Below are positions 1 to 50,578 of a stretch of DNA of 50,578 nt, one piece after another. The stretch covers positions 1 through 50,578 of IMG/VR virus record IMGVR_UViG_3300017763_000025; one strand, written 5' to 3'. The DNA comes from a virus. The notes under the pieces are model-generated. The model had not been told where the DNA came from and ran no database searches. It saw only the letters and a list, made by a program, of their open reading frames with translations. How positions within the stretch are numbered: position 1 is the stretch's first letter; every line of letters begins with the position of its first letter. The translations under genes and the position numbers were made by a program.

Positions 1-428
1 AATCCTGTATAAACATTAAACAAATGATTTTGATGAAATACTTTTCTATAATACGTATCATTTATACTTTCTTGTCGATATGTAATAGGATTTTGTGTAA
101 AATATAATTCTTGATCTTTGAATTTATTCCAGTCTATTTTATCTAAAAATAATACATCACTATCAACTACAATAGTTTCATCATACGGACTAAGATTAAA
201 TGCTTTCCAACGATTTTCAATTTTCCAGTCACTAGTACTTGCATCATCATGTTCTAATACAATTACTTTATCAAACATAAAACTAGTTTTTTCATCAACT
301 TCGTTATCAGTTACTAATGTAAAATGTTTATTGCCACTTTGCATACCACTTAATGCACATAGATATGCTTGTTTTACATAGTTGTCTGTTTTATTATTTT
401 GTGCAAAAATTAATACACCCTGTTTCAT
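1..428 (-). CDS. Glycosyltransferase-like protein, partial (C-terminus beyond the window edge)
   Basis: A minus-strand reading frame starts with ATG at 428-426 and stays open to the window edge, giving the first 142 residues. The start overlaps the stop of the upstream gene by four bases (ATGA), and GAGG lies about 8 bases before it. The protein begins MKQGVLIFAQNN, has a VTD at residues 39-41, and carries LSPYDETIVVDSD with a D-x-D at residues 89-91, the usual metal/nucleotide-sugar motif of GT-A glycosyltransferases. It is clearly a paralogue of the gene just upstream: both share NN-xxx-NYVKQA near the N-terminus and the LSPY...D(S/T)D block. The likely role is transfer of a sugar to a phage or host molecule. 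The acceptor is unknown and the catalytic activity is inferred only from these motifs. Confidence 0.75.
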   Translation of the reverse strand, partial: MKQGVLIFAQNNKTDNYVKQAYLCALSGMQSGNKHFTLVTDNEVDEKTSFMFDKVIVLEHDDASTSDWKIENRWKAFNLSPYDETIVVDSDVLFLDKIDWNKFKDQELYFTQNPITYRQESINDTYYRKVFHQNHLFNVYTG

Positions 429-1216
429 AGTAATTCCTCTAAACTATACTTGTTCATTGCATGTACAGTCATTTGTTTTGTTTTAATTGGATTGTTGTCT
501 ATAATAAATGTAAGTTCATCGTTATTAATTTTATGTAAAATATCTTTATCAATAGTATAATATAACTTACTTGGCATTTTTCCTACTATATCACCTTTAG
601 CATGACCATTTAAAATATGTACAGCAATACTAAATGCAAAATCATTACGAAATGTTTGTTGTACTATCTGATATACCATTCGGTAATGTTTCCAATTCTC
701 TTCGATGTGTTTAATTAAATCAAAAAATATTTTGTTCTGTTTACATTTCGCAAAATATACACATGTAGCCCAATAAAAATCAATACTAGAATCACTAATT
801 TTATTAAATTGCCGATAGTCAAGATTTTGTCCTAAATGATATGCATCTTTATACATTAATAAAGGATTACTTTGTTCAAAACAATAGTTGTAAGAGTTGT
901 CGCATATGATTATATCAGTATCCAGCATTAATGTATACTCATAAGGACTAAGATCGTAACTTAATGCTCTAGCATTATTCTTAAATGTTAGATGTTTACC
1001 TACGTTTCCGTTGTTATACATCTTTTGGGTATAGTTTTGTGCAGTATCTAAATGTATGATATGTTCAAATGTACCATCGTTCTCAATGCTACAATCAGTA
1101 ATAACACTTGTAGGAAGATTAAGGTGTTTTTTTGCTCGTTCAGCAACCATAGAGGCTTGCTTTACGTAGTTTATATCTTCATTGTTAAATGCATGTACAA
1201 GTATGCCTTTAGACAT
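425..1216 (-). CDS. Glycosyltransferase-like protein with a DTD motif
   Basis: A 263-residue protein starting MSKGILVHAFNN. I chose ATG at 1216-1214 rather than the TTG one codon upstream because AAGGAA lies about 7-8 bases before the ATG. The N-terminal half looks like a Rossmann-type nucleotide-sugar fold: a beta-strand start, VITD at residues 38-41, then LSPYEYTLMLDTD with D99 and D101 as the D-x-D pair. A Trp/Tyr-rich middle and a His-containing C-terminus (TVHAMNKY) follow. It overlaps the preceding gene by 8 bases and the following paralogue by 4, so the three are probably one transcript, read from the sigma70 promoter near 1564-1592. The fold is a confident guess; the donor sugar and acceptor are unknown. 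Confidence 0.75.
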   Translation of the reverse strand: MSKGILVHAFNNEDINYVKQASMVAERAKKHLNLPTSVITDCSIENDGTFEHIIHLDTAQNYTQKMYNNGNVGKHLTFKNNARALSYDLSPYEYTLMLDTDIIICDNSYNYCFEQSNPLLMYKDAYHLGQNLDYRQFNKISDSSIDFYWATCVYFAKCKQNKIFFDLIKHIEENWKHYRMVYQIVQQTFRNDFAFSIAVHILNGHAKGDIVGKMPSKLYYTIDKDILHKINNDELTFIIDNNPIKTKQMTVHAMNKYSLEELL

Positions 1217-1544
1217 CAATTATTCCTTGTACCGTCCTTTGACTTTTTACTATTTTTTGATATTCACTATGGTATTTTTCAGTTGCATTTGTAAATGCTC
1301 TAGCAAGAACATTATAAAAATCTTCTTTATCTAATACTTCAATCGGAGTTTGATTGTTATCTATAAAAACGTCACACTTTACTGCTAGTATACTTGCAAC
1401 AAATTCTCTTGTAGCCGTGAATTGGCCACCACAATAATATACCGTACAATCTTTATTGTATGTTTCTTGTAAAACTCTTTTTTGATTTTTAAATGTTGTT
1501 ACGTAATCTGCATATTCTAATGCAGTTTTCAAACGTTGATCCAT
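1209..1544 (-). CDS. Small conserved phage protein of unknown function
   Basis: A 111-residue protein with ATG at 1544-1542 preceded by GGAGAG. It begins MDQRLKTALEYADYVTTF and contains a charged, mostly helical N-terminus, a short YYCGGQFTATREF stretch around residues 36-48, and a helical C-terminus. Small proteins that begin with an RL.AALEYA-type helix occur beside tail-fibre genes in T4-like cyanophages, as I remember them, but no function is known to me. It is the first gene after a perfect sigma70 promoter and overlaps the downstream glycosyltransferase-like gene, so it is probably co-expressed with that pair. It could regulate or chaperone them, but nothing in the sequence shows this. 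Confidence 0.7.
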   Translation of the reverse strand: MDQRLKTALEYADYVTTFKNQKRVLQETYNKDCTVYYCGGQFTATREFVASILAVKCDVFIDNNQTPIEVLDKEDFYNVLARAFTNATEKYHSEYQKIVKSQRTVQGIIDV

Positions 1545-1563
1545 AATCTCTCCATATAGTAAT

Positions 1564-1592
1564 ATTATATGATAGATCTATGAGATTGTCAA
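1564..1592 (-). promoter_or_regulatory. Sigma70 consensus promoter (early/middle type)
   Basis: On the minus strand TTGACA (1592-1587) is separated by exactly 17 bases from TATAAT (1569-1564). Both hexamers match the bacterial consensus perfectly. The predicted start near 1557 leaves a leader of about a dozen bases with GGAGAG before the ATG at 1544. The -35 lies just past the stop codon of the upstream fibre-like gene (1598-1596). Confidence 0.88.
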
Positions 1593-1595
1593 GTA

Positions 1596-2534
1596 TTAAC
1601 TGCCAGAAAAGTTAGATTGTATAGTTAAAGTTGGTGCCGCCACGTCTACATAAACACCACTTGCTCGTGTAAAGCCAATTGTAGTGGTTAAATTGCCTTG
1701 AACAAACTCGTCAACTGGGGCTACACCTTTTGCTGTGGAAGTATTACCTGTATCAGCCTCATTCATCCATATGCGGAATTCAATAGTCGAACTATTAATT
1801 TCTCTTATTCTAATATAATAGTTGTTATCAGAATATACACCTGTACCAGTTTTTCTAAACGCTTGCTGTTCACTTGAAGTAAGTTGAAAATTACCAATTG
1901 CACTACCTGTACCCGATCCTGATGTTGAAGTTGAGTTCCATGCAAAACTTACTGTGCCTGCGTTAGACAACATTGTTGACCAGTCGTTTGTTTTTGCTAC
2001 ATTTCCGCCAGATGCTGTACTTGCTAGGCTACTTGCAAAAGTAATTACTCCGCCAGCATTAAAAAAATGTCTTCTATGATTAGAATTACTAAATGTTGCT
2101 CTAAAGTATCCGTTTACATTTTCTCTCCATTGAGATGTAAATGTTAATGACGGGCCTGTTCCTGAAGTACTTTGTAATGGTGCAAGTCTAAATCTGTTTG
2201 GACTTGATTCTAAAGTATTCATAGAGTTTTCATAATCAGCAAACCCTTTTTCTATGCCATCTGGATTGTCACTTGTTTCGTCAGCAATAAGATTTCCGAT
2301 AGTGATACTAGTAATAGTTCCTGCCGCTTGGTTAGTTTGGTGTCGATTAATAATGTCAATATCAGTTTTTAACTGATTAACGTGAGATGCTGTTACTAAA
2401 TCATTTACTGCTACTTGAGAACTTGCTGTAGTTTCTCCGTAACCTTCAGTATTTGCTCCAACGGCCAAGATGCTTTCAACTCTAGATTGTAGAGCGTTGT
2501 ATCTAGTTGCAGTAATAATATCACCGACGGCCAT
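1596..2534 (-). CDS. Tail-fibre-like virion protein (MAVGD family, copy 2)
   Basis: A 312-residue protein starting MAVGDIITATRYNALQSRV, with GAGGAG just before the ATG. It is a paralogue of the next gene upstream (2563-3471). Both share the MAVGD...ARYN N-terminus, a GYG(E/Q)TT.SSQV segment near residues 31-41, a LVTASHVN / IINSTHVN helix, NRFRLAP in the middle, and a RRHFFNAGG.(I/L)TF motif followed by a beta-rich Ser/Thr/Gly domain ending in GFTRASGVYVD. The composition (Gly, Ser, Thr, Asn, few charges) is typical of exposed phage fibres or decoration proteins. I take it to be a virion structural protein, probably distal tail, because it sits at the end of the fibre module. No enzymatic motif is visible. 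Confidence 0.75.
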   Translation of the reverse strand: MAVGDIITATRYNALQSRVESILAVGANTEGYGETTASSQVAVNDLVTASHVNQLKTDIDIINRHQTNQAAGTITSITIGNLIADETSDNPDGIEKGFADYENSMNTLESSPNRFRLAPLQSTSGTGPSLTFTSQWRENVNGYFRATFSNSNHRRHFFNAGGVITFASSLASTASGGNVAKTNDWSTMLSNAGTVSFAWNSTSTSGSGTGSAIGNFQLTSSEQQAFRKTGTGVYSDNNYYIRIREINSSTIEFRIWMNEADTGNTSTAKGVAPVDEFVQGNLTTTIGFTRASGVYVDVAAPTLTIQSNFSGS

Positions 2535-2562
2535 TTATATCTCCTCGTTACTTTTAATTATC

Positions 2563-3471
2563 TTAAAGATTATTTGTAGCCGCAAATGCTGGTGCAGGAG
2601 TGTCAACGTATGATCCACTTGCTCTAACAAAGCCTATTTTTGCTTCTAGTAATCCTAAGACAGGTTCGTCAATTTTGTATCCGCCTGGATTATGATCATA
2701 AAATTGATATTTTACTTGTATGCTAGAACTATTGCTTGCTTTAGCAAAAAGAATATAATTGTTATTACCGTAAACTCCGGTTGCAGATTTTCTATATATC
2801 TCTTGATATGAAGTTGTTAAATCATAATTACCAATACTTTGAACTACACCTGTGCCTGTAGTTGTAGTTGAATCATGGTTTATACTAATAGTTCCAGCAT
2901 TGCTAAGAATTGAAGACCAATCTTGGCTTTTTGCTACACTGTCTCCTGATACTGGAGTTCCGCTTAAAGAACTAATAAATGTAAGAGATCCTCCTGCATT
3001 AAAAAAGTGTCTACGTGTATTGCTATCAGTAAAAGAAACATTAAACTCGCACTCGATTGGAGCAGTCCATTGATTTCTACGTTGAATAGTTTTAGCATTA
3101 TTAAGTGTACTGCTTTGTGCTGGTGCTAATCTAAATCTATTTCCGACTGTTTCGATAATACTAATAAAATCTTCGTAGTCTTTAAATCCTTCTTTAGTAT
3201 CTGCGCCGCTAGTATCTTCTGCTACTGTATCACCAATTTCTACTTCAGCAATTGAATTTGGTACTGATGCTGTTTGGTGTATATAAATTTTGTTTAAGTC
3301 AGTAAATAAAGCATTAACGTGTGTAGAGTTAATAATAATATTACTTGAAACCTGAGAACTAGTTGTTGTTTGACCATAGCCTTCGTTTCCAGATCCGTTG
3401 CCAAGGATTGCACTTACCCTACCTTGTGCATTATTGTATCTTGCGGCTGTAATTAAATCGCCAACTGCCAT
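2563..3471 (-). CDS. Tail-fibre-like virion protein (MAVGD family, copy 1)
   Basis: A 302-residue protein starting MAVGDLITAARYNNAQGRV, with ATG at 3471. It is co-linear with its neighbour at 1596-2534 along its whole length, including NRFRLAP (about residue 112), RRHFFNAGGSLTF (about residue 153) and a C-terminal GFVRASGSYVD. The two differ mainly in surface-loop-like stretches, as expected after tandem duplication and divergence of receptor-facing proteins. A perfect T4-type late octamer lies 33 bp upstream of its start. The role as a virion fibre or accessory tail protein is inferred from composition and position; no adhesin domain was recognised. Confidence 0.75.
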   Translation of the reverse strand: MAVGDLITAARYNNAQGRVSAILGNGSGNEGYGQTTTSSQVSSNIIINSTHVNALFTDLNKIYIHQTASVPNSIAEVEIGDTVAEDTSGADTKEGFKDYEDFISIIETVGNRFRLAPAQSSTLNNAKTIQRRNQWTAPIECEFNVSFTDSNTRRHFFNAGGSLTFISSLSGTPVSGDSVAKSQDWSSILSNAGTISINHDSTTTTGTGVVQSIGNYDLTTSYQEIYRKSATGVYGNNNYILFAKASNSSSIQVKYQFYDHNPGGYKIDEPVLGLLEAKIGFVRASGSYVDTPAPAFAATNNL

Positions 3472-3503
3472 GCTCTACTTCCCTTATTATATACGTGTTT
3501 TAA

Positions 3504-3511
3504 TATTTATA
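3504..3511 (-). promoter_or_regulatory. Late promoter octamer TATAAATA
   Basis: A perfect T4 late promoter octamer on the minus strand, overlapping the stop codon of the upstream fibre gene and 33 bp before the ATG at 3471. There is no -35-like hexamer, as expected for gp55-dependent promoters. Confidence 0.75.
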
Positions 3512-4985
3512 CTTTTAAAACACACTCTATCAATTTTTCTTCGTCGGAAGTACTTGATTCTAAAGCAATTCCAACTAATCCTGTACTTGCAATAGTTGAA
3601 GCAACGCCGTCTTGCCATGCATAAACTGCTTGACCTTTTGACACTGGTCCTTTTACTCTTACAGGAACACGCCCTTTAAGACCAACTGCTTGACCTTCTG
3701 CTGTACTATTCATTAAGTATGCTGGTTCTGCTGATATAACTCCTATTGCATGATGACTTACACCGGCTGGCTTAACTTCTGCTTCGCCGCCTACTGCCAT
3801 TACTGTGCCAACTGGCCATTCTTGTGTAGTTGCATAAATTTCTGCCAAGTCTGCATACTGTGCTTGTGTTGCTGTTCCTCTAAAGAAGTTAGCATGTAAA
3901 TCGCCTGCACTATCACGTAATGCTGTTGTACTTGCAATAGCACTTGTATCGCCTGCATAATCTGCACTATTAAACCTAATTGCATCTGCACTAGATGCAT
4001 TACCTTGGAAATTATCTGCCCAAACATTTGACCATTTAGCAATACTTGTACCTAATGTATATGTGCTAGTTGATCCAGGATTAATACCTGTTGCTGTAAC
4101 ATTGGCACTATTAGTTTGTATACTGTTTGCATTACTTGTTTTAAATCTAATTATGTTATTTGTACCAACTTCGTTAGCAATAACACCTTGGTTACCATTT
4201 TCAATATAGATATGTAAATCGTTTTGGTCACCTACTGTAATACCTGCATCTGGAAATCTAACAATATCACTAAATTGAGTTGCTGATCCTGGCGAACTTT
4301 GTACAAACTCACTTGGTAGTTTTCCACCAAATCTTAATGCATTGCTTGATGTTCCCCAATAATAATGATTAGTTGACGTAACACCGTTTGTTGCATCTAT
4401 GGTGTTAACCATTGTTGTACCTTTTCTGATAACATCAAACCCTGTAATAGCATTTTCAGGATCAGTTGAATCAATAGTAAACTCTTGACCACTAGTTATA
4501 AAAATAATTTCGTCTTCGATTGTTGCGGCAATTACACTGTGATTAACATTGGCTGTATCACGTACTGTTTTACTTTGCATTTGTGTAAGACCGGTACCTG
4601 CACCTTGTGGACCAACTAATACAAATGATGTTCCGTTATATGTGTATAACTGACTGTTGCCTGAATCCCACCAAAAGTCACCTGCTGTTAAACCTACTGG
4701 CTGTGTGGTTGAAACTTCTGCGCCGCCTGTAGTTTTAAATTTAGTACCATCGTAGAATTTAATTTTACCATTTGTTGAATCGTGCCATATTTGACCACTA
4801 ACTGGTTTTGGTGGCTGTGATGTTCCACTAAATGATTCTAACAAAAACAAAAAGTTTTCGTTTTGTATTTCGCCGTAACCAGCGTAGTTCTTGCCAACAA
4901 ACGTTAAGTCTGTTGTAACATCAACGGTACCATCTTGTACTACTACAAGTGTTGCTCCGCTGTATTTGTTAATCGTATAAGCCAT
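3507..4985 (-). CDS. Tail-fibre protein, paralogue 3 of the collar-fibre family
   Basis: A 492-residue protein starting MAYTINKYSGATLVVVQDG. Residues 1 to about 130 form a domain shared with the two upstream genes: a beta start, FVGKNYAGYGE, NENFLFLLESF, a P.SGQIWHDS block and GDFWWDSGNSQLY. The middle is beta-rich and low in charge. The C-terminal ~120 residues carry YADLAEIYATTQEWPVGTVM, followed by a GRVPVRVKGPVSKGQAV beta domain that I remember from other marine phage fibres and cannot assign a function. The shared N-terminus most likely anchors the fibre to the virion while the C-terminus faces the receptor. The gene has its own late octamer downstream for the next gene and sits last of three tandem paralogues. 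Confidence 0.8.
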   Translation of the reverse strand: MAYTINKYSGATLVVVQDGTVDVTTDLTFVGKNYAGYGEIQNENFLFLLESFSGTSQPPKPVSGQIWHDSTNGKIKFYDGTKFKTTGGAEVSTTQPVGLTAGDFWWDSGNSQLYTYNGTSFVLVGPQGAGTGLTQMQSKTVRDTANVNHSVIAATIEDEIIFITSGQEFTIDSTDPENAITGFDVIRKGTTMVNTIDATNGVTSTNHYYWGTSSNALRFGGKLPSEFVQSSPGSATQFSDIVRFPDAGITVGDQNDLHIYIENGNQGVIANEVGTNNIIRFKTSNANSIQTNSANVTATGINPGSTSTYTLGTSIAKWSNVWADNFQGNASSADAIRFNSADYAGDTSAIASTTALRDSAGDLHANFFRGTATQAQYADLAEIYATTQEWPVGTVMAVGGEAEVKPAGVSHHAIGVISAEPAYLMNSTAEGQAVGLKGRVPVRVKGPVSKGQAVYAWQDGVASTIASTGLVGIALESSTSDEEKLIECVLKV

Positions 4986-5009
4986 GTTTCAACCCTTTAA
5001 TTATAACTA

Positions 5010-5017
5010 TATTTATC
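5010..5017 (-). promoter_or_regulatory. Late promoter octamer (GATAAATA variant)
   Basis: The minus-strand GATAAATA lies directly after the upstream stop codon and 25 bp before the ATG at 4985. It differs from the T4 consensus only at the first base. Confidence 0.55.
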
Positions 5018-6835
5018 TTACACACTAGATGTTAAGTTTTGACTAAATGCCCAACTTCCACTTGATGTGATGTATTCCTTCAACGCTCTAGTTACACTAA
5101 CTGTAACTGTACCTGTTGCCGCTGTAAATCCAATATCTTGCAATACTGATTCGTTTTCTACTCCAGCGGCATCTACCGCTATGAATGATTTAGTTGCTAC
5201 TGCCGCAACGTCAATACCTGTAACACTTGCGCCACCAAGTGTTGTACAGTGAATACGTGCAGTTGTACCGTTCGCAACAGTACCTGCTGGAACTAGGTCA
5301 TTTAGAACTAATCCAATTTGTGTATCGTTTAATCCTGTAACATCCATACTAAACGAAATTGCAGATCCTGCAATTTGTTCATCTACATATACTTTACTTG
5401 CCGCGTCTGTATCTTGTGTAGGCTGTGCTATTCCTGCAATTTTACTGTTTGAAAAATTAACATCGCCGCCTGCTGACACTATTAATCCACTTGTACCTGA
5501 AATAGTACTACCATTTAAATTAATATTATCTACATCTAAAGATGTTAATGTGCCTACATTTGTAAGACTTGAATTTACAATACCAGTTCCTAGTGTATTA
5601 TTTGTAAGTACTGTTGTTCCTGCAACTTTATATTCGTTGCCTGTAGTTACATTAATATTTTCTGTAGTTGTCCAACTATTTGTTGCTTGTATCCAAGTCC
5701 ATTTTTTATCTGCACCTGTTACTCTTACAACCATTCCAGCATCATCAACACCTGCATCATTTAATAGAGTACTATCGTTTGTAATAGCAAGTTCAATTTG
5801 CTTATCTTCAACTCTTAAGTTACTAACATCAATACTTGCACTAGATCCTTCAACTAATAAGTTTCCTGTTACACGGATATCACCTGCAACATCTAATGTA
5901 TATTCTGGTGTGTTATCAAAAATACCTACACGTTTATTTGCCGCGTCTACGAATACAGCATCTACTTGCTGTGATCCAGCCGCAGTACTTGTTACTCTAA
6001 TTACATAATTCTCATCTAACTGCTGATTAGCAGTAACAAACGAATTACCAATTATGCTTTGTACTTGGTTAGCATTTGGTCCAATAGTAACACCTGCTGA
6101 GTTACTAACTGTAAGTGAACCTGTAACAACGTTATCTGATGTAGTACTTACAAAGTTATCTGCACCGACTTTTGTTCCGTCTGCTTTAATTAATGCTTTC
6201 GCGGCATCTGCTGTACCTTCAAAAAGAAAGTTTGTTTTATCAATAACATTAATACCTTTTTTGATATTACCTGTAATACCAGCGATTGTATATCCTACTG
6301 CTGGAGTAAATTCTACATTACTAATTACTGCGGCTCTTTCTGTTGTACCATTAGTGCCATTACCTAAATACAAACTAGCAAGTGTTCTACTTCTGTCCTG
6401 TGTATCTAATATACTTTCAATTCTAAATCCTGTTTCGCCCTGCCCTGCTTTGTATACTGGTCCTGCTAACGTTAAATCTGTGCCATCAAAAAAGTAAAGT
6501 TGATTATTTACATTATCTATCCATAAGTCACCAGCAACCATTCCTGGTTGTGTTTTTTGTACAAATGGTCCACCTACTGCTTTGAATACATTTCCCTCAT
6601 AAACTTTTAAACGTGCTTCGCCTGTATCCCACCATAATTGTCCAGCAATTGGATTAGTTGGTGAGTTAGTGTTACTAAAATTTTCAAGTAATTTAACAAA
6701 ATTTTCGTTGAATGCTTCACCGTATCCGGAATAGTTTCTACCAACTAATGTTAATGATGTACTGTTAATATCAACTGTACCGTCAATTAAATCTACTAGT
6801 AATGCACCATTTGTTTTGTTTATTTTATATGCCAT
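5018..6835 (-). CDS. Tail-fibre protein, paralogue 2 of the collar-fibre family
   Basis: A 605-residue protein starting MAYKINKTNGALLVDLIDG. Residues 1 to about 130 repeat the family domain (LVGRNYSGYGEAFNENF, PIAGQLWWDT, GDLWIDNVNNQLYFF). Around residues 300-345 there is a GIFDNTPEYTLDVAGDI segment of the kind found in fibre shafts. Near residue 490, TQDTDAASKVYVDEQI is a trimeric coiled-coil/beta motif common in phage fibres. The C-terminus is a beta-rich domain ending ITSSGSWAFSQNLTSSV. The start shares one base with the stop of the upstream collar-domain gene (TAATG), pointing to translational coupling. Role: structural fibre or receptor-binding accessory; the binding target is not visible. 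Confidence 0.8.
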   Translation of the reverse strand: MAYKINKTNGALLVDLIDGTVDINSTSLTLVGRNYSGYGEAFNENFVKLLENFSNTNSPTNPIAGQLWWDTGEARLKVYEGNVFKAVGGPFVQKTQPGMVAGDLWIDNVNNQLYFFDGTDLTLAGPVYKAGQGETGFRIESILDTQDRSRTLASLYLGNGTNGTTERAAVISNVEFTPAVGYTIAGITGNIKKGINVIDKTNFLFEGTADAAKALIKADGTKVGADNFVSTTSDNVVTGSLTVSNSAGVTIGPNANQVQSIIGNSFVTANQQLDENYVIRVTSTAAGSQQVDAVFVDAANKRVGIFDNTPEYTLDVAGDIRVTGNLLVEGSSASIDVSNLRVEDKQIELAITNDSTLLNDAGVDDAGMVVRVTGADKKWTWIQATNSWTTTENINVTTGNEYKVAGTTVLTNNTLGTGIVNSSLTNVGTLTSLDVDNINLNGSTISGTSGLIVSAGGDVNFSNSKIAGIAQPTQDTDAASKVYVDEQIAGSAISFSMDVTGLNDTQIGLVLNDLVPAGTVANGTTARIHCTTLGGASVTGIDVAAVATKSFIAVDAAGVENESVLQDIGFTAATGTVTVSVTRALKEYITSSGSWAFSQNLTSSV

Positions 6836-8859
6836 TAAACTTTCCCTGTGTAAATTATGTAATTTAAGGACATGAACGGTGTCAATGTTTCCATTGCCTG
6901 TCCAGTTGTTCCTGCAACACCACCACTTGTTGTTACAGCCTGCCCTGCATTTTGTCCTGTTGGTGCATCAAATGTAATTGATGATACCGGACTGTTTGCG
7001 CCCTTTGCCGCATCTAGTATTGCATAGAACTGTGTTCCTTCAACAACTAAATCGTGTTCGTGATCTGGTAAGTTAGTATTTTGAATTGTAACTGTTTCTT
7101 GACCACCACTATTACCAAGTTCACTACCTTGCAAGCCTGTAATTCTACCTGCACCTGTTCCGCCCATATCATCTAGACCCATAGCAGTTCTACCACGCAT
7201 ATCTGGTAGTGCAAATTTTGCTACACCAAGATCACTTAATAACCCTGACTGTTTGTATGTAAATCCAATTATTTCAAATAATGCTTGATAGTCTGCTTGT
7301 AATACTTCTTGTCCGTGACATAGTAACCAAAACAACGGTGCTGTTGTACCTGCATAAGGCATCATTACACCTGGTGGGTTAACTGGTACTGTAGATAATA
7401 AATCTCTTCTACTAATTCTATAAAGTCCAACTTGTCCTTGTACTCTGTTTAATAAGAATTCGTCACTGGCATCAGCATTATTAGCATATGTTTTATTACT
7501 AATAAAACTGTTTGCTACAGTTGTTTGGAATGTTTTTGTAGTGCCGCCTGCTTGACCATCAAATGTAATAGTCGGCGCACTAACTTCGCCTGCTAGTGTA
7601 AAGTTTGTAGAACTAGAAAGTTTATCTGCACTACCTGCTCTACCGCTTACTTGTCCAGTAACGTTACCGGTTAAGTTTCCTATAAAAGTTGTTGCATATA
7701 TTCCTGTATATTTGTTTGCTAATGATCCAATATTTCTTGTATTAGTTATATCAGGAATAATATCTCTAGTTTCTGTATCACCAATAATATTAATAGTTCC
7801 GCCAATGTTTACATCTCCTGCAACACCTACGCCGCCTTTTACAATTAAACTACCTGTACCAAAGTTTGTACTTGCAGTAGTTCCATCGATTGTAACACCT
7901 TGACTTACTTTAATATTACCTGTAACATCTAATGCTTCACTTGGTGCTGTGTTGTTAATACCAATATTTGTTGTTGAGTCAACACGCATAACTGTTTTAG
8001 TAGTACCTTGGTCATTAACACGTATGTCTAAACTTGCACCACTTGTGTTATGACTAATAACTCCAATTTGTCCTTCAACGCCTAAACCAACTTGATTTCC
8101 GCTACCAAGTATAATACCATCATCAGTGTTTACTTTTAATTGACTTGTTGTTGTACTTACAACATCACCACGTAAGAAGTTTGCCGCCGCAATTTTTTCT
8201 CCAGCAACAACTAAGTTTTCTGCTTGTTCTGCAGGTCCATAAAATCTTGCCGCGCCAGATCCAGTAATATCTGCTGTGCTTAAATTAATTCCGGGATTAA
8301 TTTGACTAAAGCCATTAATTTCTGCTCTTGGAGTAAATGTATGTGTACTAATAATTGCAACTGGTTTAGCATCAATTTCAACTTGTAAACTTGTATATTC
8401 TATATTGTCTTGTGCAAGTATAGTAACTGGACTAATACCAGTACTTAACCCACCAGCATACTCCGGACCAATAAGAGTCCAACCAGAACCTGTATACAAA
8501 TATAATTGTTGATTATCAGTATCAACCCAAAGGTCACCTGTTAAACTATTTGATGCACCCGGTTCACTAGTAGCCTTTTTTAATCCACCACTTGCTACCC
8601 AATTTGTTCCGTCATAAACTTTTAATTGTTCATTGCCGGCAGTACTATCGTACCATAATTGTCCTTCAACTGGATTTGATGGAGATGTTAAATTTGCAAA
8701 ATTTTCTAATAACTTTAAAAAGTTTTGATTAAATTCAACACCATAACTTGTAGTATTACGACCAACAAAACTTAAACTTGTTGATTGATTTATGTCATTA
8801 TCTTCAACGGTAACACTACCTTTGTTTGTTACGTCAGTAAAATTAATTGTATAAGGCAT
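6835..8859 (-). CDS. Tail-fibre protein with C-terminal tail-collar domain (gp12-like)
   Basis: A 674-residue protein starting MPYTINFTDVTNKGSVTVED. Residues 1-135 carry the family N-terminal domain (SLSFVGRNTTSYGVEFNQNF, PVEGQLWYDS, GDLWVDTDNQQLYLY). A long beta-rich shaft follows, with IGINNTAPSEALDVTGNI near residues 300-320. The last ~180 residues look like a phage tail-collar domain: MPYAGTTAPLFWLLCHGQEV, ALFEIIGFTY, a FALPDMRGR motif, LPDHEHD and a C-terminal TPFMSLNYIIYTGKV. This is the architecture of T4 gp12 short-tail-fibre type proteins, which bind the cell surface and can coordinate metal through His residues. GGAGTATAATAA precedes the ATG. It is the most confident receptor-binding candidate in the window. 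Confidence 0.87.
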   Translation of the reverse strand: MPYTINFTDVTNKGSVTVEDNDINQSTSLSFVGRNTTSYGVEFNQNFLKLLENFANLTSPSNPVEGQLWYDSTAGNEQLKVYDGTNWVASGGLKKATSEPGASNSLTGDLWVDTDNQQLYLYTGSGWTLIGPEYAGGLSTGISPVTILAQDNIEYTSLQVEIDAKPVAIISTHTFTPRAEINGFSQINPGINLSTADITGSGAARFYGPAEQAENLVVAGEKIAAANFLRGDVVSTTTSQLKVNTDDGIILGSGNQVGLGVEGQIGVISHNTSGASLDIRVNDQGTTKTVMRVDSTTNIGINNTAPSEALDVTGNIKVSQGVTIDGTTASTNFGTGSLIVKGGVGVAGDVNIGGTINIIGDTETRDIIPDITNTRNIGSLANKYTGIYATTFIGNLTGNVTGQVSGRAGSADKLSSSTNFTLAGEVSAPTITFDGQAGGTTKTFQTTVANSFISNKTYANNADASDEFLLNRVQGQVGLYRISRRDLLSTVPVNPPGVMMPYAGTTAPLFWLLCHGQEVLQADYQALFEIIGFTYKQSGLLSDLGVAKFALPDMRGRTAMGLDDMGGTGAGRITGLQGSELGNSGGQETVTIQNTNLPDHEHDLVVEGTQFYAILDAAKGANSPVSSITFDAPTGQNAGQAVTTSGGVAGTTGQAMETLTPFMSLNYIIYTGKV

Positions 8860-8862
8860 TTA

Positions 8863-9468
8863 TTATACTCCTGACAAACTTTGTACACGTACTGTGTAAT
8901 CAATTTGAACTAATCTGTTTAAACTTTTTTGTACAGGGTGGAAAATAACATGTGTAACTAATCTACCTGTGCCTGCTGGGCTATAACTTTTAAGACCTAA
9001 TTCATCAAACACATAAAGGTTAGTAGTATCTGTAGCAGTATCAAATGCATCTTGCCCTTCTGGTTCTCCGTAGTCTAATAAACAAGTTACAACAATATCT
9101 GTGTAATTTGTTCCACTAACATGACGTGTTTCAATTTTGTTTCTTACAGGATCAGTATTACTTGTACTCCTGTCATCTACTACTTTAGTAAATGTTTGGT
9201 TATACAAACTTGCATTTGTTCCTGTTGAGTTTGGTGTTAAGTATGTAATAATACCTGTTGGATCTACGCTAGTACCTCCATTACCAAAACTCATTTCATA
9301 TATTGTACCTTGCCCTTGGTTTGCAAGGCTTTCTGCAAGAGCAATACTCATATTTTCATAGTGGATAGCATTACGCTTATCAACATACACTTCACCCGTT
9401 TTAGGATCATGTATTTTGATATGTCCTTTTACTACTACTCCGCTTTTATCATTTAATTTGTCTGTCAT
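8863..9468 (-). CDS. Virion structural protein, unknown role (between giant protein and fibres)
   Basis: A 201-residue protein starting MTDKLNDKSGVVVKGHIKI. The N-terminus contains HDPKTGEVYVDKRNAIHYENM, followed by a helix (SIALAESLANQG), a GNGGTSVDPTG loop and a long beta-rich C-terminal half that ends in RLVQIDYTVRVQSLSG. Similar proteins sit between baseplate and fibre genes in T4-like marine phages as I recall them, without known function. A late-promoter-like sequence lies just upstream and the fibre genes follow within a few bases. A role as a baseplate or fibre-attachment protein is plausible from its place alone. Confidence 0.7.
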   Translation of the reverse strand: MTDKLNDKSGVVVKGHIKIHDPKTGEVYVDKRNAIHYENMSIALAESLANQGQGTIYEMSFGNGGTSVDPTGIITYLTPNSTGTNASLYNQTFTKVVDDRSTSNTDPVRNKIETRHVSGTNYTDIVVTCLLDYGEPEGQDAFDTATDTTNLYVFDELGLKSYSPAGTGRLVTHVIFHPVQKSLNRLVQIDYTVRVQSLSGV

Positions 9469-9489
9469 GTTTTTCTCTCACTGCTACTG

Positions 9490-9500
9490 TATTTATTTAG
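9490..9500 (-). promoter_or_regulatory. Late promoter (CTAAATAAATA)
   Basis: The minus-strand CTAAATAAATA contains two overlapping late-type boxes (CTAAATA and AATAAATA). It lies 22 bp before the ATG at 9468 and overlaps the stop codon of the giant gene. Confidence 0.6.
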
Positions 9501-12500
9501 GTAACTCCGTTGTTCTTGCTTTAAGAAACTGTGCAATGTCATTTTCTTCATCTGCTAGGCTTATACCTGCTTTTGTCCATGTTTGACCCACACGTCTGAT
9601 TACCGTAACCTTCTGATCTGCTTCAGGAGTTGCTGTTAATTCCAGTGTACTTCCATTTAATGTGAAATCTACTGGTAATGTAACGTCACCTTCAGCACTA
9701 TCTTGTGCAATAAATCTAGTTACAAAGTTTCCACTAGTGTCTTTAGTGTCTACTTGATAACTACTTATCGCATTTTTACGAAGTCTGTGTCCAGCAACAA
9801 ATACTTCAAATTCGTTTATACCCTGTGTAGGAGTAAAATCTAATTCATATGATGCTGTAGTACCGTCTGCTGTAAACACTTGTGTAAGTGTTTGATCCAT
9901 ATACGGAATATTTTCTCCCGGACTTTGATCTCTTACCTCAGTTCCTGAAGCAATTAGTGCGTTTACACCAGTACCTAAAGTACCTCTACGTATTTGACGT
10001 AAACTATTTCCTTGCTTCACGTAGTACTCAATTCTTTCACCGTTTATAAACACAACACCCGGTATTTGCTTCTTTTTGCCAGGTTCTGGTAAATCTGAAG
10101 CATCAACTAGTTCAATTCTAGTATCCCACCAATTAAGGTCTTGTGCTAATTTATACTTATTCGCATTGTCTAGCCTCTTGTAGTGAACGCGGTTCAGTAT
10201 GTCTTTAAATTGTCTATAACCAAAGCGATGTGTTAACTGCTCTTCTCCAAATTGTATATACTCAACTTTATCATTTGGATTAAGTTGTTGAATAATTTTT
10301 ACATACATTTGATTTTCAGTTACGTAATAATCAATATTTGGTGCAAGTCTTACACCATTTAGTATAACCCAAACATATTCTGAATCTTGTGCTTTGTGTC
10401 TTAATTTTACAAGTCCATTACTGAAGGTAATATACTCTTTATAATTAGTTGTACCTGGGACTAATGGAACACGACTTACTAAGTTATACTTAATACGTTC
10501 AAAATCTTGTATATCATGATTACTAAATGATGTAATTCTAATTGATTCTCCTAATCCTGGTGCTGTATCAAAATAAATTTTACTTCTGTCTTGTAGGAAT
10601 CGTGTCGTACTATCTGCACCGGTTCCAACATACCCAAATGCATATTGACCGTCAATACTAAAGAATATATCTAGTCTGTCATCTACTGCTCCGATTCCTG
10701 CTGATAGTTTAACACTGTTATTTGCACTATCCCATCTGTACTGAATATTTTTAACAAGTATTTGATCGTTTAAATAAACTTCTATATCTTCGCCTCTAAC
10801 ACTATTACTAAAGAATTGCCATTCTTGGATTTGGTATTCTCTAATTGTCGCATCAGTAATTGTAAAGTCTACATTGTAACCTGCATCAAGTATATTATTG
10901 TTTACTTCAACAATAGCATTTTGTGCAGTTGGTAATCCGCCAACTAGTGCTGGATTAACATCAAACACAGTTGTTGAACCGTCACCTACTAGTGTTTGTA
11001 CATTTGTTGCACTAAAGTTTGTAGCAGTTGTATAAAATAAACCATAATGAATGTCATTACCTGCTTGCGGCGCTGATCCAAATGTAATAACAAAATTGCC
11101 ATTTGATCCTTCGGATAAAGTTGAAGAATTAATAACACCATTTAAATAAACATAATGACTTACGCCTTCTTGATATTTTATATTAGTTGTATACGTATTT
11201 GTACTTCCATCTGCTGTAAGATGATTAATATCAAGAATTTTTTGTCCATTAACACCAAGAGTAACAATACTTAAAACTTTTCCTGCTGTTGGAGGTGTTG
11301 TAAATGTAAGTGTATCAGTTACATAATTTATTGTATAATCTGTTGTGCGTACATTATCTAATGTTACAAATACTGCTTCGCTATTAAATGGATGAACTCC
11401 AGTTGTAAAAGTTTGCTGTATACCATCTGTTGTAAAGAATTGTGTCTGTATGTTGCTTGTTCCATCATCTGGTCTATGGAAAATTTTAATATCAACTGTA
11501 TCACTAATTTTACCTGGAACTAATTCCTCAGGTCCAGTTGTTGTCATAGGAGTAATAAATCCATCACCATCTACAATGATTTCACTTGCATCAATACCTT
11601 TTGCATTGCTATAACTTAACGCTCCACCTGTTAATTGTGTATCATAACTAGCAGGATCTGGTTTGAAAGAGCCGTCGCTTGTACTTTTTCTAAGAACAAA
11701 GATATCGTCATCTTTACTTGTTATACCAAAGTTTTGAATGTTAATTGACGTTAATGCACCATCACCAATAATGCTTGACATAACAGCATTTGGATTTGTA
11801 GGATTACTTGGATAGTTTGCATCATCAAGTCTTACGTTGTTTTTATATACATTGTATACAACGCCTGTTTCTAATGGTTGTTCCCAAGTTAACTCTGCTG
11901 TTGATCCATCTAAGTAAAAAATAATATCTTCAAAAGTTGTATCGTAAATATCATACGGTTCAACTCCAAAGCCTTTTGTTTCAAAACCGCCTACTCCAGC
12001 AAAATCAAAACTCTTAACTTCGACGCCACCAAAATCAACACCCATCATAAGTTGTGATATGTCTTTGCCGATCATACCATCAATTGGTTTGTAATAGGTT
12101 TGAACTCTATCTTGTGCTGTTAATAAGTCAGGTGCAAGTTCATATTGAATTGTCAACCCTATATTTAACTTAGGAGGTACTTGAAATACTATTCTACCAC
12201 GTTTTCTAGTATAACCTTTTATATTATCTTCAAAATTTGAAATTGTGTATTCACTTTTTAATAACTCTACACCGCTAATAAATATTTTTACTTTTGCACC
12301 ATTTAAATTCATTGGCCATTTTAAGTCATATACTGAAGTTGCATTGTCACCAGTAAATACTTCTTGCCTAGTAACTTCTAAATAATAAGGATTTCCACTT
12401 ATTCTATCAAATCTAGATATAATATGTGTTCCTCTTACTTTACCATTGCCAAGAACTGCTTTAGCAGATGCTATTGTGCCGCCATCTTCAACACTTCCAT

Positions 12501-15500
12501 TTAAAACAACATCCGGAGCACTAACATATCCTTTACCTGAATTAGTAACTTGAATTTTAGAAACTTTATCACCATTTAGATAGGCTCTTGCTGTTGCACC
12601 TGTGCCTCCGCCGCCTTCAATAGTAATAATTGGAGGTAATGTATATCTTGATCCTTCATTACTTACTGCAATTTCTTTAATTTCATATCCAAAATTCTCT
12701 AACCAATGCTTATCTGGGTAAGAACTTGTACTATTAGGTACACTTGTAATTAAATTATTAGAAACTTTTGCTGAACTACTTGTAATTTTAGATTTACTAA
12801 AGTTATATCTCGGCGGTAAATCAAAATCTGTTACAACACTATTAGTAGGATCTGTTTTTTCATAATTAGATACGTATTCTCTAATTTTTGTTTTAAATGG
12901 TTTAACTTCGTTTATATAATCTTGATAATTTTCAATACTATCATTTTTAAATGTAACTTTTTGTGCAAGGTCACCAACATTGTGTTGTGCTTTAATAAAT
13001 GATGTTTTAAATGCCCAATCAATATTTGGTTGTTCACTAAATGCATAACGTATAGTTGCAATGAACAATTCGTTATAATGTGTTTCTAAGTCATCAATTA
13101 AAATATGATCACGAATTGTTTCTAAAACTACTCTAGATTCAGTTACAGGCTGACTATCATAAAATACTGTATCAAATGTATCAATATCAAATCCTGTTTT
13201 GTTAAGTTGTGTATTATATAACTTGTCACTAAACTGGATAGTAGCACTTTGTTTGCCAATTACTTTATAGTTTTGTGTATAATCTTCTGTAGGATTATTT
13301 GCAATTTTTTCTAAAAGTAACCAGCCTCCAGAACCAACGTTAGAAATCTTTACAGTATTACCAATATCGTTTTCAATTGCTGTAAGTTGGTAACTAAAAT
13401 CAATTAAATTATTAATTTCAGTAAATTCATTGTATCCTGTTGCATACCAATCAGCATAATTCCAGTATAAGTTAGTATCAAATCTCTGACTTACAGTTCT
13501 ATTCCATGTTGTACCGTTATAATTATATAAAGACCATTTATTAGCAACATTTATATCACTTGAAACAAGTATACTAAAGTTTCTTGTAGTAAGCACTGTA
13601 TTTTCATCGTATCCTTCTCCTGGATCAATAATATTAACTGTAGTAATTTGTCCTAATTCATTAATTTCAGTTTCTACAATGGCATTTCTACCAATGCCTG
13701 ATACAGTTACTTTTGGACCTAAGCGTGTTCCGCCCACTGTTGAAACATATGTTGGATCAACATATCCTCTTCCGGAATTTGTAATTTCAACACTTGTAAT
13801 TTTACCGTCAACTATTGTAGGAGTTAACACTGCTGTAATTCTTTTAGCAACACCAACAAAAGCAAGATCTTCAAATGTATCAATTTTTACATCATAATCA
13901 CGTGAACTTGCAAATGGTGCAGGATCACTCTTAGTTAAATCACTAATATCAAATTCATCAACAATAATATTTTTTATTAAAACGTCATTTACTCTTTCAA
14001 TTAATTGCTTAAATGCTTCTGACTTATTAATAAACATCGATTGTCTTGGATTATTACTAATTCCGTATTTTGCTTTTGCACTTAATTTAGGATCTGGAAC
14101 TAATCTAAATTGTGTGTCGTAACCAATTATACTATCAAACCATTTTAATTCAATATCTCTGTTAGGTCTACTTGATCCAATACCTTGTGTTAACATTTGA
14201 TACTGATTGTGAATATTTTGAGTGTCATTGTCAAGAGTAAAGTAACGTAAATTAAATGCAACATTTTCGCCGCTCATTAATCCTTCGCAATTAAATAACA
14301 CATATCTATCTTTACCCATTAGCCCAACAAATCTATGTCCTTGACCAACTGGATCTTCAATTAATCTTGTAACATCGTATGAAGTAATACTTCTACCTGT
14401 AACATTAGGTACCACACGTTTGTTTGCTACCCAATAATAATAACGCGGCTTGCTAGTTTTAGAAATTGGATCCCATACTAAACGCTGAGAATATACAAAG
14501 TCACCGTATTTAGATTTACCACTTACTCCAGAAGCAATTCCTTGTTCTGAATCTGCTAAATTATCCCATTCGCTAGGTATTAGATCGCTTTCGACCCATT
14601 CGTATACTTGTACGCTTGTACCTGGAAATACTTCTCCCCAAAAATTAGTTTGGTAAGTTATATTGTTTTGTTGGTAGTTATAAAATTTAACTGCACTTAG
14701 ATCCCACCATAGTTGTCCTACATGTTCTCTACCCCAAGCATTAGTTTCGTCTATAATAACAGTGTCATTGCCAACACTAAATGCCGCTGGATCATAATAA
14801 GTTTTATAAGATAATTCTTGTTCTGCTGGTCCTGCAATTTTTCCTTGAACTGGATCAATAAAATCTAAATCTTCAATAAGGGTGTTAGTTTTAATGTTAT
14901 ATAAAAACGCACCTTTAATTTTATTAATATCTACTTGATCAATTGGACTTCTATGTGTGTTCCATGATTTAGAACCAATAGTTTTTCTAAAGTCAATAAT
15001 CATACCTTGGAATGTTACTAAGTCTGTCATTTCTGGAATTGACGTGTAAACATGGTTATTATTCATAACAATATTTTTACCAAAATTGATTGCTAATGGT
15101 TCGTCAATAATAAATTCTTGAGCAAATAGTAACGACTGATTAATTCTTTCGTACATAAAGATAACACCGCTATCCATGTCTGTTGATTTGAATGTTGTAA
15201 ATTCATCATCAAATACTGTTGTACGGTTATCAAATGTTGTTGGCAATTCAATATCGCCGTTGAGACTAGTAACACATAATGCATTTCCATCAAAATTTAA
15301 GTAAGCACCAAAATTTTCTGCCTGTTCGCCATTTGGACTAAACACTTCTTGTGTTAGTGTAAACTGGCCATTGACTAAAGTATAGATGTAAACTTTACCT
15401 TGATCTTTTTTCTTATCATCATTGTAAGGTTCGCCAATAGCAATCATTTCACCGTCACTACTTACACTAATACTATCACCGAATCCAGTATATGATCCAG

Positions 15501-18500
15501 TTGATAAGTCTTCATATGGAGGTTTAATAGTTTGAGATACTGTCATTTGTCCTTGTGGCAATCGTCTGTAAACTACTATAATACGTTCACCTGAACTATC
15601 ATTGCCTTGTATCCTCGAACTTACAACTAACACATCTCCATCTAAATCTTGATCAAATTTTCTTGCAAAATCTCTTACACCAAACTCTGGATCAAAGACT
15701 TCTTCACCAATAATTCTATTTGTTCCTAATGTTGGTATAAATCCAACATGTGCTGTACCGTCAGTTACTAGTTCCCAGTCAAGTGGTATAAAAGACACAC
15801 CACTTGCAATATTTCTTAGTGCTTTATAAAGTCTATCGTTATATTCTACAATCTCTCCTTGTTTATAGAATACTGATGAACTGAACGTACCTCTATAATT
15901 TGGATCTATGTCCAGTTGCCAGTTATAACTTTCTATTGCTCCATTTATAGTTGTAGCGCCATTCTTAACAAAATGTATACTACCTGCATTTGTTTGTGTA
16001 CCAGCACCTTTTGATGCAACACTTAATCTATATAAATTTCCTTCTTGTGTAAATTGTACTTCATCACCAAGTTTAGCGTATGATTTACGTTCAGGGATAG
16101 TATAATGATTTTCTACTTTAAATTTAACTTGTAGATCTAAGTCATATACACTAAACAATCCTTCCTGTATAAGTCCACTTGCTTGTGTACCATTAGCACT
16201 AGATACAGGAATATTAGTGACTAACTGCCAATCTCTGTTATTAGATGCTGGAATGTTAGCCTCTCTTGGAATACCTGCTAGTGTAGTGTTATTATAGAAC
16301 CAATATTCAAAATCAGTTAGTTCACTAATTGTAGCATCTGCAAAGTTACTTGATTCTTCTATAACAATAATTTTACCTAAACGAGTGCCTTCTAATGATA
16401 CTGCATCAATTCTAGCAAAATTACGTTTAACTGATCCTCTTACACGGAATATATCTGCTGGTTGGTTATAATTTCCACCCTTACTCCATGCTCCTGTAAC
16501 ATTTTTAACATAAATTCTTACAGTATTAAATTGTCTTTTATAAAAAGTAATTTCAGCAGTAGCACCTGTAACTGTATCTTCTACAGTGTCGCCTACAATA
16601 GGCTCAAACGGTAAAAAGTTTACTTGGTCAAATTCATCAAAAGTTAAATCAAGATATCCGTCCCATAGATCATATACTGTATGCTGTTTATTAAATAGTG
16701 CGGCATTCATTACTGTGTCAGTAAAATTAGTAGTTCCGCTTATACTATCAACTTGCATGTAAAAAGTATCACCATTTGATAAAGTATCAGTAAATGTTTT
16801 GCCGCCTCTAACTGTCCATAACGGACTACTTTGTAACGCAAATACTTCGCCTGGGTCACCTTCATATGTAAGTGTTTGTGCAAATGATGCTTGGTCATTT
16901 AAACTTAATGGTAAGTTTGCTGATAAGCCGTCTGCAATGGCTTCTTGCCTAGTGTCAGTAATATTGTAATAAAAGTTTGGTGTACTTCTGCCACTTGTTG
17001 TTGTAAGTAAATCTTGATAAACTAAACCGTGTCCTGGATCAACAAATACATTTGAACTATCAGCACTTGTAGTATATGCTGGTGTATTAATATACCAATA
17101 TCCGCCTAAGTTGCTTGTAAGACTTACATAATCTTCAGTGTAATCTCCAATACGTACTGTGCCAACAAATACACTGCCAGTTGATGCAAACGTTCCGTTT
17201 ACATCTGACAAGTACACTGTACAAGTTGTTAAGTTGTTTGCTACATAAACTACTGTGCCACTAGCAATACTACTTGAAAGTGTATCATTAATTTGTGGTA
17301 AGTTTACAAAATTTTCAATTACTAATACATTGTCTACTTTATATTCAATATTATGTGTACCTGTAATGAATGTATTATCAATTACAGGAAATTCTCCATC
17401 AAACGGTTGCACATCTGTTGAACTGCCTTGAATACTTAACTTACTATAATTGTTCCATTTTAAAACAATATCGTCGCCTACTGTACTTCCTTCGTATGCA
17501 TCTAAAGGTGCTCTTACAAGTATATGACCAACTAACCTATCATTAATTTTATAGTCACCTGCTTGTAGCAAATTAATTAATGTACTATCACTGTCTGGAA
17601 CTATATTAAGATATGAATCAAAACTATCAAACTGGATTGCACCTGTAGCAGGATCAATATTTTGAATTGCTTTATATAAATTTGGTCCATACTTTACAAT
17701 TTGACTTTTTGTATAAGGTGTACCTTGTTGGAATTCGCCTTTGTAAAAACTAAATGTATTTGATGCTTGAGGTGATCCAACTACAAGATATTTTCCATCT
17801 GGACTAAGTGCAACACTTTCTCCAAAGTTCATTGACGATGTTGGTGTACTTCCATCATAAGCATCAGCAATGTCTGTTGGTGCTTCAATAATTTGATCTA
17901 ACACAAAATTAGTATTATCATTAGGTCTTGTATAAATGTGTACTTCACCATTACCTTTAAATGGTATACCTACTGCCATTTTAGTATTAGTTCGGTTTAC
18001 GCTAATTGAATGTCCATAACCGTGTTGTGTACTATCAAGTTGTAAAGAACTTTGAACTTTTTGATGTTCTTGATATACTGGTGTGTTTTTAAGAACTGTC
18101 CATTTACCATTGTCGTCATCATCTATCCAAACAAGTTCATTAGAACTTAAATTAGCAGTAATGTTTGTATTTGCGGCATTTACTGTTGCTGTACGTTGCG
18201 TAGTAAAAATAGTAATTGTACCACTAATATCAATTGTTTCGTCAATTTCTAACCAATCCTGTTTTTCAGTCTTAAATGTTATTTTGTTACCTTGTACAAC
18301 AGTTACTTTATAAAACCCGTCAAGAGCAGTTAGAGACGCTGTATTTGCGTTTGTGATACCAAATATATCGCCTACAGCAATCTGTCTAGCAGTAAAGTTT
18401 AAAGTAAGTGTAATTTCATCACCTACAGGCTTTACTTCTTTTATTCTTAAATCAGTTTCAGTATGTTGTAAAACATTCCATGTTTGATTATCTGAAGCAA

Positions 18501-21500
18501 CCCAAATATAATCATCTTTATTCACATCACTTATATTGAAATCTATAATTCCGTCTTTTGTTAATACTGCTCTACTAACATCTTCACCTGTAACATATCC
18601 TACAGTTTTAACATATTCGTCGTTAGTATATTTGGTAGGAATTTTATTTGTATCATAATCGTTAGGCTTTAAGAACACATCATAATTTGGAATTCTGTAT
18701 ATTAAATCTGTTGATGCTGGTATAGTTTCTACCAACTCAATTGGCTGAGGAGACAATTTAAATTTAGACTCATCTAACTGCCATTCAATTTCTTCAAAGT
18801 TAGTAGTAGCACCATATTGACTATTCTTTACTGCCCATTCTTCATAAAAATCAACTGACTCTTTATCAGCACTTGCTAATGCATCAAATAATTTGTCAAC
18901 ACTGTTTCTAGTTCCTTTATCTTGAATGAATCCTTGATAAAATTTATATTGACTTACATCATCATTAATAATGTTTTCTAAATACTGACGTTTTTGATAC
19001 CCTATTAAATGCTGTGCTAAACGTTGTTGTTCGTTATCAAAATTATCACTATCAAGATCATAAAAATCAGTAAACTGATTAATTCTATAATCAAAGTTTG
19101 TAAGAAGTTTTGTTTCAGGACGACCGTCTAGTCTATTCCATTCGTCTGCTTTAAAGTTTAAATCGCCTGCAATTTTATTTTTTGCTGAATAAAAGAATTC
19201 TTTATAACGAACTGTATCGCCGATTGCATAATCTTTAAAGGATTTCCATTCCGTAACTTCTGCCTGGTCAAATACAAACCCTGGAATATTTAAACTTCCG
19301 TCCCATCCAGCAGTTCTATAACCTAAAACCTTAACACGGTCTTGTCTATATCCTGATGCAGGTGAATAAATTACATCTTTAAAGTCTGATATATTATCAA
19401 GCAAAGCAACATGTTCTATTTGAACTAAAGGTAACTGGATATAATAAATTCCTTCAGCAGTATTAGAAAGATTAACAGCAAACGTGTTGCCCTCTCTTGT
19501 AAGTCTTGTAAATGTCTGTTCTAGTGCAGTGCCGTCACTTACTTGCATTGAATAATCGTAAAAATTATCTAATAAATTGTCAACTACTGCAAATTTTCTA
19601 GTAAACTCAATTTGGTTAGCACTTGGACTTAGAGCAATAATTGTTCCTGCCGCCCAGTTTTGAGTAGTCCAAAATAAGAATTCCTTTGCACTGTATTTCC
19701 AGTCTTCAACAACACCTGTATCTGTATTAAAATAGTTGAATTCAAATCCTGCTGTTTGTAAATACTGTGCATAACCTAACAAGAAGTCTACTACATCTTG
19801 AACGTCTTCATATATTGTACCGTATGGAACTTCGCTTATGTTATCACTAAACCCTTTTCTAAATAATGCTGTAGAGCCACCGCGCATTGGTAAGTCGCTT
19901 AGTTTTACAAATTTTTCAGGATCAAAACTGTCCCCTGATGTATGCTCAACTGTAACTCTATAAAATGAATTTAGGTGTCTAACAAATTTATCTACAGTAT
20001 ATTTTTTATCAGTATCCCATTCGATAAACGATTCACTTACTCCGCCAACATTAATTGCAGGATCATTTGATTTTTTTCTAACTGTTTGTATTTTGAATAC
20101 TGGATTTGCACGGTCATATCCTTTTACTACATACCCAAAGGATTGCTTTTCTACAATTACTCCACTGTATGAAACTGTATCAATTGGTGAACTTTTATTT
20201 AGAAATATTTGATAATTTTCTTTAGGTAAAAATACATTACCTTGATTAAAAGGAGTTCTACTATCTAAAACAAATTTTAGTTTTTCTTGATCAGTAAACC
20301 CGCCTAATTTAATACCTATTTGATACTTTAAACTTTTTACTTGTTCTTTATAATCACTAGTTGATATTGCACTGTTGCCTAGTGTATAGTTTATAATATA
20401 ATCTACTAATCCACTTGTAAAAACTCTTTTAGTATCCCCATATGTATTACTAAAGACTAAACTTGCTAAAGATATTGAACGATTGGTTACATTATATACA
20501 TATTGGCCTGCTAAGTTTTTACTAATTCGTGATGTATCCCATGCTAGAGACATATATTTTGCAGGCTGATTTAGTAACTGTGATTTAACAATACTAAAAG
20601 CATAATCACTACTAGTCCTCCAAGCATTTTCTGTAGGAGCATGATCTCCAAACTTAAATCCTAATTTAGTATACGATGCAATATATTCGTTTGCAAACTT
20701 AGACTGTAACGGACTTAATAAATTACCGTCTTCGTCAACTGGAATATGATTTAACAACCCTGGTCTTTTATACTTGTCTAAATATTTTACAGGGTTATTA
20801 GGATCTGCTAATTTACCTTCTTGTAAATCTTCCCAAAGGATCAAGTTATCTGAAGTGTAAGGAGCCGCACCATACTGTGCTTCCCACCAATCAGGTTTTG
20901 TAGTTAACCCTAACATTTCCCACGGTGATGTATGTGGAGAATCAGTGTCGTATGCATGTCTATATACTGAACGCCAAAAGCCAGTTAATTGTTCGCCAGC
21001 AGGTCCTGACATATAAGAATAGTTATAAGTGAAACTATCAGTTAAATTATAGAATGTATTTGATGTATAATCTAGTCCGCCTAAACTTTCGCTCCACTTA
21101 ACAAAGTCACTTAGTAAAACATGATTAATACTGTTTAGATCAAATTTAGTATTTCTATACTTTCCTGGAATAAAATCATGTATGTCAATTTTAGTAGGAT
21201 CATATACACTTTTAATATTATTGTATATTCTACGTTCAAGATCTAAAATTAAATTATCTCGATAATCATTAAATGCAATCGTTTTACTTCCGTCGTGTCC
21301 TCTTATAATCATTGTAGGAGTTCTGTAAGTATTATCTTCATAAATTTTTGGAACGTAAGAAGGATATAATCCTAACTTACTAGGTGTACTTGGTACGTAA
21401 CAACCGTCAGTACTTTCATATTCAAAAATTTCAATTTTATCACCATCTGTTTTGGTTGCTGTAATTACAGCAAATCCATCAGTATTAAATGTATAATCTT

Positions 21501-24303
21501 CACCGTGTACTAACTGTGTTCCGTTTTGATAAATTGTTACTGCTTTATTACTTAATTGTGTTTTATTAAATGTTTGACTTAAACTAAAGAAAGTATTTTC
21601 AGTATCGTAAACTGTAAACTCTAATCTTTTATTTCCTAAAAAAGGAACCATATCACTAAAATAATACGGGTCTGTTGTTGTTTTGTCTTTTAATACTTCT
21701 TTTAAAATTCTATCAACATGTTCTTTAATTTGACCGTCGAACCCTAAATTTTCTGCTACTTGTAAAAACGATCTTTTAAAAGTTCTAAATTCTTCTTTAG
21801 CAAAATCGATTGCTTTAATTACATTTGCTTCTTTGGTAGTAATATGATAAAGAGGATTATTAATTGGTCCTGAATGTTGTACAAACTTTTTACCAACAGT
21901 ATTAATATTACCTAAATTTGCTAGGTTACTGTTTCCTGGAAATACACCACTAAATGCATCTAAATCTTCAATCATACTAAACACATGATCATTTACTTCA
22001 CCTAATGTAAAAGTAGTTAAGTTTACATTGTTTGGATTGTGTTCTAGATTAATTGGAAATTCGTAGTAACCGTTGTCATTTTTCTTAGTTGCCGACTTAG
22101 TTTTTAAAACAATATTATCACCTGTAGTTAACGGACTATTGCATACTATAAATGCTCTTCCGTCTTGTCTTAAAAGTGTATAATCATAATAATGATTGTT
22201 GTTTAAAAATACAGTAACTTTTAAGTCATTTAAATCGCCAGCCTGATCATACATGTCAATTTCAAATTGGCTAGTTTCATTAGAAACACTGTACTGTCTA
22301 ATTACTTTTTGGGTTGATAAATCTTTTGCTTTTTCCCATCCATTTTTATAAGTGAATGCATTTAATGACGTATACTTTCGTAAAAATCCTAGTTCAGTAT
22401 TAGTAGTAAATGTGTCTGTTAAACTTTGGTGTGTAAAGTTTTCTGTTAACATATCAAAGTTAAAAGTAATATCGCCTACATTAATTAATGCTCGATAAGT
22501 TAATGGAAACCCTAATTCGGTATCATTATTTCCTGTACCAACTTTATAACTAAAAATTTTGTTACCTTTAAACGTAGATGTGTTATACGTGTTAGTATCT
22601 GAATAACTAATACCGTCAGCGTCAAACATATCAAACAATGGTTGCTGGTTTACTTTAGTTTTTAATTGTCCAAGCATCCATTTAGTGCCGTTAAAGTAAT
22701 AATGCTTACCAGCATTTTCAATACCTTTTTTAACTAGTACTACTTCATTTGTTTGCGGGGTTGCATCAAGTTCTTCAATTAAAGCAATTTGACTTACAGT
22801 ACTATTATGTTTGATAAATTTTACTTTATAAATTTTACCATTTACTCTAATATCGTTATCAGCAGTAAACAAAATACGCATACCGTCAGTAATATTTTCT
22901 CCGTCAACATTAAATCCAACTGCACCTTCTACAGTTGAAAATATATCAGTTGTAAATGTATCAACTAAGTCAACGTCTTGTTTTTTTTCTGTACCAAAAT
23001 TATATAATTTAATACCACTATCAAATTCAAGAATTGGACGCTTGGCTCTTTGTGACTGATCTATTTTAACAACATCACCATTTATTTCAGCACTTTTTTC
23101 AATTACTGATTTATGATACCATTTGTTGTTTCTTGCCCAAGCATTTTTATCAGGGGAATCTCTGTTTACTACAATATAATCTTTTGTTTCACTATATGAT
23201 GCCGCATTACCAAATGGCAAACTATCAAAGTTATCACTATCAAATGCAATGGGTTTATCTTGAGAATACGCTAAAGATATCATCAACTCATCTGTATTAA
23301 CTAAACTTATATTAGTGCCTACACCTTCAACTATCCAATATCCAGTTTCATATTTTGCAGGTGTAACTTCACCTATAAAACTTAACTTCATACCATTTAG
23401 GAGTTCTACTCCTTTTGAAGTAGTGTATTGGGACTTTCCAATAATTTCTTGTTCTACATTAATTGCTGTTGCTTCATCAACTTCTGCAATTCGAATAACG
23501 CCGCCAGTATTAATATTGTTACTGTTCTGATAATATAATCTTGCTGGAGCGTTAAAGGGTACAGTAAATGTAAGTATTCCTTCTTCAATATTATCATTAC
23601 TAATACCAGTTTCAAAAATAGTGTTAGCATCAAGACTTCGTTCAGTTCGTATTGTAAACGGCATGTCAGGAGCACTTACATCAAAAGTATAAGTTTGTCC
23701 TTTGTACAATTCTATTGTAGGATTTTGTTCAAGGTTTCCGTTTATTACATAAGAAACATTATTGCCGTTTTGTATACTTGTAACTGTGTAGGTGCTTGTT
23801 ACATCTATACTTTGTCCTGCAACATTTATTGTTGATGGGCCGTTTGGCAACCAAAAGTATTCACGAAAATTAGTTAACTTGTCCCAGTTTAAATTTGGGT
23901 TCCAAGAATAATATTCTGCACCATTAAGTAAATCATGATTGTCAGTGTTTCCGCCAAATGCTTTTATTTGATTAACATAATCATTGTAATCTTTATAAAA
24001 TGTTACGTTATCATAAAGGTCTTTTGCAACAACTGATGGTTCTAATTGATAAGATTCTCTAGTGGTAGAAGTATCGCCAACATAGTTGTCAGTATTTCTA
24101 TAAGACTTTGCTGTACGTCTACCATAGTACCCGTTTAGTTTTTGTGCTGTACCTGGTTGCAATACTTGGTCAAGTGTAGCATCTAAAAACTTTTTATTCT
24201 TTTTTGTACGAAAGTATTTAGGTAATAGATTATTTGAAGCAAACTTATCGTTATCGTCTCCAACCGGTAATGGACTCTCTTTTTGGTTGTCATCGTATGC
24301 CAT
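9493..24303 (-). CDS. Giant virion structural protein, 4936 residues (baseplate gp7 position)
   Basis: One uninterrupted 14.8 kb frame, roughly 540 kDa. The ATG overlaps the gp6 stop by one base (TAATG). The N-terminus (LLPKYFRTKKNKKFLDATLD, LNGYYGRR, a YSWNPNLNWDKL block near residue 130) resembles large structural proteins of marine T4-like phages as I remember them. Four W/Y modules of the form Y..G..V.Y....Y.A lie near residues 1430, 1690, 2200 and 2815. FG-GAP-like beta-propeller blades (FGESVALSPDGKYLVVGSP, FGDSISVSSDGEMIAIGEP) lie near 2100-2170 and 2890-3010. Repeats of the type NSG.GY..P with GGGGTGATA lie near 3510-3560 and 3890-3930. From about 4060 on, many short beta modules begin DG(S/T) and are followed by V(F/Y)V.G. 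In T4 the gene after gp6 is gp7, the wedge initiator, so a wedge or peripheral baseplate/fibre role is likely. Homology to gp7 itself is not shown. Confidence 0.85.
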   Translation of the reverse strand: MAYDDNQKESPLPVGDDNDKFASNNLLPKYFRTKKNKKFLDATLDQVLQPGTAQKLNGYYGRRTAKSYRNTDNYVGDTSTTRESYQLEPSVVAKDLYDNVTFYKDYNDYVNQIKAFGGNTDNHDLLNGAEYYSWNPNLNWDKLTNFREYFWLPNGPSTINVAGQSIDVTSTYTVTSIQNGNNVSYVINGNLEQNPTIELYKGQTYTFDVSAPDMPFTIRTERSLDANTIFETGISNDNIEEGILTFTVPFNAPARLYYQNSNNINTGGVIRIAEVDEATAINVEQEIIGKSQYTTSKGVELLNGMKLSFIGEVTPAKYETGYWIVEGVGTNISLVNTDELMISLAYSQDKPIAFDSDNFDSLPFGNAASYSETKDYIVVNRDSPDKNAWARNNKWYHKSVIEKSAEINGDVVKIDQSQRAKRPILEFDSGIKLYNFGTEKKQDVDLVDTFTTDIFSTVEGAVGFNVDGENITDGMRILFTADNDIRVNGKIYKVKFIKHNSTVSQIALIEELDATPQTNEVVLVKKGIENAGKHYYFNGTKWMLGQLKTKVNQQPLFDMFDADGISYSDTNTYNTSTFKGNKIFSYKVGTGNNDTELGFPLTYRALINVGDITFNFDMLTENFTHQSLTDTFTTNTELGFLRKYTSLNAFTYKNGWEKAKDLSTQKVIRQYSVSNETSQFEIDMYDQAGDLNDLKVTVFLNNNHYYDYTLLRQDGRAFIVCNSPLTTGDNIVLKTKSATKKNDNGYYEFPINLEHNPNNVNLTTFTLGEVNDHVFSMIEDLDAFSGVFPGNSNLANLGNINTVGKKFVQHSGPINNPLYHITTKEANVIKAIDFAKEEFRTFKRSFLQVAENLGFDGQIKEHVDRILKEVLKDKTTTDPYYFSDMVPFLGNKRLEFTVYDTENTFFSLSQTFNKTQLSNKAVTIYQNGTQLVHGEDYTFNTDGFAVITATKTDGDKIEIFEYESTDGCYVPSTPSKLGLYPSYVPKIYEDNTYRTPTMIIRGHDGSKTIAFNDYRDNLILDLERRIYNNIKSVYDPTKIDIHDFIPGKYRNTKFDLNSINHVLLSDFVKWSESLGGLDYTSNTFYNLTDSFTYNYSYMSGPAGEQLTGFWRSVYRHAYDTDSPHTSPWEMLGLTTKPDWWEAQYGAAPYTSDNLILWEDLQEGKLADPNNPVKYLDKYKRPGLLNHIPVDEDGNLLSPLQSKFANEYIASYTKLGFKFGDHAPTENAWRTSSDYAFSIVKSQLLNQPAKYMSLAWDTSRISKNLAGQYVYNVTNRSISLASLVFSNTYGDTKRVFTSGLVDYIINYTLGNSAISTSDYKEQVKSLKYQIGIKLGGFTDQEKLKFVLDSRTPFNQGNVFLPKENYQIFLNKSSPIDTVSYSGVIVEKQSFGYVVKGYDRANPVFKIQTVRKKSNDPAINVGGVSESFIEWDTDKKYTVDKFVRHLNSFYRVTVEHTSGDSFDPEKFVKLSDLPMRGGSTALFRKGFSDNISEVPYGTIYEDVQDVVDFLLGYAQYLQTAGFEFNYFNTDTGVVEDWKYSAKEFLFWTTQNWAAGTIIALSPSANQIEFTRKFAVVDNLLDNFYDYSMQVSDGTALEQTFTRLTREGNTFAVNLSNTAEGIYYIQLPLVQIEHVALLDNISDFKDVIYSPASGYRQDRVKVLGYRTAGWDGSLNIPGFVFDQAEVTEWKSFKDYAIGDTVRYKEFFYSAKNKIAGDLNFKADEWNRLDGRPETKLLTNFDYRINQFTDFYDLDSDNFDNEQQRLAQHLIGYQKRQYLENIINDDVSQYKFYQGFIQDKGTRNSVDKLFDALASADKESVDFYEEWAVKNSQYGATTNFEEIEWQLDESKFKLSPQPIELVETIPASTDLIYRIPNYDVFLKPNDYDTNKIPTKYTNDEYVKTVGYVTGEDVSRAVLTKDGIIDFNISDVNKDDYIWVASDNQTWNVLQHTETDLRIKEVKPVGDEITLTLNFTARQIAVGDIFGITNANTASLTALDGFYKVTVVQGNKITFKTEKQDWLEIDETIDISGTITIFTTQRTATVNAANTNITANLSSNELVWIDDDDNGKWTVLKNTPVYQEHQKVQSSLQLDSTQHGYGHSISVNRTNTKMAVGIPFKGNGEVHIYTRPNDNTNFVLDQIIEAPTDIADAYDGSTPTSSMNFGESVALSPDGKYLVVGSPQASNTFSFYKGEFQQGTPYTKSQIVKYGPNLYKAIQNIDPATGAIQFDSFDSYLNIVPDSDSTLINLLQAGDYKINDRLVGHILVRAPLDAYEGSTVGDDIVLKWNNYSKLSIQGSSTDVQPFDGEFPVIDNTFITGTHNIEYKVDNVLVIENFVNLPQINDTLSSSIASGTVVYVANNLTTCTVYLSDVNGTFASTGSVFVGTVRIGDYTEDYVSLTSNLGGYWYINTPAYTTSADSSNVFVDPGHGLVYQDLLTTTSGRSTPNFYYNITDTRQEAIADGLSANLPLSLNDQASFAQTLTYEGDPGEVFALQSSPLWTVRGGKTFTDTLSNGDTFYMQVDSISGTTNFTDTVMNAALFNKQHTVYDLWDGYLDLTFDEFDQVNFLPFEPIVGDTVEDTVTGATAEITFYKRQFNTVRIYVKNVTGAWSKGGNYNQPADIFRVRGSVKRNFARIDAVSLEGTRLGKIIVIEESSNFADATISELTDFEYWFYNNTTLAGIPREANIPASNNRDWQLVTNIPVSSANGTQASGLIQEGLFSVYDLDLQVKFKVENHYTIPERKSYAKLGDEVQFTQEGNLYRLSVASKGAGTQTNAGSIHFVKNGATTINGAIESYNWQLDIDPNYRGTFSSSVFYKQGEIVEYNDRLYKALRNIASGVSFIPLDWELVTDGTAHVGFIPTLGTNRIIGEEVFDPEFGVRDFARKFDQDLDGDVLVVSSRIQGNDSSGERIIVVYRRLPQGQMTVSQTIKPPYEDLSTGSYTGFGDSISVSSDGEMIAIGEPYNDDKKKDQGKVYIYTLVNGQFTLTQEVFSPNGEQAENFGAYLNFDGNALCVTSLNGDIELPTTFDNRTTVFDDEFTTFKSTDMDSGVIFMYERINQSLLFAQEFIIDEPLAINFGKNIVMNNNHVYTSIPEMTDLVTFQGMIIDFRKTIGSKSWNTHRSPIDQVDINKIKGAFLYNIKTNTLIEDLDFIDPVQGKIAGPAEQELSYKTYYDPAAFSVGNDTVIIDETNAWGREHVGQLWWDLSAVKFYNYQQNNITYQTNFWGEVFPGTSVQVYEWVESDLIPSEWDNLADSEQGIASGVSGKSKYGDFVYSQRLVWDPISKTSKPRYYYWVANKRVVPNVTGRSITSYDVTRLIEDPVGQGHRFVGLMGKDRYVLFNCEGLMSGENVAFNLRYFTLDNDTQNIHNQYQMLTQGIGSSRPNRDIELKWFDSIIGYDTQFRLVPDPKLSAKAKYGISNNPRQSMFINKSEAFKQLIERVNDVLIKNIIVDEFDISDLTKSDPAPFASSRDYDVKIDTFEDLAFVGVAKRITAVLTPTIVDGKITSVEITNSGRGYVDPTYVSTVGGTRLGPKVTVSGIGRNAIVETEINELGQITTVNIIDPGEGYDENTVLTTRNFSILVSSDINVANKWSLYNYNGTTWNRTVSQRFDTNLYWNYADWYATGYNEFTEINNLIDFSYQLTAIENDIGNTVKISNVGSGGWLLLEKIANNPTEDYTQNYKVIGKQSATIQFSDKLYNTQLNKTGFDIDTFDTVFYDSQPVTESRVVLETIRDHILIDDLETHYNELFIATIRYAFSEQPNIDWAFKTSFIKAQHNVGDLAQKVTFKNDSIENYQDYINEVKPFKTKIREYVSNYEKTDPTNSVVTDFDLPPRYNFSKSKITSSSAKVSNNLITSVPNSTSSYPDKHWLENFGYEIKEIAVSNEGSRYTLPPIITIEGGGGTGATARAYLNGDKVSKIQVTNSGKGYVSAPDVVLNGSVEDGGTIASAKAVLGNGKVRGTHIISRFDRISGNPYYLEVTRQEVFTGDNATSVYDLKWPMNLNGAKVKIFISGVELLKSEYTISNFEDNIKGYTRKRGRIVFQVPPKLNIGLTIQYELAPDLLTAQDRVQTYYKPIDGMIGKDISQLMMGVDFGGVEVKSFDFAGVGGFETKGFGVEPYDIYDTTFEDIIFYLDGSTAELTWEQPLETGVVYNVYKNNVRLDDANYPSNPTNPNAVMSSIIGDGALTSINIQNFGITSKDDDIFVLRKSTSDGSFKPDPASYDTQLTGGALSYSNAKGIDASEIIVDGDGFITPMTTTGPEELVPGKISDTVDIKIFHRPDDGTSNIQTQFFTTDGIQQTFTTGVHPFNSEAVFVTLDNVRTTDYTINYVTDTLTFTTPPTAGKVLSIVTLGVNGQKILDINHLTADGSTNTYTTNIKYQEGVSHYVYLNGVINSSTLSEGSNGNFVITFGSAPQAGNDIHYGLFYTTATNFSATNVQTLVGDGSTTVFDVNPALVGGLPTAQNAIVEVNNNILDAGYNVDFTITDATIREYQIQEWQFFSNSVRGEDIEVYLNDQILVKNIQYRWDSANNSVKLSAGIGAVDDRLDIFFSIDGQYAFGYVGTGADSTTRFLQDRSKIYFDTAPGLGESIRITSFSNHDIQDFERIKYNLVSRVPLVPGTTNYKEYITFSNGLVKLRHKAQDSEYVWVILNGVRLAPNIDYYVTENQMYVKIIQQLNPNDKVEYIQFGEEQLTHRFGYRQFKDILNRVHYKRLDNANKYKLAQDLNWWDTRIELVDASDLPEPGKKKQIPGVVFINGERIEYYVKQGNSLRQIRRGTLGTGVNALIASGTEVRDQSPGENIPYMDQTLTQVFTADGTTASYELDFTPTQGINEFEVFVAGHRLRKNAISSYQVDTKDTSGNFVTRFIAQDSAEGDVTLPVDFTLNGSTLELTATPEADQKVTVIRRVGQTWTKAGISLADEENDIAQFLKARTTELPK

Positions 24304-27300
24304 TAGTAACTATATCCTCCGCTACTTGATCCTGAACTACTTGATGTATTATTACTTGCTGTTGTAGTAGTTGTTGTATTTGTTGCAGTTGTTGTATTTG
24401 TTGTATTAGATAATGAACTTGTAACCCCTGCGTTAGTTGTTTCTTGGCTTGCTGTAATAACATTGCCTGTTGCTCTCAATCTACTTGCTGTAATAGCATC
24501 TATAATTTCAACGTTTTCAACTGTTGCAGAACTAATAAAAATTTCATTTGATTCTGATTTTATTTCATACAAACTACCAAATGACTGACTTTGCTCATTT
24601 GGTACAATAACAATACTAACAATATCAGGAGTCATTTGATTCATAATAAAAGTTGATAATTCACTAAAGTAAAAACTTTCACCAAATTCCCAATTATCTA
24701 AATTGAAATAAATGTTGATTGCTTCAACTATTCTTGATTTAATATCGTTAGTGTTTGTAACTACGTCTGGGTTAGTTACTACTTTAAATGTTGCTTGCAA
24801 ACTAGTCTCCGCTGTTCTTCCAAACAATGACTTATACTTAACTGGATGATAAATTATTTCATCACTAATTGACTTAATCTTATTAAGTTCAGTTCCGTAT
24901 AAACGGTACATACTATCACTACTTGGTGGTAATGGTTCTGTTTGTAAATCACCTTGTAAATATTGTCTATATTGAATATCGTATGTACGAGTAAGAAGGT
25001 ACGAATCCATAATATTACTTGCCGCTGGATCTATTCTTTGATTATAATCTGCACTATGTAAATATCTAAACTTCAATCCAGAACGCCCAATATATCCTCT
25101 ATAATCTTTAATAATATTAATGTTTTTCTTTGTAGTATCTAGTTGATAAAACAATTCAGTATCCATAGTAAAGAATACTTGTCCTGCTGTATACTGACTG
25201 TATGCTCCAATAGCACCTGAGTTTATTTTAACTTGAATTCCTTCAATTGAATTATCAATAAATCTAAAGTCTTCTACTCCGTCATTAGTTGTATATTTCT
25301 TTTGAAAGATATATTTTGTTTCAGGGTTTGTTGCTTCATCAACAATATCTATAAATCCTTGTGGATTATCAATTACTCCGTCATCGTCTACATCAAAGAA
25401 ACTAATTTCAATACGTTTACTATCAACGTACCCTTCTGAATCTCTATATTCTTTAATAATTTCCCAATCATAACTTACAGTAAACGGATTTGCTACATCT
25501 GGTTTATTATTAACATTTAATACTTCGATTTTATCTTTAATAATTCTTCCTGTTTTATTATCAAAAATTTTGTCTGTGCTATCATAATAAAATTTAATTT
25601 CTTTGTCGCTTTCAAAAACATATCTCATTGTTCTATATGTAATATCGTAGCGTTCACCATCAGTTTTAAAATACAATAACCAACTTGCATCTAAGTTTTG
25701 ATTACTTGAATCGCCTGTTTTACCTGTACTAAAATTTGATATGCTATCAAGATTTGCTTCAGTAATAATTCTCCACTGTTGTGTTTCAACATCATATCTT
25801 AAACCAAATGTATTTGTTGCAAACGCCTGATCAACAATTTGTGTTTTAACTGCATCTGTAATTACATTTGCAAGTTTTGGTCTTACTTCTGTTAATACTG
25901 CCTGTGATGGAATCAAATCATTTAATACAACTGGACCTAGTCCTGTTGATCCAACTACTGTACCGTCTCCAGTTACACTAACAACTTTAGTCCAAATATA
26001 TTCAACTGCTCCTGGATGATTTGCAGGTCCTGTCATTAACTTATTTTTATCAGTAGTCATAAAATGATAGCCTGTTGGAGCAACAAATTTGACAAGTGTT
26101 CCTGATTGAATAAATCTTAAATTATTTGCTGTAAACGATCCTAGTTTAAATTTAGTATCATTATCGTCATTAATATAACCTGTACTTCTATTTGTATCTT
26201 GAGTAGAACTTACCCATGAAACACCTAAATCAGAAGCAAGAATTTTTGTAAAGTTTTCTAGATAATAATTATATACTTTTCTTTCACGTATAATGGGTTC
26301 AATAGTATTTGTAATTGCACTTTCAATATCTGTTGTAGTTACAAAGTTAAAACTTGTTTTCAAATTTGTAGTTTGTTTATAAATTATACCATCGTTTCCA
26401 AACAAATTAGTACTTGAATATTTTCCTGTAGAATCAATTAAATCAAAATATCTGCTTATTCCGCTTGCGTTTCTATTAACTGTTTTTACTTTTACTATCT
26501 CTTGACTTACTGCTAATGGTGCAACATTATAATCTTCTGCTGTAACCATTCTATTTTGTGTATAGTAAGTTGAAGGAGCATTTGCTTTAATGCTTTCATT
26601 AGATTCACTTATACTACTATTTGAAATTGTATACTTTAATTGCAGTGTTATGCTAAGTGTTTCTGGAACACCAACTTCACTTAGATAAGGTATAGTAATT
26701 TGTATGTTTGACATTTCACTAGGTTTAACTGTATAACGTTTATTTGCACTTGTACGATATACTACTTTAAATCTACCTTGTGGCAAATTACCAAAAACGC
26801 CATCACTAAAAATTAAACTAATCCTGTCTTGCACTCTAGTTAACACAGAATATAAATTTCTTATATTTTTGTTTAAACTATTATAGATAACATTGTTACC
26901 TTCAACTGAATCTACTTTAGTCCAGTATTCAACTTCACGTCCTTGTTCGTCTAGTTTAAATAGCCAAACATCTTTGTCGTTAATATCAGTTGCGTCAATA
27001 TCAATTTTTTGATTACTACTTGGGTTTTGTACACTGAATTGACCTTCATCTAACGCACCTTGTTTAAAAGTAGCAAAAAATCCTGTGTTTGTACTTGCTG
27101 GTCCTTGACCGTCATTTTTATACAAACATGCAAAACTGTTACCAACGATAGGAATTTCTTCTTCAAGTGCATTGTCATTAATATCTGAACTTACAATTTC
27201 AAATGGTAAACTTTGTCCTTCAACAGTTTTACTAAATGCATACTTAGGAATATCAGTGTTAAGTCCGTTGAATCTATATTGTTCATGTGGTATACTGTTT

Positions 27301-27836
27301 ACTGTTGCTTTTTTAGCAGGTTTACCAAAAGTACCATTTGTTGGTAGTGCGGCATTCATTACTTTAATAAATTGCTCGTACCATTGTGGGTTACTTGGAT
27401 CGTTCCACTGAATTTGTTGGCCAGCCAAATTAAAATTATTTGAATCTATTACATCTTCAGTAGTGTTTACTGATGTAATTTTTAATAATCCTTGTGCCGC
27501 TTGATTACGCTTTGGGTTATAGGAAAGCAAACGTGCTAAACGTAGTACCGACTCTCTACGTTCTGCAAGTTCTAAGAAGTTTTCACGTGCATTTAAGTCT
27601 ATACGGAATGATATATTTTGACCTAAAAATGCAATAAGATCTATTAGTGCTAGATATTCGCTTGATTCAATGTAATCGTTAAAATCCTCAGGATAATTAG
27701 TCCTTAGGTAGTTTATCATTGTTCTACGTAAATTGTCGAAATCGTAACTTTGAAAATCAGCATTACGATAAGACTGGTATATACGCTTCCAATCTTCTGC
27801 TACTAGCAGTCTATTTTGTCGGTCGGTAGATGACAT
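24303..27836 (-). CDS. 6: Baseplate wedge protein gp6-like
   Basis: A 1177-residue protein starting MSSTDRQNRLLVAEDWKRIY. The first ~140 residues match T4 gp6-type wedge proteins: NLRRTMINYLRTNYPEDFND, YLALIDLIAFLGQNISFRID, ENFLELAERRESVLRLARLL and SYNPKRNQAA. This region lets gp6 dimerise and form the inner baseplate ring. The C-terminal third has VKYKSLFGRTAETSLQATFK and a DNWEFGESFYFSEL segment, also typical of the J-like family. It is nearly twice the length of T4 gp6 (about 660 residues), with a large beta-rich insertion and a Ser/Thr/Asn low-complexity tail of about 50 residues. It lies downstream of gp25, as in T4, and overlaps the giant gene by one base. Assignment is confident. Confidence 0.92.
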   Translation of the reverse strand: MSSTDRQNRLLVAEDWKRIYQSYRNADFQSYDFDNLRRTMINYLRTNYPEDFNDYIESSEYLALIDLIAFLGQNISFRIDLNARENFLELAERRESVLRLARLLSYNPKRNQAAQGLLKITSVNTTEDVIDSNNFNLAGQQIQWNDPSNPQWYEQFIKVMNAALPTNGTFGKPAKKATVNSIPHEQYRFNGLNTDIPKYAFSKTVEGQSLPFEIVSSDINDNALEEEIPIVGNSFACLYKNDGQGPASTNTGFFATFKQGALDEGQFSVQNPSSNQKIDIDATDINDKDVWLFKLDEQGREVEYWTKVDSVEGNNVIYNSLNKNIRNLYSVLTRVQDRISLIFSDGVFGNLPQGRFKVVYRTSANKRYTVKPSEMSNIQITIPYLSEVGVPETLSITLQLKYTISNSSISESNESIKANAPSTYYTQNRMVTAEDYNVAPLAVSQEIVKVKTVNRNASGISRYFDLIDSTGKYSSTNLFGNDGIIYKQTTNLKTSFNFVTTTDIESAITNTIEPIIRERKVYNYYLENFTKILASDLGVSWVSSTQDTNRSTGYINDDNDTKFKLGSFTANNLRFIQSGTLVKFVAPTGYHFMTTDKNKLMTGPANHPGAVEYIWTKVVSVTGDGTVVGSTGLGPVVLNDLIPSQAVLTEVRPKLANVITDAVKTQIVDQAFATNTFGLRYDVETQQWRIITEANLDSISNFSTGKTGDSSNQNLDASWLLYFKTDGERYDITYRTMRYVFESDKEIKFYYDSTDKIFDNKTGRIIKDKIEVLNVNNKPDVANPFTVSYDWEIIKEYRDSEGYVDSKRIEISFFDVDDDGVIDNPQGFIDIVDEATNPETKYIFQKKYTTNDGVEDFRFIDNSIEGIQVKINSGAIGAYSQYTAGQVFFTMDTELFYQLDTTKKNINIIKDYRGYIGRSGLKFRYLHSADYNQRIDPAASNIMDSYLLTRTYDIQYRQYLQGDLQTEPLPPSSDSMYRLYGTELNKIKSISDEIIYHPVKYKSLFGRTAETSLQATFKVVTNPDVVTNTNDIKSRIVEAINIYFNLDNWEFGESFYFSELSTFIMNQMTPDIVSIVIVPNEQSQSFGSLYEIKSESNEIFISSATVENVEIIDAITASRLRATGNVITASQETTNAGVTSSLSNTTNTTTATNTTTTTTASNNTSSSSGSSSGGYSY
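24312..24425 (-). repeat. Low-complexity repeat encoding the Ser/Thr/Asn tail of gp6
   Basis: Imperfect repeats of gttgttgtattt-type units (plus-strand view) encode the runs NTTNTTTATN, TTTTTTASNN and SSSSGSSSGG at the gp6 C-terminus. This stretch is a likely site of slippage and length variation between relatives. Confidence 0.7.
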
Positions 27837-27862
27837 ATTTCATTCCTTATTTGTAACACATG

Positions 27863-27870
27863 TATTTATT
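27863..27870 (-). promoter_or_regulatory. Late promoter octamer (AATAAATA variant)
   Basis: The minus-strand AATAAATA lies 27 bp before the gp6 ATG (27836), in the 71 bp gap after gp25. One mismatch to the T4 consensus. Confidence 0.55.
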
Positions 27871-27907
27871 AAGATTAGATAAGTGCGTATTTTATAAAGG
27901 ATATACT

Positions 27908-28354
27908 TTATGCTGTTAGTCCGGCTTTTTCATCAAAGTCTAGTCTAAGTTTTTCTGATATATTATATGGCAAGTATGTTAATTCCATTTCAATTTGGAT
28001 ACCGCTTTCATAACTTGTAACTCTAATATCTTCTGCTTGCACACGAGGATCATAATTAACAATAGTTGTAACATTTTCTGCGATTGCTTGTTTTAAATCA
28101 TCTGTAAATGGTTCAAATAAGGCATCCCAAATAATAGTGCCAAAAGCAGGATTCATTAATTTTTCACCTTGACGTATATGAAAATGATTAAGTAAATCTT
28201 GCTTGATAAGTGCTAAATCATATAATGTACTAGAGGTATTCTCAGGATTGACTGTAGACAGCCCCCTGTATGCTTTACTAGTAACCACAGGCTTTTGCTT
28301 TTGTGATGGCTTGACTGCAATTCTATCGTATAATTTTTTCTCTAAAGTACTCAT
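27908..28354 (-). CDS. 25: Baseplate wedge protein gp25
   Basis: A 148-residue protein starting MSTLEKKLYDRIAVKPSQKQ. It has the gp25/IraD-like core: DLALIKQDLLNHFHIRQGE, LMNPAFGTIIWDALFEPF, then a helix (DDLKQAIAENV), YDPRV.AEDI and a C-terminal beta segment. gp25 joins gp6 at the sheath-baseplate interface and helps start sheath assembly; homologues are found in type VI secretion (TssE). The N-terminal ~40 residues are an extension with Lys/Gln-rich composition. It lies just downstream of the PAAR gene and upstream of gp6, an order shared with other T4-like and contractile systems. Assignment is confident. Confidence 0.95.
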   Translation of the reverse strand: MSTLEKKLYDRIAVKPSQKQKPVVTSKAYRGLSTVNPENTSSTLYDLALIKQDLLNHFHIRQGEKLMNPAFGTIIWDALFEPFTDDLKQAIAENVTTIVNYDPRVQAEDIRVTSYESGIQIEMELTYLPYNISEKLRLDFDEKAGLTA

Positions 28355-28362
28355 AATAATAT

Positions 28363-28662
28363 TTATGCTCCTACGTTTACTGCTGATGCTCCACTAGTTA
28401 TTTTTCCTGCATCACATCCATCATCTACTCTACCTACTAAAATGCCGCAAACTTTTACTACTGCACTTGATCCGTTAATATATTCTGTATGACTAGGACA
28501 TAAAGGTGGATTGTGTGTATGTGATACTGTTGGGTCACCTAATCTAGCAACATACTCACCTTGTATTTTTACAAACGTTTGACCAGGAGCATCTAGTGTA
28601 GTTTCACTCGTACAACCATGTCCTGTATCTACTGTGTCTGTTTCTCTTGCTATTAATGGCAT
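28363..28662 (-). CDS. 5.4: PAAR-motif spike tip protein (gp5.4-like)
   Basis: A 99-residue protein starting MPLIARETDTVDTGHGC. It has the PAAR layout: Pro-rich N-terminus, GDPTVSHTHNPPLCPSH in the middle, and INGS.AVVKVCG.LVGRVDDGCDAGKITSGA at the C-terminus (read as separate blocks). H15, H48 or H50 and C83 are candidate zinc ligands. PAAR proteins form the sharp metal-bound cone that caps the beta-helical needle of gp5 or VgrG. The gene shares its start base with the end of the CHAP gene and sits two genes after gp5, which fits an assembly of gp5 needle, amidase and tip. Confidence 0.92.
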   Translation of the reverse strand: MPLIARETDTVDTGHGCTSETTLDAPGQTFVKIQGEYVARLGDPTVSHTHNPPLCPSHTEYINGSSAVVKVCGILVGRVDDGCDAGKITSGASAVNVGA

Positions 28663-29429
28663 TATACTGTTGAATCCGTTCCTGGTGTTGCTGGACTAGT
28701 ACCATCAATAGGTACATCGGCTTCTGCTGGTAGGCTCCAATTACGTTTTACACTTTTTACGTATTGACTTTTACTGTTAAATTGATAATTAGAAACTTTA
28801 GCATTATCGCCCTGGTTTCCGCCTAATACTTTTATAACACCGTTTGAAGTAATTTCTTGTACAAATCCAATATGTCCTCCAGAACGTTTTTTTGATTTAA
28901 AAATTACAACGTCCCATTTTCTAATATTTGCTGTGTCTCGCCAGTCTACTTCACTGCCCCAATTATACCAACCTTGACTACTCATAGTTTGTAGTGTTGG
29001 AACACCTGCTGTAAATAACGCCCAACTTACAAAAGCCGCACACCATGCATAGGACATAGAACTACTGTCTCTAGTATATGCATTGCCACAAACTTTGTAA
29101 CATTCTAATATTCTTGGATTGCCTTCTCTACCACGTTCTCTCCAATCCTGTGTGAGAACATTTGCTAATAATGCATCTAATTTTTCCCAGCCAGGACCTT
29201 CAGGTAATGGTCCAGGTGTAATGTTTGGATCTAATGCAGGTAAGTTTGACGGATTTACATATCCACCATTGCCGGCTTGTTGGCCGGGTCCAGATCTTGG
29301 ATAATCTCCTTCTAAATCAAATTGCCCATCTGGAAATCTATTTGACTCTATTGATTCATTCCAATCAGAGTTATCAGCAACTTCTGCTGGGTTAACTGTA
29401 GGTGTTAGTGGAATAATTACTTGTCCCAT
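28662..29429 (-). CDS. CHAP-type peptidoglycan amidase/endopeptidase, baseplate-associated
   Basis: A 255-residue protein. Residues 1-80 are an Asn/Pro/Gly-rich linker with no clear fold. Residues about 82-220 look like the CHAP/TIGR02594-type hydrolases: YAWCAAFVSWALFTAGVP with catalytic Cys130, DVVIFKS, SGGHIGFV with catalytic His186, and VLGGNQGDNAKVSNY. Such enzymes cleave the peptide part of peptidoglycan. The gene is wedged with one-base overlaps between gp5 and the PAAR tip, so the enzyme probably belongs to the puncturing device and acts in the periplasm at entry rather than being the lysis endolysin. No signal peptide is seen. Bond specificity cannot be read from the sequence. Confidence 0.85.
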   Translation of the reverse strand: MGQVIIPLTPTVNPAEVADNSDWNESIESNRFPDGQFDLEGDYPRSGPGQQAGNGGYVNPSNLPALDPNITPGPLPEGPGWEKLDALLANVLTQDWRERGREGNPRILECYKVCGNAYTRDSSSMSYAWCAAFVSWALFTAGVPTLQTMSSQGWYNWGSEVDWRDTANIRKWDVVIFKSKKRSGGHIGFVQEITSNGVIKVLGGNQGDNAKVSNYQFNSKSQYVKSVKRNWSLPAEADVPIDGTSPATPGTDSTV

Positions 29430-32038
29430 TATACTACTCCATTCCTTGGATCGTTTTGATCTACGCCTGCAACAAGAACTCTATTGTCTGGATCTCTAAT
29501 CCAGTCTGGATCATACCTACCGCTAGTTAATACTTTGGCTTGTAAGTATCCTTGGTCTTTAGGAAATCCTAATTCGTATCCTCTTTCAGTTCCTGCAATA
29601 GCAAATCTAAAGTTACCAAGAGTTCCTCTGCCAAAATCTTTGTAACGCTCTTTTAGATATGCCGCTGTAACTTTAACTGATTTAGCAACGTCTGTAATTA
29701 AAATAGTAGGATCATCTACAATTTCTACACCAAATGGATTTAATTCTACATCTACTAATTCTTGTTTTACAAGTCCTGCCGCTTTACCATATCTTTGATA
29801 GTTTGCTTTACCTGTTAACTGAATTAGTCCGCGGCCAATATACTTACCGCCATCGCCTGCTCTTGTATTACCCATACCAGGACCAATTTTACTTGTATAA
29901 CCGTAAACAAGTTCAAAAAATGTTGCTTTATCTTTTTTAATTTCTGTAAGTTCTGCATCACTAACTGATCTAGCATTACTAAAGATTGAACGTATACGCT
30001 CGTTGCTAGTTCCGCTATAACTTTTTTCAGTACCTAATGTTAATCCTGATTCAGTTTCTGCTGTTGCAATAGCCGCATAAACTTGTTCTTCTGTAAATCC
30101 TTCAGCAAACAATGCACTTGCAAATAATCTTGATAGTTCTTGTTTTGTAGTTTTTACTGCTGGAGGATCAGGTCGAATTGTTGCCGCCGCAATAGGATCA
30201 AATCTTGCACTACCTTCTGGAGCACCACTTGTATTGTAAGCATTAGGCTGATTACCACTACCAACTACTGTTCCGCCTGGTGTTCTATTAAACGTATCCG
30301 GAGTACTTGGTGGATATGTTTCTGGAGGGTCAACTCCTGCTCTAGTTAAATCTGGTGTATATTTTAATGGGTCATAATGTTCATGTTCAAACCAAGGCTC
30401 GTGTTGTGGAACACGACTTGCTTTAAGTGCAATTTCTGGTGGTGTAGGATCTACAATAAACGGTGCTGGCGGTATAACTGCTTCGGTTGGTGCTGTAGGC
30501 GCAATTGGTGCTGTTCCTTGTATATCAATATTGTTGCCTTCACTGTAAATTTTTAATGCGCCACCAGTAGTCAAGCCACCTTCTGCATCAGTTCTTATAC
30601 GCAAGTTACCAACTGCTTTTAAATCTAATATATTTCCAGATTGCATTGTAGTTTTCAATGTACTTGTTTGATGTATTTCTGCGCCGGCACTTATATAACT
30701 ACTACCTAATGCTTTCATATGGTAGTTTCCGTCAGTAGTAATTTTTACTTCATTGTGTCCCTCAATACCTATACCTGTTGTACTGCCTAATGAAAGTTGA
30801 TCACCTGATGAAATGTTTTGTTTTTCTACAGCAACCATCATACCGTTTTGATTTGCATATAAAATTAAATCTTCATTAGTGTTAAGGTTAATATCTTTGC
30901 CCGAGTTTAAACTAAACTGTGTACCAGTAATCATACTAGTGCTATCATGTGAACTTGTTCTAATTTTATTTGCAACTATGTTTACATCTTGACCTGCGTT
31001 TAAGTTTATATCTCTGTCTGCTGTAAAATTTAAATCTTGTTGTGAGTGTACACTTATACTATCAGCACCGTAAATATCAACTTTACCGTTACTAGTCATT
31101 TCAATCCAACTAGTACCTCTTGCATTTGCTATGTAAATTAAATCTTCTGTATTGTGCATTAAGATCTGATGGCCTGTTCTTGTACGCATACGAAATAATT
31201 CGTTATGCGGCCTAGTAACATCTCCACCTTCTTCTTGTGCTTCAATATTAGCGTACTCCATTGGAGTATCTTTAGGATGACCTTTTCTTAAAAATTTATC
31301 ATCGCCGTCATCCATTACAAAACTAGATCCACCTAATCTACTTTTTGGGTGATCAATCTTATTGCCTCTATATCCTATTGGTGCCCTAGGTGCACCTTCA
31401 CGCTTATCTAATGGTCCAGGAGTACTCCATCCAAATACTGCACTAGGTAATTCGCGCCTTGCACTTGAACTAGTAAGTCCTCTAGTTTCATCATCACTTA
31501 ATCCAGAGGTAACATAATTTTTTAGTAAATCTAAATGTGCAGATTTTCTGTGTGATGTTGGTTCGTTACTTGGATTTGTTGTTGTAAGTTTATTATATTC
31601 TACAGCAGGTGCTTTTTTATTAAAGTCTTTTAATAAAGAGGTTGATGCTAATCCAGGAACCATAAAGTTCATAAATTCATCTTGCACACATCCTATCCAA
31701 TAACATTTACTTGCATTACCTTCAACAAAAATTACAAGTACTCTAGTTCCTACATCAGGCGGTACTGCCCAAAATCCATAACTTTGTTGAGAGTGTCTGT
31801 AACCTTCATTTTTGCTTGCAGAATTGACTGGCGTTACTCCATAAAAAGGACTCAAGTAACTTGCTTCAAATACTTGTCCTGAACGCTCTGGTTGGTTACC
31901 TGATGCTGTAGTTTTTAATAATTCGACTTGCAAAGTACCCATGTACTTTGTATCTAAGTTGTTTACGATTATTGCTTCAAACGGACCTGTTTGTTGTGTT
32001 GGCCTTGGTCTATTTCTGCGAATATCTGATACTGGCAT
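29429..32038 (-). CDS. 5: Baseplate hub/cell-puncturing needle gp5 with C-terminal GH19 muramidase-like domain
   Basis: An 869-residue protein. The N-terminal ~130 residues look like the gp5/VgrG OB-fold (FEAIIVNNLDTKYMGTLQVE, GFWAVPPDVGTRVLVIFVEG, YWIGCVQDEF). From about 300 to 500, short repeats such as DINLNAGQDVNIVANKI and KDINLNTNEDLILYAN fit the triple-stranded beta-helix of the needle. A Pro-rich linker of about 130 residues follows. The last ~240 residues resemble GH19 chitinase/endolysin domains: ATAETESGLTLG with Glu663 as the probable catalytic acid, GMGNTRAGDGGKYIGRGLIQ and LTGKANYQRYG. In T4 gp5 the lysozyme lies between the OB-fold and the helix; here a different enzyme follows the helix. 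It acts on peptidoglycan during entry. Confidence 0.88.
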   Translation of the reverse strand: MPVSDIRRNRPRPTQQTGPFEAIIVNNLDTKYMGTLQVELLKTTASGNQPERSGQVFEASYLSPFYGVTPVNSASKNEGYRHSQQSYGFWAVPPDVGTRVLVIFVEGNASKCYWIGCVQDEFMNFMVPGLASTSLLKDFNKKAPAVEYNKLTTTNPSNEPTSHRKSAHLDLLKNYVTSGLSDDETRGLTSSSARRELPSAVFGWSTPGPLDKREGAPRAPIGYRGNKIDHPKSRLGGSSFVMDDGDDKFLRKGHPKDTPMEYANIEAQEEGGDVTRPHNELFRMRTRTGHQILMHNTEDLIYIANARGTSWIEMTSNGKVDIYGADSISVHSQQDLNFTADRDINLNAGQDVNIVANKIRTSSHDSTSMITGTQFSLNSGKDINLNTNEDLILYANQNGMMVAVEKQNISSGDQLSLGSTTGIGIEGHNEVKITTDGNYHMKALGSSYISAGAEIHQTSTLKTTMQSGNILDLKAVGNLRIRTDAEGGLTTGGALKIYSEGNNIDIQGTAPIAPTAPTEAVIPPAPFIVDPTPPEIALKASRVPQHEPWFEHEHYDPLKYTPDLTRAGVDPPETYPPSTPDTFNRTPGGTVVGSGNQPNAYNTSGAPEGSARFDPIAAATIRPDPPAVKTTKQELSRLFASALFAEGFTEEQVYAAIATAETESGLTLGTEKSYSGTSNERIRSIFSNARSVSDAELTEIKKDKATFFELVYGYTSKIGPGMGNTRAGDGGKYIGRGLIQLTGKANYQRYGKAAGLVKQELVDVELNPFGVEIVDDPTILITDVAKSVKVTAAYLKERYKDFGRGTLGNFRFAIAGTERGYELGFPKDQGYLQAKVLTSGRYDPDWIRDPDNRVLVAGVDQNDPRNGVV

Positions 32039-32040
32039 TT

Positions 32041-35000
32041 TTAACGAGGTCCTCTATAACTGTTTGTCAACGTAGTATTTAACGCGGCTAGTTTTTCTAC
32101 ATTAGCAGAAGCGGCTTGTTCTACAGCATTTGGAATTTGTGCTTTAACGTTTGCTACTGTTTGTCCAACTGCGCCTGATGAAACGTTTTGTAGAAGTGCA
32201 TTATTGCCTATATTACCTGTTAAGTTAGTGCCAAATTTTCCTAAAACATCTGTACCGCTTAAATTTACTTGACTTAATGTTTGATTAGCAAAGTTTGTTG
32301 CGGCACTTTGTAAGTTTTTAAATTCTGTACCTATTTTTCCTAGATCAGCCTGACCTATTTGGTTTTGTATTTCTGCTAGTGAAGCACCAATGTTACCAAA
32401 AGCATCGAGTGCAGGTAATCCTAACGACGAGGCTTGCTTTCTAATAATTTCATCAAGTCCTTGATATCCGCCTAATAGAGCGGCAAGTTCTTTTTTGTAT
32501 GCTTCTAAGTTTTCAGTTGCACCTGTTACAATAGCCGCGTCTGAAACTTTTTGTGCATAAGCAACTGCTTTTTCATTCATTGCTTCGCCAGGTTTATCTG
32601 TTTTAATAAGAGCGCCAAGATTTTGTGTCTGTGATTGATTATCTTGTCCTTGCATTCGATTCATTTGTAGTTTAGTTGTATACTGGTTTCCACTAATCGA
32701 GTGGACTATTGTATTCACTCTATACAATCCGCTAAAAGTATCAACTACTATTAATTCTTCTGGAAATGTATAGTCACCTTTGTCAGCATTAATATCTACA
32801 GGTGTTCTAAATAAAATGTTAATATGCAACTCGCCATTACTAAAATTTGCTTGCCCGTCCTCCATCATATTAGTATAAGGAGTTTCTTTGCCGTGGAAGT
32901 TTCCAACTCCGTCATCTGCTAGATAAAATGGATCACCCATAATTGTCATATTGACTGTTACCATATCCACTCTTGAATTTAATAATCTATCATTAAACAT
33001 TCTAGCAATACCAATTTCACTATTGTCAAATCCCGAGCCTCCTGCATTTCCTGAACTTGTATTAACGGCTTCAGATTGTTTTTGTGCGCCTTCACCTGCG
33101 GCTAAACTACCTTGTGTGTCATTTGTTACTAGTGCTGGCTCTGGTGGCAATGCTGTCTGTGTTCCTGCGGCGCCAGTTGTTTGGGCGGCAGTTGACGAAC
33201 CTCTATCTGCTGTAACTGGGTATATAAAACTATTATTATATGCAATTTCAAAATCAAGTATATCTTTGTTTTTTCCAGTGTAGATATAATTGTATTGTTT
33301 TGCGGCTTCTGCTTTTAGTTCTGAAATACCTTGGCTTGCTGTTGTTGGTGCTTTAAATAAACTGTGATGTACAAAATAAGGAACAATTCTGTAAACATGC
33401 ACTGTTGGAACTTTACCTGTTCTAGCAATTTCACTATTATTTGGTACAACATATTCATCTGTTTCTACTTTGTACCATTTAATCATACCGCCGTTTTGTT
33501 TAAGGTCGTCAAGTTGTGTAGCCAATTCTCTACCATACATACTTGTTATTAAAACTTCTTCAATAATTTCTTGTAATCGTGTTCCGGCTGTAAAAGTATA
33601 AGTTCTAATACCACCATCAAGTCTCATGTTTTTATTTGCTCTAGAAAAGACTGGAAATCTTTTTTCAAAGTCATCAGTTTTTGCTTGTTGTGCTGTTTTT
33701 TCTCTTGCAACATTATCTGCTTGATTTTGTTGTACTTGAGCGGCATAAGCATCTAAAGAAGTTCCTCTTACATAAGCAGGATCTGGCATAGGTTGAGTTC
33801 CGCCTTCAAACGGACTATCAATCATTTTTGATTTTCCTATTTCATTATTGCTAAAATTACTAGCCGCATATTTTTTAATAGCAAAATCTAAGCCGCTGGC
33901 TTGTTTAACATTTCCTGACATTGTATTAAGATATTCATCAAAGTTTTGGGGAACATCTCCTTGTCCGCCTTGGCTTTGCCAAAAATTTTCTAAGCCTGCT
34001 CCTGAAACTGCGCCTCCTGTTACTGGATCTGGATTAACAAATCCTTCGTCAGGTCCGTATCCTGGAGATATAGTAGCAGTATTATTTGTAGACTCATTCG
34101 CTGTTGCTCCTGCTGTTGATGCTCGATCATTAGGGAATATTATAACAAATTGGTCTGCAACATTTACTTGATTTGCTTCTTGCATTTCTAATAAACGGTT
34201 GTTCATAACTGATGTTACACTTTGGGCACCTGATTGTAAAATTTCTTTTACAGTTCTTCCTTTAATTGCTATATCCGTTTTGATTTGTTGCACACTATCT
34301 GATAATGCACGTTCATTCCATGCTATTGCTTCAACCATATATGTTGAGCCGCCTTCATTTACTGCAAAAGTTGAATTAGTAAGTTTGATAGGAAAGAAAC
34401 GTCTAGCATACGGAACTTCAACTTGGTTTCCATCTACGTCCCAACCTTTAAAATCTATTTGGAGAGCAAAACATGCTGTTGTATAATCTACGAATCCTGC
34501 TTTTGCCGCGGCAACTGATAATGCTTGCCAAAATAATCCCATGCTATATGGTTCTAGCACTTCAAATGTTAATTTTGTTACATTACTATTCATTCCATAA
34601 GAAAGACTAGGAACAGCATTTACACTAATTTCAAAATTGTCAATAAAAAATTCTACGTTATTGCCTAAAGCAATTTCAACTTGTGTTTTATTTTTTCTGG
34701 TGCCGGCTCCGCCTCCACTTTGACAAACAATATTTGTTAACCCTGTTTTTCGATATGTATTATCAGGGTCATTAATTTGTTCATGACTTAAACATGCTAA
34801 AGTAATAATAGTATTCATACTAGCAAAATCTTCTAGTTCATTGGGCCACGGCGGTTGTGACTCGCCTGGAACAAGTGTTCCAACTTTAGTTGTATATCCA
34901 ATTGGTCCTGGTTTTGCATCTAAGTTACTTTTAAATTGCTTAGGATCCATTGCCGCAAAAAGATCGCCATCTTTAAAACTACCTGCCAGTCCTGATACTG

Positions 35001-35148
35001 TTGATCCTACTGAACTTAATGCTTCTGCTTTAAATATAGATGTTGTTTTGTCAATACTATTTTTTAGATCTCCTGCAAGGTCAGGAACTTTATCGACAAT
35101 ATTTTCGATTTTATTTGATACTTGATTAAAGAGTGCTTTAAAACTCAA
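32041..35148 (-). CDS. Large baseplate hub-type structural protein (gp27/gpD-like candidate)
   Basis: A 1035-residue protein starting MSFKALFNQVSNKIENIVDK, lying between gp53 and gp5. The N-terminus is helical; residues about 100-300 are beta-rich with VEFFIDNFEISVNAVPSLSY and a YARRFFPIKLTNSTFAVNEGG block. A Gln/Ala-rich linker follows. Around residues 540-700, RLQEIIEEVLITSMYGRELA and VHVYRIVPYFVHHSLF appear. Near 780-880, VNMTIMGDPFYLADDG, FRTPVDINADKGDYTF and SGLYRVNTIVHSISGNQYTT resemble the end of hub proteins of the gp27/gpD type, which bridge tail tube and spike. The last ~170 residues are Ala/Leu/Gln-rich and probably coiled. The hub assignment rests on position and these weak patterns. 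Confidence 0.65.
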   Translation of the reverse strand: MSFKALFNQVSNKIENIVDKVPDLAGDLKNSIDKTTSIFKAEALSSVGSTVSGLAGSFKDGDLFAAMDPKQFKSNLDAKPGPIGYTTKVGTLVPGESQPPWPNELEDFASMNTIITLACLSHEQINDPDNTYRKTGLTNIVCQSGGGAGTRKNKTQVEIALGNNVEFFIDNFEISVNAVPSLSYGMNSNVTKLTFEVLEPYSMGLFWQALSVAAAKAGFVDYTTACFALQIDFKGWDVDGNQVEVPYARRFFPIKLTNSTFAVNEGGSTYMVEAIAWNERALSDSVQQIKTDIAIKGRTVKEILQSGAQSVTSVMNNRLLEMQEANQVNVADQFVIIFPNDRASTAGATANESTNNTATISPGYGPDEGFVNPDPVTGGAVSGAGLENFWQSQGGQGDVPQNFDEYLNTMSGNVKQASGLDFAIKKYAASNFSNNEIGKSKMIDSPFEGGTQPMPDPAYVRGTSLDAYAAQVQQNQADNVAREKTAQQAKTDDFEKRFPVFSRANKNMRLDGGIRTYTFTAGTRLQEIIEEVLITSMYGRELATQLDDLKQNGGMIKWYKVETDEYVVPNNSEIARTGKVPTVHVYRIVPYFVHHSLFKAPTTASQGISELKAEAAKQYNYIYTGKNKDILDFEIAYNNSFIYPVTADRGSSTAAQTTGAAGTQTALPPEPALVTNDTQGSLAAGEGAQKQSEAVNTSSGNAGGSGFDNSEIGIARMFNDRLLNSRVDMVTVNMTIMGDPFYLADDGVGNFHGKETPYTNMMEDGQANFSNGELHINILFRTPVDINADKGDYTFPEELIVVDTFSGLYRVNTIVHSISGNQYTTKLQMNRMQGQDNQSQTQNLGALIKTDKPGEAMNEKAVAYAQKVSDAAIVTGATENLEAYKKELAALLGGYQGLDEIIRKQASSLGLPALDAFGNIGASLAEIQNQIGQADLGKIGTEFKNLQSAATNFANQTLSQVNLSGTDVLGKFGTNLTGNIGNNALLQNVSSGAVGQTVANVKAQIPNAVEQAASANVEKLAALNTTLTNSYRGPR

Positions 35149-35149
35149 T

Positions 35150-35455
35150 TTAAACTCCTAATACATTTTTAAGTGTAGGACCTTTTGGTAGAAATATTTG
35201 TACTCCTGCTACCATATCAAACACAGGGTCTTTTATTACATCCATATTTCTTTGAGCAAATACCCACCATAATTTACTACTACCATAAACATCATGTGCT
35301 AATAAATCAGGCCTATGTGTATATTGTGTTTCAACTGTATATAAAAAATCATCTGGTTCTGACGGGACCGGTCGTATTTGGAATGTTCCTAAATATCTAT
35401 TATCTACAACTTTTGTATTTTTCCATGGACTGGAACTTGTATATGAAACAGTCAT
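35150..35455 (-). CDS. 53: Baseplate wedge protein gp53
   Basis: A 101-residue protein starting MTVSYTSSSPWKNTKVVDNR. The family pattern is clear: YLGTFQIRPVP near the N-terminus, YTVETQYTHRPDLLAHDVYG, SSKLWWVFAQRNMDVIKDPV and a C-terminal G.QIFLPKG. gp53 clamps the inner baseplate, bridging wedges to the hub. The length is about half that of T4 gp53 and typical of the cyanophage-type short form. The start shares one base with the end of the upstream gene, and the hub gene follows directly. Confidence 0.92.
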   Translation of the reverse strand: MTVSYTSSSPWKNTKVVDNRYLGTFQIRPVPSEPDDFLYTVETQYTHRPDLLAHDVYGSSKLWWVFAQRNMDVIKDPVFDMVAGVQIFLPKGPTLKNVLGV

Positions 35456-36300
35456 TATAAAAATCCTCTCGTGCTAATTAAATTACCACTAACAAAATCA
35501 TTAAGATTAAATTGTTCAACATGTTGTCTACTGTAAATAGGCTGTAGTGTTACTGCTATTAAACTTTGTGCAGGTACCCAAGTTCCTGGTTCACTTTCAT
35601 TAGTTCCAACATCACCGCCTGCAATATTTGTTTTTAAGTAATCAACATCTTGTGGCATATCAACGTTAAAACTTGTTACAACACAAGGAACATTTTTAAA
35701 CACATATTCTCCGTATCCATTAAATTTTACAATTGGTGGTGGATTACCTGTGTTCGCTCCGTTATCTCCATAAAACATTTTTGTTAATGTACGCAAGTAA
35801 GTTACTGCCGCGACCCAGTATTCTGCATCTTCATTGGTTTCAATAAAAAAATCACCCGATACTACTATAGCATCCACAGCGGAGTTCTGGTAATTGTAAA
35901 AAGGATAATTACTATGTACAGGTTGCATTGAACTATATGACGCCTGATGCGAAAATATTACTGACGGAGTAAACGGAAATATTAATCTGTTGCCTGAATT
36001 TACTAGCGGAGCCATTAAACTAGAATCTAATTCACCAATAACTGGAGGAATACTAATACTAACACGCCAATCATTATCACCTGCACTGTCTATAATCTTT
36101 GCATCTGTTGTTGTTCGGTTTTTTGGTACAGCATCTTTTGGTATGTTAACGCTACGACGAGCAACAATTTCTTCAATACCCGAACGATACTGGTTAACAC
36201 GTTTTTTTACTTGTTTAGTCACACTTTGTACTGTAGCCCCAATAGATTGGGATAGTTGCACACCGGGCGAATTTGGATCTTGATCGCGAAATGTTGTCAT
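35455..36300 (-). CDS. Baseplate/tail-tube-end structural protein (gp48/gp54-like candidate)
   Basis: A 281-residue protein starting MTTFRDQDPNSPGVQLSQSI, with GGAG before the ATG. After a basic helical N-terminus (KQVKKRVNQYRSGIEEIVAR) it has RLIFPFTPSVIFSHQASYSS, HSNYPFYNYQNSAVDAIVVS and GDFFIETNEDAEYWVAAV. TYLRTLTKMFYGDNGANTGN, PPPIVKFNGYGEYVFKNVPC and a DVDY motif follow. This pattern occurs in T4-like marine phages next to gp53 in proteins usually described as baseplate or tail-tube cap proteins, but I cannot decide between gp48, gp54 or a separate family. It is the first gene of the long minus-strand module, with a late box 28 bp upstream. Confidence 0.6.
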   Translation of the reverse strand: MTTFRDQDPNSPGVQLSQSIGATVQSVTKQVKKRVNQYRSGIEEIVARRSVNIPKDAVPKNRTTTDAKIIDSAGDNDWRVSISIPPVIGELDSSLMAPLVNSGNRLIFPFTPSVIFSHQASYSSMQPVHSNYPFYNYQNSAVDAIVVSGDFFIETNEDAEYWVAAVTYLRTLTKMFYGDNGANTGNPPPIVKFNGYGEYVFKNVPCVVTSFNVDMPQDVDYLKTNIAGGDVGTNESEPGTWVPAQSLIAVTLQPIYSRQHVEQFNLNDFVSGNLISTRGFL

Positions 36301-36327
36301 AAATTACTCCGTTAAACTTTATAGTAT

Positions 36328-36334
36328 TATTTAG
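36328..36334 (-). promoter_or_regulatory. Late promoter box CTAAATA
   Basis: The minus-strand CTAAATA is 28 bp before the ATG at 36300, at the head of the baseplate module. It directly abuts the -35 of the divergent sigma70 promoter. Confidence 0.55.
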
Positions 36335-36363
36335 TTGACTTTTTTAACTACGTATATTATAAT
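36335..36363 (+). promoter_or_regulatory. Sigma70 promoter for gp55
   Basis: TTGACT (36335-36340), a 17-base spacer, and a perfect TATAAT (36358-36363). The predicted start is near 36370, 24 bases before the gp55 ATG, with GGAGA in the leader. Confidence 0.88.
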
Positions 36364-36393
36364 GTATGTAACATTTGAATAATTGGAGACCTA

Positions 36394-37233
36394 ATGAGAA
36401 AAGTAAATTACCTAAACAATAAAGATATCTTAAAAGAGATACACAAATCTAAAAGTACGTTTTGTAGTTATGTTGCTGACGAATATGGTATGTTTGATAT
36501 AATTTTACCTAGTATAGAAAAAATTAACATACGTACTATTGCTGAAGCAAAGCGAAATAAAGCAAAAAAACAAAGTCAATTAGCCTTTGAAACAAGAAAA
36601 CTGGCTGGAGAGAAGATTAAACAAGCAGAATGTGAAGTTGATTACCGAAAAATTACAAAAGAAGAGTTAATTTTTCGAATTATGTCATTTGACCACATTC
36701 CAGAAGAGCCCGGAAGAAAGAAAAATCCTAAAACTATAGCAGATACAAAGACAAAACTTAATTTTCCACCGTTTCAGCATTATAAGTTTAATGAGCACGG
36801 TGAATTAGTTTGTGTAGGCAAATCACACTGGGAAGGTGGGTTAGAAAACGGATGTTTTAACAAAGGACACGGAAAAGCAACTAATAAACTTGCTATGATG
36901 TGGATGAAACTTTGTGATCGATATGCAACACGAGGAAATGTACGTGGATACACTTACAATGACGAGATGCGCGGACAAGCAATACTGCAATTAGCACAAA
37001 TTGGATTACAATTTGACGAATCTAAGTCGCAAAACCCATTTGCTTACTATACTGCGGCAGTTACAAACTCGTTTGTACGTGTTATTAACTTAGAAAAACG
37101 TAATCAAAACATTAGAGATGACATTTTAGAGATGAATAATATGAATCCTTCATATACTAGACAACATTCTGGTGAATGGGAAGCCCAACAGAAGCGAGAA
37201 GCAGAAGCAAACGCTAAAAAAATAAACACTTGA
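36394..37233 (+). CDS. 55: Late-transcription sigma factor gp55 with long N-terminal region
   Basis: A 279-residue protein starting MRKVNYLNNKDILKEIHKSK. The C-terminal half holds the sigma-like core: NKLAMMWMKLCDRYATRGNV, YNDEMRGQAILQLAQIGLQF, DESKSQNPFAYYTAAVTNSF and VRVINLEKRNQNIRDDILEM. This is like region 2 of sigma factors and T4 gp55, which lets RNA polymerase recognise the TATAAATA late box. T4 gp55 has 185 residues; here about 90 more are present, mostly N-terminal, including a Lys/Arg-rich helix and a SHWEGGLENGCFNKGHGKA stretch. Own sigma70 promoter, divergent from the late module that it should activate. Assignment is confident. Confidence 0.92.
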   Translation: MRKVNYLNNKDILKEIHKSKSTFCSYVADEYGMFDIILPSIEKINIRTIAEAKRNKAKKQSQLAFETRKLAGEKIKQAECEVDYRKITKEELIFRIMSFDHIPEEPGRKKNPKTIADTKTKLNFPPFQHYKFNEHGELVCVGKSHWEGGLENGCFNKGHGKATNKLAMMWMKLCDRYATRGNVRGYTYNDEMRGQAILQLAQIGLQFDESKSQNPFAYYTAAVTNSFVRVINLEKRNQNIRDDILEMNNMNPSYTRQHSGEWEAQQKREAEANAKKINT

Positions 37234-37258
37234 CAATGTATGGTTTTTAACGTATAAT
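37230..37258 (+). promoter_or_regulatory. Sigma70 consensus promoter for gp47-gp46
   Basis: TTGACA (37230-37235), a 17-base spacer and TATAAT (37253-37258), a perfect consensus. The -35 overlaps the gp55 stop codon. The predicted start near 37265 lies just before AGGAG and the GTG at 37285. Confidence 0.92.
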
Positions 37259-37284
37259 AATATAGAAAACAGGAGTGAGTATAA

Positions 37285-38295
37285 GTGTTTAAAAAAGCGG
37301 CTGTCTTTACTGACATTCATCTTGGCCTAAAAGGCAATAGTAAAGTACATAACGATGATTGCGAACGTTTCGTAGATTGGTTCATTGAACAAGCAAAGGC
37401 CAATAACTGTGAAACAGGTATCTTTTGTGGCGACTGGCATCATAATAGAAACAGTTTAAATCTTACAACCATGGATGCAACAATACGTTGTATGGAAAAA
37501 TTAGGTAGTTCATTTGAAAAGTTCTACTTCTTTGATGGTAATCACGACTTGTATTATAAAGATAAGCGTGATGTAAACTCAACTGCATTTGCTACATACA
37601 TTCCTGGTATTACTTTTATTGATGAAATATATCAAGAAGAAGATGTTGCACTAGTCCCTTGGTTAGTAGGAGACGAATGGAAGAAGATGAAGGACATTAA
37701 AACAAAGTATATGTTTGGTCACTTTGAACTTCCTAGTTTTTATATGAACGCTATGGTACAAATGCCTGATCATGGGGAACTAAAGAGTGAACATTTTGTA
37801 AATCAAGAATATGTGTTTAGTGGACATTTCCACAAACGACAAAAACAAGGTAAAGTACATTACATTGGTAATGCATTCCCACACAACTATGCAGATGCAT
37901 GGGATGACGATCGTGGGATGATGATTCTCGATAGAGAAAACAATAAAGAACCAGAATATTTAAGTTGGAGTGATTGTCCTAAGTATCGAACAACTACACT
38001 TAGTCAACTACTAGATCCTAATCAGGACATTATTAAAAGTAATATGTACCTACGTGTTACTATCGATGTTCCAATTAGTTACGAAGAAGCACAATTTATT
38101 AAAGAAACGTATATTACACAATATAAGTGTAGAGAAATTACATTAATCCCGCAAAAACAAGTCGAAGAAATTAGCACCGACTTAGATATTTCAACTTTTG
38201 AAAGTGTTGATGAAATTGTATCTAAAGAAATTACAGCAATTGATTCGGATAACTTTAACAAGAAAATGCTATTGGACATCTATAACGAACTATGA
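37285..38295 (+). CDS. 47: Recombination endonuclease subunit gp47 (Mre11/SbcD-type)
   Basis: A 336-residue protein. The start is GTG at 37285, with AGGAG 9 bases before it; no better ATG exists near the conserved N-terminus. All calcineurin-like phosphoesterase motifs are visible: D10-x-H12 in FTDIHLG, GDWHH at 49-53, GNHD at 85-88, FGHFE at 144-148 and the GHFHKRQ at 180-186. These bind two Mn ions in Mre11/SbcD nucleases. With gp46 it processes DNA ends for recombination-dependent replication and host DNA breakdown. The gene overlaps gp46 by 4 bases (ATGA), as in a coupled pair. Confidence 0.96.
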   Translation: MFKKAAVFTDIHLGLKGNSKVHNDDCERFVDWFIEQAKANNCETGIFCGDWHHNRNSLNLTTMDATIRCMEKLGSSFEKFYFFDGNHDLYYKDKRDVNSTAFATYIPGITFIDEIYQEEDVALVPWLVGDEWKKMKDIKTKYMFGHFELPSFYMNAMVQMPDHGELKSEHFVNQEYVFSGHFHKRQKQGKVHYIGNAFPHNYADAWDDDRGMMILDRENNKEPEYLSWSDCPKYRTTTLSQLLDPNQDIIKSNMYLRVTIDVPISYEEAQFIKETYITQYKCREITLIPQKQVEEISTDLDISTFESVDEIVSKEITAIDSDNFNKKMLLDIYNEL

Positions 38296-40064
38296 TACGT
38301 ATTAAAGACCTGACCGTAAAAAACTTTATGAGCGTGGGGAATCAAACTCAGGCTGTTGACTTTAACAAAGAACAATTAACACTTGTGCTAGGTGAAAACT
38401 TAGATCAGGGTGGTGATGACAATGGATCACGTAATGGTACAGGTAAAACTACTATTATTAACGCTCTAAGTTATTCATTATACGGTGTAGCGTTAACAAA
38501 TATTAAACGCAACAACTTAATTAACAAAACTAATAGCAAGGGCATGTTAGTTTCACTTGATTTTGAAAAAGATGGCATTGATTATCGTATTGAACGAGGA
38601 CGGTCGCCCAATGTACTAAAGTTTTATATCAATAATCAAGAACAGGAAATGTTAGACGAGTCCCAAGGCGATAGTCGTAAGACGCAAGCAGATATTAATG
38701 ACCTATTAGGTATGAGTCACGATATGTTTAAACATATTGTTGCATTAAACACTTACACAGAGCCTTTCCTTAGTATGCGACAAAATGATCAACGTGCTAT
38801 TATTGAGCAGTTGTTAGGTATTACTATTCTTAGTGAAAAAGCAGATACTTTAAAAGATCAAGTTCGGCAGACTAAAGAAACCATTATACAAGAAACATTA
38901 AAGATTGAAGCAATACAAACAGCAAATAGCAAGATCGAAGACACTATTTCTAGTTTGCAAGGAACCCAACGTGCTTGGCTTGCTAAGAAGCAACAAGACA
39001 TTAGTAAACTAGCATCTGCTATTGATGAGTTAGAACACTTAGATGTTAATATTGAATTAGAATCACATGAAAAACTATCTAATTGGAATGAACATAACAA
39101 TGCTATTTTGGCTCTTAAAAAAGAATTAAGCACATTAGAGCCAGCACTACAACGTGCTGAGAAGTCTGTAGAAAAGGCAACTAAAGACATAACAAATCTT
39201 GAAGATGCTACTTGTTATACATGTGGACAAGAACTACACGCAGATAAAAAAGCAGAACTACAAACACGTAAAGAAAAAGAATTAGATGAAGCAATTGACT
39301 ATCGATCAGAGATTGCTAAAAAAGTAGATGACGTTGTTAAAGGTCTTGATGACATTGGTGATATCAATGGCAGACCTACTACTTACTATGAAACAGCAAA
39401 AGAAGCATATGAGCATAGACAAAATGTTGATAGTTTAAAAACTGCTTTACAAAATAAACAAGACGAAGAAGATCCTTATCAAGCACAAATTAACGAGTTA
39501 AACACATCAGCAGTACAAACTATAGACTGGACACCTGTTAATGACTTAACTAGTTTCAAAGAACATCAAGAGTTTTTATTAAAACTGTTAACAAACAAAG
39601 ATAGTTTTATTCGTAAGAAGATTATTGATCAAAACTTAGCATACTTAAACAATAGACTTACATATTACTTAGACAAACTAGGATTACCACATCAAGTTGT
39701 ATTCCAAAACGATTTAAATGTTGAGATTACACAACTAGGACAAGACTTAGACTTTGATAACTTGTCACGAGGTGAACGTAATAGACTAATACTTGGTATG
39801 AGTTTTGCATTTAGAGATGTTTGGGAAAGTCTATATCAAAATATTAACTTATTGTTTATTGATGAATTAATTGACAGTGGTATGGACACTGCTGGTGTCG
39901 AAGGATCATTAGCAGTTCTTAAGAAGATGGGCAGAGAACGCAACAAAAATGTATTTCTTATCTCGCATAAAGACGAGTTAATTGGTAGAGTCAATCATTT
40001 GATGAAAGTAGTTAAAGAAAATGGATTTACTAGTTACGAAAATGACATAGAGATAGTAGATTAA
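38292..40064 (+). CDS. 46: Recombination endonuclease subunit gp46 (Rad50/SbcC-type ATPase)
   Basis: A 590-residue protein starting MIRIKDLTVKNFMSVGNQTQ. The Walker A is GENLDQ...NGTGKTT at residues 34-54, with the insert typical of phage gp46. A coiled coil runs from about 180 to 300, the zinc hook CYTCGQ is at 308-313, and a second coil follows. The ABC signature LSRGERNRLILGMSF lies near 490-505, the Walker B is LLFIDEL near 525, and the late His is in LISHKDE. It pairs with gp47 in a Rad50/Mre11-like complex. It overlaps gp47 upstream and the next small gene by one base (TAATG). Confidence 0.96.
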   Translation: MIRIKDLTVKNFMSVGNQTQAVDFNKEQLTLVLGENLDQGGDDNGSRNGTGKTTIINALSYSLYGVALTNIKRNNLINKTNSKGMLVSLDFEKDGIDYRIERGRSPNVLKFYINNQEQEMLDESQGDSRKTQADINDLLGMSHDMFKHIVALNTYTEPFLSMRQNDQRAIIEQLLGITILSEKADTLKDQVRQTKETIIQETLKIEAIQTANSKIEDTISSLQGTQRAWLAKKQQDISKLASAIDELEHLDVNIELESHEKLSNWNEHNNAILALKKELSTLEPALQRAEKSVEKATKDITNLEDATCYTCGQELHADKKAELQTRKEKELDEAIDYRSEIAKKVDDVVKGLDDIGDINGRPTTYYETAKEAYEHRQNVDSLKTALQNKQDEEDPYQAQINELNTSAVQTIDWTPVNDLTSFKEHQEFLLKLLTNKDSFIRKKIIDQNLAYLNNRLTYYLDKLGLPHQVVFQNDLNVEITQLGQDLDFDNLSRGERNRLILGMSFAFRDVWESLYQNINLLFIDELIDSGMDTAGVEGSLAVLKKMGRERNKNVFLISHKDELIGRVNHLMKVVKENGFTSYENDIEIVD

Positions 40065-40261
40065 TGACTGACGACACACACGATCTATTAACGAAAGCAT
40101 ATATGGAGTATTTTAAGGAAAACGAAAACTTTGAAAATCGTTTATCTTACAGGACCCACCGAGCAAGCCGGAAATGCCTCAGAGAGATACGCAGATTGAG
40201 TAAATTACGTATGGACGAGATTAACGAAACGTTCAAAACCAAGATCGAGGCAGAAAAATAG
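40064..40261 (+). CDS. Small conserved phage protein of unknown function
   Basis: A 65-residue, strongly helical and charged protein: MTDDTHDLLTKAYMEYFKEN, then FENRLSYRTHRASRKCLREI and RRLSKLRMDEINETFKTKIE. It starts on the last base of the gp46 stop (TAATG), so its translation is probably coupled. Small proteins of this type follow gp46 in T4-like marine phages as I recall. The Arg-rich helix would suit nucleic acid or protein binding, but no motif proves this. Confidence 0.7.
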   Translation: MTDDTHDLLTKAYMEYFKENENFENRLSYRTHRASRKCLREIRRLSKLRMDEINETFKTKIEAEK

Positions 40262-40281
40262 AAGGCACGGTAAGTAAGTTC

Positions 40282-40731
40282 ATGCAGTGGACTTATGAAG
40301 GAAAAACAATAGATGAAATACCAGATGAGTATGAAGGTTTTGTTTATCTAATTACAAATACCACTACAGGCCAAAAATATATAGGCAAGAAACTAGCAAA
40401 ATTTAAAACTACTAAGCCACCACTTAAAGGCAAAAAAAATAAAAGACGTGGAAAAAAAGAAAGCGATTGGAAAGATTACTGGGGATCCAGTGACAGACTA
40501 AACGCAGACGTTGCACAACTAGGCGAAAACAAGTTTACAAGAGAAATATTATACCTATGTAAAGGTAGGGGCGAAATGTCCTATATAGAGGCAAGAGAAC
40601 AGTTTGATAGGCGTGTACTTGAAACTGATGATTACTATAACGGTATCATTAATGTTAGAGTAGGCGGATCAGACAAACTCAAACAGGCATTGCTAGAACA
40701 AAATATCAAGGCAAAACAATCTAACACCTAA
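40282..40731 (+). CDS. GIY-YIG nuclease-like protein
   Basis: A 149-residue protein. After a short leader (MQWTYEGKTIDEIPDEYE) comes GFVYLITNTTTGQKYIGKK at about residues 19-37, matching the GIY-YIG catalytic strands as FVY...YIG. A Lys-rich loop, a YWGSSDRLNADV segment, FTREILYLCKGRGEMSYIEA and a C-terminal YYNGIINVRVGG follow. GIY-YIG enzymes cut DNA, as in UvrC or phage homing endonucleases. The context (after gp47/46) suggests repair or recombination, but the next 490 bases hold a structured RNA, so a mobile-intron link is also worth testing. There is no C-terminal DNA-binding domain of the usual homing type. Confidence 0.75.
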   Translation: MQWTYEGKTIDEIPDEYEGFVYLITNTTTGQKYIGKKLAKFKTTKPPLKGKKNKRRGKKESDWKDYWGSSDRLNADVAQLGENKFTREILYLCKGRGEMSYIEAREQFDRRVLETDDYYNGIINVRVGGSDKLKQALLEQNIKAKQSNT

Positions 40732-41071
40732 GGTTGGCGGGCCAGTTTACAAATACCGCTGAGAAAAAGGTCCCGTGATAAGGACACTCGTACACGTTGA
40801 GCCGCGTCCGGTAGTAGGGCGGCAGGATTGATGTAGATTGACTGTTAGCAATCGAAAAACACAACACAGTTCATAAAAACTCTTTAGCAATAGGAACGAA
40901 GCGAGAGGTAGCGTAAGCGATGTCGACGTAGGTTGGGAAAGGTCAGAGCCCATTGAACTAAGTGTATAAACAATTACCTACTTCCGAATCTCGGCTGTGA
41001 CGGACTCACATGAAGTGTCAAGATTAGATGGAACCAGCGATTAGGTTCCGTCTGACTGAAACAATCTACAT
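40732..41071 (+). ncRNA. Candidate structured non-coding RNA (unassigned family)
   Basis: No credible reading frame lies here. By hand count, 320 bases from 40731 are about 47% G+C, clearly above the AT-rich neighbours. Perfect helices can be drawn: long-range 40831-40840 with 41062-41071 (10 bp), 40801-40805 with 40819-40823 (GCCGC/GCGGC), 40928-40933 with 40976-40981, 40934-40937 with 40949-40952, 40984-40987 with 40991-40994, 40996-41000 with 41006-41010, and 41026-41035 with 41044-41053 (10 bp with one G-U). The long-range helix encloses the last five. A competing small hairpin (40836-40840 with 40849-40853) could unfold it. I could not match it to tmRNA, RNase P RNA, 4.5S RNA, a group I or II intron core, or a tRNA. 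Ends are approximate. It is probably transcribed with the gp47-46 operon. Confidence 0.7.
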
Positions 41072-41081
41072 GAAGCAATTA

Positions 41082-41110
41082 CAATATTACTTCGTAATAT
41101 TGCTTTAATT
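41082..41110 (+). terminator. Terminator-like hairpin after the structured RNA
   Basis: CAATATTAC (41082-41090) pairs perfectly with GTAATATTG (41094-41102) around a TTC loop and is followed by CTTTAATT. The stem is AT-rich and the T run short, so it may be weak or may protect a 3' end instead. Confidence 0.55.
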
Positions 41111-41165
41111 CATATCTACTGCTTTAATCAAAACGAAGTGTTAAGTTTGAGTGTTAACGAAAACT

Positions 41166-41194
41166 TATATCTACGGAGTAGATATACTAAATAC
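41166..41194 (+). promoter_or_regulatory. Late promoter CTAAATAC with an abutting 9-bp inverted repeat
   Basis: CTAAATAC (41187-41194) lies 25-32 bp before the ATG at 41219. Directly upstream, TATATCTAC (41166-41174) and GTAGATATA (41178-41186) form a perfect inverted repeat around GGA. The repeat may be an operator, an activator site, or an RNA hairpin ending upstream transcripts. TATATCTAC also lies at the same 20-base offset before the late octamer at 50159. Confidence 0.55.
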
Positions 41195-41218
41195 ATACAA
41201 CTGTTAAAGGACTTTAAA

Positions 41219-41878
41219 ATGAACATTCACGAAATAATTTTAGAAGATTCACAACTTAATGAAAAACCTACTAGTAGTATTGGCAATTTTGCTAAAAAAG
41301 TAGCAAGTAAAGTAACTACTGGTGGTGTAAGTGCTAGATTAGGCGGATCAAGCGAAGTTGGATCTAAAGCAAACGCAATTTACAAAGATCTTGCTAGATG
41401 GCAAGGCATTAATAGCAAAAACGATAAAAATATGACTTCCGCTGATTTATCAGCGTTTATGAAGCAACATAAATTAAGTGCAGGCGGGATGCAGTTGCCC
41501 GATGGTGTACTTACAAAATCGATAATTGATAAAGTCTTAAAGAAAGCGGCCGCAAGTGATTTAACAGGCGGCAATGTAGGTACTGATCCAGCACCAAAAG
41601 CACAAGGCGGTGGCAGTGCTCCATCACAAGGCGGAGTTGCAGGAGCAATGGCGTCGATGGCTAAAGGCGCAGGTGTAAAGGCTCCACAAACAAAAGGGCA
41701 ACAAGCACAAGCGGCAGGACAACCTACTACAGATAAACAAGCAGGTGGTTCTCCGGCACAAGCACCAGGTGCAAAAGTTGCACCACTAAAGAATAAACAA
41801 GGTATTCCACCAGAAGTTCAAACAATGTTAGATAAACTTACACCGACTGAGAAAAAAGCATTGGCAGGAGCAATATAA
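41219..41878 (+). CDS. Ala/Gly/Gln-rich protein with capsid-targeting-like N-terminus
   Basis: A 219-residue protein. I chose ATG at 41219 (MNIHEIILEDSQLNEKPTSS) because the frame's upstream ATG at 41138 lies before the late promoter, while AAAGGA precedes 41219. The first 16 residues resemble the T4 capsid-targeting sequences of Alt and the internal proteins, with I-L-E and L-N-E matching the (L/I)-x-E site of prohead protease gp21. Then comes a mixed domain (KAIYKDLARWQ-like helix, about residues 50-110). A low-complexity Gly/Ala/Gln/Pro tail and a closing helix (IPPEVQTMLDKLTPTEKKAL) follow. It is coupled to the next gene by TAATG. It may be a packaged internal protein; homologues are not known to me. 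Confidence 0.65.
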   Translation: MNIHEIILEDSQLNEKPTSSIGNFAKKVASKVTTGGVSARLGGSSEVGSKANAIYKDLARWQGINSKNDKNMTSADLSAFMKQHKLSAGGMQLPDGVLTKSIIDKVLKKAAASDLTGGNVGTDPAPKAQGGGSAPSQGGVAGAMASMAKGAGVKAPQTKGQQAQAAGQPTTDKQAGGSPAQAPGAKVAPLKNKQGIPPEVQTMLDKLTPTEKKALAGAI

Positions 41879-43881
41879 TGAAACTACAAGAAGTAACATC
41901 ATACAATTATAAGTCAGCAACAATTTTAAATGAAGGCTGGCAAGACTTAACAGAATCACAAAAGTTATATGTAGGACGTTGGGAAAAAGAACTTTGGCCA
42001 TTATTAGAAGAATACACACGTCTTGCTGAAGCAACACTAACAACAAATCAAATTCAAGATATTTTTAAAGGTGCTGAAGCACAAGCAAACGCAAGTGGTG
42101 ATAATAGAAACGCACTTGGTAAAGTAGGAGCGGCGGCAGGTGCTGTTGCTAAACTTCCTGTTGATGTTGCAAAGAAAATTGATGCTAAGGTTAACGAACT
42201 TGGTGCTATGGCAAAGAATGCAGGACCAGTTAAAAATGCTGATGCAAAGTTTGCACAACTTAAGAAAGATATTACTGCTAAAAACGGTGATAGCAAAATT
42301 GTACAAGGTATACAAAAAGTAAGCGACTGGGCAAAAGAAAATCCAGGGAAAGCAAGTTTAGCAGTAGGTATTTTGACATCTATTGCGGCTTTTGCAGGCG
42401 GACCATTAGGCGGCGCGGCCGCAGGTTTAATACTACGTTCAACAAAAGAATTATTACAAGGTGAAGATCTTTCAAGTGCAGTAGGCAAGTCAATTAAGAC
42501 AGCGGCCTATGGTGCTATTGCAGGTTGGGCATTAAATGGTATCGGCGACTGGTTAGAAGGTATGCGTTTTGATGCAGTACCGTATGATAAAGCACCAGGA
42601 CTTACAAGTTTTAAAGTTGGATTCGAAAAGTCACTTACGTTTCCAGGATTTGAAAGTGTAAAAGATCTTGGAAGTATGGCTATTCCAGAAACTAAAGTAG
42701 AAGAATTTACTGCACTATTGAATACATTGAAAGATGCAACAGCGGCAACAGGAACAACTACAGATCCAGCGGCACTAGATGCATTTGACAAGTTATGGGA
42801 TTTTGGAAAATCATTTGATACAAAACAATTTATAGATGATATGAATCTTACAAATGAAATTGCCCAAAATGTTGCGGCATCTAATGATGCATTCCTACAA
42901 AATCTTACAGCGGCAAATAGTATTATAGCGGCGGCGGCGCAAGGTTCATTACAAACAGTTGATGGAAAACCAAAAGACATGGATCTTAAAGTTGGCGGCG
43001 AACCTATAGAACCAGAGCAAGGTGAATTAGATCTACAAGGTGGTGGTGCTCCAGCAAAAGCAGAAGCACTTGACATGGAAGATCGATTTGAATTATTTTT
43101 AATGGAGAAAGATCCTGCACAAGGTGAACTTCCTTTAGACAATCCAAACTCAATGGGTGCAAAAGCAAAACGCGGTCTAGGAAATTTAGCCAAAGGCGCA
43201 TTAGGCGCAGTTGGTAAAGCGGCTAGTAAAGTTAAAGCCGGTGCTAAAGAACTGGGAACAGCAGTAAGTGCTAAAAAATTAACTAAACAATGGAAAGCGG
43301 CTGGCGAACCTTTAGATACAGCAAGTATTTTAAATATATTACAAGATGCAGGGTTAAGCAATGATCAAATATCAACTATTGGACAAGAAGCAAAAGTAGA
43401 CCTTGGCAAACCTAGTGCGGAACCTAAAGCAGATGCACAAGCAACTCCAGCGGCAAGTCCAACAGCAGATGCAGGCGCAACAGACGAACCTGCAAGTGAT
43501 GCTCCAGGAACAGATGAACCAGCAAGCGATGCTCCGGCGACTAACGCACCAGCAGGCACTGCACCAACAGCAAAAGCAGTTGCTAAAGGTGATACTATGA
43601 AAGCCAAAGATGGCAAAGAGTATAAATGGATGGGTGCATTATGGGTAGACACTGCTACTAATAAACCAATTGGTATTATTCCTTCAATGGCACAAGGCTT
43701 ACCTAATCCTAAACTTGATCCAATTATTTCAGCGGCTAAGAAAGATCCAGCACTTGCTAAATTAATTAAATCGCAAGTTGCATCAAAAGGTGTTGAAGCA
43801 GGATCATCCGGTGCTCAAAAAGCGGCACAAGCAGGTGTGCAAGGTACTGAAAAGTTAGATGCTAAAGGTGTTACTGCTTAG
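41878..43881 (+). CDS. Large Ala-rich virion or internal protein with glycine-zipper segment
   Basis: A 667-residue protein starting MKLQEVTSYNYKSATILNEG; ILNE followed by Gly fits the gp21 cleavage consensus. Next is LTESQKLYVGRWEKELWPLL and EEYTRLAEATLTTNQIQDIF, a pattern I remember from structural proteins of T4-like cyanophages. Residues about 158-195 form a hydrophobic Gly/Ala-rich hairpin (LAVGILTSIAAFAGGPLGGA, AAGLILRS) like membrane-inserting segments. The C-terminal half has many Ala/Gly/Lys helices, a Pro/Asp/Ala repeat region (DEPASDAP twice) and a compact KAKDGKEYKWMGALWVDTAT unit. The role may be DNA-ejection pilot, internal protein or structural scaffold. Its end overlaps the frameshift extension of gp26 on the other strand by 4 bases. 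Confidence 0.65.
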   Translation: MKLQEVTSYNYKSATILNEGWQDLTESQKLYVGRWEKELWPLLEEYTRLAEATLTTNQIQDIFKGAEAQANASGDNRNALGKVGAAAGAVAKLPVDVAKKIDAKVNELGAMAKNAGPVKNADAKFAQLKKDITAKNGDSKIVQGIQKVSDWAKENPGKASLAVGILTSIAAFAGGPLGGAAAGLILRSTKELLQGEDLSSAVGKSIKTAAYGAIAGWALNGIGDWLEGMRFDAVPYDKAPGLTSFKVGFEKSLTFPGFESVKDLGSMAIPETKVEEFTALLNTLKDATAATGTTTDPAALDAFDKLWDFGKSFDTKQFIDDMNLTNEIAQNVAASNDAFLQNLTAANSIIAAAAQGSLQTVDGKPKDMDLKVGGEPIEPEQGELDLQGGGAPAKAEALDMEDRFELFLMEKDPAQGELPLDNPNSMGAKAKRGLGNLAKGALGAVGKAASKVKAGAKELGTAVSAKKLTKQWKAAGEPLDTASILNILQDAGLSNDQISTIGQEAKVDLGKPSAEPKADAQATPAASPTADAGATDEPASDAPGTDEPASDAPATNAPAGTAPTAKAVAKGDTMKAKDGKEYKWMGALWVDTATNKPIGIIPSMAQGLPNPKLDPIISAAKKDPALAKLIKSQVASKGVEAGSSGAQKAAQAGVQGTEKLDAKGVTA

Positions 43882-44108
43882 AAAAACGGTAAATTTGTTT
43901 TCTTGGTAGTTTCCATATTTTCTTTAATTAGATCCGATATAAGAGAACGATCTTCATTACTAAGTTGAAATGCTTCATCCATAGTCATGCTTCCACGCAT
44001 ATACCACATCAGTTTAAATAATTCAGATTTTAACTGTTTGCTTTGGCCTTCTAAGTTATCAACTTCTTTTAGGATCTGTTCAATCGGCCAACTGACGATC
44101 CTTAAGCG
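43878..44108 (-). CDS. C-terminal extension of gp26 reached by -1 frameshift (tail assembly chaperone-like)
   Basis: The -1 frame after the slippery site at 44114-44108 is open for 76 residues to TAA at 43880-43878. It reads RLRIVSWPIEQILKEVDNLE, GQSKQLKSELFKLMWYMRGS, MTMDEAFQLSNEDRSLISDL, IKENMETTKKTNLPFF. It has no ATG, GTG or TTG start before the conserved-looking block, so it should be made only as a 383-residue gp26 fusion. The end (MWYMRGS, ETTKKTNLPFF) resembles what I remember of T4-like gp26/gp51-region proteins. By analogy with lambda G/GT and P2 E/E', such a minor extended product would bind the tape-measure protein, whose gene lies just across the promoter gap. The existence of the frame is seen; translation is inferred. 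Confidence 0.72.
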   Translation of the reverse strand, partial: RLRIVSWPIEQILKEVDNLEGQSKQLKSELFKLMWYMRGSMTMDEAFQLSNEDRSLISDLIKENMETTKKTNLPFF

Positions 44109-44114
44109 AAAAAA
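44071..44114 (-). promoter_or_regulatory. Programmed -1 frameshift signal (slippery heptamer plus stem-loop)
   Basis: On the minus strand T TTT TTC (44114-44108) is in the correct register for the 0 frame (CAT TTT TTC GCT TAA). After a 5-base spacer, AGGATC (44102-44097) pairs with GATCCT (44076-44071) over a 20-base loop that itself can form CAGT/ATTG. Heptamer, register, spacing and stem fit the classic bacterial/viral -1 layout. Confidence 0.75.
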
Positions 44115-45028
44115 TGTGCTTGATCAAATACAATCGGTACTTCAAACGTTTCTGGTGCACCTTCTTTAAGTTGTTCCTCAGTTGAACGTACTTCCATAGG
44201 AGGTACTTCAAATTCTTTCTTTTGTTTTTCAATATGATCACTTAAAGATTTAAAAAACGATTTATCAGTATTTTCTAAAAATTCTGTAATATGATTTCTA
44301 TCACTAACAACTTCGTCGCCAACTTGAATTGAAACAACACTACTAATAACCATACCTAATGTAATATCTCTAATTTTATTAAATGTAACATTAAATTGTT
44401 TTAATTTTTCATCTTCGTCAATTTGATCGTTATTAACAAGTGCAAAGATTCTTTGTTCTTCAAATGTTTGCATAGACACTTGACTAAACTCTTTATAATT
44501 TAACGGACGGATTTTACATGTTAAATCTTTTGCTGTAAACATATCAGTAAACTTAGCATTTTCATAACGTTGTAGTACTTGTCGTAAATCAATAGAATAT
44601 TCTACTGGTTCTTTTGTATTTGGAGCAGTTGCACTAATATTCATATGTTCTCCATATGAAGCAATTCTAATTGCAATCAAACAAGCATCAATATCAAGAC
44701 TTGGCATACTCCATGCATTTTTAATACTTGGAATACAACTTTGAATTAAATCAACTGTAGCCTGACCGCTTAACAAAGCATCCGGAGTTTTTAATGCTAG
44801 TTCGTCTTTTGCTGTCATAGGCATAACTGGAAGTTCTTGATTTTCAGGCATGTCTAAGGACCCCTCATCATAATATTGACCACCACTAGGTAACTTAATA
44901 TAAATTTTTGCTTGTCTAAAATGACCTGCAAGTGGGTTTGCTGTCTTAGGTGCTGTCGCTGGTTGCATTAATGGATTCATTTTATTTCCATTATCTTGTT
45001 TAAATTGCTCTGGGTTAAAATCTGCCAT
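44102..45028 (-). CDS. 26: Baseplate hub protein gp26-like (T4_baseplate family)
   Basis: A 308-residue protein starting MADFNPEQFKQDNGNKMNPL. The family pattern is clear: IYIKLPSGGQYYDEGSLDMP, ELPVMPMTAKDELALKTPDA, LLSGQATVDLIQSCIPSIKN, AWSMPSLDIDACLIAIRIAS, YGEHMNISATAPN. The Cys pairs of some relatives at the C-P-x-C region are absent here (APNTKEP). The C-terminal third is charged and helical, ending STEEQLKEGAPETFEVPIVF and DQAHFFA. In T4, gp26 is needed for hub assembly. The last codons form a frameshift site leading to a 76-residue extension, so this may be the short form of a tail assembly chaperone pair. It is transcribed away from the tape-measure-like gene. Confidence 0.85.
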   Translation of the reverse strand: MADFNPEQFKQDNGNKMNPLMQPATAPKTANPLAGHFRQAKIYIKLPSGGQYYDEGSLDMPENQELPVMPMTAKDELALKTPDALLSGQATVDLIQSCIPSIKNAWSMPSLDIDACLIAIRIASYGEHMNISATAPNTKEPVEYSIDLRQVLQRYENAKFTDMFTAKDLTCKIRPLNYKEFSQVSMQTFEEQRIFALVNNDQIDEDEKLKQFNVTFNKIRDITLGMVISSVVSIQVGDEVVSDRNHITEFLENTDKSFFKSLSDHIEKQKKEFEVPPMEVRSTEEQLKEGAPETFEVPIVFDQAHFFA

Positions 45029-45039
45029 GTCTATCTCCG

Positions 45040-45047
45040 TATAAATA
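45040..45047 (+). promoter_or_regulatory. Late promoter octamer TATAAATA for the tape-measure/portal operon
   Basis: A perfect T4 late octamer on the plus strand, 54 bp before the ATG at 45102. It lies to the left of the opposing gp26 promoter, so the two transcripts overlap at their 5' ends. Confidence 0.75.
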
Positions 45048-45066
45048 CATTAGTAATTAGTATATG

Positions 45067-45074
45067 TATTTATG
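45067..45074 (-). promoter_or_regulatory. Late promoter octamer (CATAAATA variant) for gp26
   Basis: The minus-strand CATAAATA lies 39 bp before the gp26 ATG at 45028. It faces the plus-strand octamer at 45040-45047. Confidence 0.55.
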
Positions 45075-45101
45075 TACGTAGTTTATAGGATTTAGAACAA
45101 T

Positions 45102-47501
45102 ATGGCAGGACCTGTAAAAGGAACAATAGGGCAAGACGAAGTTACCCTAAATGACGCGGCCACTGAAACAACGCTGTTAAAAATGCTTGCGGCTATCCAA
45201 AAGCAAGGCGGTGGAGGCGGTGGTGCGGCACAAAGTTCTGAAAAAGAACTAGTCAAAATGGCTAAAGCCACTGGTAAAACTACCAAAGAATTAGAAGAAT
45301 TTGACGAACAAATAGAAGAAACTAGCAGTGCATTAGCACGTGGCTTTGGTCAAGTAACGGCTATGCTATCTGGGTTAGGCCATGAATTTTTAGGTGGTGC
45401 AACATCTATATCAGACTTTACATCACATATTACAGGGGCATTATCAGCAATACCTATAGTTGGCCCAATGGTCGGCGGAGCATTGCAATTATTAATTGGT
45501 GTTGTAGATTCAAATGTTCAAACATTTAGAGAATTATCACAAGTTGGAATTGATTTTGGTGACAGCCTTTTTGGTGCAAAATTAGCGGCAACTCAAGCAG
45601 GATTAAGCCTAGAAACCTTTCAGAGTGTAATACAATCTAATGCACAATCTTTAGCATTATTTGGAGGAAGTGCCTCTGAAGGTGCAAAACGTTTTGCTCA
45701 AATTAGTGGACAAATTCAAAAAAACATGGGTCCTACATTTAGTCGTTTAGGTTTAACTATGGAAGAGACTGCTGAATATACAGCAGACTATTTAGAATTG
45801 CAAACAAGTTTAGGTCGTTCACAACGTATGTCTAACAGAGAATTAACAGCAGGTGTTTCAAGTACTGTAATGGAAATTGATAAACTTGCTAGAGTAACTG
45901 GTAAGCGTAGAGATCAGATCATGGCAGAAATGAAAGATAACATGGCAGACAAACGTCTTAAGTTGATCTTTAATACAATGGACGAAGCGGCACAACAGAA
46001 TCTTAATGGTGTTATGACTATGATGGGAGATGCAAGCCCAGGACTAAAAAATGCAATAGCAGAAATGGTTGCAACAGGTGGTGTTCCGTTAGATGAAATG
46101 GGTCAAGATTTAATACGTTTGAATCCAAACTTAGCGGCAATGTCCGATGGACTTAAAAATGGTACAGTAACACAAGACGAGTTTATGGCTGAGATTAGAA
46201 AAACTGCTGAGATGGCAGACAATATGACCGATGCACAAAAACAACAGTACTCAACACTACAAGCAATGGGTAGTAGCGTTGGTAGTGCAGTTGTTGAAAT
46301 TATTGGATTGAAGAATGCCGGTAAAGGGTTAACAGATGTACAAAAAGAACAAAAAAAGGCTGAAGAATCGAGAGCAAAAGGGTTAGCAGACTTTGAACGT
46401 ATACTACAAGACGCAAAAAACAAAATTTACGATGCTTTAATTAAATCAGGAGTATTCAAAGTAGTAGAAGATACTCTAGGAAGTTTTACCACTTGGTTAG
46501 GAAGCCCTGAAGGTATTGAAAAAATAAAGTCTTTTGCAACAACGCTTTCAGACAAATTTAAAGAACTTGTTGATGCATTTAAAAATGGCAATCTAATGGC
46601 TACCATTGGAGGATATTTAGCAGACGGACTTTCTGGTCTAGGCGGAATGATAATGGGCAAGATCTTTGGTGGCGGCGAAGAAAAACAAGAAGGTCCACCA
46701 GGCCAAAGCGGAGCAACAGAAAGCAGTGGCGGCGGCGGAGGCATGTTCTCAGGTATAGACGGTGCTTTATCAAAACTAGCAGTAATGGTTGCGGCAGGTG
46801 GTACAGTTTACCTTGCAATAAAAGGCTTCCAATCATTACTTAGAGGATTTGCAGGACCACAAGTTATACTAGGTGCGGCAACATTAGCAGGATTGTTAAT
46901 TGGTACAGGAGCGGCAATTGCCTTAGCAGGTAAAGGTATTGAATCGGCTGGTACAGGTATAGAAAAAATGGCGGCTGGCGTTGAAAGAATGGCCGCAGTT
47001 AAAGATACAGCAAATTTAAAAGACGTTGCAGTAGCACTAGGTGATTTAGGTAGTGCAATGATAGGATTAGCCGCAGGCGGAGTATTAGATAGCATTGCTA
47101 GTTTCTTTGGTGTGAAATCACCATTTGATAAAATGGTTGAAGGTATTAATAAGTTTAGTGCAGTTGATGGCACAGCAGTTGCAAACTTAGTAGCATCATC
47201 AGGCGGATTGCAAGGCTTAAAATCTTTTGCAGATGACTTAAATGCAAAAAATGTTGAAGATTTTGCAGAAGCATTAGACAAATTAGTAGATCAAATGAAA
47301 GATCTAAATTCTGAATTATCAAAAGATAACAATGGATTCTTTACAAAGGGAACCGGCCCAAATGCAGGATCCTTTCTTAGCGGTGGATCAGGTGGATCGG
47401 GCATAAGTAGTAGTAACATGGAAACATTAATCACACTTATGCGTGAAAATAATACACTAACAAGACGGATTCTAGAAAAAGATCCAGAGAGCGCATATTA
47501 A
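45102..47501 (+). CDS. Tail tape-measure-like protein
   Basis: A 799-residue protein starting MAGPVKGTIGQDEVTLNDAA. It has alternating helical and Gly/Ala-rich hydrophobic segments typical of tape measures: TSISDFTSHITGALSAIPIV and GPMVGGALQLLIGVV near residues 100-130, then long amphipathic helices from 150 to 470. A Gly-rich hinge (EKQEGPPGQSGATESSGGGG) sits near residue 530. Strong hydrophobic stretches (VMVAAGGTVYLAIKGFQSLL, LGAATLAGLLIGTGAAIALA) lie near 560-610, with heptad-like GIESAGTGIEKMAAGVERMA after that. It ends in a Gly/Ser linker and a C-terminal helix. Tape measures set tail length and help DNA pass the inner membrane. T4 gp29 has about 590 residues. Position beside the gp26 chaperone-like pair supports this, though sequence identity to gp29 is not shown. 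Confidence 0.72.
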   Translation: MAGPVKGTIGQDEVTLNDAATETTLLKMLAAIQKQGGGGGGAAQSSEKELVKMAKATGKTTKELEEFDEQIEETSSALARGFGQVTAMLSGLGHEFLGGATSISDFTSHITGALSAIPIVGPMVGGALQLLIGVVDSNVQTFRELSQVGIDFGDSLFGAKLAATQAGLSLETFQSVIQSNAQSLALFGGSASEGAKRFAQISGQIQKNMGPTFSRLGLTMEETAEYTADYLELQTSLGRSQRMSNRELTAGVSSTVMEIDKLARVTGKRRDQIMAEMKDNMADKRLKLIFNTMDEAAQQNLNGVMTMMGDASPGLKNAIAEMVATGGVPLDEMGQDLIRLNPNLAAMSDGLKNGTVTQDEFMAEIRKTAEMADNMTDAQKQQYSTLQAMGSSVGSAVVEIIGLKNAGKGLTDVQKEQKKAEESRAKGLADFERILQDAKNKIYDALIKSGVFKVVEDTLGSFTTWLGSPEGIEKIKSFATTLSDKFKELVDAFKNGNLMATIGGYLADGLSGLGGMIMGKIFGGGEEKQEGPPGQSGATESSGGGGGMFSGIDGALSKLAVMVAAGGTVYLAIKGFQSLLRGFAGPQVILGAATLAGLLIGTGAAIALAGKGIESAGTGIEKMAAGVERMAAVKDTANLKDVAVALGDLGSAMIGLAAGGVLDSIASFFGVKSPFDKMVEGINKFSAVDGTAVANLVASSGGLQGLKSFADDLNAKNVEDFAEALDKLVDQMKDLNSELSKDNNGFFTKGTGPNAGSFLSGGSGGSGISSSNMETLITLMRENNTLTRRILEKDPESAY

Positions 47502-47510
47502 GGATAAACA

Positions 47511-49256
47511 ATGAGTTGGAAAAAATATTTTACACCAGTGCCTACAGGCGATAACCCGGGCGGAAATTATAGCCCTTTAGGAGGCGGTCGCGGCGGCAGT
47601 GGTACTGCAGGGCCAGCACGAACAAACTATAGTTCATATTTGCCAGATGTATATGTAGGTGCTCCTAATAGAGTTGAGCGTTACGGGCAATACAATACTA
47701 TGGATTTAGATTCAGAAGTAAATGCCGCATTGGATATTCTTGCAGAATTCTGTTCACAGAAAAATTCACAAAACAAAACTCCTTTTACAATCGACTTTAA
47801 GAAATCAGCAACGACAAGCGAAACAACTATTTTACAGCAATATTTGCAACAGTGGAATAAGTTACAAAAATTTGATACACGTATGTTTAGGATTTTACGT
47901 AATACTTTTAAGTATGGCGATCAATTTTTTATTAGAGATCCAGAAACTAAAAAATTATTTCATGTTGATTCTGCAAACGTTGCAAGAATTATTGTTAACG
48001 AATCAGAAGGCAAAAAGCCACAACAATATGTAATCAAAGACTTTAATTTAAATTTTAAAGACATGGTTGCAACAACACCTTTTCAAACTAATGGAAATGT
48101 TACAGGCGGTGGCGATGGATATTTACAAGGTGGCGTTCGTGGCATGGTAGGCAACTCTCCAAGACAAAGTGGAAGTAGATTCCAAGAAGGAGAAGGCGAA
48201 GTTGCTATTGATGCACAGAATGTAGTACACCTAAGTCTATCAGAAGGCTTAGACAACAACTTTCCTTTTGGTAACTCATTATTAGAAACAATATTTAAAG
48301 TATACAAACAAAAAGAATTACTTGAAGATGCGATTATTATCTATCGTGTCCAACGTGCGCCAGAGCGCAGAGTATTCTACGTTGATGTGGGCAACATGCC
48401 AAGTCACTTGGCAATGCAATTTGTAGAACGTGTTAAGACGGAAATACATCAAAGACGTATCCCATCGTCAACAGGTGGAGGCACAAATGTCATAGACAGT
48501 TCTTACAATCCCCTGTCAATTAACGAAGATTACTTTTTCCCTCAAACTGCTGAAGGACGTGGATCAAAAGTTGAAACACTGCCCGGCGGTACTAACCTAG
48601 GTGAAATTGACGACTTAAGATACTTTACCAACAAGTTAGTTCGTGGCTTACGTATTCCGTCAAGTTACTTGCCAACTGGTGCTGACGATAGTGCCGCTCA
48701 ATATAATGACGGTAGAGTAGGTACAGCATACATTCAAGAATTAAGATTTAATACATATTGCGAAAGATTACAAGGTTTATTAATTGAAGATATAAATCAA
48801 GAATTTAAACGCTATCTATTAGAACGAGGTGTAAACATTGATACTGCAATGTTTGACATTAGATTCCAACCACCACAAAACTTTGCGGCATATAGACAAA
48901 GTGAAATTGATAATGCACGTATTCCAACATTTACACAAATGAGCGCAATACCTTATGTTTCAAATCGCTTTGCAATGAAACGATACTTAGGTCTTAGTGA
49001 AGAAGAACTTACTGAGAACGAAAGACTATGGCGAGAAGAAAACGATGAGAATATTACTCCACCACCAACTGACGCAGGTGGAGAACTTAGAGGCGCAGGC
49101 ATTAGCGGAGCAGGCATTGATGCAGATATGGGTGACATGGATGCAGAAGTACCAGGCGGTGAAGCACCAATTGACGGAGGTGCGGCAGATGCACCTGATA
49201 CAGCAACTGGCGGTGACGGCGTACCTCAAGAAGGCGCAACTGACGTAACGGTATAA
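47511..49256 (+). CDS. 20: Portal vertex protein gp20
   Basis: A 581-residue protein starting MSWKKYFTPVPTGDNPGGNY. The hallmark blocks of T4-type portals are present: YGQYNTMDLDSEVNAALDIL, FRILRNTFKYGDQFFIRDPE, EDAIIIYRVQRAPERRVFYV, DVGNMPSHLAMQFVERVKTE, EDYFFPQTAEGRGSKVETLP and LGEIDDLRYFTNKLVRGLRI. The dodecamer forms the DNA entry channel of the head and starts prohead assembly. The N-terminal Gly-rich stretch and the acidic Gly/Ala-rich C-terminal ~70 residues are extra to the fold and probably flexible. AGGATAAACA precedes the ATG, and the gene follows the tape-measure gene by 9 bp. Assignment is confident and the gene is useful for phylogeny. Confidence 0.97.
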   Translation: MSWKKYFTPVPTGDNPGGNYSPLGGGRGGSGTAGPARTNYSSYLPDVYVGAPNRVERYGQYNTMDLDSEVNAALDILAEFCSQKNSQNKTPFTIDFKKSATTSETTILQQYLQQWNKLQKFDTRMFRILRNTFKYGDQFFIRDPETKKLFHVDSANVARIIVNESEGKKPQQYVIKDFNLNFKDMVATTPFQTNGNVTGGGDGYLQGGVRGMVGNSPRQSGSRFQEGEGEVAIDAQNVVHLSLSEGLDNNFPFGNSLLETIFKVYKQKELLEDAIIIYRVQRAPERRVFYVDVGNMPSHLAMQFVERVKTEIHQRRIPSSTGGGTNVIDSSYNPLSINEDYFFPQTAEGRGSKVETLPGGTNLGEIDDLRYFTNKLVRGLRIPSSYLPTGADDSAAQYNDGRVGTAYIQELRFNTYCERLQGLLIEDINQEFKRYLLERGVNIDTAMFDIRFQPPQNFAAYRQSEIDNARIPTFTQMSAIPYVSNRFAMKRYLGLSEEELTENERLWREENDENITPPPTDAGGELRGAGISGAGIDADMGDMDAEVPGGEAPIDGGAADAPDTATGGDGVPQEGATDVTV

Positions 49257-49259
49257 ATA
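49252..49259 (+). promoter_or_regulatory. Possible late octamer TATAAATA overlapping the gp20 stop
   Basis: A perfect octamer that includes the gp20 stop codon. A start about 6 bases downstream would fall at the next gene's ATG (49265), so it could only serve as a promoter for the following genes, or it may be chance. Confidence 0.35.
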
Positions 49260-49264
49260 ACAGT

Positions 49265-49513
49265 ATGATACTAAGAGAAATATTTTACTTTGACAAAGAA
49301 ACACTTGAGCCTGTAGAAGACAAACGTTATTCTGCTAAAGACGACCAGTCACCAGTAGACTTTGATTCAACTCGTAAAACTCGACTCACACTTCGCCAAA
49401 TTAATCGTGCAAGATTAGCCGCAGAGGTACATAAAGAAGAGCAAGCAAAAGACTTGCATTTTGTAAGACAAATGTACGGCATAGCGGCAAACGCAGAGGC
49501 CGGCGGAGTATGA
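49265..49513 (+). CDS. Small conserved protein downstream of gp20
   Basis: An 82-residue protein starting MILREIFYFDKETLEPVEDK. The N-terminal ~45 residues are a beta/loop segment with RYSAKDDQSPVDFDSTRKTR, followed by a helix rich in Arg (LTLRQINRARLAAEVHKEEQ) and a C-terminal helix. I remember proteins of this pattern directly after gp20 in T4-like cyanophages, without a function. Position suggests a role in head or prohead core assembly. The next gene begins 3 bases after its stop, so they are likely coupled. Confidence 0.75.
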   Translation: MILREIFYFDKETLEPVEDKRYSAKDDQSPVDFDSTRKTRLTLRQINRARLAAEVHKEEQAKDLHFVRQMYGIAANAEAGGV

Positions 49514-49516
49514 TAA

Positions 49517-50119
49517 TTGAGTATAGCCTTTGTATTAGGTAACGGTATAAGCCGTCGCCGAATCCCATTAGAACCACTTAGAAAATTTGGAACTATATAT
49601 GCTTGTAATGCAGTATATAGAGAATTCAAACCTGACTATTTAATTGCTGTTGATACTAAAATGGTCAACGAAATTGTTCAATACAGATATCATAAAGAAG
49701 GTCAAGTATGGACAAATTATAACAAGTCTTACGAAAAATATAGTGGATTAAATTATTTTGAACCTAGCAAAGGATGGAGCAGTGGACCAACAGCACTTGA
49801 TTTTGCAAGCAGTCACGGACACAAAACAATATACATATTAGGCTTTGATTATCAAGGAATAGGCCCCGAACACAAAAGAGTAAACAATTTGTACAGTGGT
49901 TCACCAAATTATAAACGTGAACACGATACATCAACATACTATGGCAATTGGTTACGCCAAACGACTACTGTTTTTCAGAAAAATAACGAAAAAAGATATA
50001 TAAGAGTGTTAGGACACGAAAACGGATTTATTCCAGAGCCTTTTGCTAACTTTGGAAACATTTCTCACATAACATCGGAAGATTTAGTAAAATCTTTCAA
50101 TTTTTCGTTGAATCCTTAA
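49517..50119 (+). CDS. Glycosyltransferase-fold-like protein (CstII/DUF115-like candidate)
   Basis: A 200-residue protein starting with TTG at 49517; GGCGGAG lies about 9 bases before it and no ATG or GTG fits the frame. Residues 3-14 read IAFVLGNGISRR, then YACNAVYRE at 28-36, DYLIAVDTKM at 40-49, WSSGPTALDFASS at 87-99 and TIYILGFDYQG at 104-114. A G-N-G loop, a C-N turn, and S-G-x-x-A-x-x-x-A before a beta strand ending G-(I/F)-D also occur in CstII-type sialyltransferases (GT42) and DUF115/MptE-like proteins. This similarity is from memory and weak. A cell-surface, capsid or nucleotide-sugar role is possible. It sits unexpectedly between portal and prohead core genes. A terminator-like hairpin follows. 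Confidence 0.65.
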   Translation: MSIAFVLGNGISRRRIPLEPLRKFGTIYACNAVYREFKPDYLIAVDTKMVNEIVQYRYHKEGQVWTNYNKSYEKYSGLNYFEPSKGWSSGPTALDFASSHGHKTIYILGFDYQGIGPEHKRVNNLYSGSPNYKREHDTSTYYGNWLRQTTTVFQKNNEKRYIRVLGHENGFIPEPFANFGNISHITSEDLVKSFNFSLNP

Positions 50120-50123
50120 AAAC

Positions 50124-50142
50124 GGCTCATTTTGAGCCTATA
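50124..50142. terminator. Terminator-like hairpin after the glycosyltransferase-fold gene
   Basis: GGCTCA (50124-50129) and TGAGCC (50133-50138) form a perfect stem around TTT. AAAAAC precedes it and TATATC follows, so it would work better on the minus strand (T run) but may act in both directions. Confidence 0.5.
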
Positions 50143-50158
50143 TCTACGTACTTTTCTG

Positions 50159-50166
50159 TATAAATA
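50159..50166 (+). promoter_or_regulatory. Late promoter octamer TATAAATA for the prohead core gene
   Basis: A perfect octamer 58 bp before the ATG at 50225. The leader includes a small palindrome, CCTTAC/GTAAGG at 50184-50196, followed by TAATTTTATTT, and then CAGGAGA as ribosome binding site. Confidence 0.75.
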
Positions 50167-50224
50167 GTAAATATTAATGACAGCCTTACCGTAAGGTAAT
50201 TTTATTTAAACCAGGAGACAGAAA

Positions 50225-50578
50225 ATGGCAGATCTAAACAAGTTCGAGAACATGCTCGAAAAACTAGTCAATGAAGATCGTGCTGGAGCAGAAGAATTGT
50301 TCCACGAGATTGTAGTTGAAAAATCAAGAGAAATTTATGAAAACCTACTAGAAAATGATCTAGAGGAAACTGACAAAGAAGTAGACGAGTCTAGTAAAGA
50401 CGAAGATGCTAATGAGTCCACAGATGAAGAAACTAAAGAATCTTCAGATGATGAAGACACTAAAGAGTCAGCAGACGAAGACTTAGACGAAGCAACTGAC
50501 GAAGAAGTTGATGAGTCAAGCGACGATGAAGAAACCAAAGAAGGTTTTGACATGAACGAATTCGAAGTTGAACCAATG
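50225..50578 (+). CDS. 67: Prohead core protein, gp67-like, partial (runs past the window end)
   Basis: The frame opens with ATG at 50225 behind AGGAGACAGAAA and is still open after 118 residues. It begins MADLNKFENMLEKLVNEDRA, then GAEELFHEIVVEKSREIYEN and LLENDLEE. The first ~45 residues are one helical unit; all the rest is a very acidic Asp/Glu/Ser/Thr/Lys repeat. T4 gp67 has the same make-up: a helix with LF.EA...R and a long acidic tail, encoded right after gp20. It belongs to the scaffold core inside the prohead and is degraded by gp21. gp68 is the main alternative name. The acidic tail is longer than that of T4 gp67 (80 residues in total). Confidence 0.65.
   Translation, partial: MADLNKFENMLEKLVNEDRAGAEELFHEIVVEKSREIYENLLENDLEETDKEVDESSKDEDANESTDEETKESSDDEDTKESADEDLDEATDEEVDESSDDEETKEGFDMNEFEVEPM
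50352..50548 (+). repeat. Acidic low-complexity repeat in the prohead core gene
   Basis: Imperfect units of 10-13 codons of the type D-E-(E/D)-x-K-E-S are repeated about six times (ESTDEETKESSDDEDTKESA and similar). It is likely to vary in copy number among relatives. Confidence 0.65.

Follow-up and report, generated by a model that had tools for sequence, protein, structure and literature searches.

The 50,578-base virus record analysed here (the window, meaning the whole stretch of DNA) carries a single copy of a structured RNA at 40732-41076 on the + strand, directly after the gene for a small GIY-YIG nuclease. We favour, with moderate confidence, the reading that it is an independent noncoding RNA gene of large phages with T4-type recombination, belonging as class A to a family that includes Polynucleobacter-1, and that it would act in trans. 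An earlier, sequence-only reading had proposed a functional structured RNA after the GIY-YIG gene, and this is borne out by covariation in 51 homologues, with 11 helices. It had also called the element undescribed, which holds in that class A falls into no Rfam family but fails for the wider family, which includes RF01718 (Polynucleobacter-1). The RNA body starts right after the gene, as had been proposed, although a conserved leader in front of it overlaps the end of the gene. The parts of the RNA gene are as follows.

40709..40731, + strand, conserved leader with consensus AGGCAAAaCAaTcCAaCACaTAA, overlapping the 3' end of the nuclease gene (106 distinct upstream stretches)
40732..41076 (local positions 1-345), + strand, structured RNA body (147 unique full-length homologues; covariation)
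41082..41110, + strand, terminator-like hairpin (41082-41102) and T-rich tail, predicted from the sequence

The region is richer in GC than the whole window (46.7% versus 34.8%) and has no coding signal, in agreement with its first description as GC-rich and gene-free. No convincing gene was found in it, the longest internal ORF being one of 68 aa on the minus strand. A conserved reading frame, raised beforehand as the finding that would contradict an RNA, was looked for in 146 homologues: 1117 of their 1334 indel runs relative to the window sequence are not multiples of three. The mean longest stop-free stretch is 78.8 aa in homologues versus 69.0 aa in shuffles. The folding energy of the window RNA is unremarkable (z -1.30; 9 of 100 shuffles fold equally well), so the single sequence alone is no proof of an RNA, and it is conservation and covariation, not folding energy, that demonstrate one.

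The leader is conserved in the 106 distinct upstream stretches, which the overlapping nuclease coding sequence could explain. Among 15 class A loci with a spacer between gene and RNA, 12 retain a leader of about 23 nt in a GGCAAA...CACATAAGG-like form; L156, L167 and L185, which also have a spacer, retain its last third alone. The terminator-like hairpin was found where the sequence-only reading had placed it, after the RNA, and in the homologous loci displayed the RNA is likewise followed by hairpins, of differing sequence. Past the terminator, at 41135-41166, lies a AGTTTGAGCGTTAGCGAAAACT-like hairpin that recurs downstream of homologues in many phages.

Homologues were collected from IMG/VR through the GIY-YIG protein (best 80 of 597) and through one 16-mer and two core patterns (for the core patterns, among the matches listed), and the RNAs were sorted into class A, that of the window, and classes B, C and D. 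In a profile scan, 288 of 299 records (among the matches listed) carry one RNA copy, a count that takes in overlapping records of the same contig; the unique full-length RNAs number 147. The remaining 11 records comprise nine 16-mer matches that fit no profile and look like chance, one contig cut 24 nt past the GIY-YIG gene, and one record of Methylophilales phage Melnitz, in which the nuclease is present in another place and the RNA is absent. IMG/VR contigs from the protein search (best 80 of 597) often end at most about 150 nt after the GIY-YIG stop, as if assemblies broke at the conserved part of the RNA. The class A core has 0 exact matches in 84,980 species genomes. Against cultured phages, blastn gave chance matches only for the class A RNA and none at E<=0.1 for one class C and one class D RNA, class B being outside this search.

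Covariation among homologues, named at the outset as a check on the RNA, is very strong in the alignment of the 147 unique full-length copies (effective number 74). A separate alignment, made of 51 homologues, contains 11 helices with 55 pairs; 98.1% of their cells are paired, which upholds the earlier expectation of many helices. Two-sided changes occur in 27 of the 55 pairs, a level that 0 of 500 shuffles equal, and sliding the helix partners by 1-3 columns lowers the pairing to 35-40%. The helices are listed below.

40736..40760, + strand, hairpin 1, 40736-40740/40756-40760; two-sided change in 2/5 pairs
40761..40789, + strand, hairpin 2, 40761-40763/40787-40789 with inner 40770-40772/40783-40785; two-sided change in 4/6 pairs
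40794..40834, + strand, helix 40794-40799/40829-40834 around a length-variable stem; two-sided change in 3/6 pairs
40836..40853, + strand, hairpin 40836-40840/40849-40853; two-sided change in 4/5 pairs
40868..40959, + strand, long helix 40868-40873/40954-40959, enclosing most of the core; two-sided change in 6/6 pairs
40880..40907, + strand, hairpin 40880-40884/40903-40907, its loop with nearly invariant AGGAACGA; two-sided change in 4/5 pairs
40908..40918, + strand, length-variable stem from the alignments, 11 nt here and far longer in some relatives
40925..40981, + strand, interleaved core in the order a-b-c-a'-c'-b', from the class A and class B alignments
40925-40927/40942-40944, + strand, core helix a; two-sided change in 1/3 pairs, in 2 sequences (class A)
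40928-40933/40976-40981, + strand, core helix b; two-sided change in 2/6 pairs, both from L062 alone (class A)
40934-40937/40949-40952, + strand, core helix c; two-sided change in 0 pairs, nearly invariant (class A)
41027..41052, + strand, 3' hairpin 41027-41035/41044-41052, between 7-mer repeats; 99.1% of cells paired, two-sided change in 1/9

These alignments establish the fold: hairpins form the 5' domain, a pseudoknotted core with interleaved helices comes next, and the 3' hairpin has matching 7-mers on either side. One inner pair of hairpin 2 is unpaired in 14 of the 51 homologues, and the pair with the strongest covariation in the whole RNA (z 23) lies in the long helix, which helix b crosses. 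Additional support for core helices b and c appears to come from class B, where reading by eye gives b as GCAGGT/ACCTGC and ACAGGT/ACCTGT and c as AGG/CCT. Class A members with GIY-YIG proteins only 59-73% identical to that of the window still have nearly invariant core motifs.

A 10-bp helix enclosing the domain (40831-40840/41062-41071) had been proposed earlier, together with a competing 5-bp hairpin (40836-40840/40849-40853) and a switch between two states. The long-range helix can be drawn in the window sequence, yet 0 of its 10 pairs changed two-sidedly in the 51 homologues, and all 500 shuffles equalled its share of cells paired. The competing hairpin is in fact the conserved structure, with two-sided change in 4 of 5 pairs. 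Since the long-range helix fails covariation and the local hairpin passes, the switch is unsupported; both the long-range helix and the switch were rejected on the covariation of these 51 homologues.

At six positions in the 51 homologues G-U is the commonest pair, a pattern that fits the + strand RNA rather than its complement or DNA. Selection on strand structure in a DNA element, be it an origin or a recombination or homing site, might be suggested by the direct 7-mer repeats around the hairpin and by the adjoining recombination genes, but such an element is exceedingly improbable, given the G-U pairs and the helices kept over 345 nt.

The Rfam search of the window gave zero matches to the RNA, and none at E<=5 within 40262-41250. 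The sequence-only reading had recognised none of the large known RNAs in it and had pointed to Rfam as the check; with the search run, the window RNA has no covariance-model match to GOLLD, ROOL, HEARO, IMES or other Rfam families. The crossing of the long helix with helix b is presumably like that of P3 and P7 in group I introns and, with the GIY-YIG neighbour, might indicate a ribozyme that splices or cleaves itself, such as a group I-like intron whose ORF is the nuclease. We consider this very improbable, because no Rfam family matches even at E<=5, an additional hairpin lies between the supposed P7 and P3 strands, and the downstream gene is not conserved (only 37 of 140 records have a homologue less than 1 kb away) while a terminator follows the RNA, which leaves no conserved exon pair. 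The group I intron was rejected on the Rfam result at E<=5 and the unconserved downstream gene.

The genes upstream of the RNA are the following.

37285-38295, gp47, named by position and by the likeness of gene order to PA5oct rather than by a family search
38292..40064, + strand, gp46/SbcC-like recombination ATPase (phrog_77, E 8.2e-100)
40064..40261, + strand, 65-aa ORF between gp46 and nuclease, without Pfam or PHROG match; homologue in 236/256 records with >800 nt upstream
40282..40731, + strand, SegE-type GIY-YIG nuclease of 149 aa (Pfam PF19835, E 3.4e-36, residues 3-123)

By its SegE-type GIY-YIG domain (PF19835), the product of 40282-40731 would be a free-standing homing endonuclease. 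Its relatives in INPHARED and PHROGs (phrog_447) are often annotated as 'NAD synthetase', which looks like a propagated error. A motif pattern that proved too strict is matched by 198 of 268 of the GIY-YIG proteins, and in 8 the aligned part contains a stop. Elsewhere in the window, a single ORF of 4936 aa occupies 9493-24303 on the minus strand.

The order gp46, nuclease, RNA is widely kept. Of the 228 class A records with room, 211 have gp46 no more than about 1.2 kb upstream of the nuclease, and 17 have it at another place on the record; in class D it lies within 2.8 kb upstream in 74/75 (among the matches listed). The GIY-YIG gene is immediately upstream of the RNA in 249 of the 271 class A records with the RNA 5' end present, further upstream in 15, and unseen in 7, each with <100 nt upstream. 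When loci were found by RNA pattern, all 140 with at least 700 nt upstream (among the matches listed) had a same-strand GIY-YIG gene within 700 nt; these are 115 distinct loci and overlap with contigs also found through GIY-YIG. Divergent loci were sought with a gp46 profile scan (best 80 of 590). The core model matches the RNA in 11 of these 80 at E<=0.0017, 10 of them after a GIY-YIG gene, and many others have a long ORF-free gap in the same slot, with RNAs of other sequence. In this gp46 set (best 80 of 590), an RNA of some class follows in 53 of 57 GIY-YIG loci with >500 nt after the gene; of the 53, 16 supplied profile seeds, L312 and L374 lie on class A contigs, L331, L339 and L341 have the RNA 654-1598 nt away, and some of the class D matches counted are partial (E as high as 0.005). 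L347, L367, L387 and L390 have the GIY-YIG gene and room, yet no RNA at E<=0.01. Where the GIY-YIG gene is inverted, the RNA is inverted too, in 7/7 loci, 65-86 nt after it, and none of these were seeds.

Class D contigs found by RNA pattern alone all carry the RNA (120/120 among the matches listed). Where there is room, the GIY-YIG gene is directly upstream in 99/107, 1.8 kb away in L443, and missing in seven (among the matches listed). In nine loci of 4 lineages (these seven, L482, L488, L499, L425, L483, L493 and L512, plus L384 and L391), a PDDEXK_15 nuclease replaces GIY-YIG between gp46 and the RNA. PF24608 was matched in L482, L384, L391 and L512, and the other loci were assigned by near-identity; the nucleases of six of the nine are 96.5-100% identical. 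No PDDEXK_15 relatives were found in the other loci of three sets (288, 80 and 120). PF19835 is absent from the nine PDDEXK_15 contigs, which are fragments of 14-81 kb, and PF24608 is absent from 7 GIY-YIG contigs of 103-282 kb, while 4/4 PDDEXK_15 contigs match it; the two nucleases never occur together on any contig tested for both. The pattern looks as if equivalent nucleases had replaced one another, or homing nucleases had succeeded one another at a single site; the constant part of the slot is the RNA. We show that it has been kept beside this slot after gp46 through deep protein divergence.

Such a position could also be that of a cis-acting 3'-UTR element of the nuclease mRNA or of the whole recombination mRNA, blocking 3' exonucleases or sensing a ligand and so setting the nuclease level. 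The RNA follows the nuclease directly in 249/271 class A records and 99/107 class D loci (the latter among the matches listed), a terminator follows the RNA, and the table entry for Polynucleobacter-1 in PMC2864571 carries a cis-regulatory 'y' and a riboswitch '?'. However, some loci have other ORFs, read by eye, or promoter-like sequence between nuclease and RNA, the distance in L443 is 1.8 kb, and an unrelated nuclease can replace GIY-YIG while the RNA stays. We regard the 3'-UTR element as possible but doubtful. An RNA gene with a role of its own is the reading we prefer, because the RNA persists at loci with a swapped, inverted or distant nuclease.

Two copies of a 7-mer flank the 3' hairpin.

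41008..41014, + strand, repeat copy 1, ACATGAA in the context ACTC-; both copies agree exactly in 98% of the 147 homologues
41068..41074, + strand, repeat copy 2, ACATGAA in the context ATCT-, from the repeat comparison

Class A has the pattern ACTC-NNNNNNN and ATCT-NNNNNNN with the same 7-mer, which differs between phages, although ACATGAA is found in 107/147 class A RNAs. Among 12 distinct 7-mer pairs in class A, 83% are exact versus 10% when shuffled (largest shuffle 50%). In a listing of 29 RNAs from all classes, the script ranked the expected repeat first for 23, and another or none for six. In class D, 7-mers were parsed in 70/94 loci and gave only 4 distinct pairs; with shuffles able to reach 1.00, little can be concluded from class D by itself. 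What is kept is identity, not complementarity. For 26 RNAs, no complement of the 7-mers was found in cis (mean best match 6.15 versus 5.93 for swapped repeats), and the window has no excess of copies, with 5 matches including the two RNA sites against 5.8 expected. That two 7-mers stay alike while changing between phages is unusual, and they would be two sites for one partner in trans.

Could that partner be the small nuclease itself? The RNA would then belong to a DNA cutter that is guided by RNA or depends on it and whose catalytic domains can be swapped, one folded RNA serving either GIY-YIG or PDDEXK_15 and the 7-mer pair giving sequence specificity. The near-constant linkage, the shared inversion and the paired variable 7-mers are compatible with this, as is a GIY-YIG protein with little beyond its catalytic domain (residues 3-123 of 149); the slot holds either nuclease in 106/107 class D loci with room (among the matches listed), the exception being L443 with its GIY-YIG 1.8 kb away. 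Against this, one RNA would need to be bound by two unrelated folds, the 7-mers vary little within a class (107/147 ACATGAA), and adjacency is more simply explained by genetic linkage or homing. We judge both the nuclease partnership and the specificity it would draw from the 7-mers improbable. Being exchangeable, the nuclease is probably not the obligate binding partner of the RNA.

Class D is Rfam RF01718, Polynucleobacter-1, matching with up to 118 bits. A targeted search of 19 records with RF01718 matched two, L351 and L348, both class D, and gave no match in the window, in the class A, B and C records tried, or in L365 or L353; the window RNA does not reach the gathering threshold. Rfam searches of relatives gave no match in two sets of 7 loci each, and in other relatives only RF01718 exceeded its cut-off, two other families lying far below theirs. 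The link between the window RNA and RF01718 was made through bridging sequences and a shared 3' module. Using class-profile E-values that come from small databases and are hence lenient, the B profile detects class A (5e-21), the C profile detects class D (1.5e-10), and the 3' module joins B and D (B profile versus D 4.5e-5; D profile versus B 1.6e-4). The D profile reaches class A at 6.8e-4 for L150, the next best of 147 being only 0.19, and reaches L369 (5.8e-6) and L384 (5e-4) with matches partly over the terminator. Class A and RF01718-type profiles do not detect each other over the whole length. A chain of profiles nevertheless leads to RF01718-positive RNAs, classes A-D occupy the same genomic slot, and the core order a-b-c-a'-c'-b' is found in class A and class D. 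Among 67 sequences, class D shows strong covariation of its own, with the same order of core helices (239-243/269-273, 253-256/286-289 and 259-263/275-279), the matching of helices between classes being our reading. Membership of the window RNA in a wider family that includes RF01718 is thus well supported by the bridge, the slot and the helix matching.

Taken together, the RNA is probably an old phage RNA gene in a nuclease-RNA cassette, acting in trans. It may come off the nuclease transcript as its 3' part, or be made from its own promoter. A sigma70-like promoter, TTGACA-17-TATACT, starts 94-105 nt upstream in L266, L163, L247 and L287, and 4/168 upstream stretches score this well versus 1/168 when shuffled, a small excess. 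The transcript would end at the terminator, fold, and act in trans as a scaffold, with both 7-mers read together by one sequence-specific partner, a protein or an RNA, that differs between phages. As for the small nuclease, it may serve the operon in recombination or junction cutting, or be a homing nuclease retained next to a conserved target.

Among cultured phages, the core model R1 gave only matches that we take as chance (best E 0.05) in the whole genomes of Phosso, PA5oct, Atu_ph07, Melnitz and AG-345-L05. Phosso and PA5oct have PDDEXK_15 near gp46 with structured gaps nearby. In Pseudomonas phage PA5oct (L300:8868-9250; z -7.55) and Sinorhizobium phage Phosso (L299:8420-9110; z -2.97, 20 shuffles), these are unannotated structured stretches near gp46 and PDDEXK_15. 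Run on the gp46 regions of Phosso, PA5oct and Atu_ph07, the class profiles reach no better E than 0.34, so the PA5oct and Phosso gaps are only candidate relatives of the window RNA. PA5oct is culturable and may offer a laboratory system if its structured stretch proves related.

PMC12286853 presents GOLLD and ROOL as large, structured RNAs of phages and prophages whose function is unknown, with a 659-nt ROOL and a >800-nt GOLLD as examples. The window RNA is likewise a large structured phage RNA, but it is shorter than these examples and has no Rfam match, and, as a further difference, the window has no tRNA gene. T4 SegB is a free-standing GIY-YIG nuclease beside a tRNA gene region, engaged in intronless homing (PMC2988022), and segB has recently been linked to the amplification of anti-defence genes (PMC13096335). 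The window locus shares with it a free-standing GIY-YIG nuclease beside structural RNA genes; unlike at SegB, the RNA of this family is not a tRNA and the nuclease can be PD-(D/E)XK. The HEARO and OMEGA RNAs of IscB and TnpB are noncoding RNAs adjoining a nuclease gene. By contrast, the window RNA has no Rfam match and no long variable guide was seen in it, and its neighbours are small, unrelated nucleases.

The closest known relative is Polynucleobacter-1, RF01718. The entry in Weinberg et al. 2010 (PMC2864571) marks it as probably an RNA, with a 'y' for cis-regulatory and a '?' for riboswitch, and this was the only paper on RF01718 or Polynucleobacter-1 found in the literature searched; among the papers listed on structured RNAs of jumbo phages or on RNAs next to GIY-YIG genes, with few subscription papers included, none describes the window RNA. 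The RF01718 model (141 nt) covers the 5' part only and does not detect the window RNA, and class A has its own loop sequences and a long helix without a clear equal in class D. Both RNAs share the slot after gp46 and a small nuclease, the interleaved a-b-c-a'-c'-b' core, the 3' hairpin with paired 7-mers in a 3' module related by profile and, in our reading, the 5' hairpin. A one-line table entry of 2010 thereby becomes a broad family of pseudoknotted RNAs of about 350-450 nt in large phages, tied to a nuclease slot beside recombination genes.
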